From contig NZ_CP045119.1 of NCBI RefSeq assembly GCF_011492945.1, positions 3,534,001-3,598,000 on the forward strand: 64,000 nt of DNA, given 5' to 3'. Each line of letters starts with the position of its first letter. Positions within the stretch are counted from its first letter, which is position 1. The notes under the pieces were generated by a model. The model searched no databases. It saw only the letters and a program-made list of their open reading frames with translations, and was not told the origin of the DNA. Positions 1-64,000 of the stretch are shown here, piece by piece. The position numbers and the translations under genes are program-made. The DNA is from Rubrobacter tropicus. Lineage in GTDB: Bacteria; Actinomycetota; Rubrobacteria; Rubrobacterales; Rubrobacteraceae.

Positions 1-45
1 CGACCCGAAGACGACCGCGATGACGAGCGAGAGGAAGAGGATCAA
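1..45 (-). CDS. mnhC: Mrp Na+/H+ antiporter subunit C (MnhC/MrpC), 5' end only
   Basis: Only the first 15 codons lie in the window. They encode a hydrophobic start (MILFLSLVIAVVFGS) of the kind expected for MnhC, a small NuoK-like membrane subunit of the Mrp antiporter. The TTG start overlaps the TGA stop of the upstream subunit B gene (TTGA), so the two are translationally coupled. The assignment rests mainly on operon order A-B-C, which is conserved in Mrp operons; the residues alone would not identify it. Confidence 0.6.
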   Translation of the reverse strand, partial: MILFLSLVIAVVFGS

Positions 46-479
46 AGGTCTTCCCCCCCGTCCGCGTCTTCTATGGCGCGCGAGATCGCGCTGACCGTCC
101 CGACGACGAACCCGAAGACGAGCAAGAATACGGCACAGTCGAAGAGCACGGCCGTTATGAACTCCAGCGTCCCGAGATGGAGCACCTTGGCCCCCGGCGG
201 CGGGTAGTGCGTCAGGACCGAATCTCCCATTAGCAGCGGCACGACCGCGAGCCCGAGCGCCGCCAGCAGGCCCACGAACGCCAGCGTCCCCGCCTGGCGC
301 ACGCCCGGTATCTTCTCGGCTTCCTCGCGGCCGAAGACCATGAGCTGCAAAAGAACCCCCAAGGAGGCCACGACCCCGGCGGAGAACCCGTCGCCGGGTT
401 GGGTGTAGCCCTTGACGAGGATGGCGAGGGCCGTCACGAGCGTTGGCAGCAGGAGGAGCCTCGCCACCATCCGGGTCAT
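42..479 (-). CDS. mnhB: Mrp Na+/H+ antiporter subunit B (MnhB/MrpB)
   Basis: A 145-residue integral membrane protein with the MnhB pattern: an N-terminal helix (LLLLPTLVTALAILVKGY), the PGDGFSAGVVASLG segment typical of the family, two more helices and the GTLEFITAVLFDCAVFLLVFGFVVG stretch, where the family is also conserved. MnhB is a structural subunit of the multisubunit proton-driven sodium antiporter and works with subunit A in pH and salt homeostasis. The ATG lies 8 bases after the stop of mnhA and the 3' end overlaps mnhC, so this is one operon. Here subunit B is a separate gene after an A subunit that has its own C-terminal helices. Confidence 0.9.
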   Translation of the reverse strand: MTRMVARLLLLPTLVTALAILVKGYTQPGDGFSAGVVASLGVLLQLMVFGREEAEKIPGVRQAGTLAFVGLLAALGLAVVPLLMGDSVLTHYPPPGAKVLHLGTLEFITAVLFDCAVFLLVFGFVVGTVSAISRAIEDADGGEDL

Positions 480-487
480 GGCGCCCG

Positions 488-2791
488 TCACCTGAGCCGT
501 CCGCCTCGGAGCAAGGTTACGACGGCGAGCAGGACCAGGGCGACCACCGAGATCTCGCCCAGAGTGTCCAACCCGCGGAAGTCGGCCAGGATCGCCGTTA
601 CGGCGTCCCCGGCGTGGGCGTCGGGGGTGAGCCGGAGGTGCTCTTCCGAGACGCTCCTCTCGGCGGCGGGCCTGGAGAGCGTCGCCCAGACGACGGCGAA
701 GGTCGAGGCGCCGGCCACGGCGGCGAAGAAGACCTTGCGCCACCGCCGCTCCGTCGGAAGCCCGGCCTGGCGGTGGAGCACCTCGTAGGGAACGAGCCGT
801 AAAGTTCCGAGAAAGAGCAGCGTGAGCACGGTCTCGACCAGGACCGCCACGAGCGCCACGTCGGGCGCCCCGAAGAACGCGTAGACGAGGGCGAGCACGA
901 ACCCGGCGCTCGAGAGCACCAGGGCCAAAGTTACGTGGCGTTTGGTGAACGTGGTCGTGAGGGCCGCGACCGCGACCGGCACGAGGGCCAGCAGCAGCGG
1001 GATGTCCCGGGCCTGTATAGCCCCCACCCTGTAGGTCCCGCCGGTCGGCGTAACAAGGATGCCTATTCCGATGAGGATGCCTCCGGGCAGGAGTATCGCG
1101 GCCACCCGGCTGCGGAGGTCCCGCGCCTCGGCCCGGTGAACCCGGTCCGAGAGCCCGTTCAAACCCCGCAACCCGAGCCCGTACAGACGCTCCGGCCCAA
1201 CCATCTCCCCGAGCCGCGAGAAGGCCCCCGCCGCCCCGGACCAGAGGGGCCTTGAGAGGACTATCGCCACCCCGAGCCCGTAGGTAGCGAGCGCCATCAG
1301 GTTCTCGGGTCTGGCGTCGAGGTGGTAGGCGGCACTCACGGAGGCCGCAGATCCCAGGGAGTCCGAGCCCGCCGCCAGGGCCAGCCCCAGGTACGGCCCG
1401 ACGAGGACGCCGCCGAACAGCGCCAGCGCCCCGAGCGCCGCGATGGGCCAGACGAGGGTCCAGGACGGGCGCTCCGCCGCCCCCGGCCTTCCCGCAAAGA
1501 TCCCACCCCAGAACCGCCAGGCGTAGGCGAAGGTCAGGGCGGCGCCCAGGACCGCGAGCCCGGCGAAGATGGGCCCCCGCCCGAGCGCGGCGGCGAAGAA
1601 CAGCTCGTCCTTGAAGAAGCCGACGGTGAGCGGCAGCGCCGCCAGCCCCGCCGCGGCTACCCCGGCGGCGCCGGCGAGAAGGGGCAGGGACCCGTACAGC
1701 CCGCCGAGACGGGAGAGCCGGTCCTCCCCCGTCGCCTCCGTAACGGTACCGGCGGTAAGGAAGAGGGCGCTCTTGCACAGGGCGTGCGCGAGGACGTAGA
1801 ACGAGGCGCCGACGGCCCCGTACTCCCCGCCGAGGCCGTACATCACCACCACGTAGCCGTACTGGCTTATCGTGGAGTAGGCGAGCAGCTGTTTCAGCAC
1901 GTCCCGCGTCAACGCCAGCACCCCGCCTACCGCCATCGAGAGAAAGCCGACGACCAGAAGGGAGTCGAGCAGGAACTCGCTCTTCTGTATCAGCGGGTAG
2001 ACCCGCCCGATTAGGAGCACCCCGGCGGCCACCATCGCCGCCGAGTGGAGGTACGCGGAGACGGGCGTCGGGGCGGCCATCGCGCGCGGCAGCCAGAAGT
2101 GGAAGGGCACCTGGGCGCTCTTGGCGAGGCCGGCGACCGCCATGAGCCCGCCGGCGGTGGTGAGCAGCGGCCCGGGCTCGACGAGTCCGGCCAGTTCCGG
2201 CACGGAGAACGTGCCGTGGGCGGCGTAGAGCATGACGGCCCCGATCAGGAGCAGCACCGCCGTCGCCCCCGTAACGAACAGGGCCATCAGCGCCGAAGCC
2301 CTGGAGTTTGGGTCGTGGCTGTCGAAGCCTATGAGGTAATAGGAAGCTACGGCCGTGAGGTCCCAGAAGACGAAGACCAGGATCAGGTCCTGCGCCATCG
2401 CGAGCCCCACCATGGATCCCATAAAGAGCAATATGAAGAAGTAGAAGCCCGTGCCGTCGGAGGCCGGCCTCTGCTGGTGTCCGAGGTGCAGCGGCAGGTA
2501 CCGCGAGGAGTAGACGAGGACGGCGAACCCGATGCCGGTCGCGAGCAGAGCGTAGAGCGTGGCGAGCCCGTCGAGCTCCAGGTGGAGCCTGAGATCCCAA
2601 CTCGGCGCCCAGGCCACATCCACCACACCGCCGCCCGAGGCCCACCCCCACAGCGTCGCCCCGAAGGCGAGCGCGCAGAACGCCGCCCCGATGGGCGCGG
2701 CCAATACCGGCCTCGCGGCCCCGAAGAGCGCGGCGGCCGGCGCGGCCAGCAGGGCCAGGGCCAGCGGCAAGAGAACGGCGAGCGCGCTCAA
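488..2791 (-). CDS. mnhA: Mrp Na+/H+ antiporter subunit A (MnhA/MrpA)
   Basis: A 767-residue polytopic membrane protein. Residues 1 to about 500 form a NuoL/MrpA-like proton-translocating domain, with the stretch from YSSRYLPLHLG to the conserved AMAAPTPVSAYLHSA loop and the LKQLLAYSTISQYGYV segment. About residues 520-767 form the MbhD/DUF4040-like and MbhE-like tail (FGAPDVALVAVLVETVLTLL, then DFRGLDTLGEISVVALVLLA), as in full-length MrpA. A TTG start is chosen because GGAGGG lies 5 bases upstream and the first hydrophobic segment starts there; an upstream in-frame extension is arginine/proline-rich and unlikely to be coding. It is the first gene of the mnhA-B-C operon. Confidence 0.92.
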   Translation of the reverse strand: MSALAVLLPLALALLAAPAAALFGAARPVLAAPIGAAFCALAFGATLWGWASGGGVVDVAWAPSWDLRLHLELDGLATLYALLATGIGFAVLVYSSRYLPLHLGHQQRPASDGTGFYFFILLFMGSMVGLAMAQDLILVFVFWDLTAVASYYLIGFDSHDPNSRASALMALFVTGATAVLLLIGAVMLYAAHGTFSVPELAGLVEPGPLLTTAGGLMAVAGLAKSAQVPFHFWLPRAMAAPTPVSAYLHSAAMVAAGVLLIGRVYPLIQKSEFLLDSLLVVGFLSMAVGGVLALTRDVLKQLLAYSTISQYGYVVVMYGLGGEYGAVGASFYVLAHALCKSALFLTAGTVTEATGEDRLSRLGGLYGSLPLLAGAAGVAAAGLAALPLTVGFFKDELFFAAALGRGPIFAGLAVLGAALTFAYAWRFWGGIFAGRPGAAERPSWTLVWPIAALGALALFGGVLVGPYLGLALAAGSDSLGSAASVSAAYHLDARPENLMALATYGLGVAIVLSRPLWSGAAGAFSRLGEMVGPERLYGLGLRGLNGLSDRVHRAEARDLRSRVAAILLPGGILIGIGILVTPTGGTYRVGAIQARDIPLLLALVPVAVAALTTTFTKRHVTLALVLSSAGFVLALVYAFFGAPDVALVAVLVETVLTLLFLGTLRLVPYEVLHRQAGLPTERRWRKVFFAAVAGASTFAVVWATLSRPAAERSVSEEHLRLTPDAHAGDAVTAILADFRGLDTLGEISVVALVLLAVVTLLRGGRLR

Positions 2792-2952
2792 CGGTGCCCT
2801 CCGGCCCCGCCGGAAGGACGCCACCCGCGCGCCTGATTTGTACCGAAACCCTTTGTTGGGAAGATAGACACGCCCTCTAGGCCGCCGACCGGGGCCGACA
2901 GCAGAGATCAGCCCGCACCAGTATATACCCCGCCCGGACGGCTTCCACCTGC

Positions 2953-3429
2953 CTACAGACTCAGGATCTCTGCTCGCGCCTCCCCATCCTCTACCCTCAA
3001 CAACGCGAACGTGTGCTCCGGCTGCCGCCGCCTGTCCGTCGGGCTGCCGGGATTGAGGAGCATCAACCCGTCCGAGTCCTCCAGCCACGGAATATGCGAG
3101 TGCCCGAAGACGACGACGCGGGCCCCCGGAAACCGCCGCCGCATCCTGCCCCGGCGTCCCTTCTTGGGCCCCGCGTCATGAATCATGGCAACAGAGATGC
3201 CCCCGACCTCGAACTCCAGCGTCTCCGGCAGCCGCACGTCCCACCCGTCCACGTTCCCCTTGACGGCCCGCACCGGTGCGTACGCCTCGAGCTCGTACAA
3301 CACGTCCTCCACCAGAAGATCCCCGGCGTGCAAGATCAAATCGGCCGACTCGAAATACGGCGCCAGCCCCTCCGGCAGCCCCTTGGCCCGCCGGGGAATA
3401 TGCGTATCGGCGACAACGACGACCAGCAC
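2953..3429 (-). CDS. YfcE/MJ0936-type metallophosphoesterase
   Basis: A 158-residue single-domain calcineurin-like phosphoesterase. The metal-binding motifs are all present and in order: ADTH (residues 7-10), HAGD (35-38), KGNVDGW (57-63), IHDAG (83-87) and FGHSHIPW (109-116), ending in the LLNPGSPTDRRR loop. This matches the YfcE/MJ0936 family of two-metal phosphodiesterases; the physiological substrate cannot be told from sequence. The start is GTG. It stands alone on the minus strand with a 161-base gap to mnhA, which should hold the promoter of the antiporter operon. It is about the usual length for the family. Confidence 0.88.
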   Translation of the reverse strand: MLVVVVADTHIPRRAKGLPEGLAPYFESADLILHAGDLLVEDVLYELEAYAPVRAVKGNVDGWDVRLPETLEFEVGGISVAMIHDAGPKKGRRGRMRRRFPGARVVVFGHSHIPWLEDSDGLMLLNPGSPTDRRRQPEHTFALLRVEDGEARAEILSL

Positions 3430-3449
3430 CTACGGGCCCGCGGCCTCTA

Positions 3450-3482
3450 GCTGATGCCTGATGCCTGCAACCTGAAGCCTTC
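3450..3482. repeat. CCTGA-type intergenic repeat (family B)
   Basis: Short iterated units (CTGATGCCTGATGCCTG, then CAACCTGAAGCC) fill the gap between the phosphoesterase and the SDR gene. The same word pattern (cctgaaacctgatgcctg or its complement) recurs near 12.2, 32.65 and 57.3 kb, always between genes. Confidence 0.6.
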
Positions 3483-3485
3483 TCG

Positions 3486-4286
3486 TCAAGCCGCCGTCCA
3501 GCCACCGTCCACCGTGAGCACGGTCCCCGTGACGAAGCTCGACGCCCTGGAGGCCAGGAAGACCGTCGGGCCGACTATCTCCCAGACCTCCCCGAACCGG
3601 CCTTGCGGGACCCGGCTCACGACGTCGTCGTACCAGGCTTCGTCCTCCATGATCTGGCGCACCAGCGGCGTCGTGAAGTACGCGGGCGCGAGCGCGTTGA
3701 CCCGGATGCCGTATCGCGCGAACTCCAGCGCCAGCACCTTCGTCAGTTGCACCACGGCGCCCTTGCTGGAAGCATACGCGGCCTGGCGTTGCATGGCGAC
3801 CAGGCCGAAGATCGAGGCCATGTTGATGATCCTGCCGCGCCGCTGCGGGACCATGAGCCCCCCGAATGCCTTGGCGCAGTGAAACAACCCCCGAATGTTC
3901 ACGTCGAGCACCTCGGAGAACTCCGAAGCCTCCAGCTCCAATACCGGCTTCCTGCGGTTGATGCCGGGCACGTTCACGGCGACGTCGATGGTCTCCGAAC
4001 GCGCCCGGACCTCTTCGGCGGCGGAACGGACGTCCTCCCAGTCCCGCACGTCGACCCGCACCGCGTAGCCCTCGCGCCCGAGCGCCGAGACCTCGCCGGC
4101 CGTCTTCTCGGCCCCTTCGATGTCTATGTCCAGGCAGGCGACGTCGGCGCCGAAGTGGGCGAACCCGAGGGCGATGGCCTTCCCGAGCCCGGAGGCGGCC
4201 CCCGTGACGACCGTCCTCTGGCCGTCGAGCCGGAAGATCCCCGCTACGTCCCCCGGCAACCCGGCCGCCCGCGCTTCTTCGGTCAT
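3486..4286 (-). CDS. SDR family NAD(P)-dependent oxidoreductase
   Basis: A 266-residue classical short-chain dehydrogenase/reductase. The cofactor motif TGAASGLG is at residues 28-35, an Asp at the end of strand 2 (CLDIDI) suggests NAD preference, the catalytic Ser is S158 in NMAS, and YASSK gives Y171 and K175. The usual NNAG motif reads NVPG (105-108), an uncommon variant. The C-terminal half (NALAPAYFTTP, then FVTGTVLTVDGGWTAA) is typical of gluconate 5-dehydrogenase or 3-oxoacyl-ACP reductase-like members. The substrate cannot be assigned. It is a single gene between the phosphoesterase and the methyltransferase, with an ATG start. Confidence 0.88.
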   Translation of the reverse strand: MTEEARAAGLPGDVAGIFRLDGQRTVVTGAASGLGKAIALGFAHFGADVACLDIDIEGAEKTAGEVSALGREGYAVRVDVRDWEDVRSAAEEVRARSETIDVAVNVPGINRRKPVLELEASEFSEVLDVNIRGLFHCAKAFGGLMVPQRRGRIINMASIFGLVAMQRQAAYASSKGAVVQLTKVLALEFARYGIRVNALAPAYFTTPLVRQIMEDEAWYDDVVSRVPQGRFGEVWEIVGPTVFLASRASSFVTGTVLTVDGGWTAA

Positions 4287-4347
4287 GCGTCCCCCACCCT
4301 CATAGCCGAACCATCCGCCGAAACCCTATTGCCCCCCGCGCCCCCGG

Positions 4348-5166
4348 TCAACCGCCGGGCGAGACTCCGGCGCCGTACACCGCCTCCAGCATACCGCCCC
4401 GCTCCGCCGCGCCGATCCTGCGCGCGGCGAGCTCGGCGTAATCCCCTTCGAGCTCCGCCCCGACGAACGAGCGGTTCAGCTCCTTCGCCGCGACCGCGGT
4501 GGTGCCCGAGCCGCAGAACGGGTCGAAGACGAGGTCGCCCTCGCGCGTGCAGGCGAGCAGCGCCCGGCGCACGAGGCGCAGCGGCTTCTGGGTCGGGTGG
4601 CGGCCGTGGCGCTTCTCTCTCCCGGACGGCGGCGGTATGCGCCAGACGGAGCCGACCTGGGAGGCGGGGTCCCTGCTGTTTATAGCGTCGTAGTTGAAGG
4701 TGTGCCTGGCACCCCTCTTGCCCGCCCACAGCAAGGTTTCGTGGGCGTGGGTGAACGCCGTGTGGAGCGCGTTCGGGGGCGGGTCCGGCTTCTCCCAGAC
4801 GACGGAGTTGATGACCCTGAACCGAAGGCTCTGCAGCGCGAACCCGATGCTAAAGATCATGTGGTGCGTACCGCTAACCCAGATGGTTCCGCCCGGCTTG
4901 AGGACGCGGTCCGCCTCCCCCAACCAACGGACGTTGAAGGCGTGGTCCTTCTCGAAAGAGCCGAGCGAACGGTCCCAGGCGCCTTTGTCCACGGAGCCCA
5001 GACGTCCGTTCTTGACAGTAATGCCGCCGGTCGAGAGCCGGTAAGGCGGGTCCGCGAACACGGCGTCAACGCTTCCGGCCGGCATCAGCCGCATAAGCTC
5101 CACGCAGTCCGCGAGGTAGACCATCGCCCCGGGCTCGCCGAAGGCCCCGAGTTCCCGTAGCTCCAT
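4348..5166 (-). CDS. Site-specific DNA-methyltransferase, beta class (N4/N6 amino-methylating)
   Basis: The motif order is catalytic DPPY first (ADPPY, about residue 40 from this start) and the SAM-binding DPFCGSGTT near residue 215-223, which defines a beta-class DNA methyltransferase acting on adenine N6 or cytosine N4. A KPGGTIWVSGTHHM segment and HPTQKP loop are also family hallmarks. I used the ATG that begins MELRELGAFGEPG; a TTG 48 bases upstream (5214) is possible but has no clear ribosome site. No restriction endonuclease gene is adjacent, so this looks like an orphan methylase, used in regulation or protection rather than a complete R-M system. Confidence 0.85.
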   Translation of the reverse strand: MELRELGAFGEPGAMVYLADCVELMRLMPAGSVDAVFADPPYRLSTGGITVKNGRLGSVDKGAWDRSLGSFEKDHAFNVRWLGEADRVLKPGGTIWVSGTHHMIFSIGFALQSLRFRVINSVVWEKPDPPPNALHTAFTHAHETLLWAGKRGARHTFNYDAINSRDPASQVGSVWRIPPPSGREKRHGRHPTQKPLRLVRRALLACTREGDLVFDPFCGSGTTAVAAKELNRSFVGAELEGDYAELAARRIGAAERGGMLEAVYGAGVSPGG

Positions 5167-5214
5167 CCCCTGTTTGTAGTACCGGAGGCCCCGAACCTTT
5201 AGGCCCTCTCGCAA

Positions 5215-5300
5215 GCGGCAAGAAGCTGATGGCTGAGAGCGGAGGCCTGCGGAGCAGGCCGCAGCGGTCTGATCGCCGACAGCGCGGCCGGGGAACCCGG
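5215..5300. repeat. TCAGC/GCTGA modular intergenic repeat (family A), copy 1
   Basis: AAGCTGATGGCTGAGAGC is followed by a mini-hairpin GGCCTGC-GGA-GCAGGCC (5244-5260) and a CGCCGACAGCGCGG tail. It sits between the 3' end of the symporter gene and the 5' end of the methyltransferase gene. Confidence 0.6.
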
Positions 5301-5304
5301 CCGC

Positions 5305-6769
5305 CTACGCGCTCTGCTCTTTGCGAACGGCGAGGCCGCCCGTGGCGAAGCTCACCCCGAACATCACCACGAAGTTCACGAAGAGCGCGACGATGCCGAT
5401 GTTCGTGTCGGCGAGCGCTTGCGGGAGGAACGGGAGGAGGTCCCCAATGGTCGTGCCGGCGACGGTGACGTAGGTAACGGTCGCCACACCCGCGGCGATG
5501 CCCGCGCCCGCGCCCCACTTGGTGACGAAGTTGTTGGGGAGGAGCGAGAGGGTGGCGGCGGGGAAGAGCTGGGTCACGAGGCTGTAGCCGAGAAGGAGCA
5601 GGAGCACGACGCCCTGGCCGCTCTGCTGGGAGAACCACAGGGAGACGAGCGCGACTACCGGAACCAGGATCCTCGCGAGGAGCGCTATGCGCCGTTCCTC
5701 CGTGTTCGGCGAGATCGCCCCGAAGACGTTCTTCGCGAGCACCGTGGCTGCGACCATGAGGATGATGGAGCCGGGCACAAGCGCCGTCAGGAGGCCCGTG
5801 GCCCCTATGAGGCCGACCACGAACGGGCTGAACTCCTCCTTGGAGATGATCAGGAGCGCCTGGTCGACCCTCTCACCTTCGAGCCCCGGCACCTGCAGGA
5901 TGGCCGCGAAACCTATAAAGAAAACGAAGAGCAGGACGAGCTGGTAGAGGGGCAAAAAGATCGCGTTGCGCTTGAAGATCTTGGCGTTCTCGGCCGAGAA
6001 CGCGGACGTGAAGTAGTGGGGCCACATGTAGAAGCCCAAAGCCGTCAAAAGCACCGTCGAGACGAACCACGAGACGCTGTAGCCCTCGTTCGGAAGCGCC
6101 AGGAAGCCCGGTCTCTGGGCCTGGATCTCCCTGAACATGTCCCCTACGCCGCCGTAGAGGGCGAAGGGAAGGTAGATGCCGAGCGCTACCACCACCACGA
6201 GCACCATCAAGTCCTTTATGACGGCCGTCCAGGCGGAGCCGCGGATGCCGCTGATCATGACGTAAATCGTCACCGAGACGGTGCCTATGATCGCCGCGAG
6301 CAGCGGAGAGATGGTCCCGTAAGAGGCCGACGACACGATAAGCCCGAGCCCCTGAAACTGTAGCGCGAGGTACGGCACCATGGCCACGACCGCGACCACG
6401 GAGACGAAGATCCCGAGCCCCTTGCTCTCGTACTTCTTCTCGAAGAAATCCGACTGGGAGTGGAGGCGGTGCTCCTTGGCGTAGCGCCACACGGCGGGGA
6501 GCAGCCAGTAGCTCATTATGTAGGCCAGACAGCCGTAGGAGAGGATGTAGAAGGCCGGCCCGCCCTCCCGTAGGCCCAGCCCGAGCCCCGAGGAAGGTGA
6601 AGGTCGTGTAGATCTCCCCGGCCAGAAGCAGGAAGACGAAGAGCGTCCCGAACCCCCTCCCCCCTACCGTCCACTGCTCCAGGTTCATGTCCTGACCCCG
6701 CCGCGCAAGGATACCCAAGAACAGCGCGACCGCGAGAAAGAAGAAGATGACTACGAGCGCGATGTTCAT
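5305..6769 (-). pseudogene. Sodium:solute symporter (SSS family), interrupted by two -1 frameshifts
   Basis: The gene encodes a typical SSS transporter of about 487 residues: N-terminal MNIALVVIFFFLAVALFLG, GGRGFGTLFVFLLLAGEIYTTFTFLG, then from MSYWLLPAVWRYAKEH on a normal multi-helix C-terminal part ending GGLAVRKEQSA. The halves lie in different frames. Restoring one base near 6584 and one near 6563 gives the continuous family-like segment FLGA-SGWAYGR-GGPAFYIL. Both events are single-base losses in G/C runs. The ATG overlaps the stop of the DUF3311 gene (ATGA), as in intact transporter operons. Either a recent pseudogene or a sequence error; the strong preservation elsewhere favours error. 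Confidence 0.8.
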
Positions 6770-6963
6770 TCCCCGTCCTCCCTGTTCGCCGGGTCGAGCC
6801 TGTAGACGACGGCCATGATGACCGAGGTGAGAAGAACCCACGCCACGATCCAGAAAAGGATAAACGGCATCCCGAGCACGAACGGCTCGACCCTGTTCGC
6901 GAACCCGACTCCTACGAGTATTCCTAAGAACGGCAGCGCAGCCAGGACGTGTATGAGCTTCAC
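6766..6963 (-). CDS. DUF3311-type small membrane protein, symporter partner
   Basis: A 65-residue protein with two transmembrane helices (LIHVLAALPFLGILVGVGFA and FILFWIVAWVLLTSVIMAVV) and a charged tail. Such small proteins are regularly encoded directly before SSS symporters. The GTG start overlaps the TGA of the amidohydrolase gene (GTGA), and its own TGA overlaps the ATG of the symporter (ATGA), so three genes are translationally chained. Its role, perhaps in assembly or stability of the symporter, is inferred from linkage only. Confidence 0.8.
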   Translation of the reverse strand: MKLIHVLAALPFLGILVGVGFANRVEPFVLGMPFILFWIVAWVLLTSVIMAVVYRLDPANREDGE

Positions 6964-8105
6964 GAAGTGCCTCCTCCTTTGCCGAGCATCCTCGTCGCGA
7001 CGGCGAGGTGCATCTTTAGCCCGACCTCCAAAGCGTCCTCGTCTATGGTGAACCTCGGGTGGTGGTGGGGTGCCGTTATTCCGAGGCTCTCGTTGCCGGC
7101 CCCGACCAGGTAGAACGCCGCAGGGACCCTCTGCCCGTAGGCCGAGAAGTCCTCCCCGCCCATGTTCGGCGGCATGACTTCCACGTTCTCCTCGCCGACG
7201 ACCTCGCGGGCGGCCCTCTCGATCTCTTGTGTCAGCCCGTCGTCGTTGACCACGGGCCTGTAGCCCCGGTCGTAGGAGAACTCGTAGCCGGCCCCGTGGG
7301 CCGAGGTGACGCCTTTTATTACGCGCTCCATGATCCCGGGCATCCGGTCCCGGACGGCCGGGTCGAGGGTGCGCACGGTCCCCTCCATCTCGACCGTACC
7401 CGGGATCACGTTGTGCGTCGTGCCGGCCTCGAAGCGCGTTACGGAGAGGACGACGTTCGCCAGCGGGTCCGTCTCCCTGGCGACGACGTGCTGCAGGTTC
7501 GTCACCACCTGCGCCCCGACGGCGATGGAATCGACCGTCTGGTGGGGCATGGCCGCGTGGCCGCCTTTGCCCTTCACGGTAACGTTGAAGATGTCGGGAG
7601 CCGCCATCATCGGGCCGTAGGTTACGCCGACCTTGCCGACCGGCGTCTGCGACCAGAGGTGGATGCCGACGGCGGCGTCGACGCCGTCCATGACCCCCGC
7701 TTCGACGAGTTCTTCGGCGCCGCCGGGGTAGAGCTCTTCCGCGTGCTGGAAGACGAAGCGGACCTCGCCGGCGAGCTCGTCGCGCATGCTGGATAAGACC
7801 TCGGCGGCCCCGAGAAGCATCGCGGTGTGCCCGTCGTGGCCGCAGGCGTGCATGGCTCCCGGGTTCTGGGAGGCGAACTCGAAGTCGTTCTCTTCCGTGA
7901 TCGGGAGGGCGTCGATGTCGGCCCGGAGGGCGAGGGTGCGGCCGGGTTTGCCGCCGGTGAGGCGGGCCACGACGCTGTTTTCGGTCGGGCGCGAGATCTC
8001 CAACCCCCCGAACGATTCGAGCGTCTCGCGGATAAACCTCGCCGTCTGCTCCTCGTGGAAGGAGACCTCGGGGTTGCGGTGGAGGTGACGCCTCCACCCG
8101 ACCAT
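6960..8105 (-). CDS. M20 family amidohydrolase (N-acyl-amino acid hydrolase-like)
   Basis: A 381-residue metallopeptidase-family enzyme starting MVGWRRHLHRNPEVSFHE, the hallmark of the IAA-amino acid/hippurate/N-acetyl-diaminopimelate hydrolase branch. Metal ligands are visible in ADIDALPI, HACGHDGHTAML, QHAEELYPGGA and near the C-terminus PPNMGGEDFSAYG; the dimerisation domain lies between. It should cleave an N-acyl group from an amino acid; the substrate is not defined. GAGGG five bases before ATG supports the start. The 3' end overlaps the DUF3311 gene, so the hydrolase is probably coupled to uptake of its substrate or product by the symporter. Confidence 0.9.
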   Translation of the reverse strand: MVGWRRHLHRNPEVSFHEEQTARFIRETLESFGGLEISRPTENSVVARLTGGKPGRTLALRADIDALPITEENDFEFASQNPGAMHACGHDGHTAMLLGAAEVLSSMRDELAGEVRFVFQHAEELYPGGAEELVEAGVMDGVDAAVGIHLWSQTPVGKVGVTYGPMMAAPDIFNVTVKGKGGHAAMPHQTVDSIAVGAQVVTNLQHVVARETDPLANVVLSVTRFEAGTTHNVIPGTVEMEGTVRTLDPAVRDRMPGIMERVIKGVTSAHGAGYEFSYDRGYRPVVNDDGLTQEIERAAREVVGEENVEVMPPNMGGEDFSAYGQRVPAAFYLVGAGNESLGITAPHHHPRFTIDEDALEVGLKMHLAVATRMLGKGGGTS

Positions 8106-8174
8106 GCGAGCCCTCGTGTCTTCTACGAGCGAATCCAGCGTTGCGGTTGCGATGTCGTACCCCCTCAGGCCGAA

Positions 8175-9404
8175 CTATGCCCTCTCTGCCAGGTCGAGCA
8201 CTGTCAAATATAGGATCTTGCAGCCGGCTTCGCAATCCTCCCGGCTGCTCCACTCCTTCGGGTTGTGGCTGATGCCGTCTTTGGAACGGACGAAGATCAT
8301 GCCCATGGGGCACAACTCCGCCACGTGCATCCCGTCGTGCCCCGCCCCGCTCGGCAAGGAGTGGGGCTTTATGCCTTCCTTCTCGCACGCGGCGGCTATG
8401 GAAGCCCTGATCTCCTCCGAACACGGCGCGGGCGGAAGCCGCTGCAACTCCTCGAAGGACAGGGCGACGCCGCGCCGCCCGCAAACCTCCCCGGCCCGCT
8501 CCCTGATGCGCCCCTCGACCCCGTCGCGCACGGCCTCGTCTATGTCGCGCAAGTCGAGCGAAAGCTCCACCCCGCCCGGAATTATGTTGATGCCGCCGGG
8601 CCTCGCCTCTATCTGCCCCACGGTCCCGACGGTCGAGCCGGTCGCGGATGCCTCCTCTTCCACGACACCGACGACTTCGGCCGCCGCGGCCAGGGCGTCG
8701 CGCCGTGCCCCCATCGGCGTCGTCCCGGCGTGTCCGGCCTCCCCGGTGAACGAGAGCCGCAGCCACGCGGGGCCGGCTATACCGGTCACCACGCCGACCG
8801 GCAGGTTCTCGCCTTCGAGCACCTTGCCCTGCTCGATGTGAAGCTCCAGGTACGCGGCCAGGGAATCGGGGGATCTCACGGCGTCGCCGATCTTCCCCGG
8901 GTCCAGGCCGGCGTCGCGCATCGCCTGTTCGATGGAGACGCCGTCCCTATCCTCGTGGCGCAGGTCTTCGGGCGAGAGCGTGCCCGTAAGCGCCCGGCTG
9001 CCGATCATGCCCAGCGAGAACCGCGCCCCCTCCTCGTCGGTAAAGGCGACCACCTCGACCGGACGCTCCGTCTCGACGCCCTCTTCGTTCATGGTTTGAA
9101 GTACCTCGATCCCGCCGAGCACCCCGAGCGGCCCATCGAAGTCGCCCCCGTTCAGGACGGAGTCGACGTGGGAACCTATCAGGACCGCCGGGACGTTCGG
9201 GTCCCTTCCCTCCCTGCGGCCGAAGAGGTTGCCCGCGACGTCCTCGCGGACCGAGAGGCCGGCCTCCTGCATGTACGAGGCGACGAGGTCCTTGGCGGCC
9301 CGCTCCTCCTTCGTAAAGGAGAGGCGGGCGACGCCGCCGTCTTCTTGTTTGCCGATCTCCGCCAGCTCAGAGAGCCTCTTCCACAAACGCCCGCCGTCTA
9401 CCAC
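8175..9404 (-). CDS. Zn-dependent hydrolase, N-carbamoyl-L-amino acid hydrolase/allantoate amidohydrolase family
   Basis: A 409-residue M20-family enzyme of the HyuC/AmaB/AllC type: LSFTKEERAAKDL near the start, GSHVDSVLNGGDFDGPLGVL, FTDEEGARF with the metal-bridging residues, the QGKVLEGENLPVGVVTGIAG and GEAGHAGTTPM signature, and SGAGHDGMHVA near the C-terminus. It hydrolyses N-carbamoyl amino acids or allantoate. The GTG at 9404 is preferred because GGGAGGG stands 7 bases upstream and the resulting start (MVDGGRLWKRLSELAEIG) fits the family; a longer GTG start at 9443 has no ribosome site. Neighbouring hydrolase, peptidase and symporter genes suggest a catabolic cluster for modified amino acids. 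Confidence 0.9.
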   Translation of the reverse strand: MVDGGRLWKRLSELAEIGKQEDGGVARLSFTKEERAAKDLVASYMQEAGLSVREDVAGNLFGRREGRDPNVPAVLIGSHVDSVLNGGDFDGPLGVLGGIEVLQTMNEEGVETERPVEVVAFTDEEGARFSLGMIGSRALTGTLSPEDLRHEDRDGVSIEQAMRDAGLDPGKIGDAVRSPDSLAAYLELHIEQGKVLEGENLPVGVVTGIAGPAWLRLSFTGEAGHAGTTPMGARRDALAAAAEVVGVVEEEASATGSTVGTVGQIEARPGGINIIPGGVELSLDLRDIDEAVRDGVEGRIRERAGEVCGRRGVALSFEELQRLPPAPCSEEIRASIAAACEKEGIKPHSLPSGAGHDGMHVAELCPMGMIFVRSKDGISHNPKEWSSREDCEAGCKILYLTVLDLAERA

Positions 9405-9501
9405 GCCGTGTCCCTCCCGTTCGATCAGCCCGCCAGCCTTCACATGCTAACGTGGAGGGCCGGCGGTTTTCGGCTCTTTGTCCTTCTGGCCCTTGGTCGG
9501 C

Positions 9502-10650
9502 CTACGGATCGGACCGCGCGGGCCTCGCCCGTCCGGCCAGGGGCCGGGCCTCGTCCAGCGCGTCGAGGAGAGCGTCGGGCGCGAGGCCGCGGGCCGTGAT
9601 GCCGTCGCGGCCCGTCACGGTGCCCGCGGCGAGCAGGGCGTTCAGGATCGCGGCTTCGGTCGCCTCGGCCGCCGCGTGGAAGAGCGGGGTCATGCGCTCG
9701 TTGGGCAGCATGCGGACGGGGACGGTCTGGGGCACGTCCTGCTCCAGAACGGCCCTTGGCAGGCCGCGGTTGCCCGTGGCGAAGGCGAGGAAGATGTCGC
9801 CGCTGCCGTCGTCCAGGCCGCCGCCCATCCGGGAGAGGCCGACGCCGGCCCGGATCGCCAGCCTGTCGCACTGGATCGGCAACAGCGGCGCGTCGGTCGC
9901 CAGGATCACGATGATGGAGCCGGTGCCGGGAGGCTGAGCGTTCTCCTCCTCGTCGAAAGGCGACGGCACCCGGTCCGTCGTCAGCACCCGGCCCACGGGA
10001 AGCCCGTCCACCCGCAGCGTCGGGCGGCTCCCGTAGTTGGCCTGGACCAGCGCGCCGACGGTCCATCCGCCCTGTTCGGCGGGGATCATCCTCGATGCGG
10101 TGCCGATGCCGCCCTTGAACTCGTGGCAGATCATGCCCGTCCCACCCCCCACGGAGCCCTCGGCCACGGGCCCGCCGGACGCGTTCTTTAGCGCCTCCCT
10201 GACGTGCTCGGCCCGGACGTGCTGGCCGTTGATGTCGTTCAGGGTCCCGTCGTAGGTCTCGGCCACGACCGGCAGGGACCAGTACTCGTCGGGGCTTTCT
10301 TCGAGCTCGGCTGCTATCAGGGCGTCGCGGACCACGCCGACGCTGTGGGTGTTCGTGATCGCCACGGGCGTCGTGAGGGCTCCCGCCTCCCGGATCCACT
10401 CCAGCCCCGTCATCTCCCCGTTGCCGTTGAACCTGTGGCACCCGGCGAAGACCGGCTCGTCCCGCGCGAGCCCTTCCCTGGGGCAGACGACCGTGACGCC
10501 GGTCCTGACGGGACCTTCCCCGACGACGAGCGGCCCGTCGCCGCGGATGATCGTCGCGTGCCCGACCCTTACGCCCTCGACGTCCGTGATCGCGTCGTTC
10601 GGGCCGGAGGGCAGGACGCCTATCTCGATGCCCAATTCACGCGCGCGCAC
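9502..10650 (-). CDS. P1 family peptidase (DmpA/L-aminopeptidase-D-esterase type)
   Basis: A 382-residue member of the self-processing P1 (DmpA/BapA) Ntn-like family. Recognisable segments are SGPNDAITDVEGVRVGHAT, TGVTVVCPRE, NGNGEMTGLEWIREAG, ITNTHSVGVVRDAL, LNDINGQHV, the GSVGGGTGM and KGGIGTASR region around the expected autocleavage site, and LPIQCDRLAIRAGVGLSRMG. These aminopeptidases release N-terminal residues from small or D/beta-containing peptides. The GTG start is 8 bases after the aldo/keto reductase stop, implying co-transcription. It fits the peptide and amino acid utilisation theme of this cluster. Confidence 0.9.
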   Translation of the reverse strand: MRARELGIEIGVLPSGPNDAITDVEGVRVGHATIIRGDGPLVVGEGPVRTGVTVVCPREGLARDEPVFAGCHRFNGNGEMTGLEWIREAGALTTPVAITNTHSVGVVRDALIAAELEESPDEYWSLPVVAETYDGTLNDINGQHVRAEHVREALKNASGGPVAEGSVGGGTGMICHEFKGGIGTASRMIPAEQGGWTVGALVQANYGSRPTLRVDGLPVGRVLTTDRVPSPFDEEENAQPPGTGSIIVILATDAPLLPIQCDRLAIRAGVGLSRMGGGLDDGSGDIFLAFATGNRGLPRAVLEQDVPQTVPVRMLPNERMTPLFHAAAEATEAAILNALLAAGTVTGRDGITARGLAPDALLDALDEARPLAGRARPARSDP

Positions 10651-10658
10651 GGAATTAC

Positions 10659-11450
10659 CTAACTGCGGAGCGCGGAGACGCGGTCCATCTCTTCGTCCGA
10701 GAGCTCGAAGTCGAAGACGTCGAGGTTGGCGCGGAGGTGGTCCTCGCTCGTGGCCTTGGGGATGGCCGAGACCTTCTCTTGCTGGACGAGCCAGCGGAGG
10801 GCGACGTGGGCGGCCGTCTTTCCGTGGGCCTCGCCTATCTCGCGGAGGGTTGCGTCCTCCTCGACGCCGCCGCGGGAGAGGGGGCGGTAGGCGACGAGGA
10901 GGTAGTCCATCTTGCGGGCCTGATCCAGGACAGAGTCCTGCCCCCTGTAGACATGGTACTCGACCTGGTTGCAGAAGACTTCCACGTGCCCCGACGCTTC
11001 TTCGACCAGGTCCGGGGAGAAGTTGCTGACGCCCACGTGCCTGACGCTTCCCTCTTCCTGCAGCTCCCTCATCGCGCCGAGCGTCTCTCCGAGCGGGACG
11101 CCGTCCCCGGGCCAGTGCATCAGGAGCAGGTCCACGTAGTCCGTGCGGAGCTTTTGCAGGCTCTCGCGGGTGCGCCGGATCACACGCTCGTGACGGAAGT
11201 CGTTGGGCCAGACTTTGGTTGTCAGGAAGACTTCTTCGCGGTCCACGCCGGAGCCCTCGATCCCCCGCCCGACCTCGGCCTCGTTGCCGTACATCTGGGC
11301 CGTGTCCACGTGCCTGTAACCCATGGAGAGGGCGAGGCTCACGGCCTCCACGCACACCTCCCCGCCGAGCCGGTACGTGCCCAACCCGAGAGACGGGACC
11401 TTCTCACCCTTTATGTTCTGGTGCTCCACCACGGCCTCCTTCCGGGACAA
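10659..11450 (-). CDS. Aldo/keto reductase (AKR)
   Basis: A 263-residue TIM-barrel oxidoreductase with the full catalytic tetrad: D49 and Y54 in HVDTAQMYGNE, K79 in LTTKVW and H112 in LLMHWP. The GVSNF strand and the C-terminal IPKATSEDHLRANLDVFDF segment for NADPH binding are intact. It belongs with 2,5-diketo-D-gluconate reductase-like AKRs; the natural carbonyl substrate is unknown. It is the first gene of a short operon with the P1 peptidase. Length is normal for this branch. Confidence 0.9.
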   Translation of the reverse strand: MSRKEAVVEHQNIKGEKVPSLGLGTYRLGGEVCVEAVSLALSMGYRHVDTAQMYGNEAEVGRGIEGSGVDREEVFLTTKVWPNDFRHERVIRRTRESLQKLRTDYVDLLLMHWPGDGVPLGETLGAMRELQEEGSVRHVGVSNFSPDLVEEASGHVEVFCNQVEYHVYRGQDSVLDQARKMDYLLVAYRPLSRGGVEEDATLREIGEAHGKTAAHVALRWLVQQEKVSAIPKATSEDHLRANLDVFDFELSDEEMDRVSALRS

Positions 11451-11504
11451 CCCGCCCCCACCGTAGCACGTCCGGCGTAGCGAAGGACTGCGCCCTTCCC
11501 CTCA

Positions 11505-11596
11505 CGCTGTCAGCTTTCAGCCATCAGCTTTCAGCAAGGACAAAAAGCTGATAGCCGAGAGCGTAGGCGAAGCCGGAGCGGGCCGACAGCCGACAG
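11505..11596. repeat. TCAGC/GCTGA modular intergenic repeat (family A), copy 2
   Basis: CTGTCAGCTTTCAGCCATCA is followed by further TCAGC units, the spacer AAGGACAAA, then AAGCTGATAGCCGAGAGC, a GGC-GAA-GCC mini-hairpin and GCCGACAGCCGACAGC. The two halves are complementary in words and could fold into an imperfect long hairpin. It lies between the 5' end of the aldo/keto reductase gene and the 3' end of the thioesterase gene. Confidence 0.65.
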
Positions 11597-11617
11597 CGCG
11601 GAGGCTAAGCCTCCGCG
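11597..11617 (-). terminator. Perfect inverted repeat just after the thioesterase stop
   Basis: CGCGGAGGCT-A-AGCCTCCGCG is a perfect 10-bp inverted repeat ending 8 bases from the stop codon of the thioesterase gene. There is no T-run, but position and strength suggest transcription termination or mRNA 3'-end protection. Confidence 0.6.
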
Positions 11618-11624
11618 TCCCGCT

Positions 11625-12098
11625 CTAGCGCTCGGGTGGGGCGAAGTCGTCTTCCGGGCGGCCTTCGAGGGCTGCTACGGTCGAAAGAAACCAGTCGGGG
11701 CGGGGTTGGACCGCGTCTTTTACGGGGTCGAAGAAGACGTGGGCGGCGAAGCCTTCGGAGACGGTCTCGCCGGCTTCGAAAGACTCTCCGGTGCGGAGTT
11801 CGAAGTCCATGGCGTAGGAGCGGTTACCGACCCAGGGGACGGTCGCGGCGCCGTGGAGGGTGTCGCCGAAGAAGATCGGGGCCTTGAAGCGAACAGTCGT
11901 CTCCGCGATGACGTAGCGGGCGCCGGGGACGTCGCCTGCTTCCAGGTTCGTTATGCCCGCGAGGTCGGCAAGGGCGCGCCAGTAGGCGACACGAATCTGC
12001 TCGAAGTAGGCGAGGTAAATCGCGTTGTTGACGTGGCCGTAGGGGTCGAGGTCGGCGTAGCGGATCTCGAGCCGCGCGGGCGCGGGAGGGTTCTTCAA
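11625..12098 (-). CDS. Acyl-CoA thioesterase, 4HBT hotdog-fold (YbgC-like)
   Basis: A 157-residue hotdog-fold protein with the 4-hydroxybenzoyl-CoA thioesterase signature IRYADLDPYGHVNNAIYLAYFEQ; the Asp in YADLDPYGH is the expected catalytic residue. Further conserved parts are TTVRFKAPIFFGDTLH and RSYAMDFEL. It should hydrolyse an acyl-CoA, but the chain preference is unknown. I chose TTG at 12098 (AAAGG 9 bases upstream), because the first 15 residues from the ATG at 12143 are charged and not family-like; the choice is not certain. No partner genes are adjacent. Confidence 0.85.
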   Translation of the reverse strand: MKNPPAPARLEIRYADLDPYGHVNNAIYLAYFEQIRVAYWRALADLAGITNLEAGDVPGARYVIAETTVRFKAPIFFGDTLHGAATVPWVGNRSYAMDFELRTGESFEAGETVSEGFAAHVFFDPVKDAVQPRPDWFLSTVAALEGRPEDDFAPPER

Positions 12099-12157
12099 TG
12101 CGTGGCGCCTTTCCTGTTCGTGTGCGCGGGGGATTGTACACACCCGTGGGGTTTCGA

Positions 12158-12254
12158 GGCTTCAGGTTTCGGGTTACAGGCATCGGGGGCGCGGCGGATC
12201 CTCGATTCCCCACCCCTGAAACCCGAGAGCCTCCGAAGGAGGCGACCCGATGCC
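12158..12254. repeat. CCTGA-type intergenic repeat (family B), degenerate, two arms
   Basis: One arm reads CTTCAGGTTTCGGGTTACAGG and the other CCTGAAACCCGAGAGCCTCC with CCCGATGCCTGG. These are complementary-strand versions of the CCTGAAACCTGATGCCTG words seen elsewhere and could pair. It lies in the divergent gap between the thioesterase and TPR genes. Confidence 0.5.
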
Positions 12255-12309
12255 TGGCGGTCCGCGGGCGGTCCGCGGTTTATCCGCACCGCTGTGATTT
12301 AATGGAGAG

Positions 12310-13659
12310 ATGGACTACGAGGAGTATCTCGAGCAGGGCGAAACCCTCGCGAGCGAGGGCCTTATAGAAGAGGCCCTCTCCCGCTTCGAGCAGGCCCTGG
12401 AGGCCGCGCCAGAGAACCCGGAGGCGATCGAGGCGGTCGGGCGGGCGCTCCTGAACCTGGGACGCCTCGAAGAGGCCGAGGCGAGCTTTTTGGACGCTTT
12501 AGAGATCGACCCCGAGTGGGTGGCCCCGCGTATGGGCCTGGCGCTCGTGGCTTTGGGCAGGGACGAGCCGTTCAAGATAGTCCACCACCTGGAGCGGGCG
12601 ATCGAGGCCGACCCGGGCTACCCCGAGGCCTACGTCGAGCTGGGCCGCTACTACGGCTACATGGGCGAACCCGCGCTCGCCAAGGCGACCTTCGAGCGCT
12701 GGACCGGGCGTCACCCCGAGGACGCGGACATGCTCATAAACGCGGGCCTGACCCTCTTCGACGCGGCCGACTTCGCAGAAGCCTACGCCTTCTTCGAGAA
12801 GGCGGTCGAGGCGGCCGCGGAGGTGGAGCAGCGCAGCGGGGCGCTCACTTTCAGGGCGAACGCGCTCGACATGCTGGGCCGCTACGACGAGGCCGTCGCC
12901 GCCTACGAGGAGGTCATCGCCGAGACGCCCGAGTGGTGGGAGGCCCACGCCAACCTCGGCATCTGCCACGCCCGCAACGGCCACCTGCAGAGGGCCGAGG
13001 CCGCCTTCAGGCGGGGCCTCGAAGATTGCCCCGGCTCGCCGGAGATAAGGGATGAGCTCGCGGCCCACCTGCTGTCGCAGGGCGGGGACCTGCAGGAGGC
13101 GTTGAAGCTCTCGGAAGAGGCGGTGGCGCTCGGAAGGGATGAGATCCGTCATCTCGTCACTTTAGGCGAGGTACGTCTCGCCCTCGGCGACGACGAGGGG
13201 ACCGCCGAGGCCTACAGGACGGTGCTCTCGCTGGACCCCGAGAACCCCGACGCCCACCTGGAGCTCGGCATCCTGCACGAGCGGCGCGGCGAGACGTCGG
13301 AGGCCGAGGAGCACTTCATAGAGTCCCTCAAGGCCGACCCGGGGAACCCAAGGGCCCTCTACTCCTACGCGAGCCTGTACTACACCGCCGACGATCTGGA
13401 GACGGCCGAGGAGATCCTGGAGCGCGCCGTCGCCGCCGACGCGGGCTACTCCCCCGCCCTCTCGGCCCTCGCCAGCATCCGGGCCAGGCGCGGCGAGTAC
13501 GGCGACGCCCTGGACTTCATAGAGCGGGCCGTCGAGGCCGGCGAGAGCGACGCCGACCATTTCAAGAGCGCCCTAGAGTTCGCCCCCCTCCACTCGGACC
13601 CCCGCTTTCGCACCCTGCTCTACCGCATGTCCCACGCGGGGAGCAACGGCGCAGAATAG
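12310..13659 (+). CDS. Tetratricopeptide repeat protein
   Basis: A 449-residue acidic protein made almost wholly of TPR units, for example EALSRFEQALEAAPENPEAIEAVGRALLNLGR-type helices repeated about every 34 residues (near residues 10, 44, 78, 112, 150, 184, 218, 257, 290, 324 and 358). No signal peptide, membrane helix or enzymatic domain is visible, so a cytoplasmic scaffold role is likely. GGAGAG stands directly before the ATG and TTTAAT 7 bases further up may be a -10 box. It is followed after 5 bases by a small membrane protein gene, probably in one transcript. Confidence 0.88.
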   Translation: MDYEEYLEQGETLASEGLIEEALSRFEQALEAAPENPEAIEAVGRALLNLGRLEEAEASFLDALEIDPEWVAPRMGLALVALGRDEPFKIVHHLERAIEADPGYPEAYVELGRYYGYMGEPALAKATFERWTGRHPEDADMLINAGLTLFDAADFAEAYAFFEKAVEAAAEVEQRSGALTFRANALDMLGRYDEAVAAYEEVIAETPEWWEAHANLGICHARNGHLQRAEAAFRRGLEDCPGSPEIRDELAAHLLSQGGDLQEALKLSEEAVALGRDEIRHLVTLGEVRLALGDDEGTAEAYRTVLSLDPENPDAHLELGILHERRGETSEAEEHFIESLKADPGNPRALYSYASLYYTADDLETAEEILERAVAADAGYSPALSALASIRARRGEYGDALDFIERAVEAGESDADHFKSALEFAPLHSDPRFRTLLYRMSHAGSNGAE

Positions 13660-13664
13660 TCCTC

Positions 13665-13877
13665 ATGCAACCAACCATCGCCTTCGGCATCCTCCTCTCC
13701 CTCGTGGGCCTCGCCGCCCTCTCATTCTCCGTCTACGCCCTCCTCCGCGGCGGCAAGGGCCAGCGCGGCGGAATCGGGCCTATCTCCGAACGCGGCATCC
13801 ACGTTATCGCGGGCATAAGGATGCTCCTGATAGGCCTCGCGAGCCTCGTCGCCGGCGTGTACCTGCTGTTGAGCTAG
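13665..13877 (+). CDS. Small two-helix membrane protein, unknown function
   Basis: A 70-residue protein with an N-terminal helix (IAFGILLSLVGLAALSFSVY), a short polar glycine/arginine loop (RGGKGQRGG) and a C-terminal helix (AGIRMLLIGLASLVAGVYLL). No family is recognised. It starts 5 bases after the TPR gene stop, so it is probably co-expressed and could anchor or report to the TPR protein at the membrane; that is inference from spacing only. Confidence 0.7.
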   Translation: MQPTIAFGILLSLVGLAALSFSVYALLRGGKGQRGGIGPISERGIHVIAGIRMLLIGLASLVAGVYLLLS

Positions 13878-13879
13878 CC

Positions 13880-13934
13880 ACACGCTACGCCTTTCGGGCT
13901 CCGCTCTCAGCACGCTCGGGCATCGTCTCCGCGC
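13880..13934. repeat. Degenerate TCAGC-type intergenic repeat (family A)
   Basis: CACGCTACGCCTTTCGGGCT, CCGCTCTCAGCACGCTCGGG and CGCGCTCAGCCGTCGGC resemble the modular repeats seen near 39.4 and 55.3 kb, lying just after the small membrane protein gene. Confidence 0.45.
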
Positions 13935-14171
13935 TCAGCCGTCGGCTTCTTCCTCTTCGCGGCCCGCCCCGTGGCGCCTGGCTGGAGCGAGCAGCGCGGC
14001 CTCGATCGAACGGTCCTCCGCGGAGCCTGCTTCCTCCTGGACTCTCTCGCTCCCGCACAGCGCCGCCCGTTGGGACCCGAGCGCGGCCTTGTGAAGCCGG
14101 TACGCCTCGGACACGGTGATCCCTGGCCGGTCGGCGGCTTCTTCGACCTTGAGACCCTCCCAGGATCGCAA
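13935..14171 (-). pseudogene. Helix-turn-helix protein, probable remnant or short gene
   Basis: From a TTG codon the frame reads LRSWEGLKVEEAADRPGITV then SEAYRLHKAALGSQRAAL, which looks like a sigma region 4 or response-regulator-type helix-turn-helix, followed by an acidic low-complexity tail of about 40 residues. The same frame stays open upstream to at least 14400 (including FSSLWQRKQETLRLRSW), but without a convincing start or ribosome site, and the composition there is unlike a normal gene of this genome. I read it as a decayed or truncated regulatory gene. It might instead be a short expressed protein. Confidence 0.35.
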
Positions 14172-14593
14172 CCGCAGGGTCTCTTGCTTCCTCTGCCAGA
14201 GGGAAGAGAAGCTCGGGGGAGGCGCGCGAACTCCGGGCCGAGCTCGGCCACCCCAGTCTACCGGCGGCGTTCGCGCGGCGCATACGCCGAACGGGACAGA
14301 CCGATCGACGCCGTGGCCGGCGTTCCAGAGGCACCTGGGGGCCTCCGGGTGGGGATCGCGGGAGGAGCGACTTCCCGCGTTCGGCGGAGGTACGCGGGGC
14401 CTGCCGGGAGCGGAAGAGCCCCGTCAGGTGAGGCAAGGCTCGCGGGCCCGTGCGGGAGGCGGGACGGGCGCAAACGGCGGCCCCGGCCGAGAACATCGGG
14501 CCGTCCGGCGGGGGCCGGGACCGTTATCTGTTAGATTGACGTCATGCACCGGAAGGCGGGGGACAGCTCGGCGTACAGGTGGGAGGTGGGACC
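14172..14593. other. Region without a convincing intact gene
   Basis: All frames here give arginine, proline and glycine-rich translations typical of non-coding frames. The only meaningful signal is the upstream continuation of the minus-strand helix-turn-helix frame. The last 60 bases hold the palindrome TGACGTCA (14538-14545) and should include the promoter of the Crp/Fnr gene. Confidence 0.4.
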
Positions 14594-15319
14594 GTGACCG
14601 TGCGCGGCGGAGGCGGGGCCGGGGAAGACCGCGTCAGGCTCCTCAGCCTGGTGGACGTCTTCGAGCCCCTCTCGCGGGAAGAGATAGACAAGATCAACTG
14701 GCAGAACCTCAACACCCGCCTGGAACCCGGCGAGGTCTTCTACACACCGATGGACCTTTGCGAAACCCTCTTCGTGCTCCAGAGCGGGCGGGTCCGCATC
14801 TACAGGGCGCTCCCGGAGGGGCGCGAGCTCACGCTGGCCGTGCTCGAGAGCGGGACCGTCTTCGGGGAGATGGCGCTCACCGGCCAGCGGCTGCGCGCCT
14901 CCTACGCCCAGGCCATGGAGGAGTCGGAGATCTCCGCCATGTGCCGCAACGACGTCGAGCGCCTGGTCCTCGACAAGCCCGCCGTGGGGCTTCAGCTCGT
15001 GCACCTCTTGAGCGAGCGGCTGGCCGCCTACGAGACCCGCATGGAGGGACTCGGCCTCAAGGAGGTGCCCGCGCGGCTGGCGGGTTTGATCCTGGAGCTG
15101 GTCGAGACCCAGGGCATCAGGGACAGCGCCGGCTACAGGATACCCACCCGCTACACCCACCAGCAGCTCGGGACCATGATCGGCGCCAACCGCGAGGCCG
15201 TCACCCGCGCATTTGCCCGGCTCCGGGAAACAGGGGCCGTGGAGGTGAGGCGCCGCTACGTCCACGTCGAAGACCTGGAAGCCTTAAAAGTGGCGGCGGC
15301 GGGTACCGTCCCGGAGTAG
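14594..15319 (+). CDS. Crp/Fnr family transcriptional regulator
   Basis: A 241-residue regulator: an N-terminal cyclic-nucleotide-binding-like beta barrel (about residues 20-140, with LQSGRVRIYRALPEGRELTL and GTVFGEMALTGQ) and a C-terminal winged helix (TRYTHQQLGTMIGANREAVTRAFARL), where the recognition helix carries E and R as in Fnr/Crp proteins. The barrel lacks the Arg-Ser pair of true cAMP-binding CRP, so the ligand is unknown; one Cys (MCRND) is present but no Fnr iron-sulphur cluster motif. GTG is chosen for its GGAGG 7 bases upstream. Palindromic sites 600 bases downstream may be its targets. Confidence 0.9.
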   Translation: MTVRGGGGAGEDRVRLLSLVDVFEPLSREEIDKINWQNLNTRLEPGEVFYTPMDLCETLFVLQSGRVRIYRALPEGRELTLAVLESGTVFGEMALTGQRLRASYAQAMEESEISAMCRNDVERLVLDKPAVGLQLVHLLSERLAAYETRMEGLGLKEVPARLAGLILELVETQGIRDSAGYRIPTRYTHQQLGTMIGANREAVTRAFARLRETGAVEVRRRYVHVEDLEALKVAAAGTVPE

Positions 15320-15369
15320 GCCCTGCACGTTTAGACCACGGCGTCACGCCAAGGAGATCGCGAGGAACG

Positions 15370-15903
15370 ATGGAAAAGCATCTGCTAAGGCAGTTCCAGA
15401 GGGAAGTCGAGCGCCAGTGCCAGTTCACGATGATCGCGTTACAAGACATGGAAGAGGCGTCCACCAACGGGGACGGCAAGCTCTTCTGGTACTCGGTGCA
15501 GAACCTCGTGGTGGCGGTGGGAAGGATCTCGCGCCTCCTGTGGCCCTCCGACCCCCTCTTCCCGAAGCGGGGTGACGAGCTGCGGGATAGCCTCGGCGTC
15601 GGCGAGGACTCCCCCTTGAGGGCGCTGGGCTTCGTCGAGCATTTCGAGCACTTCGACAAGCGCCTGGAGACCTGGCAGGTGACCTCCGAGCACCACAGGT
15701 TCTTCGACTCGTACACGGAGCCGCTCGACGTGCTCGCCGAGACCGCCCCCGAGGACCGGATGCGCGGCTACGACATGGACAACGACGCCCTCCTCTTCAA
15801 CGGGGAGGCCTTCGAGCTCGGGCCCGTCTCCCGCGCCGTGGAGGACCTGCAGCGCCGGGCGGAGGCTGAGATGATGAAGCCCCGCTTCCAGCTCGACGTC
15901 TGA
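15370..15903 (+). CDS. Conserved hypothetical protein, 177 residues
   Basis: A soluble, acidic, mostly helical protein beginning MEKHLLRQFQREVERQCQFT, with an FWYSVQNLVVAVGRISRLLWP core and a tail ending MMKPRFQLDV. I do not recognise a family or catalytic motif. It starts 50 bases after the Crp/Fnr gene on the same strand, with GAGGAACG before the ATG, and may be co-transcribed. Composition is that of a normal gene here. The function is unknown. Confidence 0.75.
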   Translation: MEKHLLRQFQREVERQCQFTMIALQDMEEASTNGDGKLFWYSVQNLVVAVGRISRLLWPSDPLFPKRGDELRDSLGVGEDSPLRALGFVEHFEHFDKRLETWQVTSEHHRFFDSYTEPLDVLAETAPEDRMRGYDMDNDALLFNGEAFELGPVSRAVEDLQRRAEAEMMKPRFQLDV

Positions 15904-15944
15904 CCCAGTCCGGCATCCCGCCTTCCCGACGCTCCCGGCGTTCG

Positions 15945-15958
15945 GTGTCATAAGACAC
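15945..15958. promoter_or_regulatory. Crp/Fnr-type palindrome GTGTC-N4-GACAC, site 1
   Basis: GTGTC-ATAA-GACAC is a perfect 5-4-5 inverted repeat, the geometry of Fnr-type operators. A second copy with a different spacer lies 62 bases on, and a Crp/Fnr regulator is encoded upstream. Confidence 0.6.
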
Positions 15959-16006
15959 ACAACGCCGGCGCAGGCCCGCGCTTCTCTGGCCAATCACCGT
16001 CCGACT

Positions 16007-16020
16007 GTGTCTCAGGACAC
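16007..16020. promoter_or_regulatory. Crp/Fnr-type palindrome GTGTC-N4-GACAC, site 2
   Basis: GTGTC-TCAG-GACAC repeats the arms of site 1 exactly while the spacer differs, as expected for a conserved operator. It is 106 bases before the start of the PRC-barrel gene. Confidence 0.6.
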
Positions 16021-16125
16021 CGTAATCGCTGCTGCAAAATCGCTTTCCAGGGTAGGGTCTTAGCAACCCGTTCGGCAAGGCCGCGGGCACAAGATCGTAG
16101 CAAAGCGAAACAAGGAGGCAGAGCG

Positions 16126-16887
16126 ATGGAGAACCGCAGCGACGGTTTCACGGCGATAGAGGACAGGTACGCGGGCTACACCGTCTACGACAACTCCGGG
16201 AGCAAGATCGGCAAGGTCGACGACCTGTTCCTCGACGAGAACGACCAGCCCGAGTACTTCGGCGTGAAGATGGGCTTTCTGGGCACCAGCTCCACGCTGA
16301 TCCCGGCCGACATCGCCACCACCGACGAGGCGAACAGCACGATCACCGTCTCCTCTGACAAGGACGCCGTCAAGAACGGCCCCGCCTTCGACGACGACCG
16401 GGAGATCACGCCCGAGTACGAGAACGAGGTCCGCTCCTACTACGGCCTCGGCGCCGCCCAGACCCAGAGCACCGGCTCCTATGACACCTACGAGGAGCCC
16501 CGTTCCGAGGTAACGCACGACGACGAGCTGAGGGTGCAGCGCTCCGAAGAAGAGCTCCGGGCGGGCACCCGCGAGCGCGAGGCGGGCGCCATGAGGGTCC
16601 GCAAGCGCGTGCGCACCGACCGCGAGCGCATCGAGGTCCCGGTCAAGCACGAGGAGGTCAGCGTCGAGCGGGTGCCCGTCTCCGGCGAGGCGACCGAGGC
16701 CCAGATCGGCGAGGAGGAGGTCTCGGTGCCGGTGACCGAGGAGGAGGTCGTCACCGACAAGCGGGCCGTGGCCAAGGAGGAGGTGCGCTTGCGCAAGGAC
16801 GTGGTGGAGGACACCGAGGTCGTCGAGGACGACGTCCGCCGCGAGGAGATCGACGTCGAAGACGCCACCACGCGTCGCAACGTCTAA
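16126..16887 (+). CDS. PRC-barrel and DUF2382 (YsnF/AvaK-like) stress protein
   Basis: A 253-residue protein. Residues 5-105 form a PRC-barrel (GYTVYDNSGSKIGKVDDLFL, then YFGVKMGFLG). From about residue 135 to 253 it has the DUF2382 pattern of repeated charged strands (RVRKRVRTDRERIEVPVKHE, EEVSVPVTEEEVV), as in YsnF general stress proteins. Such proteins are linked to desiccation and oxidative stress, but the molecular activity is unknown. AAGGAGG lies ideally before the ATG. Two GTGTC-N4-GACAC sites lie upstream and a strong terminator follows, so it is probably a single-gene unit under Crp/Fnr-type control. Confidence 0.9.
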   Translation: MENRSDGFTAIEDRYAGYTVYDNSGSKIGKVDDLFLDENDQPEYFGVKMGFLGTSSTLIPADIATTDEANSTITVSSDKDAVKNGPAFDDDREITPEYENEVRSYYGLGAAQTQSTGSYDTYEEPRSEVTHDDELRVQRSEEELRAGTREREAGAMRVRKRVRTDRERIEVPVKHEEVSVERVPVSGEATEAQIGEEEVSVPVTEEEVVTDKRAVAKEEVRLRKDVVEDTEVVEDDVRREEIDVEDATTRRNV

Positions 16888-16907
16888 GGACCTCTCAGCA
16901 AATCTAC

Positions 16908-16948
16908 CCGGGTTGGGCCCAGGTTTTCGCAGGCCCAACCCGGCTTTT
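16908..16948 (+). terminator. Rho-independent terminator after the PRC-barrel gene
   Basis: A perfect 12-bp stem, CCGGGTTGGGCC with GGCCCAACCCGG, a 12-base loop and a TTTT run immediately after. Confidence 0.85.
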
Positions 16949-17073
16949 AGTACGACGGAGTGGGTGTCGGCAAGCGTCTTTGCAGAGGGGCCAGTAGCCC
17001 CGTGGGCACGACGAGCGGCACGCATGAGAACCATGCGCGGGGCCTTCGGGTTCCGCCGACGAGGAGGTAAGAG

Positions 17074-17709
17074 GTGGCAGATAGAGGAAACCAAAACGCG
17101 CCGAAGGTCGACGAGCACGACGCGCGCTCCGGCGGAGGGACGGAGTCCGGCCCGCGCAGGGTGGGCGAGGCGCGCCGGGACCACGAGGCGGATCGGAACC
17201 GCAGGGAGAGCGAGCTGGGCACGAGTTGGACCAGCGTCGTCTTCGGTTGGCTCGCCGCGCTCGGGGCCGGCCTGATCCTGAGCGGCATCGTCGGCGCCAT
17301 AGTCGGTGGCATCCTTGGCGCCATGGGCGTGCAGGGCGGCACCGAGGGCGGCGTCGCCGGCCTCGTGGGCCTGCTCCTCACCCTGCTTTTGGCCTTCCTG
17401 ATCGGCGGCTACGTGGCCGGCAGGATGGCGAGCCGCTCCGGGCTCAAGCACGGCATCCTCGTGCCCGTCCTCTCGCTGCTCGTGATAATCCTGCTGGCCA
17501 TAATCGGCGCCGTCGTTGGCGCGAGCTTCATCGACCAGCTCTCCGGCGTCGCGCTGCCGCAGGTTCCCGGCAGTGCCCAGAACCAGGTCCCGCAGCAGGG
17601 CCTCGGCACCATCCTCACCACCACCGGCATCGTAGCCCTGCTCGTGCCGTTCGTCGGCGGGGCGCTCGGCGGCCTCTGGGGCGCGAAGACCGGCCGCAAG
17701 CGGCCGTAA
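17074..17709 (+). CDS. Polytopic membrane protein with glycine-rich helices (TIGR04086/YrzE-like)
   Basis: A 211-residue protein with a charged, disordered N-terminus (to about residue 48) and four or five glycine-rich helices: VVFGWLAALGAGLILSGIVG, GLVGLLLTLLLAFLIGGYVA, ILVPVLSLLVIILLAIIGAV and TTTGIVALLVPFVGGALGGL. The pattern resembles YrzE/TIGR04086-type membrane proteins of unknown function. GTG is preceded by GGAGG at 6 bases. It lies between two other stress- or envelope-like genes and has its own terminator. Confidence 0.8.
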   Translation: MADRGNQNAPKVDEHDARSGGGTESGPRRVGEARRDHEADRNRRESELGTSWTSVVFGWLAALGAGLILSGIVGAIVGGILGAMGVQGGTEGGVAGLVGLLLTLLLAFLIGGYVAGRMASRSGLKHGILVPVLSLLVIILLAIIGAVVGASFIDQLSGVALPQVPGSAQNQVPQQGLGTILTTTGIVALLVPFVGGALGGLWGAKTGRKRP

Positions 17710-17723
17710 CGTAGGCGAAGGAA

Positions 17724-17750
17724 GCGGGCGGGGGCCAAACCCCCGCCCGC
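17724..17750 (+). terminator. Strong hairpin after the membrane protein gene
   Basis: GCGGGCGGGGG and CCCCCGCCCGC form a perfect 11-bp stem with a CCAAA loop, 15 bases after the stop codon. There is no T-run. Confidence 0.7.
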
Positions 17751-17789
17751 CGTCATTCCGAAGCAAACCCAAAAGAACGGGAGAGAATC

Positions 17790-18548
17790 ATGCAGTCTGT
17801 AACGCAGTCTTTGTCGCAGGGGCTCGGTGCCATAATGGGGGCCTTGCCGGCCCTCATCGGCGCCCTGTTAATACTCATCATCGGCTACATCATCGCCAAG
17901 GTGCTCCAGGGCATAACCACCAGGGTGCTCCAGAGCATGGGCTTTCAGGGCTGGATGGAGCAGGGCGGCATAAAGCAGTTCTTCGATAGATCCCAGACCC
18001 GGCAGACCCCGCTCTCCATCCTCGGCAAGCTGGTCTTCTGGCTCGTCTTCTTCATAGCCATCACGATGGCCGTAGACACCCTTGGCATCTCGGCGATCTC
18101 GGACGTCTTGGCGCAGTTCATAGCCTACATACCGCAGATCATCGCCGCGATCCTGATCCTGGTCCTCGCGACGCTGCTGGCCAACTTCGTGGCCGGGATA
18201 GTGCGGGGCGCCACCGGCAGCAGCGTCGCGGGAAGCGTCGCCCAGTACGGCATCATCGTGTTCGCGGCGTTCGCGGCGCTGACGCAGCTCGGGATCGCCG
18301 AGGAGCTGATAGCCCCGACGTTCCTGATCCTGCTCGGATCCGTGGCGCTGGCCGCGGCCCTGGCGTTCGGGCTGGGAGGCCAGGGCGTCGCCCAGCGGAT
18401 AGTCGAGCAGGGCTACGAGAAGAGCGGCGAGGCCCGCCAGCAGGTCCAGCAGCAGCAACAGCAGAACCAGCAGCAGGACGGTTCCTCGAGCGGCTCCTCC
18501 TTTACGAGGGTCGACTCGGGCGGGGAGCCGACCCGGAGGCGCCGCTAG
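17790..18548 (+). CDS. Mechanosensitive channel-like conserved TM-helix protein
   Basis: A 252-residue membrane protein with the repeated conserved helix pattern of PF05552-type MscS-related proteins: LIGALLILIIGYIIAKVLQG (near residue 25), GKLVFWLVFFIAITMAVDTLG, IAAILILVLATLLANFVAGI and FLILLGSVALAAALAFGLGG, which leads into QGVAQRIVEQ. The C-terminus is a glutamine-rich stretch (about residues 215-236). The MscS beta domain is missing, so channel activity is not assured. ATG follows GGGAGAG. A hairpin terminator follows. Confidence 0.85.
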   Translation: MQSVTQSLSQGLGAIMGALPALIGALLILIIGYIIAKVLQGITTRVLQSMGFQGWMEQGGIKQFFDRSQTRQTPLSILGKLVFWLVFFIAITMAVDTLGISAISDVLAQFIAYIPQIIAAILILVLATLLANFVAGIVRGATGSSVAGSVAQYGIIVFAAFAALTQLGIAEELIAPTFLILLGSVALAAALAFGLGGQGVAQRIVEQGYEKSGEARQQVQQQQQQNQQQDGSSSGSSFTRVDSGGEPTRRRR

Positions 18549-18605
18549 AGCGCCGCAACGGCGACCCCGAAGACCCGGACGACCGTCCCCCGGTGGGCCA
18601 CACAT

Positions 18606-18636
18606 CGCGGGGGCGCGTGCAGGCCGCGCCCCCGCG
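18606..18636 (+). terminator. 12-bp GC hairpin after the MscS-like gene
   Basis: CGCGGGGGCGCG and CGCGCCCCCGCG pair perfectly around a 7-base loop, 57 bases after the stop codon. There is no T-run. Confidence 0.65.
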
Positions 18637-18698
18637 GCGCGAGTCACCACGAAGGAGCACGACCCGGACAACTCGATGTTAGGGAGGGATCACCGCGG

Positions 18699-18875
18699 GT
18701 GCTTCGCGGCCCGATGGGCCGCACCCCGGGCCGCGTGCAACAGGTCCTCGTCATCGGGGGCTACGAGCCGGAGTACGTGGAGGTTAGCCCGGGTCTGCTC
18801 GGGTTCCGGTCGGCCCTCACCCCGGTGCTGGGCGTCGCAGTGGACGACGAGAGGCGGGTGCTCACGCTTCAGTAG
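18699..18875 (+). CDS. Small hypothetical protein, 58 residues
   Basis: A short frame from GTG reads VQQVLVIGGYEPEYVEVSPG in its centre and ends RRVLTLQ. Third codon positions are almost all G or C, as in the real genes around it, and the residue mix (V, E, Y, G) is protein-like, whereas the overlapping longer frame is Ser/Arg-rich. GGAGGG lies about 10 bases before the GTG. The predicted form is a small beta-rich protein of unknown function; an internal ATG at 18714 is another possible start. Confidence 0.5.
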   Translation: MLRGPMGRTPGRVQQVLVIGGYEPEYVEVSPGLLGFRSALTPVLGVAVDDERRVLTLQ

Positions 18876-18974
18876 CCCGGGACCCGCCGCCCCGGAAGAC
18901 GGCACGCGCCCCGAAGGGGCCTACGTGCGGCGCGAGCCGCATGGCAAAACACACGACGAAACCGGAGGACGCCA

Positions 18975-19820
18975 GTGAGCGACTTGCAAGGCAGACGGAT
19001 ACCCGGCGAGGAGAACTCGGGCCGCAAAAGGCCCGTACTCTGGATAGTCCTCGGCCTCATACTGCTGCTCCTGCTGGCCGTCCTGATCCCCTTCGCATGC
19101 CAGTCCCTGACGGGCGGCTCCGGCCAGCAAGGCGACGGCTCAGGGGCCCAAGGCGACGCCCGGGGTGACGCGCAAGACGGCGGACAGGACGTCCGGAACG
19201 GCGACGAAACCCAAAAGAACGACGCGGCGCAGGACGACGGGACCGGGAGCGCGGGGAACCAGGGCGGCGGGGACGACGCCGAACGATCCGGGACCGGCGA
19301 GCCGGGGGGCTCCCAGGGGGGCTCCGTGACGCGGCTGGAGGTCCGGGATCAGAGCGGGAGCGGCGCCGCGGTGACGGTGCCCGCGGCCACGCTCGAGGGC
19401 ACGAAAGGATGGTTGGCCGTCCGCGCCGACGACGACGGCAAGCCGGGAAGGGTGCTCGGCCACGCGCCCCTGAAGGCGGGCGCGAATAGCGACGTGAGGG
19501 TGGAGCTCGACCGGCCGGTGGCCTCCTCGCAAAGGCTCTACGCCACGGTCCACGCGGAGGACCCGGCCGACGGGAGGTTCACCTTCCCCGCCGACGATCC
19601 GACCGCGACGCAAGGCGGGCGGGCGGCGGCCGAGCCTATCTCCTACACGGTGGAAGACGGCGCCCCCGGTCGGGAGAGCGCCGGCATCCGGGACGACGAG
19701 CTGCCCGAGAGCGGCGGGGTCCCCCCCGGGGCCTTGCTTGCGGCCGGTACGCTCCTGCTGCTGTCGAGCGCGGCTTGCCTGTCCCTGGCGCTGCGCCGGG
19801 GCGCCGCGGACGGAAGCTGA
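18975..19820 (+). CDS. Secreted surface protein with LPXTG-like C-terminal anchor
   Basis: A 281-residue protein: an N-terminal signal anchor (VLWIVLGLILLLLLAVLIPF, residues 21-40), a low-complexity Gly/Asp/Gln linker (45-120), a beta-rich domain (about 120-235, with VPAATLEGTKGWLAVRADDD and LGHAPLKAG) resembling the DUF7282/DUF4397-like surface domains, and a C-terminal LPESGG followed by a hydrophobic helix and RR. That tail is sortase-signal-like (LPXTG with Ser for Thr). No sortase gene lies in the window. GTG follows GGAGG at 6 bases. The position suggests it is exported and wall- or membrane-bound; its role is unknown. Confidence 0.75.
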   Translation: MSDLQGRRIPGEENSGRKRPVLWIVLGLILLLLLAVLIPFACQSLTGGSGQQGDGSGAQGDARGDAQDGGQDVRNGDETQKNDAAQDDGTGSAGNQGGGDDAERSGTGEPGGSQGGSVTRLEVRDQSGSGAAVTVPAATLEGTKGWLAVRADDDGKPGRVLGHAPLKAGANSDVRVELDRPVASSQRLYATVHAEDPADGRFTFPADDPTATQGGRAAAEPISYTVEDGAPGRESAGIRDDELPESGGVPPGALLAAGTLLLLSSAACLSLALRRGAADGS

Positions 19821-19834
19821 TCGAGGGGGTTTTC

Positions 19835-20284
19835 GTGGAAGGACGGGGCGGACACAGGGCGCGCCTGGACCGCGGCGAGCGGGAAGGCTGGGGCGTGAGG
19901 CTGCCCGCCGCCGTGGCCAACGACCCCGCCTTCGGCGCCTGGGCCGGGGTCCGGTCTCTGACGGTCGTGGTGGGCAAGGGCCGCGTCGTCTTCCGGCCCG
20001 CCGCGCTCCCGGGAGGCCAGGCGGCGAACGACGCGGGGGACGAGATCGGGACGGCGAAGGAGGCCGGGCGCCTGAGATGGTTCGACGAGGAAAAGGGCTA
20101 CGGGTTCATAGAACTGCCCTCGGGCGAAGACCGCTTCTTCCACCGGTCGGGCCTCTCGTGCGACCCCGACGAGCTCGAACCGGGCCTTCCCCTGGCCTTC
20201 GAGACGCGACCGGGGGCGCGCGGGCCCTTTGCCGTGGGGGTCGAGCCGCTGAAGTTGCGGCGGCCCGGGGATCGGCCGGCGTGA
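19835..20284 (+). CDS. Cold-shock-domain protein with an N-terminal extension
   Basis: A 149-residue protein. Residues about 74-140 are a cold-shock domain: GRLRWFDEEKGYGFIELPSG holds the RNP1-like motif and EDRFFHRSGL the RNP2-like motif, so it should bind single-stranded nucleic acid. Residues 1-70 (RLDRGEREGWGVRLPAAVAN and following) form a separate small domain that I do not recognise; typical Csp proteins are about 67 residues with no such extension. GTG is preceded by GAGGGGG. It follows the surface protein gene by 14 bases and may be in the same transcript. Confidence 0.8.
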   Translation: MEGRGGHRARLDRGEREGWGVRLPAAVANDPAFGAWAGVRSLTVVVGKGRVVFRPAALPGGQAANDAGDEIGTAKEAGRLRWFDEEKGYGFIELPSGEDRFFHRSGLSCDPDELEPGLPLAFETRPGARGPFAVGVEPLKLRRPGDRPA

Positions 20285-20360
20285 AGCGCGGGGCACGTCT
20301 CTCCCAGGCGCGCGCCGATCCCGAGCGTCCGGCCCGAGCACCGGGCCGCGCCCGGGCGCT

Positions 20361-20612
20361 TTGGCGGCCGTGCTCGTCGTCTGCTCCTTCCTGGTCTTCG
20401 TGCCCATCCGCCACGTGTACCCGACGCGCACGGTCGTCTTCCGCAGGATCTCGCTCACCCTCACCACGCTCTGGCCCGGGAGCTACGCCGTGATCCTGTG
20501 GCAGGTGCCAGATCCGCACCCCGCGACCCTGACCTTCTCGGTCCTCTACCTCTCGGCGAAGGCGCACATCCGCCCGAGCGCGGCAGGGGTCGAAGGGAAG
20601 GAAAAGTCGTGA
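20361..20612 (+). pseudogene. C-terminal remnant of a phosphatidylcholine synthase-like CDP-alcohol transferase
   Basis: The frame reads VLVVCSFLVFVPIRHVYPTR, TVVFRRISLTLTTLWPGSYA and later HPATLTFSVLYLSAKAHI. This matches in layout the C-terminal two to three helices of bacterial Pcs-type enzymes (FVP-x-x-x-x-HP-x-R motif). The N-terminal catalytic CDP-alcohol motif is absent: upstream of the TTG the sequence is not family-like. It therefore appears to be the leftover of a deleted gene, though it still overlaps the STAS start by a few bases. The family call is from memory of the motif and is moderate. Confidence 0.45.
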
Positions 20613-20956
20613 AAGACGGGCACCGCATTCAGGTCGGTACGGTCGAATACGAGGACGGCCGGATAGTGTTGAGCGGCGAGTTCGACCTGCGGGTCCGGCA
20701 GGCATTGCGGGAGGTCCTCCGCGCTACACACCGGCGAGGCCGCAGGGTGCTCCTGGACCTCTCGGGCGTGACCTTCATGGACGTGGGGTGCGCCAAAGAG
20801 TTGGCCTTCTGGTGCCTCCTCGACCCCGAACTCCTGGTGCCCTTGGATCCCTCGTGGCAGGCGCGCGCCAGCGCCGTCGCCTGCGACCTCGGGGGAGAAA
20901 GGCACCTCAGGGTCGGCGAAGACGCGGGGACGGGGAGCGGGCCGTGGCCCGTCTAA
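20609..20956 (+). CDS. STAS domain protein (anti-sigma factor antagonist-like)
   Basis: A 115-residue STAS-domain protein: VGTVEYEDGRIVLSGEFDLR, then a REVLRATHRRGRRVLLDLSG core and GVTFMDVGCAKEL. The position that is a phosphorylatable Ser/Thr in SpoIIAA (DxSG-V-x-F-M/I-D-S/T) reads V-G-C here, so the canonical phospho-acceptor is missing. GTG with AAGGA upstream is the likely start. No anti-sigma kinase gene is adjacent. The C-terminus is Gly-rich and extends past the fold. It may act as a non-switching STAS adaptor. Confidence 0.7.
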   Translation: MKDGHRIQVGTVEYEDGRIVLSGEFDLRVRQALREVLRATHRRGRRVLLDLSGVTFMDVGCAKELAFWCLLDPELLVPLDPSWQARASAVACDLGGERHLRVGEDAGTGSGPWPV

Positions 20957-21069
20957 AGCGGCGCCGGCAGGCTCTTTACGCAACGGGCGTCTCCTGCCGC
21001 GGGTTGCTGTGGCATTCCGGCACGTCGAAGGGACCGACGCGGTCTCGCTGCGCGCCCCGCCCACCGGGG

Positions 21070-21171
21070 GCGCTGAAGTCCGGGGTGGCCCAGAAGATCG
21101 TGCGGGTGCTCTCGGGGGACCGCCCCCGCTCTCCGGTCAACGAGCCGGCCGGGAGGGGACCCGACGGCTGA
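21070..21171 (+). pseudogene. Possible C-terminal remnant of a 2-hydroxyacid dehydrogenase
   Basis: The frame ends with GVAQKIVRVLSGDRPRSPVN, close to the usual C-terminus of D-isomer-specific 2-hydroxyacid dehydrogenases (V-A-x-x-I-V-R-x-L-x-G-E-R-P-x-N-x-V-N). Nothing upstream in that frame resembles the rest of the enzyme. It looks like a deletion remnant beside the accessory island. Confidence 0.35.
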
Positions 21172-21857
21172 GGGCACGGCGGCGCCGGACCGGCGGTAAG
21201 TGACTTGTCGAGGGCAAGGACGATCGCCGCTCGGCGAACCAGCCACCGAAGAGGTCCGGGCAAGAACGATTCAGCTTGATCCCTATAACGCTCGATAATG
21301 GGATGCGAAGGCTTTGTCCTGTTAAGGAGTCCTAAAACTATGTAGGGGCGTCCCGAAACTCTGTCCTGTTCGAGCAGTCTCGGTAAACGGTGGCTGGAAG
21401 GTTTCGAGACGTGGTAGCTGTCGTGGGCCGCTAACCGGGCTTGCAGGGCCACGCGACGGACCCGGCGATCCTATTCATCGTAGTTCGGGGAGCACCCCTT
21501 CTCGGAAGTTCACTTGCAGGATCCTGCATAGGTACGGCCGCTACGGCCGTCGAGGGTCGGTTTTCGGGACGCCGGCGAGGAAGGACAGACCACAACATAT
21601 CGTGGTGGCGGATAGAAATGCGTGTTCTTGCATGGTAATTGGGCGAATCTTGGTCAGACTCCGGCGGCGATGATGGGAGAACGCCGGGGTTCTGCAGAGG
21701 GATTGTACGGGACGGGCACGGCGTTCCTGACCCCATAAGCGGGGTGCTGGCGCGAGTCTGGCGTACGCGGCAAAATCAGGGGACGCGCAGTGCGATCGTG
21801 GCAGCGCATTCGTATAGAGCGTGGTGTGAGAACGGATCAGGTTCGGTAGGAGGACGC
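21172..21857. other. Gene-free stretch at the left edge of the accessory island
   Basis: No frame on either strand gives a protein-like translation. Composition is less GC-biased than the flanks. Two partly similar words, TTTGTCCTGTTAAGGAGTCC (from 21312) and CTCTGTCCTGTTCGAGCAGT (from 21359), recur about 47 bases apart. This could be degraded mobile DNA, but no inverted repeat pair or transposase trace was found. Confidence 0.4.
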
Positions 21858-21971
21858 ATGGCGACCTTCGCTAAGACCTTGGTCGAGGAGTGGATGAACC
21901 GCCGGGGGTACTTCACCGTACGCGGGACCAAGGTGGAACTGCTAAAGATGGACCTCCTGCGCGTCAGGTAA
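21858..21971 (+). CDS. Short truncated gene start (37 residues)
   Basis: A perfect ribosome site (GTAGGAGGACGC) precedes ATG. The peptide MATFAKTLVEEWMNRRGYFT, VRGTKVELLKMDLLRVR then hits a stop. The text resembles the N-terminus of longer nuclease-fold hypothetical proteins (a helix VEEW-x-NR-x-GYFT followed by an x-DLL-x-R strand), so the rest of the gene was probably lost. It could also be a small real gene leading the defence operon. Confidence 0.4.
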   Translation: MATFAKTLVEEWMNRRGYFTVRGTKVELLKMDLLRVR

Positions 21972-22013
21972 CGCCTGATGCCCGACGGCACACGCCGGAG
22001 GATGGGCGGATGA

Positions 22014-22019
22014 TATATA
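22014..22019 (+). promoter_or_regulatory. Possible -10 box of the Trypco1 operon
   Basis: TGATATATAG gives TATATA 10 bases before the GTG-proximal ribosome site GGAGGG. No clear -35 was seen, but the AT-rich hexamer is rare in this GC-rich sequence. Confidence 0.4.
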
Positions 22020-22029
22020 GGGAGGGATC

Positions 22030-22446
22030 GTGGATGACGAGGTGAGGCTGGGGACTGGTGGGGAGGAGGCTGGAACCGTCGCGAAGCGACGCCTCGTCCC
22101 GATGCGCGTGGGCGAGGCGTCGGTGTACATCGAGGTGGCTGGCGAGCCGCCAAGCATCGAGGGGGACGAGGAGATCTACGCTGCCGCTACAAAAGACCCA
22201 GTCGACGCCTTCAGATCTGCGGGCGAGGTCCTACAAGAGGTCGTGCGCACGGTAGGCGAGCAGGTAGCGGCGTTGGGCGAGGAGGTGAGACCCGATCAGG
22301 TGAGTGCGGAGTTTTCCCTCTCCTTCGAGGCGGGGGGCAAGGCGCAACTGATCCCAGTGCTGTTCACGGGCGAAACGAAGGCTGTCTCCGGGCTCAAGGT
22401 CACCGCTGTGTGGGAGACCTCTTCGCTAGGTCCCCGGGATGGTTGA
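22030..22446 (+). CDS. Trypco1 (CU044_2847-type) protein, companion of trypsin-STAND
   Basis: A 138-residue protein whose core (RLVPMRVGEASVYIEVAGEP, DAFRSAGEVLQEVVRTVGEQ, VRPDQVSAEFSLSFEAGGKA and a final SGLKVTAVWE strand) matches the trypsin-co-occurring domain 1, known from NTPase-linked bacterial conflict systems where it sits beside trypsin-like proteases. It has no catalytic motif and is thought of as an adaptor or regulator; that role is inference. GTG follows GGAGGG. The next gene, a trypsin-STAND-TPR protein, begins within 40 bases. The first 20 residues are a variable polar extension. Confidence 0.8.
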   Translation: MDDEVRLGTGGEEAGTVAKRRLVPMRVGEASVYIEVAGEPPSIEGDEEIYAAATKDPVDAFRSAGEVLQEVVRTVGEQVAALGEEVRPDQVSAEFSLSFEAGGKAQLIPVLFTGETKAVSGLKVTAVWETSSLGPRDG

Positions 22447-22482
22447 AGGGGTCTAAGCATAACTGCCCACTCTGAGCGCGGC

Positions 22483-25400
22483 TTGCAAGCGGCACGGAGT
22501 GCCACCGTGGCCGTGTGCAGACCCCACGGCGAGCACAAGGGGCAGGGCCTGTTGCTCCGGCTTGGCGGCGCGGAGGGCAACGTGGTGCTTACCTGCCATC
22601 ACGTCGTCGCGGCTGTGGAGCGCGAGGATCTGCGGGTGAGGATACCTTCTGCCGATGGGACGCTTGGGGAGCCGGTGGGGGTCACCTACGACGAGCAGCG
22701 CTCCAATCCTGAGCGGGACGCGGCTGTGCTGAGGGTCCGAAAGGATGCGAATCCCGTCGCGTCAGCGATGCCCCTGTTGCACGAACTCGACTCCGACACA
22801 TACGAAGGCTCCCTCAAAGCGACGGTGCTTACGCACCTTATGCCCAACAGTTTCGACGCCATGGTGAGGCTGGGCACGATGATCGACCGCCGGGCTGACC
22901 CCGCTGCCCGTTGGCCAGAGGTCCCCGAGCGCTATCGCGTGCGCGCCTTCCGCCTCGCCAGTGCGACGTACTCCAAGCCAGGGTTCAGCGGCGGGGTAGT
23001 CTTCTGCGAGGGTGGTGTACTCGGCCTCGCTCACTTCGGCAGGAGAGAGACGGAGGAGCAGGCCCGGGAAGACTATCTAGTGCCGCTCTCCGAGTGGGCG
23101 GAAGGGTGGCCCGCTCTGAATGACGCGATAGAGCCCCTCGTCGACAGAAAGCTTAAGGGGTCCGCGACCGTAAGGCGCGCCGCGCACCTGTCCGCGGGGC
23201 TCGCGGCGGACGTAACCGTCGCCGGCTACCGCCCTGAGGTGTACTCAGAGCGGGAAGTGGACAGGTTGGCTCGGCGCACCCTAGAGGAGCGCGGGGGCGT
23301 GGTCGTGGTCGGCCGACCCCTGTCCGGCAAGAGCAGGCTGGTCGTAGAACTCCTCCGCGAAGATCCGCGCGCGGTGTTGGTTGTTCCGAGGCTCGACAGC
23401 CAGGCCCCTCCAGAGAGTTTCGAGGCGTCCGGGTTCCGCGGCCTCGATGTAGTATTGCTTTTCGACGATCTACACTACACCGCGCGCAGCTCGCGGCCCC
23501 TCGCCTGGGTTCAGGCTTTCGAGGAGGCAACGGGACGCCGATGCAAAGTGGTGTGTACGTCTAGGGACGGCGCGGAGTGGAGTACGCTGGAGGCCGAGCA
23601 GCAGCTCCTGCTTGAATTCTTGGGCAAGGAAGAGGCGAAGGTCTTCACTAGCAGGGTCGAAGGGTCGCGCCGCGTGACGGGCGAAGACCTCTCCGAGGAG
23701 CAGGGATGGGAGCTCGCGCAGGATCTGGGCATTGGGATGGCGGAGTTCGACCGGCGCTTCGACGGTACCCCTGGCTCCCTGCTCCTCGACCTCGACGAGA
23801 TGGGCCGGCGTTACCGGTCGCTGCGCGACGAGCACCGCGGAGGGGTGTCCATGGGTCGCCTGCTCGACTCCGCAAAGATCCTCCTCCGGGCACGCCACCT
23901 CGGCTTCTCTCACGATCTGGTACGGGCCGTGGCCGAGCGCGTGCGCGGCAGGACCCCTATGGACGAGGAGACGTGGGAAGCCTTGATCCGACGGACGAGA
24001 GAGGAGGGTTTCGCTCAGCTCGACGAGGAAAGCGGGAGCATACGCTACTACACACCGTACCTCGAGCGGTGCGTGGATTACGAGCCCCGGCCCGCCGACT
24101 TGCACGTGCTCGAAACCCTCCTTCAGGAGCAAAAAGACGGCTTGGGTCTCTTCGCCCTGGTTGCGGTCTACGGCGAAGACCTGCGTGACCCCGAGCGTGC
24201 CCTCTCCTGCGCCGAGAAGGCGCTGGAGCTGAATCCCGACTCCGCCGGAACCTGGTACAACGAGAGCTACGCGCTGAACGGCATGGGCCGCTTCGAGGAG
24301 TCCCTCTCGGCCATCGAGCGGGCCTTAAGCCTGGACCCCGGGTATCACCCAGCTTACTATTCGAAGGGCTTCGCCCTAAGCGGGCTGAAACGGTATCGGG
24401 AGGCCGCCGAGGCCTTCCGGGAGGCCATACGGCTAGGCCAAGGCACGCACGAAGGCATAGTCAGCATGTACTTCCACGGACTCGGAAACGCCCTAGCGGA
24501 CCAGGGCCTCTTCTACGAAGCTGTGTGGGCTACCATGCAGTCGCTACACCTCTACCCCCCTTACAAGCCCGCGCCGCGTCTCTTGCGCCGACTGCTGCTA
24601 GGGGAAGCAAGGTTACACGGATTCGCTCTGGAGGTTTGTGACTTTCTGTTGTCTCAGGACTCGGAGTGGGCGGAAGCTTGGTGCGCCAAGGGGCACGTTT
24701 TTCGGGAGATGGACCGGCAGAAGGAGGCCCTCGCCGCTTACGAACGCGCCATAGGGATACAGCCAAGCCTCACCGAGGCTTGGGCCGGTAAAAGCTTGGC
24801 TTTGCTGGAGACGAGCGACTCTGCGAGGGGCTCGGACAAGCTGGCGAAGTATTTGACCGAGCAGGGCGCGAACGAGGTGGCAAACGACCTTGCTTCGCGG
24901 GGATTAGAAGCGCTCGACAAGGCCATAAACCTGGGCGAGAACACCTTAGGCAACTACTCCAATAGGGCCGTTATGCTCTCCCGACTAGATCGAGACAGGG
25001 AAGCCCTCCAGGCCCACAACGTGGCCGTGGATTTCGACCCTGGGTCTACTCAAGCGCTGCACAACAGGGGCATGGTCCACGTCAAGATGCGCCATTATGG
25101 CGATGCTCTGAGAGATTTCAGGGAAGCGGTTCGCCTCGATCCGGACTTCGCGCCTTCTTGGTGGCAGATTGCTTCGCTGGCGAGCGGTCACTTCGATGAG
25201 CAGTGGGAAGCGCTTTTCGCAGCCGAGCAGGCGATCCGCCTTCGGCCGGGCGACGCGGCATCGTGGTTTGCTAAGGGGTGCATCTATACGAAGCTCGGCC
25301 GGCCCGACCTGGCGCGTTTCTGGTTTCGGTGCGCCAAGAGCCACGGAACCCTCAAGCGGTGGTCCCTCCTCGGGGGTCCAAGCGGGGGGCGACTGTCGTT

Positions 25401-26505
25401 CTTCGACTTTGCCGGCCCTGTGGAGCCCTGCCCAGACAAAAGATACCGAAGTATTGGGTCTCCCACTGTAGACCCGATGCAGGCGATGCGGAACTGCTTC
25501 CTACTAACGCTGGGCCCTAAGCATCAGGACGTGATGCGGGCGTTGAAGTTGCTTGCATTCGCGAGTATAGCGGAGCCGACATACCGCCAGCTACGGGCCG
25601 TGCTCGAGAGCAACCGCCTCTTCGGCCTGGAAGGTATCGAGCTAGGTGACCTCCTCAACACCCTCGCCCGACAAGCATTCGTCAATCTTGCTCCCGGCCA
25701 GAATCGGGTCCGGCCGGAGTACGCTTGCCTGTGGGAGGCGGTGAGCTACCGGACGGGACGGCGCATCGAACAGGACTTGGACGCTCTGTCGGAGGTTTTT
25801 TATACGGAGTTGGCCGATCACGAGGCCCTGTCCCAGTTAAGCGGCGCCTACGCTCAAGCTGTACGAGACTACGCCGCCGCCCTGGCCTGTGCGGACCGTG
25901 CCATCGCCCTCAAGCCGGACTACGCACCGGCGTGGGGCAACAGGAGCGCCGCGCTCGGAAACATGGGACGAGATGCCGAAGCTCTCGAAGCCATAGAGGA
26001 GGCCGGGAGGCTTTCGTCAGGGCACCCGACCGCCTCATACAACAGGGCCGTCGCGCTCAACAAACTCGGCCGCCACACCGACGCTCTGGCGGTTTTCGAC
26101 GAGATGGTCGGGATCTGGCCTGACAACCCCGACGTTGTATTCGGTAGAGCCGAAGCTCTCGCTGGTCTCGGCCGCAAATCCGAGGCAGCGGCCGAGGCCG
26201 TCCGTGCGGGCGAACTGCGGCCCATCGACCCGGACCTCGCGTTGCGCGAAGGCCTGACGCTACTCGGGTACGGGAATCATGAAGGGGCGTTGCGTGCCGT
26301 CGATCGCGCCTTGAGTATAAACTCTGAAAATCACATCGCCTTCTTTGTGAAGGCAACAGCGCTCATGGCGGCAGACAGGAAGGACGAAGCAGTGGCTTGG
26401 CACCTTCAGGCGTGGTCCATGCGCCATAGATTCCCGGACGAAGGGGCCATGATCGCGGAGATGCTCGGAGACCTGGGCCACGATCCGCAACAGGAGGAGT
26501 CCTAG
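22483..26505 (+). CDS. Trypsin-like protease / STAND NTPase / TPR fusion protein
   Basis: A 1340-residue signalling protein with no signal peptide. Residues 1-215 are a trypsin-fold serine protease with an intact triad: H40 in LTCHHVV, D79 in PERDAAVL, S169 in PGFSGGVVF. Residues about 250-560 are a P-loop STAND-type module, with GRPLSGKS (277-284) as Walker A and VVLLFDDLHY (D328, D329) as Walker B. From about 568 to the end there are two long TPR arrays (NPDSAGTWYNESYALNGMG type units) separated by a non-repeat part around 960-1110. TTG is taken as start; GTG at 22507 has a better GGAG spacing but would cut the first beta strand. Family knowledge places such proteins in NTP-gated conflict or suicide systems, with TPRs as sensor and the protease as effector. 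Confidence 0.85.
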   Translation: MQAARSATVAVCRPHGEHKGQGLLLRLGGAEGNVVLTCHHVVAAVEREDLRVRIPSADGTLGEPVGVTYDEQRSNPERDAAVLRVRKDANPVASAMPLLHELDSDTYEGSLKATVLTHLMPNSFDAMVRLGTMIDRRADPAARWPEVPERYRVRAFRLASATYSKPGFSGGVVFCEGGVLGLAHFGRRETEEQAREDYLVPLSEWAEGWPALNDAIEPLVDRKLKGSATVRRAAHLSAGLAADVTVAGYRPEVYSEREVDRLARRTLEERGGVVVVGRPLSGKSRLVVELLREDPRAVLVVPRLDSQAPPESFEASGFRGLDVVLLFDDLHYTARSSRPLAWVQAFEEATGRRCKVVCTSRDGAEWSTLEAEQQLLLEFLGKEEAKVFTSRVEGSRRVTGEDLSEEQGWELAQDLGIGMAEFDRRFDGTPGSLLLDLDEMGRRYRSLRDEHRGGVSMGRLLDSAKILLRARHLGFSHDLVRAVAERVRGRTPMDEETWEALIRRTREEGFAQLDEESGSIRYYTPYLERCVDYEPRPADLHVLETLLQEQKDGLGLFALVAVYGEDLRDPERALSCAEKALELNPDSAGTWYNESYALNGMGRFEESLSAIERALSLDPGYHPAYYSKGFALSGLKRYREAAEAFREAIRLGQGTHEGIVSMYFHGLGNALADQGLFYEAVWATMQSLHLYPPYKPAPRLLRRLLLGEARLHGFALEVCDFLLSQDSEWAEAWCAKGHVFREMDRQKEALAAYERAIGIQPSLTEAWAGKSLALLETSDSARGSDKLAKYLTEQGANEVANDLASRGLEALDKAINLGENTLGNYSNRAVMLSRLDRDREALQAHNVAVDFDPGSTQALHNRGMVHVKMRHYGDALRDFREAVRLDPDFAPSWWQIASLASGHFDEQWEALFAAEQAIRLRPGDAASWFAKGCIYTKLGRPDLARFWFRCAKSHGTLKRWSLLGGPSGGRLSFFDFAGPVEPCPDKRYRSIGSPTVDPMQAMRNCFLLTLGPKHQDVMRALKLLAFASIAEPTYRQLRAVLESNRLFGLEGIELGDLLNTLARQAFVNLAPGQNRVRPEYACLWEAVSYRTGRRIEQDLDALSEVFYTELADHEALSQLSGAYAQAVRDYAAALACADRAIALKPDYAPAWGNRSAALGNMGRDAEALEAIEEAGRLSSGHPTASYNRAVALNKLGRHTDALAVFDEMVGIWPDNPDVVFGRAEALAGLGRKSEAAAEAVRAGELRPIDPDLALREGLTLLGYGNHEGALRAVDRALSINSENHIAFFVKATALMAADRKDEAVAWHLQAWSMRHRFPDEGAMIAEMLGDLGHDPQQEES

Positions 26506-26681
26506 CGGTACCGCAACGAGTGCCGTACCAGTACAGACATTGCTCTGCGGCTCTTGGCAGCCTTTGTAATTCTACGTTCCTCGTGTTGCGCGAGACGTCG
26601 CAAGATGAAACACTTCGTTCAGTCATTTCGCTTCAAGGCAGCGAATAGCTCAGTGCGGTTCAACGGAGACAGGAGTGCGAT
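26506..26681 (+). other. Intergenic spacer between the two STAND modules
   Basis: It begins right after the stop with the perfect palindrome GCGGTACCGC (26505-26514). The rest is relatively AT-rich (for example TTTGTAATTCTACG) and probably carries the promoter of the Bell-like/NLR pair. No terminator with a T-run and no gene were found. Confidence 0.45.
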
Positions 26682-27083
26682 ATGGACCCCGTAACCATAG
26701 CCATACTAGCCGCCGTGGGCAGCACGGTAGCGCAGGGCGCGGGCCAAGCGGTCGGAGAGAACGTCGTCAACGACATCTACGCGAGACTCAAGCAAGCCCT
26801 TGCCAGCAAGTTCGGCCGCGACAGCGACGTTCTCAAGTCGGTCGAAACCATCGAAGCCAAACCCGACTCGAACGGCCGAAAGGTGATGCTCAAGGAGGAG
26901 GTGGAGGCTTCCGGGGCGAACCGCGATCCGGAGATCCAGAAAATATCCCAGGAGTTGCTCGACGCGGTAGCCGCGCAGCCTGGCGGGGAGCAGCATATCC
27001 AGAACGCGGAAGGGAACTACATAGCGCAGGCCGACCGGAACTCCACGGCCGAGGTCAGGGTCAACCGGCCTGACGAGGAGTAG
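26682..27083 (+). CDS. Small Bell/HeLo-like candidate effector with C-terminal amyloid-like motif
   Basis: A 133-residue protein. The first 100 residues are helical (VTIAILAAVGSTVAQGAGQA with a weakly hydrophobic glycine-rich first helix, then NDIYARLKQALASKFG, ETIEAKPDSNGRKVMLKEEV, DPEIQKISQELLDAV), the layout of the bacterial Bell domain, a proposed membrane-acting analogue of fungal HeLo/HELL. The C-terminus carries GNYIAQADRNSTAEVRV (111-127), a short pseudo-repeat, charged then beta-prone. The receptor encoded 4 bases downstream has nearly the same motif at its N-terminus, so the pair fits amyloid-templated signalling (BASS type). GGAG and 6 bases precede the ATG. Membrane activity is inference. 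Confidence 0.75.
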   Translation: MDPVTIAILAAVGSTVAQGAGQAVGENVVNDIYARLKQALASKFGRDSDVLKSVETIEAKPDSNGRKVMLKEEVEASGANRDPEIQKISQELLDAVAAQPGGEQHIQNAEGNYIAQADRNSTAEVRVNRPDEE

Positions 27084-27087
27084 GGTC

Positions 27088-29937
27088 GTGTCGGGACAGC
27101 AGGGGCCCCACCAGCACGGACAAGGAGACTACTGGGCACAGGCGGATCGGGGTTCTACCGCCATAGTGAACGTGATCCGGTACGAGCATGTTCGCCCGCA
27201 AGAGCCGGATCCCGCGCTGCTAGAAGATTGCAGGGCGCTCCTGGAAGACCTGCCGCTGGACCACGTGCCCGCGGCGGCCCCGCCTCCCCCCGGCTCGAAG
27301 GAGCCGCCCATCGACCCAAATCCGCTCTTCATCGGCAGGGAGGAGGACTTGAAGGCGCTCGCTGCGGAGGTGAAGGCCAGCTCCACCGCGGCGGGACCGG
27401 TGAAGACAGTCTGCGTCAGCGGCATCGGCGGCGTCGGCAAGACCCAGCTCGCCGGCGAGTTCGCCCACCGTTACGGGCGGTTCTTCTGCGGCGGCGTCTA
27501 CTGGCTCAACCTCTCCAGGCCGGACGCGGCGGCCGAGGAGATCGCCAACTGCGGCGGGGCGGGGGCAATGGACCTTCGCGGCGACTTCGACCGCCTGCCG
27601 TTGAACGATAAGGTCAGGGCCGTCAAGGCCGCGTGGCTGAACGAGCTGCCGCGCCTCCTCGTGCTCGACAACTGCGAGGACGCGGAGGCGTTGCGGGCGT
27701 GCCGGCCGACTACGGGGGGTTGCCGGGTGCTGCTGACGAGCCGGGGGGTGTTCGGGGATCCCGCGCTCGCGGTCGTTGCTCTGGAGCTAGAAGTTCTGGA
27801 TCGAGAGCAGAGCGTGGAGTTGCTCCGTAGCCGCTGTCCCGGTCTCGAACTAGAAGAGGACGATCTGGTGGCGGTGGCCAAGGAGCTGGGCGACCTACCG
27901 CTTGCTCTGGATCTCGCGGGCCGATTCTTGTACGAGTATCGGGACATCGTTTCCCCATCCGGCTACGTCGAGCAGTTGCGCGCCGTCGAGCCCGTAAACC
28001 ACCCTTCCCTACGCCGGACCGAGGGCTACTCTCCCACGGATCACGAACTGGACGTCGGGCGGACCTTTGTCGTGAGCTACCAACGTCTGGACCAAGAAGA
28101 CCCAACCGACCGCCTAGCGATCCGGCTGTTGGCGAGGGCCGCGCGTTTTGCACCAGGAGAGCCGATTGAGCGGGACCTCTTGCTGGCGACTTTGGGGGAC
28201 TCCAACGGGTCGGATGAACCAACCGAGGGAGCGTCCGACGCCTACCGACGGATCGACGCCCTGCGGAGGCTCACGGGGCTCGGCCTCGTGAGGGAGTCCG
28301 AGGCCGGTCTGGTGAGTATGCACCGCCTGGTCGCCTCCTTCGCGCGCCGCGAGGTCGAGGACGGGGAGGCCCAGGACGACGTCGTACGGGCGGTCGCGAG
28401 GGAGGCAATCGACGCCGCCGAGGCCAATCGACCCTCCGTGCTGACGAGGCTGCTCCCACACCTGAGGCACGTAACCGGGGTCTTGGAGGATCGGCAGGAC
28501 GAGACGGCGTACATGGCCCGCTTCGCGCTGGGTGCGTCCTTCCTCAAGTTGGGATCATACGCGGAGGCCGTGCCCCTTCTGGAGGGCGCCGTCAAGTACA
28601 ACACCGCCCACTCCGGGCCCACGGCCTGGGTCACCATGCGCCAGCGTAGCGACCTCGGCGTAGCGATGAATAGGTCAGGAGATATAGACGGTGCCCTAGA
28701 AGTTTTCAATGCGGTCCTTACGGATCAGGAGAGAGAGCTCGGACCGAACCACATCGATGTGGCTTCGACGCTCAACAACATCGGCGCGTTGCTTAGGGAT
28801 CAGGGCCGCTTTGATGAGGTACTGCCGATATACGAACGGGCGCTCGACATACGCATGAACGCGCTGGGGCGAGAGCATCGCGACACGGCGGAGAGCCTCC
28901 ACAACATGGGCGCGCTGATGATGGATCTCGAGCACTACGAGGAGGCGTGGCCCTTCCTGGGTGCTGCCCTGGAGATAAATGAGAACGTTATGGGCCGGGA
29001 TCACCTCGACAACGTCGGCCCACTGTTGAAGATGGGCTGGCTGTTGAGAAGAGCCGGGGATCTGAACAGGGCCCGTACTTTCTATGAGCGGGCGTTGAGG
29101 ATCCGTGAGAACGAGCTAGGACCAGAGCATAGCCACGTAGGGGCGACACTCCATGACCTGGGATCACTACTGGCGGAGCGGGGCTCCCATGATGAGGCCC
29201 GCCCCTACCTGGAGCGCGCGCTCCAAATATCGCTCGACACGAACGGTGAGGACCACGCCGCCACCGGCATGAGGCTGGATTCCCTGGCCGAGGTCCTGAT
29301 GGCCCAGGGTGACCTCGAGTCGGCGCTCTCCCTCTACCGCAGGGGATTAGCCGTCGCCGAAAGGATACTAGGCGACGGTGACCCCCAGACAGCGCAGTGC
29401 TTCGGCAACGTGGCGAACGTCCTCGTGCTACAGGGCCGCTACCCCGAGGCGCGTCCGCCTTTGGAACGGGCCCTGGCGATCTTCGAGGGTACGTTAGGAG
29501 AAGTCCATCCCGCCACGGCGCGCGCCCTAGACAGCCTCGCCAACGTGCTCAGCGCGCAGAAGCTTTTCGAAGAGGCCCGTCCCCTCTACGAACGTTCGCG
29601 GAACATTCGCCTGCAAATATTCGGGCCCCAACACCCCGAAACCGCTACCAGCGAGAATAACCTCGCCAACCTGCTGAGAGAACAGGGCAAGATCGACGAA
29701 GCGTTAACGCATCAGGAACGGGCCGTGGCCGCGTTCCGGGACACTTTAGGGGACCATCATCCGAACACGTCCACGAGCTTGCATCATCTCGCCGCCCTTC
29801 TGCGGATGCAAGGGCGTGACGAGGAAGCGCGTCCATACCTAGTACGTGCGTTTGCCGCGGCCGAGGCGGTCTTCGGAGCGGGACACCCGTTCACACAAAG
29901 AGTGCGGCAGGACCTGGAAGATTTGGACTTCGGGTAG
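27088..29937 (+). CDS. NLR-like NB-ARC / TPR receptor with N-terminal amyloid-like motif
   Basis: A 949-residue STAND ATPase. Residues 13-29 (GDYWAQADRGSTAIVNV) match the C-terminal motif of the preceding small protein at 12 of 17 positions. A proline-rich linker (58-72) leads to an NB-ARC module: GIGGVGKT (112-119) Walker A, LLVLDNCED (190-198) Walker B, CRVLLTSRG sensor and DLPLAL (269-274), the GLPL equivalent. A winged-helix region follows, then about ten kinesin-light-chain-type TPRs of 42 residues (from about 480 to 949, e.g. LNNIGALLRDQGRFDEVLPI). GTG has GAGGAG close by. Expected role: ligand sensing by TPRs, oligomerisation, and templating of the partner effector. Confidence 0.88.
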   Translation: MSGQQGPHQHGQGDYWAQADRGSTAIVNVIRYEHVRPQEPDPALLEDCRALLEDLPLDHVPAAAPPPPGSKEPPIDPNPLFIGREEDLKALAAEVKASSTAAGPVKTVCVSGIGGVGKTQLAGEFAHRYGRFFCGGVYWLNLSRPDAAAEEIANCGGAGAMDLRGDFDRLPLNDKVRAVKAAWLNELPRLLVLDNCEDAEALRACRPTTGGCRVLLTSRGVFGDPALAVVALELEVLDREQSVELLRSRCPGLELEEDDLVAVAKELGDLPLALDLAGRFLYEYRDIVSPSGYVEQLRAVEPVNHPSLRRTEGYSPTDHELDVGRTFVVSYQRLDQEDPTDRLAIRLLARAARFAPGEPIERDLLLATLGDSNGSDEPTEGASDAYRRIDALRRLTGLGLVRESEAGLVSMHRLVASFARREVEDGEAQDDVVRAVAREAIDAAEANRPSVLTRLLPHLRHVTGVLEDRQDETAYMARFALGASFLKLGSYAEAVPLLEGAVKYNTAHSGPTAWVTMRQRSDLGVAMNRSGDIDGALEVFNAVLTDQERELGPNHIDVASTLNNIGALLRDQGRFDEVLPIYERALDIRMNALGREHRDTAESLHNMGALMMDLEHYEEAWPFLGAALEINENVMGRDHLDNVGPLLKMGWLLRRAGDLNRARTFYERALRIRENELGPEHSHVGATLHDLGSLLAERGSHDEARPYLERALQISLDTNGEDHAATGMRLDSLAEVLMAQGDLESALSLYRRGLAVAERILGDGDPQTAQCFGNVANVLVLQGRYPEARPPLERALAIFEGTLGEVHPATARALDSLANVLSAQKLFEEARPLYERSRNIRLQIFGPQHPETATSENNLANLLREQGKIDEALTHQERAVAAFRDTLGDHHPNTSTSLHHLAALLRMQGRDEEARPYLVRAFAAAEAVFGAGHPFTQRVRQDLEDLDFG

Positions 29938-29994
29938 GAAGAGAGTCGCGTAGTTTGCCGTGATGTCGGCAGCGCGGGCAGCTACGATCCAATA

Positions 29995-30020
29995 TATGCG
30001 AACGTTCCGAACTTCGCATA
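29995..30020 (+). terminator. Hairpin downstream of the NLR gene
   Basis: TATGCGAA and TTCGCATA are perfect 8-bp arms around a 10-base loop that itself contains GAACGTTC. It lies 57 bases after the stop codon and just before the insertion sequence. It could be a terminator or a protein-binding site. Confidence 0.5.
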
Positions 30021-30031
30021 ATTGGCCTTCT

Positions 30032-30967
30032 GAGACCGTCTGAGAATTCCTACGCACGTGCCAACCTCCTCGCCATGAGCCGTGTCATCGCCGCGTGGAT
30101 GAAGGCCTCCCCGGTGGCGCACAACCTTTCGTGGTCCTTGCTCATACGGCGGTTGTGGCTTATCCACGCGAAGGTCCGCTCCGCGACCCAGCGACGCGGC
30201 AGCTTCTCGAAGGCGGGGCGTTTCGGTAGCTTGCCGAGGTCCATCTCGTGCCCCTCCTTGAACCATTCCCTCGCCCAGATCCGCGAGACCTTCTCCGGCG
30301 GCGGCTTGGGGGTGCGGTTCACGACCTCGACCTCCACGCCGAGCGACTCCTCCGCCCAGTCCTTGCCCCTACCCCGGTAGCCCGCGTCGACCCACAGGTA
30401 GGAAAGGCGGCCTAGTCGTGAACGGGCCGGGTCGAGAAGACGACGGATGCCGTCCTGGTCGGGAACCCTGGCGCTGTGGACACGGGTTTCCACCAGCAGT
30501 CCCTCCGTGTCCACCAGGATGTGGCGCTTCCTGCCCCTCACCTTCTTGCCGCCATCGAAGCCCCTCTGCTCGCCCCCGACTCCCGTGGTCTTCACCGACT
30601 GCGCGTCGACGATGCCCGCGCTCGGCTCGGGATCGCGGCCCAGCCTCCCCCTCAGCCTTCGCCGTAACCCCCGGTTCATCCGTTCCCAGGTGCCGTCGAT
30701 GCGCCACCTCCTGAAGTAGTGGAAGACCGTCTTCCACGGCGGGAACTCGTGCGGGAGCATCCGCCACTGGCATCCTGTCTTCAACACGTAGAAAACGGCG
30801 TCGAGGATCTCGCGTGGGCTGTGGACTCGCGGGCGTCCCCGTCGCTTCGGGGCCGGCATATGCGGCTCCAGCAGCGGCCACTCGGCGTCCGAGAGGTCCG
30901 TCTGGTATCTCTTGCTCGCCATGGGCCGGACCGTAGGCGATCCGGCGGCGCTTTTTCAGACGGTCTC
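30032..30967 (-). mobile_element. IS5-family insertion sequence, complete
   Basis: A 936-bp element with terminal inverted repeats GAGACCGTCTGA (perfect 12 bp, continuing as GAA and AAA), one transposase gene, and a TCT triplet directly flanking both ends (30029-30031 and 30968-30970), consistent with a 3-bp target duplication. The ends and the gene look intact, so insertion is recent. It separates the NLR operon from the HD gene. Confidence 0.88.
30050..30922 (-). CDS. IS5 family transposase
   Basis: A 290-residue DDE transposase in a single frame. The N-terminal DUF4096-type domain (RYQTDLSDAEWPLLEPHMPA and later CQWRMLPHEFPPWKTVFHYF) is followed by the catalytic DDE core: D106 in GIVDAQSVKTT, D179 in LWVDAGYRG and E248 in WVAERTFAW. 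The Y-(2)-R-(3)-E-(6)-K signature area is present as RTFAWISHNRRMSKDHE. All catalytic residues are intact, so the element may be active. The gene fills almost all of the element. No programmed frameshift is needed. Confidence 0.95.
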   Translation of the reverse strand: MASKRYQTDLSDAEWPLLEPHMPAPKRRGRPRVHSPREILDAVFYVLKTGCQWRMLPHEFPPWKTVFHYFRRWRIDGTWERMNRGLRRRLRGRLGRDPEPSAGIVDAQSVKTTGVGGEQRGFDGGKKVRGRKRHILVDTEGLLVETRVHSARVPDQDGIRRLLDPARSRLGRLSYLWVDAGYRGRGKDWAEESLGVEVEVVNRTPKPPPEKVSRIWAREWFKEGHEMDLGKLPKRPAFEKLPRRWVAERTFAWISHNRRMSKDHERLCATGEAFIHAAMTRLMARRLARA

Positions 30968-31028
30968 TCTCGGCAGTCAACACCGTGGGCTTCGGAAACG
31001 TGAAAACTGCAGGGGTGGATCTCGCTGC

Positions 31029-31631
31029 CTAAAGAAGCTTCAGACCGGCCGTGGCGTTTCTGAGGTCCTCCATGAACTGGTCGGTCTCGTGGCCGCGGCG
31101 GTGGGCTATGTCCTTGCTCGTTTCGAGGATGAGGAGGTCGGGGATCTGGCGCCTCAGGCTCTCGGCGTGCCAGACGGCGGCACGAATGTCCGCCACGTCT
31201 TCCTCGGTGCCTACCATGGCGAGCACGCGGGAGAGGCCCACGACGCCGAGGTAGTCGAGGGCGACGGCGTCCTTGAGTAGGGTGGCCTCGGCCCCCGGGT
31301 TGGGGGCCGTGCCGGGCGGGTGGGCCTCGATGGCCTCCATGGCGGTCTTCGTGGCCTGCGGAGGGAAGTCCGCGTCGTTCAGGATGCGCTGGGCGACGAT
31401 GGCCGAGCGCTTGGCGTGGTCCGCCGGCTCGCGCATCGCGTAGGCCTTGTACAGCCCGATGTCGTGGAGGAGCGCCGAGACGCGCAGGATCTCGGCGTCG
31501 TAAGAGATCCCCTCCGCCCGCGCCAGCTCCTCGGCCAGCGCGTGGACGCGCACGCAGTGGCCGTAACCCCAGACCGGGTGCGTCCCGACCCTGGCGACGA
31601 GCGCCTCGACCTCTTCGATGAGCGACTTCAT
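31029..31631 (-). CDS. HD domain hydrolase
   Basis: A 200-residue HD-domain phosphohydrolase. Metal ligands are visible as HCVRVHALAEELA, ALLHDIGLYKAY, and AIEAHPPG with LLKDAVALDYLG. These proteins resemble YedJ-like small HD phosphohydrolases acting on nucleotides; the substrate is unknown. The ATG has no ribosome site but TAGACT lies 7 bases upstream, which suggests a leaderless transcript. It follows the cobalamin-binding-like gene on the same strand with a 46-base gap. Confidence 0.85.
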   Translation of the reverse strand: MKSLIEEVEALVARVGTHPVWGYGHCVRVHALAEELARAEGISYDAEILRVSALLHDIGLYKAYAMREPADHAKRSAIVAQRILNDADFPPQATKTAMEAIEAHPPGTAPNPGAEATLLKDAVALDYLGVVGLSRVLAMVGTEEDVADIRAAVWHAESLRRQIPDLLILETSKDIAHRRGHETDQFMEDLRNATAGLKLL

Positions 31632-31677
31632 CGGACAGAGTCTAGCGAACGCCGCGGCGCGGCGCGAGCCTCCCCGG

Positions 31678-32598
31678 CTACCGTGGCACCACGGACAGGC
31701 GCGAAGCGCTTCCGGCCGCGGGCGCGCCAGGGAACACCCCGGGGTGAAGGATACGGGCCAGGATCTCGACCCCCTCCACGAGCCGCGGCGCGGGCCGCGA
31801 GAAGAACGAGTTAGCGTCCACAATCCACACGCGGTCGTTTTTCACCGCCGGGAGTTCAGACCAGCCGGGCAGGGACGGGAGCGTCTTCGCCTCCCCGGCG
31901 GCGCGCGCCGCGTCGAAGCCGCAGGGCATGAGTATCAGGACCTCCGGCGCGGCCTCGAAGACGGCTTCCCACGTCAGGCGCACGGAGCGCTCGCCGGGGC
32001 CGGCGAAGAGCTCGCGTCCTCCCGCCAGGCGGACCATCTCGGGCACCCAGTGGCCGGCGGAGAACGGCGGGTCGAGCCACTCGATGCACCCGACGGCGGG
32101 GGGCCGCAACCCGGCGGCGGTCCGCTCGACGTCCCCCAGTCGCCTACGGAGGGAGTCGACGTCCCTCCTGGCTTCGTCGCCGCGGCCGACGGCCTCGCCG
32201 ATCCTGATCGCGTCCCGCAGAACGTCCTCGAGGGAGGTCGGGTTGAGCACGAGGAGTTCAGGCTTGCTCCGTAGGCCGGAGACGGCTTCTTCCACGAGGC
32301 TCGTCGAGACGGCGCAGACGTCGCAGAGCCCCTGCGTTATTACGAGGTCGGGGGCGAGGCGCTCCAGGAGATCCACGTCAAGCGCGTAGATGCTCTCCTC
32401 GTCGGTGACGAGCCGGTTGACGGCGGCGTCAATCTCGGCGCCCGACTGGGTGGGATCTATTCTGGAGCTCGTGAGCCTCGGCAGCTCCTCCACGCCGGCC
32501 GGATAATCGCACTCGTGCGTGACACCGACGAGCGTCTCGGCTGCGCCCGCGAAGTGGACCATCTCCGTGGCACTCGGCAACAACGAGACTACGCGCAA
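31678..32598 (-). CDS. BtuF-like periplasmic-binding-fold protein (cobalamin-binding type)
   Basis: A 306-residue protein of the BtuF/FecB fold: RVVSLLPSATEMVHFAGAAE at the very N-terminus, GVTHECDYPA, then LAPDLVITQGLCDVCAVS and a C-terminal half with CIEWLDPPFSAGHWVPEMV. It has no signal peptide or lipobox, so it is cytoplasmic or not exported by the usual route; the CDVCAV and ECDYP cysteines are typical for this cobalamin-binding annotated group. No ABC permease or ATPase is adjacent. TTG is the start, with GGGAGGG 7 bases upstream. Confidence 0.85.
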   Translation of the reverse strand: MRVVSLLPSATEMVHFAGAAETLVGVTHECDYPAGVEELPRLTSSRIDPTQSGAEIDAAVNRLVTDEESIYALDVDLLERLAPDLVITQGLCDVCAVSTSLVEEAVSGLRSKPELLVLNPTSLEDVLRDAIRIGEAVGRGDEARRDVDSLRRRLGDVERTAAGLRPPAVGCIEWLDPPFSAGHWVPEMVRLAGGRELFAGPGERSVRLTWEAVFEAAPEVLILMPCGFDAARAAGEAKTLPSLPGWSELPAVKNDRVWIVDANSFFSRPAPRLVEGVEILARILHPGVFPGAPAAGSASRLSVVPR

Positions 32599-32637
32599 CC
32601 CGTCACCCTCCCAGAACCCCCACTACGAACACACTTC

Positions 32638-32668
32638 TGAAGCCTGAAACCTGAAACCTGATGCCTCT
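32638..32668. repeat. CCTGA-type intergenic repeat (family B)
   Basis: AAGCCTGAAACCTGAAACC followed by TGATGCCTCTCC, four tandem 7-base CCTGAAN-like units, between the 3' end of the M50 gene and the 5' end of the BtuF-like gene. Confidence 0.65.
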
Positions 32669-32671
32669 CCC

Positions 32672-33781
32672 CTACCTGCCTGGTTTGCGGAGGTTGCGCA
32701 GGAGGGCCGCCTGGCCGACGTCGTCGGTCGTGAGCATACCTACCAAATCGCCGTCCTTTACGACGGGGACGGCGCGGAGGCCGCTCTCCTGCAGGATGCG
32801 GTTGCCGTCGGTGAAGAGGTCGGCGTCCGGGGAGACGGTCGGAAACTCCGTCTTCATCAGGTCGCGCACGCTCGAGAAGCGCTCCGGGGAGTGGGCCGCG
32901 GCCATGATCTCACCGCGCGTAAGGATGCCGACGAGCCGCCCGTCCTCGTCCACCACCGGGAAGTCTTCCTGGTAGCCGTGAAGTACGGCCTCGAAGACCT
33001 GGCCGAAGTTGTGGTAGGGCGTGACGGTCTCCGTGCGGCGCTTGGTGCCCATCACGTCGGAGACGAGCAGCCCCCGCATCGTCTCCCTCTGGCGGACCAT
33101 CTGGGCCTCGCCGCTCGCCCCGAAAAAGATGAACAGGGCGACGAAGGCGAGCAGGAAGTTGTTGGTGGTAAAGGCGAGTATGAAGAAGCCGACGGCGAAG
33201 ACCTGTCCCACGGCGGAGGCGATGTCCGTCGCCCGCACGGCGCCGAGGTTCGTGGCGAGCAGGCCGCGCAGGATGCGGCCCCCGTCCATCGGGAAGGCCG
33301 GTATGAGGTTGAAGACCGCGAGCGCCACGTTCATGAGGCCCAGGTAGGCGAGCACCTGCCCCACGGAAGTGGCCCCCTGCAAGACGTTCACGGAGCCCAG
33401 GAGGTCCGCGCCGAGCAGGAGGGCGGCGCCGAAGAAGATCGGGGCCAGAACCACGTTGACCAGAGGGCCGGCGATGGCGATCTTGACCTCGTCCCACGGG
33501 TTCTCCGGCAGCGTCTTGAGCCGCGCCAGGCCGCCTATGGGAAGGAGCGTTATGTCAGGGACCTCGATGCCGAGCCTCTGGGCGACCAGCGAATGACCGA
33601 ACTCGTGCAGCAGCACGCAGAAAAAGAGCGCGACGATGATCCCGGACGTCACGAGCGCCGCGCCGACGTTGCCGCCGCCGCTGAGCCCCAGGTAGAAAAA
33701 GAAAGCGAGCAGCAAAAAGAAGGTCCAGTGGACCCTGACTTCGATCCCGAAAACCCGGCCTATCTTGAAAGATCCGCCCAC
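32672..33781 (-). CDS. Site-2 protease family (M50) metalloprotease with CBS domains
   Basis: A 369-residue membrane protease. The zinc motif HEFGH is at residues 59-63 within the third helix, and the second motif NLIPAFPMDGGRILRG supplies the Asp ligand. About six helices span residues 15-220. Residues about 240-360 are two CBS domains (VSDVMGTKRRTETVTPYH, DFPVVDEDGRLVGILTRGE, then RAVPVVKDGDLVGMLTTDD), which usually bind adenine nucleotides. It should cleave membrane-embedded substrates such as anti-sigma factors; none is adjacent. GTG lies 7 bases after a TAAAAT -10 box, so it is probably leaderless. Confidence 0.92.
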   Translation of the reverse strand: MGGSFKIGRVFGIEVRVHWTFFLLLAFFFYLGLSGGGNVGAALVTSGIIVALFFCVLLHEFGHSLVAQRLGIEVPDITLLPIGGLARLKTLPENPWDEVKIAIAGPLVNVVLAPIFFGAALLLGADLLGSVNVLQGATSVGQVLAYLGLMNVALAVFNLIPAFPMDGGRILRGLLATNLGAVRATDIASAVGQVFAVGFFILAFTTNNFLLAFVALFIFFGASGEAQMVRQRETMRGLLVSDVMGTKRRTETVTPYHNFGQVFEAVLHGYQEDFPVVDEDGRLVGILTRGEIMAAAHSPERFSSVRDLMKTEFPTVSPDADLFTDGNRILQESGLRAVPVVKDGDLVGMLTTDDVGQAALLRNLRKPGR

Positions 33782-33849
33782 GGTTTGGATTTTACCCCAC
33801 CCCGGTCTCCGCTACGTGATCCCTGTCCCACCCCTGCTAGAATCCGACG
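33782..33849. promoter_or_regulatory. Divergent leaderless promoters
   Basis: On the plus strand TGCTAGAAT (extended -10 at 33835-33843) ends 7 bases before the ATG of the polymerase gene. On the minus strand TAAAAT (33794-33789) ends 7 bases before the GTG of the M50 gene. Neither gene has a Shine-Dalgarno sequence, so both transcripts probably begin at the start codon. Confidence 0.65.
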
Positions 33850-35592
33850 ATGGAGGAAAAGACCGCGAACTACACGCTCGTCACGGACCCGAAAGAGCTC
33901 CCCAGGGTCGTAAACGCGCTTGAAGAGGCTGGGGCCGTCGGCGCCGACACGGAGACCACGAGCCTCTCCCCTAGAGACGGCGAGGCCCGTCTCCTCCAGC
34001 TGGCAACCCCGGACGAGACCTTCATCATCGACCTCTTCGAGGTCAGGGACATCTCGCCCCTCAAGGAGGTACTCGAAGGCGGCCCGGTCAAGATCTTCCA
34101 CAACTCAAAGTTCGATTTTCAGTTTCTGAAAGAGCTGCACGGCATCTCCGCAGCCCCCGTCTTCGATACGATGCTCGCGGCGCAGCTTCTGGACGGTGGC
34201 CGGCAGGGCGCGGCCTACGGGTTGGATGCCGTCGCGGAACGCTACCTGGACGAGTCGCCGGACAAGTCCGAGCAGCGCAGCGACTGGTCGGGGAAGCTCA
34301 CGGGGCGCCAACTGGAGTACGCGGCGCGCGACGCGGCCGTGCTCTTGCCGCTTCGCGAGAAGCTTTTGGAGGCGCTCGAAGCGGAGGAGCTGGTACGGGT
34401 CTCGAAGATAGAGTTCGCGGCGGTCTCGTCCATAGCGGAGATGGAGCTTGCGGGGGTCAAGCTCGACGTCGGGCGGTGGAAGGAGTTGGAGAAGACCGTC
34501 AGGGAGCGGCGCGACGAGGCGGCGCTGGCGCTTGAGGCCCATTTCCCCGAGCCCGAGGGCGTGTTGCCGCTTGAGGGGTTGGGGCCCCGGCTCAACCTGA
34601 ACAGCCCGCAGCAGATCACGGACGCTTTCAGGTCCATCGGCATCGAGCTGGCCGACACGAAGGTCTGGACGCTCCTGAAGGTGGACCACCCGGCCGCGAG
34701 GGATCTTCTCCGCTACCGCGAGCTCCAGAAGAAGCTCGGCACCTACCTCGAGACCTACCCGAAGTTCATCCACCCGAAGACCGGGCGCATCCACGCCAGC
34801 TTCCTGCAGTGCCGGGTGCCCACCGGGCGCCTCGCGTGCGCGAGCCCGAATATTCAGCAGATCCCGCACGAAGAAGAATTCCGCCGCTGCTTCGTCGCCG
34901 AGAACGGCTACACCCTGGTAATAGCCGACTACTCCCAGATAGAGCTTCGTATCCTGGCGGAGGTCTCGGACGACCCGGCCTTCGTGAGCGCCTTCCAGAA
35001 GGGCGAGGACCTGCACAGCCTCACGGCGGCGACGATGTACGGCGTGTCGATGGAGGAGGTAACCAAAGACCAGCGCTCGGACGCCAAGCGCATAAACTTC
35101 GGCCTGATGTACGGCCGCGGCGCCAAGAGCCTCTCGGCCCAGCTCGGCACCGACGAGGCCCGCGGACGCCAGCTCATAGACGAATACTTCAACAACTACC
35201 CCAAGGTCCAGCGCTACCTGCAACGCACCGCCAACCGGGCCACCAGGGACAGAACCTTGCGGACCCTCGCCGGGCGCGTTAGAAAGTTCAGCAACGACCC
35301 CGTCGAGGACGACCGCGGCGCGATGAGGCGCGAAGCGATGAACTACCCGATCCAGGGTAGTTCAGCCGACATAGCGAAGCTCGCCCTCGCGTACATAAGC
35401 CGCGATCTGCGGGGCCTGGACGCCCGCCTCGTCAACTCCATCCACGACGAGTTCGTCGTCGAGTGCAGGGAGGAGTTGGCCCCGGAAGTCTCGGAGAAGA
35501 TGCGGGGCGCGATGACGCGCGCCGGGGAGCGTATCCTGGAGAAGGTGCCGGTGGAGGTCGAGGTCGTCGTCTCGCGGGAGTGGACGAAGTAG
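33850..35592 (+). CDS. DNA polymerase I-like protein: 3'-5' exonuclease plus family A polymerase
   Basis: A 580-residue family A polymerase without the 5' nuclease domain. Residues 1-185 are a DnaQ-like 3'-5' exonuclease with intact D33/E35 (ADTETTSLS), HNSKFDFQFL and YAARDAAV. Residues 190-580 are the polymerase: motif A DYSQIELRILA (D360), motif B RSDAKRINFGLMYG and motif C IHDEF (H532, D533, E534). Phe in NFG favours dNTPs. The total is much shorter than PolA (about 900 residues), as in phage-like or auxiliary polymerases. It is probably a repair enzyme additional to the main PolA. Single gene with its own leaderless promoter. Confidence 0.92.
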   Translation: MEEKTANYTLVTDPKELPRVVNALEEAGAVGADTETTSLSPRDGEARLLQLATPDETFIIDLFEVRDISPLKEVLEGGPVKIFHNSKFDFQFLKELHGISAAPVFDTMLAAQLLDGGRQGAAYGLDAVAERYLDESPDKSEQRSDWSGKLTGRQLEYAARDAAVLLPLREKLLEALEAEELVRVSKIEFAAVSSIAEMELAGVKLDVGRWKELEKTVRERRDEAALALEAHFPEPEGVLPLEGLGPRLNLNSPQQITDAFRSIGIELADTKVWTLLKVDHPAARDLLRYRELQKKLGTYLETYPKFIHPKTGRIHASFLQCRVPTGRLACASPNIQQIPHEEEFRRCFVAENGYTLVIADYSQIELRILAEVSDDPAFVSAFQKGEDLHSLTAATMYGVSMEEVTKDQRSDAKRINFGLMYGRGAKSLSAQLGTDEARGRQLIDEYFNNYPKVQRYLQRTANRATRDRTLRTLAGRVRKFSNDPVEDDRGAMRREAMNYPIQGSSADIAKLALAYISRDLRGLDARLVNSIHDEFVVECREELAPEVSEKMRGAMTRAGERILEKVPVEVEVVVSREWTK

Positions 35593-35599
35593 CCGATAG

Positions 35600-36784
35600 C
35601 TAACCCCGTTCCGGCACGGTCTCCGGTCTTCTTCTCGCTTTGGTCGTGAAGAGCAAGACCACCAGGGCGCACACCGCGCAAAGGGCGCCGGTCCACCCGA
35701 GGGTGGCGAGCGAGCCGTGGCCGAGGGCCAGGGCACCGAGGCCGGCGCCAGCTCCCTGTCCGAGGTAGATGGCCGAGGCGTTGAGGGACAGGGCTATGTT
35801 GCGGGTTCGGGGCGCGAGCTGGGCGACGCGGTACTGCTGCAGGGGGTTTAGGGCGAAGCCGGCGACACCCCACACCGCGAGCGCGGCGATTGTGGCGGGC
35901 AGGACGAGCGCGGTACCGGCGAGCGCGACGAGGAGCGAGAAGCCGAGCAGGGAGAGGGCGAGCAGGGCCAGTATCGTCGCCATGAGCGGGGCGTAGCCGA
36001 TGTGGTCCGCGCCGTAGCCCCCGAGGCCGTTTCCGAAAAGGGCCGCGACCCCGAACAGGAAGAGGAGTCCGCTCACGCCGGCGCCGCCGAAGCCCGTGAT
36101 CTCGGCGAGCAGCGGGCTCACGTAGGTGAAGACGACGAACCCGCCCATGAGCCCGAGCGTCGTCAGGCAGAGGGCCGCCACGACGGCAGGCTGCTTCAGC
36201 GCGTCGATCCTCTCGCGCAGGCTGACGACCGTCTGGGCCTCGACGGGCGGCAGAAGAGACCGGATGCCGACCATGGCGACGACGCCGAGGGCCGCCACCA
36301 TCACGAACGTCATCCGCCAGCCCGCGTAGGTGCCTATGATCGAGCCCAGAGGAATCCCGAGCACGAACGACACCGTGAGCCCGCCCGTTATGAACGAGAT
36401 CGCCCTCCCCCGCCCCTCCGGCGGGGCCAGACCGGCCGCCACCGCGAGCGCCGTCGGCGTAAAGACCGCCGCCCCGAACGCCGCGAGCACGCGGCAGGCC
36501 AGCAAGAGCCCGAAGGTCGGGGCGAAGACCGCGGCCGCGTTCGCCAGCGCGAACACGGCCATCGCCGCCACGAGTATCCGCCGCGGCGCCACGCCGCCGG
36601 CCAGGGTGACGAGCACCGGCGAGCTTACCGCGTAGGTCACCGCGAAGACCGTCACCAGGTTGCCCGCGGCGCCCACGGAGACGGAGAGGTCCCTGGCGAC
36701 GCCTTCGAGCAACCCCGCGAAGACGAAGCTCCCCGTCCCGAGCGCGAACGTCCCGAGCGCGAGCACGAGCAGACGGAGCCTCAC
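35600..36784 (-). CDS. MFS transporter, 12 TM (arabinose efflux permease-like)
   Basis: A 394-residue major facilitator protein. About twelve helices can be marked, starting RLLVLALGTFALGTGSFVFA, with the LVTVFAVTYAVSSPVLVTLA second helix and PLGSIIGTYAGWRMTFVMVA in helix five, a drug:H+ antiporter-1 (DHA1)-like feature. It resembles the AraJ/YdhP group of efflux permeases; the substrate is unknown. The start is GTG. It is convergent with the polymerase gene (7-base gap) and follows rtcB by 54 bases, so it may be on the same transcript as rtcB and the EamA gene. Confidence 0.9.
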   Translation of the reverse strand: MRLRLLVLALGTFALGTGSFVFAGLLEGVARDLSVSVGAAGNLVTVFAVTYAVSSPVLVTLAGGVAPRRILVAAMAVFALANAAAVFAPTFGLLLACRVLAAFGAAVFTPTALAVAAGLAPPEGRGRAISFITGGLTVSFVLGIPLGSIIGTYAGWRMTFVMVAALGVVAMVGIRSLLPPVEAQTVVSLRERIDALKQPAVVAALCLTTLGLMGGFVVFTYVSPLLAEITGFGGAGVSGLLFLFGVAALFGNGLGGYGADHIGYAPLMATILALLALSLLGFSLLVALAGTALVLPATIAALAVWGVAGFALNPLQQYRVAQLAPRTRNIALSLNASAIYLGQGAGAGLGALALGHGSLATLGWTGALCAVCALVVLLFTTKARRRPETVPERG

Positions 36785-36838
36785 GCGGGTAGTCCTTTCC
36801 CCCGGTTCGGACGAAAAGCCGCGGGCCTAGACGGCATT

Positions 36839-38276
36839 CTACTTCCGCTTCTTCTTTGTTCTCGGTCCGCCGCCGGCGTCCATGCGCACGATCTTCGGGT
36901 GAACCTCCCGACGAGATCCACGAGATCCCCTGCAGCGAAACGACGGTCTCGACGTCCTTGTACGCCATCGGGGCCTCGTCCAGGGAGCCGCCAACTAATG
37001 TGATCCCACGCTCCGCCAGATACCCCCTCCAGCGCTCTTCGGAGAGCGTCTTGAACGCCCGGGTGCGGCTCATGCGCCTGCCGGCGCCGTGGGCCGCGGA
37101 GTTTATGGAACGCTCGTCCCCCCTGCCGCGCACGACGTAGCCGGAATCCCCCATCGAGCCGGGGATCACACCCATGACCCCCCTGCCCGCCGGCGTCGCC
37201 CCCTTGCGATGGACGAGCACCTCCTTGCCGCGCCACTCTTCTACCCAGCAGTAATTGTGGTGGTTCTCGACCTTCGCCAGAACCTGCTCGCCGAGGGCGC
37301 GCGAGACCTTGTCGTGGATGACGGCGTGGTTGGCCGAAGCGTACCGGCCCGCGAGTTGCATGGAGAGCCAGTATTCCTCGCCCTCCTCGCTTCTGAGGTC
37401 GAGCCAGGCGAGGTCTGCGACGCTCTTGTCGAGCGTCGGGTGCCTGTCTTTGGCTATCCTGGAGTAGCGGTTGGCGATCCTGAACCCGACCCCCCGGCTC
37501 CCCGAATGCGAGAGCAGCGCCAGGTACTCCCGCCCCGGCGCAAACACGCCCCCATCGTCCTCTTCGAGCGCCTCGAAGGCCCCAAACTCCACGAAGTGAT
37601 TGCCCGACCCGGAGGTGCCGAGCTGCGCCACGCCGGTGTCCTTCAAACCCCGCAGAAAAGACGTGGCCTCCCACGCCGGGTCGTCGAGAACCTCGTGCTC
37701 GGGACGGCGCCCTTCCTCGTACTTGGAACCGGCCCCGAAGTTAGTGTTGCGGAGCAGCACGTCGGTGAGGTCGTCCCTTCTGTCTTCGATGAGGTCGGAC
37801 GATATTTCGTATACGGACAAACGCATGCGACATGCGATGTCCACGCCCACGGCCCAGGGTATGACGGCGCCCTCGGTGGCGAGGACGCCGCCGACGGGGA
37901 GGCCGTAGCCGAGGTGGGCGTCGGGCATGAGGGCGCCGCCGACGGAGACGGGGAGGCGCATGGCGTTCTCCATCTGGGCCGCGGTGCCCGGCTCTATCAG
38001 GCCTGCGCCCCAGACGCCGTAGGACAGCGGCTCGTCCCGCAACTCGTCGTTCGAAGCCCTGGTCTCGGCCTCCTGGAGCCCGATCAGCTCGCGGGCCAGT
38101 GGTTCGAGGGCGGGGTCCGTGGCCGCGTCGGGGGCGGCGCGGGTCTTCTCCAGCTCGCGGAGGATGGAGTCGTCGTCCATGCCGGCCGCGCGGAGTTTTT
38201 TGGCGGCGGCGAGGGCGAGGCCTATGGCCGGCCCCTCGGGCCAGCCGAGGTCTATCAGGCTCTTTCCGCTGATCAT
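36839..38276 (-). pseudogene. rtcB: RtcB family RNA-splicing ligase, C-terminal end frameshifted twice
   Basis: A RtcB homologue of about 478 residues. Metal and GMP site motifs are intact: MPDAHLGYGLPVGGVL, GVDIACRM, LGTSGSGNHFVEFG, LLSHSGSRGVG, ENHHNYCW, HRKGATPA and SAAHGAGRRMSR. Near the end, one missing base at about 36928 and one at about 36897 disrupt the frame; with both restored the tail reads DLVDLVGRFTPKIVRMDAGG and ends RTKKKRK, as in intact RtcB. Without repair the frame runs into the MFS gene. Both losses are in homopolymers, so sequence error is likely. RtcB joins 2',3'-cyclic phosphate and 5'-OH RNA ends. The ATG overlaps the EamA stop (ATGA). Confidence 0.85.
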
Positions 38277-39157
38277 GATCCCCCTTTCGCGAAGAGCGAG
38301 GCCCCGGCGGCGGCCACGGTGACGAGCCCGATGGCGACGACGGCGCGGATGCCGAGCAACTCGTCGAGGACCAGGAAACCGACGAGGGCGGCCACGGCCG
38401 GCTCCAGGCTCATCAGGACGCCGAAGACGCGGGTCGGGAGTTTTCTCAGGGCTTCCAGTTCGAGGGAGTAGGGAACCGCGGAGGAGAGGAGCGCGACGCC
38501 GAGGCCCGCGAGCAAGAGCTTCGGGTCGAGGAGGGCGTATCCGCCGTCGGAGATGCCTATGGGAAGAAGCAAGAGCGTTCCTACGCACAGTGAGATCACG
38601 AGCCCCGTACCGCCGGGGAACACCCCCCCGACTCTGGCGCTCAGAAGTATGTAGGAGGCCCACAACACCCCGGCGAGTAGCGCGAAAGCGACGCCCACGG
38701 GGTCGAGGTCGTTACCACCTAGCACGTCGAGGGGCGCGAGAAGGACGATGCCCGTGGCTGCGAAGACTACCCAGAGCCCGTCGAGCAGGCGACGCGACCC
38801 GGCGACGGCCACGCCCAGGGGACCCAAAAACTCCAGCGTAACGGCTACGCCGAGCGGTATGCGGTCGATGGCGAGATAGAGCGAGAGGTTCATCCCCGCG
38901 AGCACGACCCCGAAGAGGGCGGCGAGCGCGTACTCCCGCCCGGCGTAGCCGCGCAGGTTCGGGCGCCACAGGAGGAGCAGGACGAGGGCTGAGAGTGAGA
39001 TCCTGAAAAGCACCGTCCCGCCGGGACCTACGGCGTCGAAGAGCCCCTTGGCGATGGCGGCCCCAAACTGCACCGACCCGACGGAGAGCAGCACGAGGAC
39101 CGTCGGCGGGATGCCCCGCGACCGCTTCGCAGGGTCGGCTGTCGGGTCCTTCTGCAA
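38273..39157 (-). CDS. EamA family transporter (DMT superfamily, RhtA-like)
   Basis: A 294-residue drug/metabolite transporter with ten helices and two EamA halves; RIPLGVAVTLEFLGPLGVAV marks the first and VFGVLMSLEPAVAALVGFLV the second conserved glutamate helix. This pattern is that of RhtA-like threonine/homoserine exporters, but the substrate is not proven. The start is TTG with no clear ribosome site. The stop overlaps the rtcB start, so the two are coupled. Confidence 0.88.
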   Translation of the reverse strand: MQKDPTADPAKRSRGIPPTVLVLLSVGSVQFGAAIAKGLFDAVGPGGTVLFRISLSALVLLLLWRPNLRGYAGREYALAALFGVVLAGMNLSLYLAIDRIPLGVAVTLEFLGPLGVAVAGSRRLLDGLWVVFAATGIVLLAPLDVLGGNDLDPVGVAFALLAGVLWASYILLSARVGGVFPGGTGLVISLCVGTLLLLPIGISDGGYALLDPKLLLAGLGVALLSSAVPYSLELEALRKLPTRVFGVLMSLEPAVAALVGFLVLDELLGIRAVVAIGLVTVAAAGASLFAKGGS

Positions 39158-39269
39158 GACGGGGTGGGCCTCTCGGATCGCTTCCGTGAAACGGAGAGTC
39201 TAGCACCGGCGCAATAAACGTCCCCCTATCCGGGTAACGTAGACCCCAGGCCAGATGAGAGGAGATCCA

Positions 39270-39428
39270 ATGACGGACCAGACCAACCCGCGGGGCGAGG
39301 CGGAACCCCTGAACTGGGCCTGCACCAACTGCGGCTACCGGGTCGAAGGCGAACCTCCCCCCGAGAAGTGCCCCGACTGCGGCGCGGACAGGGAGATGTT
39401 CGACGAGGTGCCCGTACCAGGGTTCTAG
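39270..39428 (+). CDS. Small zinc-ribbon (rubredoxin-like) protein
   Basis: A 52-residue protein with two CxxC knuckles: ACTNCGYRVEGEPP and KCPDCGADREMFDEV. The first resembles the metal knuckle of rubrerythrin C-terminal domains. It could bind zinc or iron. GAGAGGAG stands 7 bases before ATG, which supports a real gene. It is divergent from EamA and monocistronic. Its end touches a modular intergenic repeat. Confidence 0.75.
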   Translation: MTDQTNPRGEAEPLNWACTNCGYRVEGEPPPEKCPDCGADREMFDEVPVPGF

Positions 39429-39515
39429 TCAGCACGCTGCGCCCTTCGGGCTCCGCTTGTCAGCCCGGCGCTTCGCGCCTCATCAGCATTTCAGCCTGTC
39501 AGCTTCTCTCGGGTG
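39429..39515. repeat. TCAGC/GCTGA modular intergenic repeat (family A), copy 3
   Basis: GTCAGCACGCTGC, a GCCC-TTC-GGGC mini-hairpin, CTTGTCAGCCC, GGCGC-TTC-GCGCC, and CAGCATTTCAGCCTGTCAGC in series, immediately after the zinc-ribbon stop codon. Confidence 0.65.
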
Positions 39516-39546
39516 TGGCGGGGATTTTAGGCGGTCACGAGGACGG

Positions 39547-39575
39547 TTGTACTGGGTTTGCGCGTTGGATAGGAT
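39547..39575 (+). promoter_or_regulatory. Sigma70-type promoter, leaderless gene
   Basis: TTGTAC, a 17-base spacer, then TAGGAT. The GTG start codon of the downstream gene begins 7 bases after the -10 box, so transcription probably starts at the GTG. Confidence 0.7.
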
Positions 39576-39581
39576 GGGGCT

Positions 39582-40151
39582 GTGGATCTGGTGACCCTGG
39601 CGCAGATCGTCACCGCGGTGACCAACGGGTTCTTCGTGATCGTGCTGGCGGCCGGCTACTATTTTACGTGGCGGGTGAGCCAGCAGACGCTTCGCGAGAT
39701 GCGGGAGCAGCGCACGGCGATGGGCCGGCCGCTCGTGATCGTGCAGGAAGACTACGACGGCCTGCCCGAGCTCGACGTGACGATCCGGAACGTCAGCGAG
39801 GGCGCGGCCAAGGACATAACCTTCGAGTTCTCGGCCCCGATAGAGAACTCTGGCGGTTTCGTCATCTCTGAGTTGCCGTACTTCAGGGACGGCCTGGACT
39901 TCCTGCCGCCGCACGGCGAGATCTCCTGCTACTGGGACGACCTGGACGCCCTGATCCCATACCTCAAAGAGAAGGACCTCGGCGCCGGCATCCACGTAAT
40001 CGTCCGCTACAAGGACCTCTCCGGCACGCCCTACGAAAGCCGCTGGCGCCTCAACCCCTTCCTCTACAAGGACACCCGCCTGGTAAAGCGCAAGGGCATG
40101 GCCGACCTCGTAAGGGCCGTGGAGAAACTGCATCGCCCTTCGGGCAGCTAG
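39582..40151 (+). CDS. Single-pass membrane protein of unknown function
   Basis: A 189-residue protein: an N-terminal membrane helix (IVTAVTNGFFVIVLAAGYYF, residues 9-28), a short basic/acidic linker (TLREMREQRTAMGRP), then a beta-sandwich-like domain (RPLVIVQEDYDGLPELDVTI, RNVSEGAAKDITFEFSAPI) of the kind often seen in phage- or membrane-linked hypothetical proteins. There are no catalytic residues. The last residues (HRPSGS) are encoded by an intergenic-repeat word, CGCCCTTCGGGCAGC, so the original C-terminus was overwritten or extended. The gene is leaderless. Confidence 0.75.
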   Translation: MDLVTLAQIVTAVTNGFFVIVLAAGYYFTWRVSQQTLREMREQRTAMGRPLVIVQEDYDGLPELDVTIRNVSEGAAKDITFEFSAPIENSGGFVISELPYFRDGLDFLPPHGEISCYWDDLDALIPYLKEKDLGAGIHVIVRYKDLSGTPYESRWRLNPFLYKDTRLVKRKGMADLVRAVEKLHRPSGS

Positions 40152-40359
40152 TCGCCCTGCGGGCAGCTTGTCAGCTTTCAGCCGTTCAGAACCTGACCGG
40201 GCCGCGCACCGCGCGGCGGTGCGGGTACCGGAAAACGTGGCGCGTTCAGACGACTGGCTGACTGCTGAAAGCGAGGGCCGAAGGCCCGAAGCGTGCTGAC
40301 GAGGCGCGAAGCGCCGGGCTGAAAGCCTGCGAAGCAGGCGCGCGGCGAGCGAAGCTCGC
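40140..40359. repeat. Large modular repeat with many tri-loop mini-hairpins (family A), copy 4
   Basis: The longest copy. In order: GCCC-TTC-GGGC, GCCC-TGC-GGGC, TTGTCAGCTTTCAGC, a GC-rich block (CGCACCGCGCGGCGGTGCG), ACTGGCTGACTGCTGAAAGC, GGGCC-GAA-GGCCC, GCGTGCTGAC, GGCGC-GAA-GCGCC, GGGCTGAAA, GCCTGC-GAA-GCAGGC, and GGCGAGC-GAA-GCTCGCC, the last touching the stop codon of the next minus-strand gene. It sits between two convergent genes. Confidence 0.7.
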
Positions 40360-40884
40360 CTAGAAGCTCCAGTCGCGGGCGAGGCGGTCGCGGAAGACGT
40401 CCGCGTCGCCGCCGCCGGCCTGGGCGTCTTCGAGGCGGGATATGACCTCGGCGACCGTCTCGTCCGTCTTCGCCATGCGTTCGGCGAGGGTGCGCCCGAT
40501 CTCGAAGACGAGCTTGCACGCGGCGGGCGAGTCGTCGTCGAGCATCTGGAGCAGCCTGTCCCTGTCGATACCGTGGGCCTCGACGGGCGTAACGGCCTCG
40601 ACGGTGGCGGCGGCCCGGGGCTCGGTGAGGAGGCCCATCTCGCCGACCACGGTCGGCGCCGGGACGGTCGCCAGGTGCTGGCGACGCCTGCGCAGGATCT
40701 TCTTGTGGACCTCGACGGTGCCCGACGTGATGACGTAGAGCCTCTCCTCCGGGCCGCCCTCACGGAAGATCTGCTGCCCCGCGTCGAAGTACGCGGGCTC
40801 CATCAACCCTTCGAGCTCGGCCCTCTCTTCGTCGTCCAGGTGCCGGAAGACCGGCACCGCCCCGAGGTCTGGCGTCTCCTGCAC
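40360..40884 (-). CDS. Cyclic nucleotide-binding domain protein without HTH (1)
   Basis: A 174-residue protein with a Crp-type beta barrel (GQQIFREGGPEERLYVITSG, TVVGEMGLLTEPRAA) and a helical C-terminus (FEIGRTLAERMAKTDETVAE, VISRLEDAQAGGGDADVFRD) but no winged helix. It therefore cannot bind DNA in the Crp way and may instead sense a ligand or act as an adaptor. GTG at 40884 has GGAGGA at the right distance. It lies 13 bases after a paralogue with the same layout and is surely co-transcribed with it. Confidence 0.85.
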   Translation of the reverse strand: MQETPDLGAVPVFRHLDDEERAELEGLMEPAYFDAGQQIFREGGPEERLYVITSGTVEVHKKILRRRRQHLATVPAPTVVGEMGLLTEPRAAATVEAVTPVEAHGIDRDRLLQMLDDDSPAACKLVFEIGRTLAERMAKTDETVAEVISRLEDAQAGGGDADVFRDRLARDWSF

Positions 40885-40897
40885 TCCCACTCCTCCC

Positions 40898-41419
40898 CTA
40901 CACGGACCAGTCTGTTATCAGCCTGTCGCGGAAGGCCTCCACGTCGGTCTCCCCCCGCCGCTCCAGCTCCCTTATCGCCTCGACTACCTCCTCGTCCAGG
41001 CGCGTGAGCCTACGGGCAAGCGTGCGGGCGATGCGGTAGGAGAGCTTGAAGGCCGCGGGACGCCCCTCCTCCACCATCCGGCGGAAGGTCTGGCGCGGGA
41101 TCTTGACCCCCCTCACGTCGCCCACGGCCGTCACCGTCGCAGACGCCCCGCTCTCCCCGAGCAATCCCCTCTCCCCGACCACCGTGGGCTCGTCCCCCGC
41201 CTCTATCTCGGCCAGCAGCCGGTCCCGATCCCCCGCCAGGCGTTTCCTTACCTCGACCTTTCCCGAAGAGAGCACGTACAGACTCCCAGGCTCGGCCCCC
41301 TCAGAGATGATCGTATCCCCCGCCCCGAAAGACACGGGCTCGGAGACCTCGGCGAACTCCTCCCTCTCTTCTTCGGTCAGGAACTCGAAGAACCTGACCC
41401 CCTGCAACCCGTCGTCCAC
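40898..41419 (-). CDS. Cyclic nucleotide-binding domain protein without HTH (2)
   Basis: A 173-residue paralogue of the next gene: barrel segments GAGDTIISEGAEPGSLYVLS, SGKVEVRKRLAGDRDRL and TVVGERGLLGESGASATVTA, then a helix FKLSYRIARTLARRLTRLDE and the end DVEAFRDRLITDWSV, which mirrors DVFRDRLARDWSF in its neighbour. The shared DRL-x-x-DWS end suggests a common binding partner. The nucleotide-contact Arg of cAMP sites is not obvious. GTG with GAGGG. First gene of the pair. Confidence 0.85.
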   Translation of the reverse strand: MDDGLQGVRFFEFLTEEEREEFAEVSEPVSFGAGDTIISEGAEPGSLYVLSSGKVEVRKRLAGDRDRLLAEIEAGDEPTVVGERGLLGESGASATVTAVGDVRGVKIPRQTFRRMVEEGRPAAFKLSYRIARTLARRLTRLDEEVVEAIRELERRGETDVEAFRDRLITDWSV

Positions 41420-41554
41420 CGTCCCTCACCCTTTCCGAAGCCTCCGCCTGCGCATTATATGCCCGCCGCCACCCCGGCGAAAATACCGCAACCAAAAAGG
41501 GAGGGAGCGGCGATATCGCCGCTCCCTCCCGGGAACCTCGGATGGTTCGAGGCC

Positions 41555-41917
41555 CTACCCGATGACCTGAACGTCAACGTAATCCACGCCGGCGTAGGTC
41601 AGGCCGATCTCATCGGCCGCCGCCTGTGACAGGTCGAGCTCCCGCCCTCCCGCGTACGGCCCGCGGTCGGTGACCTCCACGACCGTGGAATAGCCGCCGT
41701 AGCTGACGAGCAACTCCGTACCGAACGGGTACTGCAGCGAAGCAGCCGTGTACTCGGTGTACGGCTCGAAGACGTCGCCACTCGCGGTGAGGTTGCCTTC
41801 GAGGCCCGGCCCATAGTAGCTCGCGAGCTGGGTGTCGGCCGCGGCACTGTCTTGCAGGGCAGCCAGCGAAACAACCATCACGCCAGCCACCATGATCATC
41901 TTGAGAAAAGACTTCAC
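41555..41917 (-). CDS. RlpA-like double-psi beta-barrel secreted protein
   Basis: A 120-residue exported protein: a signal peptide (MIMVAGVMVVSLAALQDSAA, cleavage near residue 27) and a DPBB domain with the RlpA/expansin layout: ASYYGPGLEGNLTASGDVFE, PFGTELLVSYGGYSTVVEVT, DRGPYAGGRELDLSQAAADE. The GxxTASG and DRGP with final D-L-S residues match lytic transglycosylase RlpA, so it may cut or bind peptidoglycan. No SPOR domain. GTG start has GGAGGGGG upstream. It has its own AT-rich upstream region. Confidence 0.88.
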   Translation of the reverse strand: MKSFLKMIMVAGVMVVSLAALQDSAAADTQLASYYGPGLEGNLTASGDVFEPYTEYTAASLQYPFGTELLVSYGGYSTVVEVTDRGPYAGGRELDLSQAAADEIGLTYAGVDYVDVQVIG

Positions 41918-42194
41918 TAGGAGTCCCCCTCCAGATTGCTTGCACAACAGCCCAAGACCCTACTAGCAATAGTCAGAGTTACAAGCTAGTACAAGTTGGT
42001 TTTAATCTGATTTAGGGGGTATTTGTGAACTCTTTACATCACCCGCATAGGGTATTTTCGAGGCTTCTGACACTACATGTTGTGGTTTTTCGCGGGGCTC
42101 CCCGCGCGTTTCCAGACGCGAGGGTCACGAGCAATCGGCGGGGGTATGGGGGTTGTGGCCAAAGCGGTCTGCAAACAGGGTGAACCTGTCTGTG
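41918..42194 (-). promoter_or_regulatory. AT-rich upstream region of the RlpA-like gene
   Basis: Much less GC-rich than the rest of the window. On the minus strand the word AAATACCC occurs twice, 34 bases apart (42013-42024 as AAATACCCCCTA and 42048-42058 as AAAATACCCTA), and TTGTAA, 16 bases, TAGGGT could be a promoter about 30 bases before the ribosome site. I looked for a ydaO-type riboswitch and did not see its conserved elements. Confidence 0.4.
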
Positions 42195-42300
42195 AAGCTC
42201 TCAGTTCTCAGCCGTCAGCTTTCAGCCATCAGCTTTCGGCCGAAGACAAATTGCTGACGGCTGATAGCGAAGGCCGTAAGGCCGAAGCGGGCTGACTGCT
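42195..42300. repeat. TCAGC/GCTGA modular intergenic repeat (family A), copy 5
   Basis: CTCTCAGTTCTCAGCCGTCA, GCTTTCAGCCATCAGCTTTC, spacer GAAGACAAATT, GCTGACGGCTGATAGC, mini-hairpin AAGGCCG-TAA-GGCCGAAG, then GCTGACTGCTGACGGC. Left TCAGC and right GCTGA halves are complementary around the spacer. Confidence 0.7.
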
Positions 42301-42306
42301 GACGGC

Positions 42307-42343
42307 GCGGTTTTCAGAAGCTGATTGCGCTCCTGAAAACCGC
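42307..42343 (-). terminator. Hairpin after the short TPR gene
   Basis: GCGGTTTTCAG and CTGAAAACCGC form a perfect 11-bp stem that ends one base from the stop codon of the minus-strand gene. Confidence 0.65.
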
Positions 42344-42344
42344 T

Positions 42345-42776
42345 CTAGGCGGGGTTCCGGTAGCGGTCGGCGCGGGCCTGTATCTCGGGCGTCTTGCGAT
42401 CGGCGCGGCGTTGGGCGCCGCGGGGCATCTTTCCCGAGGCGGCGAGCCTCAGGAAGGCTTCGCAGACGCGGAGGGCTTCGGCGTGGTCGCGGCGGCGCTC
42501 GTAGATGGAGGCGAGCCGCTCGTAGGGGTGGCTGCCCACGAAGCCCTCGGCCACGCTCTTTTCGTAGAGGGCGATTGCCCGCTGGGGGTCGCCGTTCTGT
42601 TCGGCCCGCTCGGCCTCCTCGTTGCGTTGCATGGCCGCGTCGAAGTTGCGGAGGGGGTCGTCTTCGGTGCCGATCCTGGCGCGTTCGTCGGGATCCAGGC
42701 CGTACAGGGGCGAGGGCTCCTTCTTGGCCGGCTGTTCTTCGCCGCCGAAGATCTTTCGCAGGCGTCTGAAAACCAG
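42345..42776 (-). CDS. Short TPR-like protein, CTG start
   Basis: A 143-residue protein: MVFRRLRKIFGGEEQPAKKE, a linker with YGLDPDERARIGTEDDPLRN, then a TPR-like pair of helices (AERAEQNGDPQRAIALYEKS, PYERLASIYERRRDHAEALR). I start it at CTG because GGAGG lies exactly 6 bases before it and the reading frame upstream of the internal ATG (42632) is clearly coding-like; no ATG, GTG or TTG exists there. CTG starts are rare, so protein data would be of value. Role unknown. Confidence 0.65.
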   Translation of the reverse strand: MVFRRLRKIFGGEEQPAKKEPSPLYGLDPDERARIGTEDDPLRNFDAAMQRNEEAERAEQNGDPQRAIALYEKSVAEGFVGSHPYERLASIYERRRDHAEALRVCEAFLRLAASGKMPRGAQRRADRKTPEIQARADRYRNPA

Positions 42777-42873
42777 GGCGTACCTCCGGATCTCTTGTCC
42801 GCCAGTATAACCGGGTTCGGGTGGTCCGGGCTGTGCTTTAATCCGGCTTCCGTGGAGTAAGAAGGGAGACGCT

Positions 42874-44649
42874 TTGGCCTACGAGTTCGGCAGGTATCTG
42901 AAGATCCGGGGCGCGTGGGGCGCGAGCTGGTCGCCGGACGGCCGCAGGGTCGCTTTTTTGACCGAGATCACGGGCATCCCTCAGGTATGGGAGGTCCCCG
43001 CGAAGGGCGGCTGGCCGGAGCAACTCACCTTCCACGAGGAACGAGTCTCGGGCGCCGAGTACTCCCCTACGACGAACGGGCTCCTCTTCGGCATGGACGC
43101 GGGCGGCAACGAGCGCTCCCAACTCTTCCTGCTGAACGGCGGCGAAGAACGCGACCTCACGCGGGACCCGGGCGCCATCCACTACTCCGGCGGCTTCTCC
43201 CCCGACGGAGAACGCGTTGCCTTCGCGGCCACCCGCCGCAACGGGACGGACTTCGACGTCTACGTGCAGGGGCTCCCCGATGGAGATCCCGAACTGGTCT
43301 GGGAGGTCTCCGGCTACCACACCGTCTCGCGCTGGAGCCCGGACGGCTCGTTTCTAATAGTCTCCCGCCACCACTCCAACGTGAACAACGACCTCTACAG
43401 GTTGGATCTCGCAAGCGGCGAGGCGGCGTTGTTGACGCCGCACGAGGGCGACGCCCGCTTCGGGTCGGCAAACGTCACACCGGGCGGTGATTCACTGTAC
43501 CTGGCGACGGACCGGGACGGGGACTTCGTCAGGCTCGCGCGGCTCGACCTGTCCACGCTCGGCATCGAGTACCTCACCCCCGACGACCACGACGTCGAGG
43601 AGGTCGAGCTCTCGCGGGACGGGCGTTACCTCGCCGTGACCCGCAACGTCGGGGGCTACTCGGACCTACTGCTCTTCAACGGCCGCGGCGGGCGGATGCC
43701 AGACCCGGACGTCCCGCGCGGCATCGTCGGCGGCCTCGCCTTCTCGCCCGACTCGAAAAAGGTGGCCTTCACGCTCACGGGGCCAGCCCGCAACCCGGAC
43801 GTGTGGACCCTGGAGCTCCCGGACGGGGAGGCCAACCGTCTGACCCGGTCCTCCACGGCCGGTATACCGCCGGGAAGCTTCCGCCGGCCCGAGCTCGTGC
43901 GCTACCCGAGCTTCGACGGGCGCGAGATCCCGGCCGTCTTCTACGAGCCTGACGAAGCCGGGGAGAACGCGCCCGTGATCGTAAACGTCCACGGCGGCCC
44001 CGAGAGCCAGTCGCGGCCCGCGTTCGCCCCCGTTACGCAGTACCTGCTCGGCCGAGGCCACGCCGTCTTCTCCCCCAACGTGCGCGGCTCGACCGGCTAC
44101 GGCAAGGCCTTCACGCATCTCGACGACGTGGGGCTCAGGATGGACTCCGTGAAGGACCTCGCCCACGCCGCACACTGGCTGCGGGGGAGGGGGCACGAGA
44201 AGATAGCGGTCATGGGCGGCTCCTACGGGGGTTTCATGGTGCTCGCGGCGCTCACGGAGTACCCGGATCTGTGGAGCGCGGGGGTGGACATCGTGGGCAT
44301 CGCCAACCTCGTCACCTTCCTGGAGAACACCGGCTCTTACCGAAGGGCGCTGCGCGAGCCCGAGTACGGTTCGCTGGAGAGAGACCGCGAGTTTCTGGAG
44401 TCCATCAGCCCCATTCACAAGGCCGACAAGATCACGGCCCCCCTCATGGTCATCCACGGCAAGAACGACCCGCGGGTGCCGGTGGGCGAGGCGGAGCAGA
44501 TCGTGGAGAAGGTCCGCGAGAACGGCGGCGCCGTCGAGTACCTGCTCTACGAGGACGAGGGGCACGGCCTCGCCAAACTAAAGAACCGCCTCGACGCATA
44601 CCCGAAGATAGCCGCATTCCTGGACGATCACCTCAAGGCCCCGGTATGA
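42874..44649 (+). CDS. S9 family prolyl oligopeptidase-like serine peptidase
   Basis: A 591-residue enzyme: residues 1-330 form a beta-propeller with repeated SPDG blades (ASWSPDGRRVAFLTE, GGFSPDGERVAFAATRRNG, SRWSPDGSFLIVSRHHSN), and residues 340-591 an alpha/beta hydrolase domain. Catalytic triad: S450 in GGSYGGFM, D532 in HGKNDPRVP, H564 in DEGHGL. No signal peptide, so it is a cytosolic acylaminoacyl or dipeptidyl peptidase-type enzyme. TTG start with GGGAG upstream. Single gene, divergent from the short TPR gene. Confidence 0.9.
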   Translation: MAYEFGRYLKIRGAWGASWSPDGRRVAFLTEITGIPQVWEVPAKGGWPEQLTFHEERVSGAEYSPTTNGLLFGMDAGGNERSQLFLLNGGEERDLTRDPGAIHYSGGFSPDGERVAFAATRRNGTDFDVYVQGLPDGDPELVWEVSGYHTVSRWSPDGSFLIVSRHHSNVNNDLYRLDLASGEAALLTPHEGDARFGSANVTPGGDSLYLATDRDGDFVRLARLDLSTLGIEYLTPDDHDVEEVELSRDGRYLAVTRNVGGYSDLLLFNGRGGRMPDPDVPRGIVGGLAFSPDSKKVAFTLTGPARNPDVWTLELPDGEANRLTRSSTAGIPPGSFRRPELVRYPSFDGREIPAVFYEPDEAGENAPVIVNVHGGPESQSRPAFAPVTQYLLGRGHAVFSPNVRGSTGYGKAFTHLDDVGLRMDSVKDLAHAAHWLRGRGHEKIAVMGGSYGGFMVLAALTEYPDLWSAGVDIVGIANLVTFLENTGSYRRALREPEYGSLERDREFLESISPIHKADKITAPLMVIHGKNDPRVPVGEAEQIVEKVRENGGAVEYLLYEDEGHGLAKLKNRLDAYPKIAAFLDDHLKAPV

Positions 44650-44745
44650 GCTGACACGGCGGGGCTTTCGACCACCGTAGACGCGAGGACGGGACAGCCG
44701 CGATCCCCCACGGAGGCCGCCCCACTGCACGCATCTTCAATCACA

Positions 44746-44774
44746 TTGACTCACAGAACACGTGTCTGTAGACT
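44746..44774 (+). promoter_or_regulatory. Strong sigma70-type promoter with palindromic spacer
   Basis: TTGACT, 17 bases, TAGACT. The spacer holds ACAGA-ACACGTGT-CTGT, an imperfect palindrome with a perfect ACACGTGT centre, positioned where a repressor would block polymerase. It is 41 bases before the glycosidase start codon. Confidence 0.7.
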
Positions 44775-44815
44775 TTGCGCTTACCTTTACAAATCTCTCG
44801 GGGGAAAGGTAAAGC

Positions 44816-47455
44816 ATGGTTTCTAGGTTTGGCCCTCTGGGCGTCTGGTCCGTGGCGGGTGGGATGCTTTTCGGGTTGCTGCTCGTGGCGCTCGCGCTGC
44901 CGGCGGGGGCGCAGACGGGACCGGTAGACGACGGGCCCTCGCTCTCCGTAAGCGATCGCCTGGAGGACCGCCGGTACGTGGCGACGGGGTCGAGGGGGTA
45001 CGTCGTCGGGACCGAAGACGGGCGGTTCCCGGCCATGGGGTTCCATACCAGGGGCGAGATGGGCGGGGTGTGGACGCCCCCGATCAAGCTGCTCGACGGC
45101 CTCTGGTTCGGTATAGGAGAAGACTGGATCGGGCCCGCCGAGAAGTTCACGGGCGGCTACGGCCACGTCGAGATGGAGCTGCCGGGCCCGGACGGCCTCT
45201 CGATACGGAGGACGGACTTCGTCCCCGACGGCAAACGCTCCGTCCTCGTCGGCCTCACCTTCGAGTCGGAGGGCGCGCGGACCGTCGACCTCAAGATGGA
45301 CGCCCACTCCGAGCTGATGGGCGCCTACCCCTGGGGCGAGACCACCCCGAACCAGAAGACGTTCAACCTCCAAGACGAGGTTTCCGTCGAGGGCGGCAGG
45401 CTCGTCTTCCGCGAGCAAGGGACGCCGCCGGCCGAGAACGCGCTTCCGCACGACTGGGCGGCCGTCGTCGGCTCCAGCCTGACGCCGACGGGGAGCGAGA
45501 CCGGCGAGGACTACAGGGGACCGCAGGACCCGGCCGAGGTCTGCCCCGCCCCGCCCGCCCCGAACGCGGAGCCACCGGGCGGCTGCGACGACACGGAGTT
45601 TGGCAAGGGCAAGGGCGGCCAGCTCCGCTACGAGGTGGGGCTGGCCGCCGGCGAGGCGAGGACCGTCTGGTTCGCCGTCTCGGGCGCGGACTACGACGGT
45701 GAAAACCCGGCCGACGCGAAGGCGGCGGCGCTCTCGGCAAACGAGGCAGCGCTGGCCGACCCGGACGCCCTGCTCGAGGAGAAGGTCCTCTCGCGGACCG
45801 GGCTGGCCGAGAACACCAGGCTCTCGTTGCCCGACGACCGCAGGCTGCAGCGGAGCATCGAGTGGAGCAAGCAGAACCTCGCGGACTCCGTGCAGACGGC
45901 GAGGGACCTGGAGATCCGGGAGACCAACGCGGGCGCAAACTACCCGGCGCCCGAGGGCGACCTCGAGAAGATGCGCTTCCTCGGGGCGGGCTTCCCGGAC
46001 TACCAGTGGCTCTTCGGGACGGACGGGGAGTACACCGCCTTCGCGAGCGTCGGCGTCGGGCAGTTCGGGCCGATCAAAGACCACCTCAGGGCCCTGCGGG
46101 ACGTAAGCCTCATAGACAACGGCCGCTCCGGCAAGGTCGTCCACGAGGTAGTCACGGACGGGACGGTCTTCTTCGGGTCGAACGCTGACGACGGCAACAC
46201 CGACGAGACCTCCAAGTTCCCGAGCGCGGTCGCCCTGCTGTGGCGCTGGACCGGCGACGACGCCTTCCGCGACGAGATGTACGGTTTCACGAAGCGGAAT
46301 ATGGAGTACGTGTTCCGCGAACTCGACGAGGACGGGGACCTCTGGCCGGAGGGCCTCGGCAACGTCGAGCGGGCCGGGATGGGCGAGGAGAAGCTCGACA
46401 ACGCCGTCTACACCATCCGGGGCCTCTATGATCTCGCGGACATGGCGAGGAGCAAGGGCGACGGGGAGACCGTGAGGTGGGCGACCTCGCGCGCAAGAGT
46501 CATGGAGCGGCGCTTCGAGGACGCCTGGTGGTTCGGGCGGGAGGGTGCTACGCAGTACGCCGACTCGCTCGACCGTTCGCCCGTCGGCGGTGCCAACGAG
46601 AAGATCTTCCAGCGGCACTGGATCGGGGGCACCCCCATGGACGTGGAGTTCCCGTCGGGCAGAGGGGAGGTCCGCCCCGGCCTCGCCTCGCGCGCCCACG
46701 GCAACGCGGCCCTCGACGAGCGCGAGCTGGACTGCTACACGGGCCGCTTCGGCATGTTCCACACGGGCACTGGCCCAACCAGCGCGGAGGGCGGCAACAG
46801 GGGCGCGAGTTGCGACAGGCACCTCTCTGAGGTGCAGAGCGAGCGAAACATCTTCACGCTCAACACCGCCATCATGGCCGTCGGAGAGGGCAACTACGGC
46901 AGGCTCGGCGAGGACCAGCAGCAACACTACGCCGACGCCAACGCGGATCTGCAGCTCATCCCGGACGAGCAGCCGGGCGCCATGCCAGAGATAGCGCCCT
47001 CCCCGGACTACGCGGCGGGCGGCTCGAAAGACAGACCCTTCAACGAGCGGGCGATGGTGCTGCAGGCGTGGGGTGCCTACGGCACGATCTGGCCCGTCGT
47101 CCACCAGTGGCTCGGCGTCCGTCCGGACATGGGCCGCGGCGAACTCGCCGTCGTCCCCCAGGTCCCACCCGGCTCCCCCGCCATCTCGGGTAGGAACATA
47201 AGGCTCGGAGGCGGCTCCGTCCGCGTCGAGGCAGAGGCCGAAGGCAGGACCTACCGCACCACCGTCCGCCCGAACGTGGCGCTGGACGGGCTGACCCTCG
47301 GGCATACCGTCCCGCGCTCGGAGTCGGTCCGCTCCGTCACCCTGAACGGTGAGAGGGTCCGCTACAAGGTAAACACCACAAACCGCGGCAAGGAGGTGCT
47401 AGCCGGGGCCCCGACGCGCGGGGAGCAGGAACTGATAATCAAGACGTCCAGGTAG
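44816..47455 (+). CDS. Secreted six-hairpin glycosidase-like protein
   Basis: An 879-residue secreted protein: a signal peptide to about residue 32 (GMLFGLLLVALALPAGAQTG), an N-terminal beta-sandwich domain (about 40-300; MGGVWTPPIKLLDGLWFGIG), and an (alpha/alpha)6-barrel domain (about 340-740, with FPDYQWLFGTDGEYTAFASV, DGDLWPEGLGNVERAGM and a C-terminal FNERAMVLQAWGAYGTIWPV) like glycogen-debranching or GH15/GH78-type enzymes. Acid residues suited to catalysis are present, but the sugar substrate is unknown. It heads the secreted cluster with a canonical, non-Pho-type promoter, so its control differs from the phosphatase genes behind it. Confidence 0.8.
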   Translation: MVSRFGPLGVWSVAGGMLFGLLLVALALPAGAQTGPVDDGPSLSVSDRLEDRRYVATGSRGYVVGTEDGRFPAMGFHTRGEMGGVWTPPIKLLDGLWFGIGEDWIGPAEKFTGGYGHVEMELPGPDGLSIRRTDFVPDGKRSVLVGLTFESEGARTVDLKMDAHSELMGAYPWGETTPNQKTFNLQDEVSVEGGRLVFREQGTPPAENALPHDWAAVVGSSLTPTGSETGEDYRGPQDPAEVCPAPPAPNAEPPGGCDDTEFGKGKGGQLRYEVGLAAGEARTVWFAVSGADYDGENPADAKAAALSANEAALADPDALLEEKVLSRTGLAENTRLSLPDDRRLQRSIEWSKQNLADSVQTARDLEIRETNAGANYPAPEGDLEKMRFLGAGFPDYQWLFGTDGEYTAFASVGVGQFGPIKDHLRALRDVSLIDNGRSGKVVHEVVTDGTVFFGSNADDGNTDETSKFPSAVALLWRWTGDDAFRDEMYGFTKRNMEYVFRELDEDGDLWPEGLGNVERAGMGEEKLDNAVYTIRGLYDLADMARSKGDGETVRWATSRARVMERRFEDAWWFGREGATQYADSLDRSPVGGANEKIFQRHWIGGTPMDVEFPSGRGEVRPGLASRAHGNAALDERELDCYTGRFGMFHTGTGPTSAEGGNRGASCDRHLSEVQSERNIFTLNTAIMAVGEGNYGRLGEDQQQHYADANADLQLIPDEQPGAMPEIAPSPDYAAGGSKDRPFNERAMVLQAWGAYGTIWPVVHQWLGVRPDMGRGELAVVPQVPPGSPAISGRNIRLGGGSVRVEAEAEGRTYRTTVRPNVALDGLTLGHTVPRSESVRSVTLNGERVRYKVNTTNRGKEVLAGAPTRGEQELIIKTSR

Positions 47456-47465
47456 GGCTAGACCG

Positions 47466-47489
47466 GGGGCGGCCCGTTCGGGCCGCCCC
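47466..47489 (+). terminator. Hairpin after the glycosidase gene
   Basis: GGGGCGGCCC and GGGCCGCCCC, a perfect 10-bp stem with a GTTC loop, 10 bases after the stop. Confidence 0.7.
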
Positions 47490-47500
47490 GCCGACCGTAG

Positions 47501-47556
47501 ATTTAACGCAGAGTTTTCTGGCCTTTAACCTATGCATGAAGATGCCTCCCTATACT
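47501..47556 (+). promoter_or_regulatory. Pho-box-like promoter 1 (PhoX-like gene)
   Basis: Three 11-bp-phased units: TTTAACG (from 47502), GTTTTCT (from 47513) and TTTAACC (from 47524), then TATACT as -10 at 47551, 28 bases after the start of the third unit. No -35 box is needed in this layout, as in PhoB/PhoP-activated promoters. Confidence 0.75.
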
Positions 47557-47617
47557 TCTGCCGGTCGTTAGGTAAGCGGGGCCCCAGCCTCGCTGCGGAG
47601 AAACGGAGGGAAGCGTC

Positions 47618-49120
47618 TTGGACGTAAAGGGCAAACCGGGTCGGGTCAGCCGCAAGCAATTTCTCGGGGCAGGAGGGGCGGGCGCGGCGGCGTTCGTGCT
47701 GGGCGCTTTGGGCACGCAGAGCGGGCCTCTGGGCGCCCTGGGCGCTCGCGGCGCGCTGGGGCAGGAGGCACCGCGCACGGAGGGCTACGGGCCGCTCGGG
47801 CCGTCCAACGGGCCGGATCTCCTGCTGCCCCAGGGCTTCCGGTATAGGGTGATCTCCCGCCAGGGCGAGCCTATGAGCGACGGCAACCCGACGCCTGGCA
47901 TCTTCGACGGCATGGGGGCGTTCCCCGGGCCGCGGGGGACCACCATCCTGATCCGCAACCACGAGAACCGGCGGCGTCCCGGGGAGATCCCGGTCGTCGT
48001 GCCGGCGGACAAGCGCTACGACGCCGACCCGACCTACACGGCCGGGGACACCAAGGTCGTGCTCGACCGCAGGGGCAACGTGACGAGGAGCTTCGCCATC
48101 CTCGGCGGCACCGACACCAACTGCGCCGGCGGCGAGACGCCTTACGGGACTTGGATCACCTGCGAGGAGGTGGTCAACCGCTCGGCCGCGGGCGTCAAGC
48201 ACGGCTACATCTTCGAGATCGACGCCTACGCCGAAGGTCCCGTAGACGCCGTGCCGATCCGGTCCGCCGGCCGCATGTCCCACGAGGCGGTCGCCTACCT
48301 CGACGGCATCCTCTACGAGACCGAGGACCGAAGCATCTCCCGCGATGGCGGCGCCTGCTTCTACCGCTACATCCCCGAGGGCGACGACGGTGACGACCGC
48401 GGCCGTGGCAGGGACGACGATGATCGCGAGAGGCTCCCCGACGGGGGCAGGTTGCAGGCGCTCAAGCTGAGGGACGAGGACCGGGCGAACATGGACACGG
48501 GCAGGCCCGTCGGGCAGGCGTACCCCGTCGAGTGGGTGGACGTGCCGGTGCCGGACCACGACGACGACACCGACCAGCTCAGGAGTGGGCCGGACAACCT
48601 GCTTCCGACGCGCTTTCAGGCGCAGAACCGGGGCGCGGCCCTCTTCGACCGCGAGGAAGGCATCTGGGTCGGGGACGGCAAGATCTACTTCGACTGCACC
48701 TTCGGCGGCGCCCAGAACCTCGGCCAGGTCTGGGAGTACGACCCGAACGAGGAGACCATCACCCTCATCTACGAGTCCTCCGACCCGACCGCGCTCCAGA
48801 ACCCGGACAACGTCGTGATCGTGCCGAGGACCGGCGACATCTTCCTGCAGGAGGACGGCCCCGACGAGGACGGCCAGTTCGTCCGCGGTCTTACGGAGGA
48901 CGGCGAGATCTACGACTTCGCCCGCACGGTGACGAATAGCACGGAGTTCTGCGGCGGCTGCTTCTCCCCGGACGGCAACACGTTCTTCCTGAACCAGCAG
49001 GGCGAGCGTGGAGGCCCCGTCAGCGACGGCGGCCAGCCCGTCCCGAACGCCGTCACCTACGCCATCACGGGCCCGTTCGCCAGGAGGAGGCGCGGCGGCA
49101 ACGGTCGCAACGACGACTAG
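47618..49120 (+). CDS. PhoX-type (DUF839) secreted alkaline phosphatase-like protein
   Basis: A 500-residue protein with a Tat-type signal (SRKQFLGAGGAGAAAFVLGA; the pair is R-K, not R-R) and a PhoX/DUF839 beta-propeller: GFRYRVISRQGEPMSDGNPT, ILIRNHENRR, NCAGGETPYGTWITCEEVVN, RMSHEAVAYLDGILYETEDR and ENLG-like NLGQVWEYDP. PhoX enzymes are calcium-iron alkaline phosphatases exported by Tat. A charged acidic stretch at about 251-283 is an insert. TTG start with GGAGGG. A Pho-box-like promoter stands in front, fitting phosphate control. Confidence 0.88.
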   Translation: MDVKGKPGRVSRKQFLGAGGAGAAAFVLGALGTQSGPLGALGARGALGQEAPRTEGYGPLGPSNGPDLLLPQGFRYRVISRQGEPMSDGNPTPGIFDGMGAFPGPRGTTILIRNHENRRRPGEIPVVVPADKRYDADPTYTAGDTKVVLDRRGNVTRSFAILGGTDTNCAGGETPYGTWITCEEVVNRSAAGVKHGYIFEIDAYAEGPVDAVPIRSAGRMSHEAVAYLDGILYETEDRSISRDGGACFYRYIPEGDDGDDRGRGRDDDDRERLPDGGRLQALKLRDEDRANMDTGRPVGQAYPVEWVDVPVPDHDDDTDQLRSGPDNLLPTRFQAQNRGAALFDREEGIWVGDGKIYFDCTFGGAQNLGQVWEYDPNEETITLIYESSDPTALQNPDNVVIVPRTGDIFLQEDGPDEDGQFVRGLTEDGEIYDFARTVTNSTEFCGGCFSPDGNTFFLNQQGERGGPVSDGGQPVPNAVTYAITGPFARRRRGGNGRNDD

Positions 49121-49267
49121 AAGCGCCCGGTCCCGTACGGATCGCGCGGTCGGCGCCCTCTGCGCAGAGGGCGCCGACCTGTTTTGCGTCTTTGTAGTGG
49201 CGCTCCCCGCCGCGCGCCTCTGGGAGCCTTGCCCTGCCAACCGGCCCGCGCCGCCGAAGTTCGGCGC

Positions 49268-49324
49268 GTTTTTACGCAAAGTTTACCCGCGTGTAACCCA
49301 CGCCCTTTCACTTGCCCGTAAGCT
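49268..49324 (+). promoter_or_regulatory. Pho-box-like promoter 2
   Basis: Phased units TTTTACG, GTTTACC and TGTAACC at 11-bp steps, with TAAGCT as probable -10 starting 29 bases after the third unit begins. It lies before the phytase-like gene. Confidence 0.65.
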
Positions 49325-49365
49325 CTACGACGGTTGTCCGGCGGTCATTCGGAGGAGAGATTAGG

Positions 49366-50520
49366 TTGGGTCTCTACAGACGCAAAGTCCTGACGACAGG
49401 GTCCGCGGCAGTAATCGGCACGGCCGCCCTGGCCCTACTCCTGGCAACCTCCGCGGCGCTCTTCGTCTTTCAGGACCAGGCAACCGCCGCCCGTCCGGGC
49501 GCAGAGACTCCAGACTGCGCCGCCGGGGTGGACTTCCTCGGCTTCTCGGACGCCCTGAACAAGCAAGCCTACGAGGGTACCAGCGTCGGTGGGCTCTCCG
49601 CACTGGCGTACACCGGACGCCGGGACATCTACTACAGCCTCGTGGATAACGGCCCGACCACCACCTCCGAAGCCCGCTTCTACACGCTGCAGATCCCGGA
49701 AAAGGATCGACTCGGCAAGCCCGAGATCGTGGACGTCACCACCCTCAAGGACGCCTCCGGCCAGCCCTTCACGGCCTCCGACTTCGACGGCGAGGGCCTG
49801 ACGCTAACCCGCCGCGGCGACCTCCTCGCCTCCTCCGAGACGGAGCCCTCGATCCGGCGCTTCGACCCCGAAGGCAACCTCCTCGAGAAGCTGCCCGTGC
49901 CCCGGAAGTTCATGGTCGCGCCGGAGGGCCAGGCGCAGCGCAACCAGACGTTCGAAAGCCTGGCCCTCGCTCCCAACGGGTGGAGCCTGTTCACGGCGGT
50001 CGAGGGTCCGCTCGCGCCCGACGGCCGGACGGCCGAGGGCGAGAACCGCATTCGCATCCTGCGCTACGAGGACCGCGGACCGGGCGGCTTCGAGCCGGTC
50101 GAGGAGTTCTTCTACCTGACCGAGCCGGGCCAGGGCGTCGTCGAGATCGTGGCGCTCTCCGAAGACGAGCTGCTGGTGCTTGAGCGGGGCTTCCAGTCCG
50201 GCGTCGGCAACACGGTGCGGGTCTTCAGGGTCTCTCTCGACGGCGCCGAAGACGTCTCCGGCGAGCCGAGCCTCGCGGCGCCGGGACTGGAGCCGGTCGA
50301 GAAGGAGTTGCTGGTGGACCTCGCCGACTGCCCATCGGGCGGCGCGACGACGCCGGGGACGCAGCCGAACCCGCTGCTGGACAACTACGAGGGCCTGACG
50401 CCCGGGCCACGTCTGCCGGGCGGAAGACGGGCGGTGCTCTTGCAGAGCGACGACAACTTCAGCGCCGGCCAGGTTACGCGGGTGGTCGCGCTGGGCGTGG
50501 AGAACGGGCGTCTGCGGTGA
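49366..50520 (+). CDS. Esterase-like activity of phytase family protein (1)
   Basis: A 384-residue exported protein: signal/anchor segment GSAAVIGTAALALLLATSAA (residues 11-30), then the phytase-like esterase domain with YEGTSVGGLSALAYTGRRDI, DFDGEGLTLTRRGDLLASSE, IRRFDPEGNLLEKL and NQTFESLALAPNGWSLFTAV. It ends DDNFSAGQVTRVVAL. The family (PF13449) is named for similarity to phytase-like esterases; the real substrate is unproven. TTG chosen because the Pho-box promoter's expected start site lies upstream of it and downstream of any earlier start. Probably co-transcribed with the next genes. Confidence 0.85.
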   Translation: MGLYRRKVLTTGSAAVIGTAALALLLATSAALFVFQDQATAARPGAETPDCAAGVDFLGFSDALNKQAYEGTSVGGLSALAYTGRRDIYYSLVDNGPTTTSEARFYTLQIPEKDRLGKPEIVDVTTLKDASGQPFTASDFDGEGLTLTRRGDLLASSETEPSIRRFDPEGNLLEKLPVPRKFMVAPEGQAQRNQTFESLALAPNGWSLFTAVEGPLAPDGRTAEGENRIRILRYEDRGPGGFEPVEEFFYLTEPGQGVVEIVALSEDELLVLERGFQSGVGNTVRVFRVSLDGAEDVSGEPSLAAPGLEPVEKELLVDLADCPSGGATTPGTQPNPLLDNYEGLTPGPRLPGGRRAVLLQSDDNFSAGQVTRVVALGVENGRLR

Positions 50521-50610
50521 GTCACGGGGCGCCGAGGACGGAGGGGCCACGAGGTCCCTGTCCCGAAACTAACAGAGAGTACCTGTAAAGCGACGCGAGA
50601 GGATGGAAAC

Positions 50611-51627
50611 ATGCGAAGGGAACACACCACGGCCGCGCGGGTTGGCGGGGCTTCTATCATGGTCGGCTTGCTCGCGGCAGGGCTCGCTGCGCTGATGGCG
50701 CTGATGACGCTCGTCGCCCCTGCGGAGGCGGCCAAGAAACCGGCGGAGACCGCGCCGGTGTTGAACGTCGGGCACAGGGGGGCCTCCGGGTACGCGCCGG
50801 AGCACACCATCCCGGCGTACGACCTGGCGCTAAAAATGGGCGCGGACTACATAGAGCAGGACCTCCAGTTGACCAAGGACGGCGTGCTCGTGGCGCTCCA
50901 CGACGAGACGCTCGACAGGACGGCGCGGCCGACGGCCGAATCCGCGCCGGGCGACTGCACGGGCCTCGTGCGGGAGAAGACGCTCGCCCAGATCAAGACG
51001 TGCGACGTCGGCAGCTGGTTCAACGAAACGTATCCCCAGTACGCCAAGCCGGAGTACGTGGGGCTCAGGATCCCGACGCTCGAAGAGGTCTTCCAGAGGT
51101 ACCGCAAGAGCACGAACTACTACATCGAGACCAAGAGCCCCGAGTCCGCGCCCGGTATGGAGGAAGAGCTGCTGCGGCTGATGGATGAGTACGGGCTGAC
51201 GAAGCCCGCGGCGGACAGGTGGCAGGTATTGATCCAGTCCTTCTCGCCAGCGAGTCTCCAGAAGGTCCACGCCCTCGACCCGTCCCTCCCCCTCATCCAG
51301 CTCTTCTCCGGCGCCGAGACGAGCCAGACCATCCAGGCCCGCCTCGACGCGACCGCGGCCTACGCCGTCGGGATAGGCCCATCGAAGGGCGACGTGGACA
51401 AACCCCTCGTGGACGCCGCCCACGCCCGCTGCCTGGACGTCCACCCCTACACGGTCAACGAGACGCCCGAGATGGAGAAGCTTATCTCTATTGGCGTGGA
51501 CGGCATGTTCACGAACTTTCCCGACCGCCTCGAAGCCGTGCTCGACAAGGAGGCCGCGAACGGCAAGTCAGGCGCCCGCCTCGCCGCCGACGCCTCCGAA
51601 TCCTGCCGCGCCGGGATCGGGGTGTAA
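50611..51627 (+). CDS. Glycerophosphodiester phosphodiesterase, secreted (GlpQ-like)
   Basis: A 338-residue secreted GDPD: a signal peptide (GLLAAGLAALMALMTLVAPA), then LNVGHRGASGYAPEHTIPAY with HRG and the metal-binding Glu, YIEQDLQLTKDGVLVALHDE with E-x-D and catalytic His, and late motifs DVHPYTVNETPEM and GVDGMFTNFPDRL. It releases glycerol 3-phosphate from phospholipid head groups, a classical Pho regulon activity. No clear Pho-box is seen in the 90-base gap upstream, so it may be read through from the phytase-like gene. ATG follows GAGAGG. Confidence 0.92.
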   Translation: MRREHTTAARVGGASIMVGLLAAGLAALMALMTLVAPAEAAKKPAETAPVLNVGHRGASGYAPEHTIPAYDLALKMGADYIEQDLQLTKDGVLVALHDETLDRTARPTAESAPGDCTGLVREKTLAQIKTCDVGSWFNETYPQYAKPEYVGLRIPTLEEVFQRYRKSTNYYIETKSPESAPGMEEELLRLMDEYGLTKPAADRWQVLIQSFSPASLQKVHALDPSLPLIQLFSGAETSQTIQARLDATAAYAVGIGPSKGDVDKPLVDAAHARCLDVHPYTVNETPEMEKLISIGVDGMFTNFPDRLEAVLDKEAANGKSGARLAADASESCRAGIGV

Positions 51628-51633
51628 GGACGG

Positions 51634-52839
51634 ATGAGGACGAAGGTACTACTCCTGGCCGCGCTCACGGCCGTCCTTCTGGCCCAGCCGGTCCTGGCCG
51701 GGACGAAGCAAAAAGAGCCGGAGACGACGCTGGAGGGACGGGCGATCTACCCGGCCGAACTCCGCGGCCAGGGGAGCCAGCCGGCCCCCAACCCCTTCCC
51801 CGACCAGCCGGTCGGAGGATACTCCGCCCTGCTCGACGCGAAGGGCGCCGACACCTACCTGGCGATGCCGGACAACGGCTACGGCTCGAAGGCAAACTCC
51901 CCCGACTTCATCCTGCGCGTGGACCGGGTGCGGGTGGATTACGAGACGGCGAGAGGCGGCAGCGGCGAGGTCGAGGTTCTCGATTACGTCCGGCTGCGCG
52001 ACCCGGACGAGAAGATTCCATTCCCCATCGTGGACGAGAACGGCTCCGGGCAGCGTCTGCTGACCGGCTCGGACTTCGACCCCGAATCCATGAGGGTCGC
52101 GCGCGACGGAACCTGGTGGTTCGGCGACGAGTTCGGCCCGTTCCTGCTCCACACGGACAGCACGGGCAGGGTCCTCGAAGCGCCAATACCGCTCCCCGGC
52201 GTCAAGGCCCCGGAGGACCCGACACGTCCCGGACAGCCCGTGAACTTGCGCTCCTCTTCCGGCTTCGAGGGAGTGGCGATCTCCAAAGACCGCCGCTACC
52301 TGTACCCGAGCCTGGAGCGTTCCCTGAACGGCGAGGACATCCGTAAGCACCACATCTACGAGTTCGATCTGAGGGCCGGTGAGTACACGGACGAGCGGTG
52401 GACCTACCGCGCGGACCTTCCCATCCCGCCCGAGCAGGAGCACGTCATCGGGGACATGACGGCGCTAGACGCGAACCGCCTGCTCGTAATCGAGCGAGAT
52501 TTCCTGCAGGGAGAGCGGGCGCAGTTCGAGAAGGTCTTCGTCGTAGACCTGAGAGAGACCGACGCCGAGGGCTTCCTCGTCAAGCGCGAGGTCGTAGACC
52601 TTCTGGACGTGAGGGACCCGGGGCTCATCTCGCTGCCGGGGCGCCCGGGCGACTACGGCCTCGGCGACCCGTTCGAGTTCCCCTACGTCACCACCGAGAG
52701 CGTCCTGCCCCTCGGGGGCCAGCGCCTCGCCATCGTCAACGACAACAACTTCGGCTCCGTCGGCGGGCGCAACCCGAGCCTCCCCGACTACACGGACTTC
52801 ATAGTCGTGCGCGCCGAAGCCCTGCGCGGCGGGGTCTGA
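51634..52839 (+). CDS. Esterase-like activity of phytase family protein (2)
   Basis: A 401-residue secreted paralogue of the first phytase-like protein: signal peptide (VLLLAALTAVLLAQPVLAGT), YSALLDAKGADTYLAMPDNG, SDFDPESMRVARDGTWWFGD, SGFEGVAISKDRRYLYPSLE, DANRLLVIERDFLQG and a tail with VNDNNFGSVGGRNP. It begins 6 bases after the GDPD stop (AAGGA in the gap), so the three genes form one unit. Like its paralogue, it could attack phosphate esters, but that is inferred from the family and context. Confidence 0.85.
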   Translation: MRTKVLLLAALTAVLLAQPVLAGTKQKEPETTLEGRAIYPAELRGQGSQPAPNPFPDQPVGGYSALLDAKGADTYLAMPDNGYGSKANSPDFILRVDRVRVDYETARGGSGEVEVLDYVRLRDPDEKIPFPIVDENGSGQRLLTGSDFDPESMRVARDGTWWFGDEFGPFLLHTDSTGRVLEAPIPLPGVKAPEDPTRPGQPVNLRSSSGFEGVAISKDRRYLYPSLERSLNGEDIRKHHIYEFDLRAGEYTDERWTYRADLPIPPEQEHVIGDMTALDANRLLVIERDFLQGERAQFEKVFVVDLRETDAEGFLVKREVVDLLDVRDPGLISLPGRPGDYGLGDPFEFPYVTTESVLPLGGQRLAIVNDNNFGSVGGRNPSLPDYTDFIVVRAEALRGGV

Positions 52840-52871
52840 ACCGCCCGCACGACGGCGTTTTCGGATTGCAT

Positions 52872-52907
52872 GGAGGAGGCCCGCCCGGCACCGGGCGGGC
52901 CTCCTCC
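52872..52907 (+). terminator. 17-bp perfect hairpin closing the phytase/GDPD operon
   Basis: GGAGGAGGCCCGCCCGG and CCGGGCGGGCCTCCTCC are perfectly complementary around CA. It is 32 bases after the stop and directly before the next Pho-box promoter. Confidence 0.8.
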
Positions 52908-52929
52908 ATCTCCGTGTAGAACCCCCTGT

Positions 52930-52986
52930 TGTTTAACGAGGGTTTTACCCGTGTGAAACAACGGGGGCGAACTTTGCTGGTACTTT
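52930..52986 (+). promoter_or_regulatory. Pho-box-like promoter 3 (nuclease gene)
   Basis: Units TTTAACG, TTTTACC and GTGAAAC at 11-bp steps and TACTTT as probable -10, 29 bases from the start of the third unit. Confidence 0.65.
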
Positions 52987-53047
52987 ATGCGGGGCCGGGG
53001 AACCGACCGGCTTCTTGAAAGTTTCCAACGAAGGTCGGAGGTTCGGG

Positions 53048-55297
53048 TTGTACGGTCTGCGTGTTCCGGCGGTCGTGTCAGGTGTCTTGCTCTCGTCGCT
53101 CGCGTTGCTCGTCTCGCTCGCGCCGGCGCTGGCGTCGCCCAACGGCGTCGTGATCTCCGAGCTTCGCGCCCGCGGGCCGGCAGGCGGCAACGACGAGTTC
53201 GTTGAGATCTTCAACACCTCTGCGGGCGACGTGGACGTATCCGGCTACAGGCTCCAGGGCTGCGCCGCCGCTTCGGGCAACCCCTCGGACCGGACCACGG
53301 TCCCGGCCGGCACGGTGCTCGACCCGGGCGACCATTACCTGTTCACCAACTCGGGCAGCGGCGGCTACTCCGGCGCCGTGCCGGGCGACCGGACCTACTC
53401 GACGGGCTTCACGGACTTCCAGGCGAACAACGCGAGCGGCGCCCGCCTCGTCGACGCCTCGGGCGCCGTCGTCGACGGCGTTGGTTCCCCGAACAGCCCG
53501 TGCCGCGAGGGGGCAGGCATCACGACGCCGGCCACGACCGGCGACAACTCCTTCGAGCGCAGGGACGGCGGCAGGCAGGACACCGAAGACAACGCGGCGG
53601 ACTTCGTGGGACCGAAGGCGGGGGGGCCGCAGAACCTTTCGGGCGCCGGCGCTCCGGGGCCGGAGATCACGAAGATCCACGACGTCCAGGGCCCGGGAGC
53701 CGAATCGCCCATCACCGGCCGGACGGTCACCGTCGAGGGAGTGGTTACGGGGATAGACGACGAGATCGGGGCCAGCTTCGGCTCGGGCAACTCTATCCGC
53801 CGCTTCCCGGAGGACGCCGGTATCTTCGTCCAGGAGGAACCGGCCGACGCCGACCAAAACTCGGAGACTTCGGAGGGCGTCTTCGTCGGCTTCGTCCGGG
53901 ACCGCGCGGCCTACACCTTGGGCGACGTGGTGCGCGTGAACGGCCGTGTGAACGAGAAGTTCGGGCACACGATCATCTCCGAAACCATAAACCGGGAACC
54001 GGAGAAGGTCGGCACCACCCCCGTCCCCGACCCGGTCGAGATCGACGCCGCGCGGGCGGAGGGCCAGGACCCGCAGGCCCGCCCGTACTACGAGAGCCTC
54101 GAAGGGATGCGCGTTCGCCTGGCGGTCGGCACCGCCAACTCGGGCGGCACCAACAAGTTCGGCGAGCTGTTCGTGACGCCTGGCACGGAGCAGGATCGCG
54201 TCTTCCGAACGGAGACCGAGCCGGCCCTCATCGCCACCGACGCCGACGCGGGCGCGGGCGACCCGGACAACCCCTTCCGCGACCCCGACGGCTCCACGAC
54301 CGAGGTCGAGGCCGACCTCTTCGACACGGTGTCCGGCGCCACCGGCCCCTTGCTCTTCGCCTTCGAGAACTACCGCATCATGGTCCAGGAAGACGGGCTG
54401 CCGACCGTAACCGACACCGGTGTCACCTACCCCTACGAAGAGCTCTCCCCCTCCGGCCCGAAGCAGTTCCGCGTGGCCTCTTTCAACGTCGAGAACTACT
54501 TCCCCGTCGGCGGCGCGCTCGACGGCGGCAACGTTAGCCAAGAGGAGTTCGACGAGAAGACCGCCCGCCTCACGGACGCCACCAACGGCAGGCTGAAGCG
54601 CCCCGAGGTCGTCGCCGTGCAGGAGGTCTACGACCTCGCCACGCTCCGGGCGCTAGCCGCCTCGCTCGGCGGCTACACGGCCTACCTCGAAGAAGGCAAC
54701 GACTCCCGCGGCATAGACGTAGGGTTCCTCGTCAAAGACGGGGTGAAGGTCGAGGGCGTCACGCAGTACGGCAAGACCGCGACCGCGCCGGACGGCCTCG
54801 ACTGCTCCGACGTGCCGGGCGGGCTCTTCGACCGGCCGCCGCTCGCCATAGAGGTCCAGGCGAAGGGCTTCGGCGGGTTCACCGTCTTCTCGAACCACTT
54901 CGCCTCCAAGGCCGCCCCCGACGCGTGCCGCGAGGCCCAGGCCGCCTTCGTGCGCGACCGCGTCGCGGAGCTAGAAGACGCCGGGAGGCGGTCCATAGTC
55001 GCCGGCGACCTGAACGCCTTCGAGGACGAGTCGGCGCTACGGACGCTCGAAGACGGAGAGACGTCCCTGGACAACCTGTGGGACGCGGCGCCCGAGCAGG
55101 AGCGCTACAGCTTCGCCTTCCAGGGCAAGCTCCAGACCCTCGACCACGTCCTCGTAACCAGCGGCTTGAAGAACAGGATCGGCGACTTCCGCTACGCCCA
55201 CTTCGACAACGACTACTTCGAGCGCGACGACCAGGCGGAGCCCGACGGCCACCACGTCTCCGACCACGACCCGCCCGTCCTCACCCTCTCGAAGTAA
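53048..55297 (+). CDS. Secreted nuclease: lamin-tail domain plus endonuclease/exonuclease/phosphatase domain
   Basis: A 749-residue exported protein. Signal peptide (VSGVLLSSLALLVSLAPALA), lamin-tail-like domain (VVISELRARGPAGGNDEFVE IFN region, about 35-160), an OB/DUF-like middle part (about 210-440), and a C-terminal EEP nuclease domain with FRVASFNVENYF, VVAVQEVYDL, NHFASKAAP, VAGDLNAFED, LDHVLVTSGL and HHVSDHDPPV. This layout is that of extracellular NucH/ExeM nucleases, which free phosphate from environmental DNA. TTG at 53048 has GGAGG at 6 bases. Own Pho-box-like promoter and a strong hairpin behind. Confidence 0.9.
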   Translation: MYGLRVPAVVSGVLLSSLALLVSLAPALASPNGVVISELRARGPAGGNDEFVEIFNTSAGDVDVSGYRLQGCAAASGNPSDRTTVPAGTVLDPGDHYLFTNSGSGGYSGAVPGDRTYSTGFTDFQANNASGARLVDASGAVVDGVGSPNSPCREGAGITTPATTGDNSFERRDGGRQDTEDNAADFVGPKAGGPQNLSGAGAPGPEITKIHDVQGPGAESPITGRTVTVEGVVTGIDDEIGASFGSGNSIRRFPEDAGIFVQEEPADADQNSETSEGVFVGFVRDRAAYTLGDVVRVNGRVNEKFGHTIISETINREPEKVGTTPVPDPVEIDAARAEGQDPQARPYYESLEGMRVRLAVGTANSGGTNKFGELFVTPGTEQDRVFRTETEPALIATDADAGAGDPDNPFRDPDGSTTEVEADLFDTVSGATGPLLFAFENYRIMVQEDGLPTVTDTGVTYPYEELSPSGPKQFRVASFNVENYFPVGGALDGGNVSQEEFDEKTARLTDATNGRLKRPEVVAVQEVYDLATLRALAASLGGYTAYLEEGNDSRGIDVGFLVKDGVKVEGVTQYGKTATAPDGLDCSDVPGGLFDRPPLAIEVQAKGFGGFTVFSNHFASKAAPDACREAQAAFVRDRVAELEDAGRRSIVAGDLNAFEDESALRTLEDGETSLDNLWDAAPEQERYSFAFQGKLQTLDHVLVTSGLKNRIGDFRYAHFDNDYFERDDQAEPDGHHVSDHDPPVLTLSK

Positions 55298-55302
55298 CGA
55301 GG

Positions 55303-55335
55303 GCGGTGCAGAGGCTCTATGAGCCTCTGCACCGC
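55303..55335 (+). terminator. 15-bp perfect hairpin after the nuclease gene
   Basis: GCGGTGCAGAGGCTC and GAGCCTCTGCACCGC around TAT, 5 bases after the stop codon. Confidence 0.75.
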
Positions 55336-55445
55336 GCGGTCAGCCATCAGCCCGCTCCGGCTTCGCCTCCGCTCTCAGCGGTCGGCTTTCTTGTTCTTGG
55401 CTGATGGCTGAATGCTGATAGCCGAAAGCTGATAGCCGAAGGTCC
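55336..55445. repeat. TCAGC/GCTGA modular intergenic repeat (family A), copy 6
   Basis: GCGGTCAGCCATCAGCCC, GGC-TTC-GCC mini-hairpin, CGCTCTCAGCGGTCGGC, spacer TTTCTTGTTCTT, GGCTGATGGCTGAATGCTGA and TAGCCGAAAGCTGATAGCCG. Complementary halves flank the spacer. Confidence 0.7.
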
Positions 55446-55484
55446 GACTTCTCGGAGGACCGCTTCGAGTTTTCCGGGCCGGTT

Positions 55485-55540
55485 CGTTTACGGAGAATTC
55501 ATCCATATGAAACACTCTCCGCGGCGCGGGCTGCTATTCT
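55485..55540 (+). promoter_or_regulatory. Pho-box-like promoter 4 (5'-nucleotidase)
   Basis: Weaker units GTTTACG, ATTCATC and TGAAACA at 11-bp steps; TATTCT at 55535 is exactly 28 bases from the start of the third unit. Confidence 0.6.
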
Positions 55541-55598
55541 GTTCGGGGCCGGGTATCTCCCGCCGCGTCACGAAGACCGGAAGAATCGGAGGGGTGGA

Positions 55599-57299
55599 AT
55601 GGTAGTTACGTTGCGTGCGGCGCTGTTGCCGATAACGCTCGCGCTGGCCCTCATGCTTGCGCTTTTGGCGATACTGGCCTCGGGCGCGGAGTCAAAGCCG
55701 AAACCGACCAAGCCGGTGCCCGAGGACAGGACCAGCAACATCCAGCTCCTCGGCGTAAACGACTTCCACGGCCAGTTGGAGCCGACGACCCGCAGGGACG
55801 TTCCGGGCAGGACGCTCGGCGGCGCGGCCTACCTCGACGCCTACTTTGACCGCTACGAGGCCCGGAACCCCGAGCGGACCATCAGGGTCCACGCGGGCGA
55901 CATGGTCGGCGCTTCGCCCCTGATCTCCTCCTACTTCCACGACGAACCTTCCGTCTACGCGATGAACGAGATGGAGATGGACGTCGGCACCCTGGGCAAC
56001 CACGAGTTCGACGAGGGAGGCGAGGAGATGCTGCGCCTCATAAACGGCGGCCAGCGCTCCGACGGCAACCAGTTCAAGGACGGCCCCGACGGCGAGCCCA
56101 TCAACACCTCCGACCCGGACTTCGACGGCGCAGACTTCCCCTACGTAGCCGCCAACACCGAGTACAAGGACTCGGGCGAAACGGTCCTGCCGCCGTACAA
56201 GATAGTCAAGAAGGACGGCATAAACGTAGGCTTCATCGGGGTGACGACGCTGGAGACGCCGAACATCGTGACCCCGGACGCGGTGGCGCCCTTCGACTAC
56301 CTGGACATCTCGGAGACCGTCAACCGCTACGTCGCCGAGCTCAAGAGGAAGAAGGTGGAGACGGTCGTCGTGCTCGCCCACGCGGGCGGCGCGCAGACCA
56401 CGGCGACGGAGGCCGTCGGCGAGATCGTCTCCGAGACCCAGCAGATGAGCGACGAGGTCGACGTCGTGGTCTCGGGGCACTCCCACTCGCAGCTCAACAA
56501 CCGCGTCGGCAACAAGCTCATCGTGCAGGCCTTCTCGCTCGGCACCGCCTTCGACGCCGTCAACATGAAGATCGACCGCAGGACCAAGGACGTGGTCTCC
56601 TCCTCGGCCGAGATCGTCAACACCTTCAACGACGCCATCGCCCCGGACCCGGCGACGGCCGAGCTCGTCGCGGGCTACAAGGATCGGATCGACCCGATCG
56701 CCAACCGTGTCGTAGGTACCGCGGCCGAGAACGTGGTCCGCACGAACAACGCCGCGGGCGAGAGCCCGCTCGGCCAGCTCATCGCGGACGCGCAGAGGGA
56801 CTTCGCGGGGACCCAATTGGCGTTCATGAACCCGGGCGGCATCAGGGCCGACATCGCGGCCGGGGAGGTAACGTACGCCGAGCTCTTCGCCGTGCAGCCC
56901 TTCGACAACCAGGTGGTGCGGCTGGAGATGACCGGGGATCAGGTCTACCGCGTCCTCGAGCAGCAGTTCCAGACGGACAACAACGGCAACCCGAGGACCC
57001 GCATCCTCCAGGTAAGCGGCCTCGAGTTCTCCTACAACTCGACGAACCCGGCGGGGCAGAGGATCACATCCGTCACCCTCCCGGGCGGGACCCCGCTCGA
57101 CCGCGCCGCCACCTACACCGTCGCGGCCAACAGCTTTATCGCGACGGGCGGCGACGGCTTCACGGTCTTCAAGGAGGGCCAGAACCCCAACACCCTCGGC
57201 AGCGACCTCGACGCCCTCGAAGGGTACATCGACGGCCTGCCCTCGCCCTTTCCCGCCCCGGACCCGAACGCAGACCCGAGGATAACGAAGCAAGGGTAG
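55599..57299 (+). CDS. Secreted 5'-nucleotidase / bifunctional metallophosphatase (UshA-like)
   Basis: A 566-residue exported enzyme: signal peptide (LPITLALALMLALLAILASG), N-terminal metallophosphatase domain with LLGVNDFHGQLEP, HAGDMVGASP, LGNHEFDEGG, VVLAHAGG and VSGHSHSQL, and C-terminal 5'-nucleotidase domain (FMNPGGIRADI, FNYPGG-like FSYNSTNPAGQRI, ATGGDGFTVFKEG). It should hydrolyse nucleotides or UDP-sugars outside the cell. ATG has GGAGGGG. With the upstream nuclease it forms a logical pathway from DNA to nucleoside plus phosphate. Confidence 0.93.
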   Translation: MVVTLRAALLPITLALALMLALLAILASGAESKPKPTKPVPEDRTSNIQLLGVNDFHGQLEPTTRRDVPGRTLGGAAYLDAYFDRYEARNPERTIRVHAGDMVGASPLISSYFHDEPSVYAMNEMEMDVGTLGNHEFDEGGEEMLRLINGGQRSDGNQFKDGPDGEPINTSDPDFDGADFPYVAANTEYKDSGETVLPPYKIVKKDGINVGFIGVTTLETPNIVTPDAVAPFDYLDISETVNRYVAELKRKKVETVVVLAHAGGAQTTATEAVGEIVSETQQMSDEVDVVVSGHSHSQLNNRVGNKLIVQAFSLGTAFDAVNMKIDRRTKDVVSSSAEIVNTFNDAIAPDPATAELVAGYKDRIDPIANRVVGTAAENVVRTNNAAGESPLGQLIADAQRDFAGTQLAFMNPGGIRADIAAGEVTYAELFAVQPFDNQVVRLEMTGDQVYRVLEQQFQTDNNGNPRTRILQVSGLEFSYNSTNPAGQRITSVTLPGGTPLDRAATYTVAANSFIATGGDGFTVFKEGQNPNTLGSDLDALEGYIDGLPSPFPAPDPNADPRITKQG

Positions 57300-57332
57300 G
57301 TTTCAGGCAACAGGCTTCAGGTATCAGCTTTT
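57300..57332. repeat. CCTGA-type intergenic repeat (family B)
   Basis: TTTCAGGCAACAGGCTTCAG then GTATCAGC: complement of the CCTGAAGCCTG words, directly after the 5'-nucleotidase stop. Confidence 0.55.
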
Positions 57333-57334
57333 CG

Positions 57335-57361
57335 GGCGCGTCTTTCGGGACGCGCCTTTTT
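57335..57361 (+). terminator. Rho-independent terminator after the 5'-nucleotidase gene
   Basis: GGCGCGTC, loop TTTCGG, GACGCGCC, then TTTTT. A textbook hairpin with T-run. Confidence 0.85.
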
Positions 57362-57379
57362 CGTGCCCGCGGCGGGGAT

Positions 57380-57435
57380 ATTTAACCGAGACTTTTCTGC
57401 GCGTTAACCCCGGCGCGTCCCGCCGCTCCTACACT
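57380..57435 (+). promoter_or_regulatory. Pho-box-like promoter 5 (EEP hydrolase)
   Basis: Units TTTAACC, CTTTTCT and GTTAACC at 11-bp steps, and TACACT at 57430, 28 bases from the start of the third unit. One of the best copies. Confidence 0.78.
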
Positions 57436-57482
57436 TGTTACCGGCGTGAGAGACACGGCCAAGCCTACGAAGGGGGACTTTG

Positions 57483-58334
57483 GTGCAGGGTAGGGGAAGG
57501 TTGGGGGGGCACGTCGTCGTGGCGGTTCTGGCGGCGGCGATGGCCGTTGTCGCGGTCATGGTCGTGGCGACCGAGGGCGGGGCCCGGGGGTCGGAGCGGC
57601 GGGACGTGAGGGTGATGAGCTACAACATTCATCACGGAGAGGGGGCGGATGGCAGGCTCGACCTGGACAGGATAGCCGGTGTGATCCGGTCGGAGAAGGC
57701 GGAGGTCGTCGGCCTTCAGGAGGTCGACAGGTTCTGGCGCAGGAGCGACTTCGTTGACCAGGTAGATTACCTGGCCGAGGAACTCGACATGTACGCCGCC
57801 TACGGCGCGAACCTCGACCTCCCCCCGGATGACCCGTCACAGCCGCGCCGCCGGTACGGGACTGCGATCCTGAGCAAGTACCCCATCATCGAGAGCGGGA
57901 ATACCTTTCTGCCCAGGCTCGGCACGAGCGAGCAGCGCGGCCTTCTGGAGGCCCTCATAAAGGTCAAGGGAGCCCCGGTCCGCTTCTACAACACCCACCT
58001 GCAGCACAACAGCAGCGAGGAGCGGGCGCTCCAGGTCCGCGCCATCATGGAGCACACGAAAGACGTCGAAGGGCCGCAAATCCTCGTCGGCGACCTGAAC
58101 GCCCTCCCCGGGGCGCCGGAGCTCGCGCCCCTCTACGGGCGCTACGACGACGCCTGGACCCTCGGCGGCGAAGGCCCCGGCTACACCATAGGCGCCGAGA
58201 ACCCCAACCGCCGCATCGACTACGTCTTCGTCACACCAGACGTGGCGGTGAGAAGCGCGTCCGTACCCCGGACCCTCGCCTCGGACCACCTGCCGGTCGT
58301 CGCGGAGCTCTCCGTGCCGAGGAAAGCCAGATAG
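57483..58334 (+). CDS. Secreted endonuclease/exonuclease/phosphatase family hydrolase
   Basis: A 283-residue exported EEP-fold enzyme: signal peptide (VVAVLAAAMAVVAVMVVATE), then VRVMSYNIHHGEGADG, VVGLQEVDRFWRR, YNTHLQHNSSEERALQ, LVGDLNALPGAPEL, RRIDYVFVTPD and SDHLPVVAEL, all catalytic motifs in order. It is similar in size to sphingomyelinase/phosphoinositide phosphatase-like and metal-dependent nuclease members; the substrate is open. GTG has GGGGGAC upstream; TTG three bases before it is an alternative. It has its own Pho-box-like promoter. Confidence 0.88.
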   Translation: MQGRGRLGGHVVVAVLAAAMAVVAVMVVATEGGARGSERRDVRVMSYNIHHGEGADGRLDLDRIAGVIRSEKAEVVGLQEVDRFWRRSDFVDQVDYLAEELDMYAAYGANLDLPPDDPSQPRRRYGTAILSKYPIIESGNTFLPRLGTSEQRGLLEALIKVKGAPVRFYNTHLQHNSSEERALQVRAIMEHTKDVEGPQILVGDLNALPGAPELAPLYGRYDDAWTLGGEGPGYTIGAENPNRRIDYVFVTPDVAVRSASVPRTLASDHLPVVAELSVPRKAR

Positions 58335-58380
58335 AACGGCGGACTCGCCCGCAGCAGCCTTCGCGACCGGCCGCGGGCAC

Positions 58381-58436
58381 ATTTAACCCAGATTTTCGCG
58401 GGGATTAACCTACGAATCTCGGCCCTCCCTTATAGT
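58381..58436 (+). promoter_or_regulatory. Pho-box-like promoter 6 (metallophosphatase)
   Basis: Units TTTAACC, TTTTCGC and ATTAACC at 11-bp steps; TATAGT at 58431 is 28 bases from the start of the third unit. Confidence 0.75.
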
Positions 58437-58487
58437 TGCTGGCGTGCAGGCCGGGTGTCGCCGCGTGACGACTGGAAGGGGAGAGCC

Positions 58488-59462
58488 TTGAAGAGGAACC
58501 GCCTGTTGTTGGTCTTGATGGTGGCGGTTCTTATTGCCTCCTACTCGGCCGCGGCCGTTGCGAAGCCTCAGGGCTCAGGCAAACCTTTCGACGTCGCCCT
58601 GATCGGGGACATCCCCTACAACGCCCTGCAGGAAGTGCAGACAGCGAGGCTCTTCGAGGAGCTCGACCGCGAAAAGCTCGCCTTTATCTCCCACGACGGC
58701 GACATCAAGAGCGGCTCCTCGGCCTGCACGGACGACGTGTACCAGAAGGAACTCCGCCGCTTCGAGGACTCGAAGAACCCGCTCGTCTACACGCCGGGCG
58801 ACAACGAGTGGACGGACTGCCACCGGCCTCCGAACCCGACGCCTGAAGAGGCCGACCCGCTGAACCGCCTCGACTACCTGCGCGGCGTCTTCTTCCCCGA
58901 CGACGACTCGCTGGGCCGCAGGGAGATAGAACTCGAGCGCCAGAACCAGGACTACCCGGAGAACGCCCGCTGGCGGCGGGGCGGCGTGACCTTCGCCACC
59001 CTGCACGTCGTCGGCTCCAACAACAACCGCCCGACCACCCTCCCGGACGGGTCGGTTATCGGGAACGAGGAGGAGTACCAGGCGCGCAACGCGGCCAACC
59101 TGGAGTGGCTCGCGGAGACTTTCGACGAGGCGGAGGAGGACGGCAGCCCGGCGGTGATGCTCGTGATCCAGGCCAACCCTTTCGAAGAAGACACCGCCCG
59201 GCCATCCGGCTTCTCGGACTTCAAGGCCGCCCTCGAAGAAGAGGTCGTCGCCTTCGGCAAGCCGGTCGTCCTGGTCCTCGGCGACAGTCACACGTTCAGG
59301 ATAGACAAGCCGGTCATCTCGGAGGAGCGCCCGCTCAACTTCACCCGCGTCGAGACCTTTGGCAACCCGGACGTTCACTGGGTAAGGGCCACGGTGGACC
59401 CGCGTGACGAGGAGGTCTTCTCCTTCGAACCGGAAATCATAGAAGAGAACGTCGCGCCGTAG
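58488..59462 (+). CDS. Secreted metallophosphoesterase
   Basis: A 324-residue exported protein: signal peptide (LLLVLMVAVLIASYSAAAVA), then a calcineurin-like fold with DVALIGDIPYNALQEVQTAR, ISHDGDIKSGSS, TPGDNEWTDC in place of the usual GNHE, HVVGSNNN and LGDSHTFRID in place of GHxH. The unusual GDNEW and GDSHT variants are shared by a known subgroup of secreted metallophosphatases. The substrate is unknown. TTG at 58488 is chosen (GGGGAG upstream; the -10 box is too near the earlier start at 58455). The next gene follows after 21 bases, so they are co-transcribed. Confidence 0.85.
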   Translation: MKRNRLLLVLMVAVLIASYSAAAVAKPQGSGKPFDVALIGDIPYNALQEVQTARLFEELDREKLAFISHDGDIKSGSSACTDDVYQKELRRFEDSKNPLVYTPGDNEWTDCHRPPNPTPEEADPLNRLDYLRGVFFPDDDSLGRREIELERQNQDYPENARWRRGGVTFATLHVVGSNNNRPTTLPDGSVIGNEEEYQARNAANLEWLAETFDEAEEDGSPAVMLVIQANPFEEDTARPSGFSDFKAALEEEVVAFGKPVVLVLGDSHTFRIDKPVISEERPLNFTRVETFGNPDVHWVRATVDPRDEEVFSFEPEIIEENVAP

Positions 59463-59483
59463 AAGGCGCGGGGAGGAAGAGAG

Positions 59484-61052
59484 ATGAAGCTTCAGAAAGG
59501 CCTGCTCTGCGTCCTGGCCGCCCTGATCCTGGGCACTCTAGGCCTGACTTCGGCCCTCGCAGCGGCCCCGAACGGCCCCGCCTACCGCGACGAGCTCCCG
59601 CTCGGCAACCCTGGCCTGAAGGAGACCCGGACGACCGAACAGGTGGCGCCCGGCGTCACCTACACGCGCGTCGTACGGGGGGAAGAGTCGAGGAAGGATT
59701 TCTATACCGTGGACGTGGCTTTCGAGGCCGGTCGAGCCGCGGCCGGGGACGTAGCGGACCAACTGCGCGCCGACGGCTACAAGGCCCGCGTCGAGAGGGT
59801 CTCGGACCGCGCCCCCGACGACCCGGCCGGCGGGCCTTCGGGCTACCTGGTCCGCGCCGGTAGGTTCGCCACCCAGGCCGGGGCCGACGCTTTCGGGGCC
59901 AGGCTGACGGCGGACGGCTACGCCGGAACGCGCACCGTCTACACCGGTGAGGACGGGGGGAAGACAACGGGGCCCTGGGTCGTGCACGTCCTGAAGGTCG
60001 ACCCCGGCCTCTACGACGGCACGCTCGCGCCCGAGTTGGCAACGGAGGTCGTGCCGGAGCGCGAGCTCCTTACGGGCATCTCGGCGCGCACGGGGGCGCT
60101 TGCGGCCGTAAACGGCGGGTACTTCGTGATCGGCCCGAACGACGGCACGCCGAGGGACCTCGCCGGCATCTCCGTCCTGGGGGGCGGCGCCGTCAGCGAG
60201 GCCGTGGACGGCCGCACGAGCCTCGTCCTTCCCGAAGGCGACGGCGCCGGTTCGGACGTCGCGGCCCTCTCCGACAGCTATCTCGCCGCGTCCTCGGACG
60301 GGGCTTCGCTGCCCGTGGACGGTCTCAACCGCAAGCCCGGCCTGATCCGGGGCTGCGGCGGCGAGGGCGGCGACAACCCTACGGAAGAGCCCAAGCACGA
60401 CTTCACCTGCACGGATTCGTCCGAGCTGATCCTGTTCACCCCCCTCTTCGGCGCGAACACGGAGCCGGGCGAAGGGGCCGAGGCCGTCCTCGACCCCTCG
60501 GGCCGCGTTACGGAGCTGCGCGAAGGTCGGGGCGGCCCCATCCCGCCCGGGGGCTCAGTCCTCTCCGGGACCGGCGCAGGCGCCGGCTGGCTCCGCGCCC
60601 ACGCCGCACCAGGCGCGACCGTCAGCGTGAAGACCACCATCTCCGGCGAAGGCGCGCGCCTGGACGAAGGGACCGGCGTCGTCAACGGGGGCCCGAGGCT
60701 CCTGAGAGGCGGCGAGGAGGACATAACCGCGTTCGCCGAAGGCTTCGTCTACCCCGAGAACCCCGAGTTCTACTACCGCTTCGGCGAGCGCCGCAACCCG
60801 CGCACGCTCGCGGGGACGACGCCCGGCGGAGACCTGCTGCTCGTCGCCGTGGACGGCAGGCGTCCGGGCTACAGCGTGGGCGCCAGCTTCGAGGAAGGCG
60901 CGGGCATCATGGGCGCTCTAGGCTCCGACGAGGCCGTCAACCTCGACGGCGGCGGCTCGACGGGCATGACCGTGCGCCAGGGGCTGGTAACCCGCCCGTC
61001 CGACACGACCGGCGAGCGCCCGATAGGCGACGCGGTGGTGGTGCTTCCGTAG
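59484..61052 (+). CDS. Phosphodiester glycosidase (NAGPA) family protein with SPOR-like domain
   Basis: A 522-residue exported protein: signal peptide (LCVLAALILGTLGLTSALAA), a SPOR-like repeat domain (about 65-150: FYTVDVAFEAGRAAAGDVAD, YLVRAGRFATQAGADAFGAR), and a NAGPA-type phosphodiester glycosidase domain (about 155-522) with LAAVNGGYF, RKPGLIRGCG, VNGGPRLLRGG, EFYYRFGERRNPRTLAGTTP and the C-terminal EAVNLDGGGSTGMTV. NAGPA enzymes cleave GlcNAc-1-phosphodiester bonds; here wall teichoic-like or sugar-phosphodiesters are possible substrates. Second gene of the Pho-box 6 operon. GGGAGGAAG precedes ATG. Confidence 0.88.
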   Translation: MKLQKGLLCVLAALILGTLGLTSALAAAPNGPAYRDELPLGNPGLKETRTTEQVAPGVTYTRVVRGEESRKDFYTVDVAFEAGRAAAGDVADQLRADGYKARVERVSDRAPDDPAGGPSGYLVRAGRFATQAGADAFGARLTADGYAGTRTVYTGEDGGKTTGPWVVHVLKVDPGLYDGTLAPELATEVVPERELLTGISARTGALAAVNGGYFVIGPNDGTPRDLAGISVLGGGAVSEAVDGRTSLVLPEGDGAGSDVAALSDSYLAASSDGASLPVDGLNRKPGLIRGCGGEGGDNPTEEPKHDFTCTDSSELILFTPLFGANTEPGEGAEAVLDPSGRVTELREGRGGPIPPGGSVLSGTGAGAGWLRAHAAPGATVSVKTTISGEGARLDEGTGVVNGGPRLLRGGEEDITAFAEGFVYPENPEFYYRFGERRNPRTLAGTTPGGDLLLVAVDGRRPGYSVGASFEEGAGIMGALGSDEAVNLDGGGSTGMTVRQGLVTRPSDTTGERPIGDAVVVLP

Positions 61053-61054
61053 AG

Positions 61055-61118
61055 CGTTTCAGCCTGTCAGCACGCTGCGACCTGCTACGAGCAGGCCTCG
61101 ATTTCGGCTTGTCAGCTC
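61055..61118. repeat. TCAGC/GCTGA modular intergenic repeat (family A), copy 7
   Basis: GTTTCAGCCTGTCAGCACGC, mini-hairpin CCTGCT-ACG-AGCAGG (61081-61095), then CGGCTTGTCAGC, between two convergent genes and reaching into the last codons of the minus-strand gene. Confidence 0.6.
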
Positions 61119-62287
61119 TGGGGTTCGGTGGGCGCGGGGGTTTCTGTGAGGCCGAGCTGGTGCAGAAGGCCCTCGGTGTCGGCCCGGCCCGAGTGTTCGA
61201 CGAGCTTGCCGTCCGAGAAGCGGTCCACGAAGTCCGCGGTAAAGGTCGCGTGCCGTCCCGTGGGCGGGTACCAGAGGACGCCGCCCCTGTCGGTGCCGGA
61301 GAGGGTCAGGCGCGTCCTGACCAGGTTGCCCTCCGCCTCCTGCTCCTCGATGGAGACGGAAAGGTCGGGGTAGCTCTCCCACAAGGCAGAGAACACGCGT
61401 TTCATGCCGGGTTTACCGCAGCATGAAACGCGTCTGGGGTCGCGGAAGTCCTCCGAGACGAGGTCGTCTATGACGGAGGCGTCGTCAAGGCCCAAGCCCC
61501 GTTCGTAGAGGCGGCGGGCGGACTTGAGGTTCTCCCTCTCTCTGATGCGGAACGCCTCGCCGAGCGCGCTGCCGCGGGCGCGGCTCAAAAACACTAAGCC
61601 GAGCAGGACCCAGAGTGGCGCCTCGATCAGGCTGACACCCGCCGAATACCAGCCCACGAGGTAGAGAAAGATCTCAGTAGAAGGTTCGGCGTAGGTGCCG
61701 GTGTCGGGAGGGAACAACCAGAACCAGAGCGCCCCGAAGGGCAGGGAGAAAGAGAAGAGGCAGAGGAGCAGGACCCCGATCCTCTTCTCGCGGGCCACAA
61801 GCGCGAGCGCCGTGAAGGGCAGGAGAACGACGGGAGGAAGAAAGAAGATGGCGTAGAGAGCCGCGGCCTCCAGGCCCGGAAACGGGAACGCCGCGTAACC
61901 CTGCCACCTATCCCCCGTGCTCCAGTAAATAGAAGACGCGACGCCCACCGCTTCACCCATCAGCAGTAAGGCAAGCGACGCCATCCCCACAAAGGCCAGG
62001 CGTCTCCCCGTGCCGCCAAGGACGTTCCAGATCAGGTAGACGGCGCCAAGCAGAGACGCCATGGCAAACGCCTCCCCCACGAACCCCGGCACCTCCGCGA
62101 GCAGCAGCACCACCGGATCTACGTAGAACGAGTCCCCCAGGATAGCCCGCCGAATCGTGCCGAGAAGGCCGAGCCCGGCCCCCAAGAAAGCGGCCAGGGC
62201 GCCCCAGGAAAGCGGCTCTCTCAGCAGCTTCGCGCGGGGCCAGCCCGCTGCGGATACCCCGGCATGCACGACCCTGGTAACCTCCAT
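61112..62287 (-). CDS. Polytopic membrane protein fused to a SnoaL-like (ester cyclase) domain
   Basis: A 391-residue protein. Residues about 25-240 hold six or so helices (WGALAAFLGAGLGLLGTIRR, LAFVGMASLALLLMGEAVGV, FLPPVVLLPFTALALVAREK, LVGWYSAGVSLIEAPLWVLL). Residues about 265-385 form a SnoaL-like NTF2 fold: RLYERGLGLDDASVIDDLVS, VFSALWESYPDLSVSIEEQE, GRHATFTADFVDRFSDGKLV. This combination is unusual. The soluble domain would face the cytoplasm or outside depending on topology, which I cannot settle. Two adjacent cysteines (SCCGKPG) precede the NTF2 core. No operon partner. Confidence 0.8.
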   Translation of the reverse strand: MEVTRVVHAGVSAAGWPRAKLLREPLSWGALAAFLGAGLGLLGTIRRAILGDSFYVDPVVLLLAEVPGFVGEAFAMASLLGAVYLIWNVLGGTGRRLAFVGMASLALLLMGEAVGVASSIYWSTGDRWQGYAAFPFPGLEAAALYAIFFLPPVVLLPFTALALVAREKRIGVLLLCLFSFSLPFGALWFWLFPPDTGTYAEPSTEIFLYLVGWYSAGVSLIEAPLWVLLGLVFLSRARGSALGEAFRIRERENLKSARRLYERGLGLDDASVIDDLVSEDFRDPRRVSCCGKPGMKRVFSALWESYPDLSVSIEEQEAEGNLVRTRLTLSGTDRGGVLWYPPTGRHATFTADFVDRFSDGKLVEHSGRADTEGLLHQLGLTETPAPTEPQS

Positions 62288-62398
62288 TCCAAGAGTCTAC
62301 CCGGGACGCGGACCACGTTCACCCCCGTCCGGGCGCCCCCGGCCAGAAGCGCATCCCCGGGATCGCCACGAGTTTCTCCACCAGTACGGTAGCGTGGT

Positions 62399-63445
62399 CT
62401 ATCTCTCCGCCAGTACGACGAAGCGCGTGGGGAGGGGCTGTTCTGCCGCGCGAACGTTCGAGAACCCGGTCTCCACGAGCAAGCCGAGGAGCTGGCCCTT
62501 GGTGATCATGCCGCAGCCGACCACGGCCTCGTGCAACTGCACCCCGGCCAGCGCCTTGTAGACCGGCGACCTTCGGTATTCGTCGGGCGTATCCGGGTAG
62601 GGCAACTCAGAGACCGCCAGGGTCCCCCCCGGCTTGAGCGCGCGGCGCACCCGCCCCAGCACGTTCCGGTACTCCGGCGGACCGCCCGTCTCGTGCAGCG
62701 AGATGCTCATGGTGACCAGGTCGTAAGCGTCCTCCTCGGCAAGCTCGTTGGCATCGCCGTGGCGAACCTCGACCCTCCCACCCAGGCCGGCCTCCGAGAT
62801 GGTGCGCCGGGCCAGATCCAGGCTCGGGCCGTCTATCTCCATGCCGACGATCCGGGCGTCGGGGAACCTCCCGGCGTAGTGCGCGAGGTGGTACCCGCCA
62901 CCGGCACCGACGTCGAGCATCGTACCGCCCCGCTCCAGGCTCGCGAGCGCCTCGGGAGCCTGCGGCAGCACGTGCTCGGTGAGCACGACGCAATCGGGTT
63001 TCGTAAGGTTCTTGAGCGCCTCTATAAGGAAGGGATCGTGGTCGCCGCGCGGCCAGATCTCGCCCGCGCGCAAGAGCTCGGGGAAGGCCGCATAGTCTTC
63101 GAAGAGGGCGGCGTAGAACTGTATGCGGCCTCCCATGAAGTGCGGGTCCTCGGGATCCAGCAGCAGCGTTTCCATGTGCGGCGCCAGCCTGTAACCTGTC
63201 TGCTCGTCCCAGTCCAAGAACTCGAAGGCGTAGGCCCCCCGGCACCAGACCAGGACGTAGCGTTGGTCGAAGCCGAGTTTCTCCGACAACGCCCCCTCGG
63301 TAATTCCCCTTTCCCCGGCGTCGGCGATGGCGCGGAACAGCCCGGCTTTCAGGCCGATGTCCGCGATCCAGGTCGCCTGGTTGCCCAGGACGTGGTCGAA
63401 AAGCCTCTGCCACTGTTCTCGTTTGGCCGTGACCTCGGTGGACAC
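62399..63445 (-). CDS. Class I SAM-dependent methyltransferase with N-terminal winged helix
   Basis: A 348-residue protein. Residues about 5-90 look like a winged-helix/dimerisation module (WIADIGLKAGLFRAIADAGE, GALSEKLGFDQRYVLVWCRG), and residues 160-348 a Rossmann methyltransferase: MLDVGAGGGYHLAHYAG (motif I), IVGMEIDGPSLDLARR, VRHGDANELAEEDAYDLVTM, and LKPGGTLAVSELPYPDTPDE. This is the layout of O-methyltransferase-like or UbiE-like enzymes with small-molecule substrates. GTG start with AGGAGG exactly 6 bases upstream. Substrate unknown. Confidence 0.88.
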   Translation of the reverse strand: MSTEVTAKREQWQRLFDHVLGNQATWIADIGLKAGLFRAIADAGERGITEGALSEKLGFDQRYVLVWCRGAYAFEFLDWDEQTGYRLAPHMETLLLDPEDPHFMGGRIQFYAALFEDYAAFPELLRAGEIWPRGDHDPFLIEALKNLTKPDCVVLTEHVLPQAPEALASLERGGTMLDVGAGGGYHLAHYAGRFPDARIVGMEIDGPSLDLARRTISEAGLGGRVEVRHGDANELAEEDAYDLVTMSISLHETGGPPEYRNVLGRVRRALKPGGTLAVSELPYPDTPDEYRRSPVYKALAGVQLHEAVVGCGMITKGQLLGLLVETGFSNVRAAEQPLPTRFVVLAER

Positions 63446-63562
63446 GCTCTACCTCCTGACCGCGACTTCGGTGTTTGGCGATGACGCTCTGTTCCGGATC
63501 GGACGTCCCGGCGAAGCGCCCGTGGCGGCCCATCCGTCAGCTTGGGCCGGCATGACACGCCC

Positions 63563-64000
63563 CTAAAGCGTCTCGATGAACTTCAAGACCTCGCCGACGA
63601 ACAACTCCGGCGCGGTGAGTATGGCCGCGTGCCCCTGGCCGGCCAGGATAGTGATGCTGGCATTCGGCAGGGTTCGGGCCAACGTCTCAGCATCCGCCCT
63701 CTCGTGGTCGGGGCTCTCACCGCCGACGAGCAGCAGGGTCGGCGACGCCAGCCCCTCGAAGCGAGGAGCTTCGAAGACGTAGTCGCGGTTGGCCCGAACC
63801 TCCCGGGGCACCGTGTGCGCGTTCGCCAGCCGTCTCTCCCAGGACGGTTGCGACCTCAGGTGCGAGATCTCCTCGGGGGACAGGCCCGCGAGCTCCAGAA
63901 GGGATGTTATTACCCCGTCCCGATCGTCCTCCGCAAGGAGGGCCTCCATCCTCTCCACGGCTTCGAGGGGGAGGATCCGGGCGTTGGGCGTGCTGATGTC
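63563..64000 (-). CDS. Alpha/beta hydrolase, C-terminal part (runs off the window)
   Basis: The frame is open to the window end. The visible 145 residues hold the cap helices (VERMEALLAEDDRDGVITSL, LSPEEISHLRSQPSWERRLA) and the last part of the fold: LASPTLLLVGGESPDHERAD with the acid residue region and ILAGQGHAAILTAPELFVGE with the catalytic His (GQGH). The nucleophile Ser would lie outside the window. It resembles RsbQ/haloperoxidase-like hydrolases. The next gene downstream, a methyltransferase, is 117 bases away on the same strand. Confidence 0.8.
   Translation of the reverse strand, partial: DISTPNARILPLEAVERMEALLAEDDRDGVITSLLELAGLSPEEISHLRSQPSWERRLANAHTVPREVRANRDYVFEAPRFEGLASPTLLLVGGESPDHERADAETLARTLPNASITILAGQGHAAILTAPELFVGEVLKFIETL

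Follow-up and report, generated by a model that had tools for sequence, protein, structure and literature searches.

The window, by which we mean the whole 64-kb stretch of Rubrobacter tropicus DNA that was analysed (positions 3534001-3598000 of contig C1), contains a gene cluster in which nine genes, assigned by Pfam domain matches, are arranged in six units that each lie downstream of a repeated sequence box (Table 1). An earlier note on this DNA had described the cluster as an organophosphate-scavenging set, and the domain matches to PhoX, phytase-like, glycerophosphodiester phosphodiesterase (GDPD), nuclease, 5'-nucleotidase and phosphodiester glycosidase families bear this out. Most of the nine proteins have a signal-like hydrophobic N-terminus. 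The cluster continues beyond the end of the window with a second 5'-nucleotidase gene and phoD. The first phytase-like gene must start at about 49366 (a TTG after GGAGGAGA) and not at the mechanical ORF start, 49312, because the start has to be downstream of its -10 element. Homologues of the metallophosphoesterase gene are preceded by a box in five relatives, and its true start is probably downstream of 58455. Immediately upstream of the cluster is an ORF of 879 aa (44816-47455) that has no Pfam match. Elsewhere in the window (22483-26505 and 27088-29937) are genes for two large TPR-repeat proteins of a signalling or defence type, the first of these domain types being trypsin-like in one protein and NB-ARC in the other.

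Table 1. Predicted Pho boxes and the genes of the six units downstream of them (positions in the window).
Feature	Position	Strand	Details
Pho box 1	47502..47556	+	TTTAACG/GTTTTCT/TTTAACC, -10 TATACT
PhoX alkaline phosphatase gene	47618..49120	+	PF05787 2.8e-69; Tat-like N-terminus
Pho box 2	49270..49324	+	TTTTACG/GTTTACC/TGTAACC, -10 TAAGCT
Phytase-like esterase gene, first in three-gene unit	49366..50520	+	PF13449 7.7e-78
Glycerophosphodiester phosphodiesterase (GDPD) gene	50611..51627	+	PF03009 2.2e-55
Second phytase-like esterase gene	51634..52839	+	PF13449 5e-55
Pho box 3	52932..52986	+	TTTAACG/TTTTACC/TGAAACA, -10 TACTTT
Lamin-tail-domain and endonuclease/exonuclease/phosphatase gene, extracellular nuclease type	53015..55297	+	PF00932, PF03372
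Pho box 4	55486..55540	+	GTTTACG/ATTCATC/TGAAACA, -10 TATTCT
5'-nucleotidase (UshA type) gene	55599..57299	+	PF02872 1.4e-51, PF00149
Pho box 5	57381..57435	+	TTTAACC/CTTTTCT/GTTAACC, -10 TACACT
Endonuclease/exonuclease/phosphatase family gene	57480..58334	+	PF03372 2.5e-31
Pho box 6	58382..58436	+	TTTAACC/TTTTCGC/ATTAACC, -10 TATAGT
Calcineurin-like metallophosphoesterase gene	58455..59462	+	PF00149 3.6e-4, at its cut-off
NAGPA phosphodiester glycosidase gene, second in box 6 unit	59484..61052	+	PF09992 4.6e-27

All six boxes in the window consist of head-to-tail units of about 7 bases that start at 0, 11 and 22. Unit 1 reads TTTAAC(C), unit 2 reads TTT[TA]C and unit 3 reads T[GT][TA]AAC, with a conserved AGA in the linker joining units 1 and 2. 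A -10 hexamer of the form TANNNT occurs at +49 in every box, which places it 27 nt from the start of unit 3, and the logo of the relatives' sites also has the -10 at +49. The earlier note had put this distance at 28 in four boxes and 29 in two; this mixture arose because the unit borders were shifted, and it disappears when the units are set in one register. Its remaining description of the promoters holds, including three units at 11-bp steps before six transcription units and a T-rich middle unit. It had also proposed a layout in which an activator replaces the -35 element. This fits the sites, as no -35-like hexamer was found in the columns preceding the -10 in either the window sites or the logo of the relatives' sites, unit 3 fills that slot and the spacing to the -10 is rigid.

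We fitted a 55-base pattern to the six sites and searched the 64-kb window with two mismatches allowed. The pattern matched the six boxes and no other position, even at two mismatches, and gave no matches in 100 dinucleotide-preserving shuffles. Because this pattern was fitted to the sites, a leave-one-out analysis is the fairer test. Every held-out box was still among the six best of 127,890 positions; the boxes scored 23.7 to 47.4 bits, and no other position exceeded 11.9 bits. These results confirm that the six boxes are real and are present at all six places.

We scanned the genome (4.58 Mb in two contigs) with covariance models that used sequence only. The model built from the six sites found two new loci genome-wide, one upstream of a second phoX gene (phoX2) and one upstream of phoD, and did not by itself recover a box at pstS. 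Inspection of the promoter and a local matrix revealed the pstS box (19.7 bits compared with 17.2 bits for the best non-site in 141 kb); it has the usual -10 spacing and lies before the head of pstSCAB-phoU, one of the places where the earlier note had expected a match. The local matrix also added the second 5'-nucleotidase gene and a gene for an RTX protein that is divergent from phoX2. A model of eleven sites then returned 11 sites, all of them before phosphate genes or this RTX gene, and the next matches in the genome had E values of only 0.27 and 0.42. With the permuted control empty as well, the model does not match random sites as often as phosphate genes; equal matching would, according to the note, have counted against its proposal. 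In 364 kb that we sampled, twelve box-like sites scored at least 26.5 box bits and the best non-site 18.9; the sole exception above 18.9, with 21.8, came from the phoD site read in an overlapping register. Across the genome, the box occurs before pstS and before alkaline phosphatase genes (phoX twice and phoD).

The RTX gene (L031:7312-7824; C1:262311-262823) encodes a small protein of 170 aa with a hydrophobic N-terminal segment and calcium-binding RTX repeats. It has its own Pho box with the -10 TAGAAT, and boxed homologues occur in several relatives. Since PhoD-type enzymes use calcium (PMC4223295), the RTX protein may bind calcium as a partner of the secreted phosphatases. Four good units in 11-bp phase also occur before a PAS-LuxR gene (L031:11607-11662; C1:266606). 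This site was left out of the training set for the matrix because it has no -10 in register, and it may be a Pho site that represses or that has a different placement.

The box model had matches in all 18 Rubrobacteraceae relatives that we scanned, whereas 12 genomes of other families in the phylum gave no match. A column-permuted model matched none of the same 31 genomes. Of 67 sites in the relatives, which are not all independent because they are partly orthologous promoters, 55 precede phosphate-scavenging or co-regulated genes. These encode PhoX, PhoD, PstS, nucleotidase, nuclease, metallophosphoesterase, GDPD, phytase-like and PhnD proteins as well as a UgpA-like permease, a sulfatase/phosphodiesterase, a TIM-barrel protein and the RTX protein. 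Several of the 55 have no orthologue among the training sites, and pstS is downstream of eight of the relatives' sites. The other 12 precede genes for which we found no tie to phosphate. Sites before xylose-isomerase-like TIM-barrel genes (PF01261) were present in three relatives (L094, L093, L095), two of them with a good -10, and these genes are a possible new member of the Pho regulon.

The logo of the 67 sites revealed an extra TTTAA unit at -11 to -7. These columns were not used by the matrix, so the unit confirms the 11-bp phase. This fourth, upstream unit is present in about half of the sites, and the turn that follows unit 3 is empty. The array therefore comprises three to four units, and its end lies about 19-20 bp upstream of the -10.

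It could be argued that the repeats are leftovers of one promoter that was duplicated along with paralogous hydrolase genes and that they have no regulatory meaning. The six boxes do lie inside one 11-kb cluster and some of its genes are paralogous (two phytase-like and two endonuclease/exonuclease/phosphatase genes). We consider this extremely improbable given that the cluster genes cover several unrelated folds, most linkers and the 20-nt spacer are dissimilar between boxes, the box recurs at other loci, before pstS, phoD and phoX2, as well as in further genera, and the permuted model had no matches.

Another reading is that the boxes are sites for a GlnR-type nitrogen regulator, which has two half-sites one turn apart. 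Among 150 genomes surveyed across the phylum, the only matches outside the Rubrobacteraceae were three promoters of the glutamine synthetase gene, glnA, all in one family (f8; L165, L166, L167). These read TTAAC-N6-GAAAC, which is GlnR-like and illustrates the closeness of GlnR and Pho half-sites, and TGAAAC is frequent as unit 3. Against this, matches in the R. tropicus genome and its family precede phosphatase, nucleotidase and pst genes, we found no nitrogen gene there, and there are three or four units here as opposed to the two of GlnR. A GlnR-type origin is thus very improbable.

Instead, the six boxes are very probably Pho boxes, the predicted operators of a PhoB/PhoP/RegX3-type response regulator that acts as a phosphate-scarcity switch. 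The earlier reading of a Pho regulon cluster gains support from the genome-wide restriction of the box to phosphate genes and its conservation in the Rubrobacteraceae. We infer from sequence that the regulator binds these boxes and that they are under phosphate control. When phosphate is scarce, the regulator would turn on phosphate scavenging. Its monomers would line up head to tail along the three or four TTTAAC-type units, each occupying one 11-bp turn, and the bound array would cover about -72 to -33 if the -10 element is taken to be at -12. With the last unit over the -35 slot, the bound activator would recruit RNA polymerase to the -10 element.

The arrangement resembles Pho boxes of other bacteria. 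The PhoP box of Bacillus subtilis has TTAACA-type repeats and, like the Rubrobacter box, contains TT-A-C-type units at 11-bp steps, often four of them. In Synechocystis, the SphR/PhoB box contains at least three CTTAACCT units with 3-bp linkers (PMC1906773), and binding is weakened or lost when any one of the three TTAA cores is mutated (PMC11126600). The Rubrobacter box shares with this cyanobacterial box at least three tandem units, an 11-bp period, the TTAA core, an almost identical unit (TTTAACC-N4) and a location ahead of pst genes and of genes for secreted phosphatases or nucleases. It differs in that unit 2 is TTT[TA]C without TTAA, AGA is present in the first linker, a fourth unit occurs in about half of the sites and the organisms belong to another phylum. 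The PhoP box of Streptomyces coelicolor, also a high-GC actinomycete, has direct repeat units of 11 nt with GTTCACC as the best motif (PMC4415409). Units there are likewise head to tail, lie before pst, glycerophosphodiesterase and phosphatase genes and are read by the same class of regulator, whereas the Rubrobacter unit is TTTAACC. The earlier note was right that the consensus departs from GTTCACC; the unit is closer to the cyanobacterial one, and the box is nearly three CTTAACCT units. As in Escherichia coli, there are 11-bp units, no -35 element and a fixed spacing to the -10 (PMC1906773, PMC4415409). However, in E. coli the end of the box is 10 bp away from the -10 (PMC1906773), whereas about 19-20 bp lie between the last Rubrobacter unit and the -10 and the downstream turn is empty, suggesting that the Rubrobacter array lies one turn further upstream.

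No published Rubrobacter Pho box was found in the literature that we searched, and it is well supported that this is a known kind of switch in a previously unmapped version. The results provide a Pho box matrix tested by sequence and a predicted Pho regulon for the Rubrobacteraceae, a dry-soil family, and they mark a set of enzymes whose phosphate sources are DNA, nucleotides, glycerophosphodiesters and other organic esters. A cyanobacteria-like operator within the Actinomycetota is also material for studying how the box evolved.

The analysis also names a likely regulator. The genome encodes fifteen OmpR/PhoB-type regulators, one of which is of the PhoB/PhoP type and is accompanied by a PhoR-type kinase. 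NCBIfam models were run against nine of the fifteen; the best model for the regulator at C1:548239-548958 was PhoB, with a score below the cut-off, and since none of the nine exceeded the PhoB cut-off, these scores alone do not single out a PhoB. Its closest solved structure in a PDB comparison was RegX3 (172 bits). The recognition helix is SRTIDVHIRRIR, compared here with that of E. coli PhoB, which we take to be DRTVDVHIRRLR; it is the only one of the aligned regulators of this genome to read RT-DVHIRR as PhoB does. The deep order of the response-regulator tree does not settle which protein is the PhoB orthologue. Because neither the NCBIfam scores nor the tree are decisive, the choice rests more on gene neighbourhood in other families, in two of which the nearest homologues of this regulator adjoin pst genes. 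In one (L171), the homologue is beside pstSCAB-phoU, and the best box in 18.8 kb faces pstS with an identical -10 spacing. In the other (L175), it is beside pstS, pstC and a kinase gene, and pstS carries Streptomyces-like GTTCACG/GTTCACA repeats.

Next to the regulator gene is a kinase gene on the minus strand (C1:547459-548229; L047:6457-7233) that encodes a HisKA-HATPase core only, 257 aa long. Its best match was PnpS followed by PhoR, below the NCBIfam equivalog cut-offs. Open frames for this kinase are about 250-340 aa in most family members (a few are up to 527 aa) compared with 378-630 aa in other actinobacterial families. On this evidence, the PhoB/RegX3-type protein at C1:548239-548958, with its adjacent kinase, is the probable regulator of the boxes.

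The boxes could be true Pho boxes that are read by another regulator of the same type, such as the WalR/RegX3-like protein at C1:3383422, which has a HAMP-PAS kinase. WalR-type proteins also bind 11-bp-phased repeats, this protein is nearer to RegX3 in the PDB comparison (208 compared with 172 bits) and the tree leaves room for it. Yet its best NCBIfam model is YycF/WalR and that of its kinase is WalK, its recognition helix has RH for RR so that one of the two paired arginines of PhoB is changed, boxes are absent within 7 kb of it and the pst-adjoining homologues in other families are those of C1:548239-548958. We therefore regard control by C1:3383422 as unlikely and retain C1:548239-548958 as the candidate.

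If so, the Rubrobacteraceae switch might be unusual in joining an array of three to four units, one turn further upstream than in E. coli, to a PhoB that is paired with a bare soluble PhoR core that lacks the membrane or sensor part usually present. We put this forward tentatively, as a possibility that is somewhat doubtful. With such a core, phosphate status would have to be conveyed by some means besides a membrane sensor domain.

The earlier note had also expected matches at the phoR/phoP genes. No canonical in-phase box was found before the regulator gene or at the PhoB-like/PhoR-like gene pair as a whole. Pho autoregulation is common but not universal, so a missing box at the regulator is not strictly defining; control of sphS/sphR by SphR, for example, is unlikely in most cyanobacteria (PMC1906773). 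In part of the family (L118, L137-L144), the regulator promoter has a conserved GTTAAA-N5-GTTAAA pair, 11 bp apart, that ends upstream of TATACT and is shifted by 5 bp from the phase of the activating arrangement.
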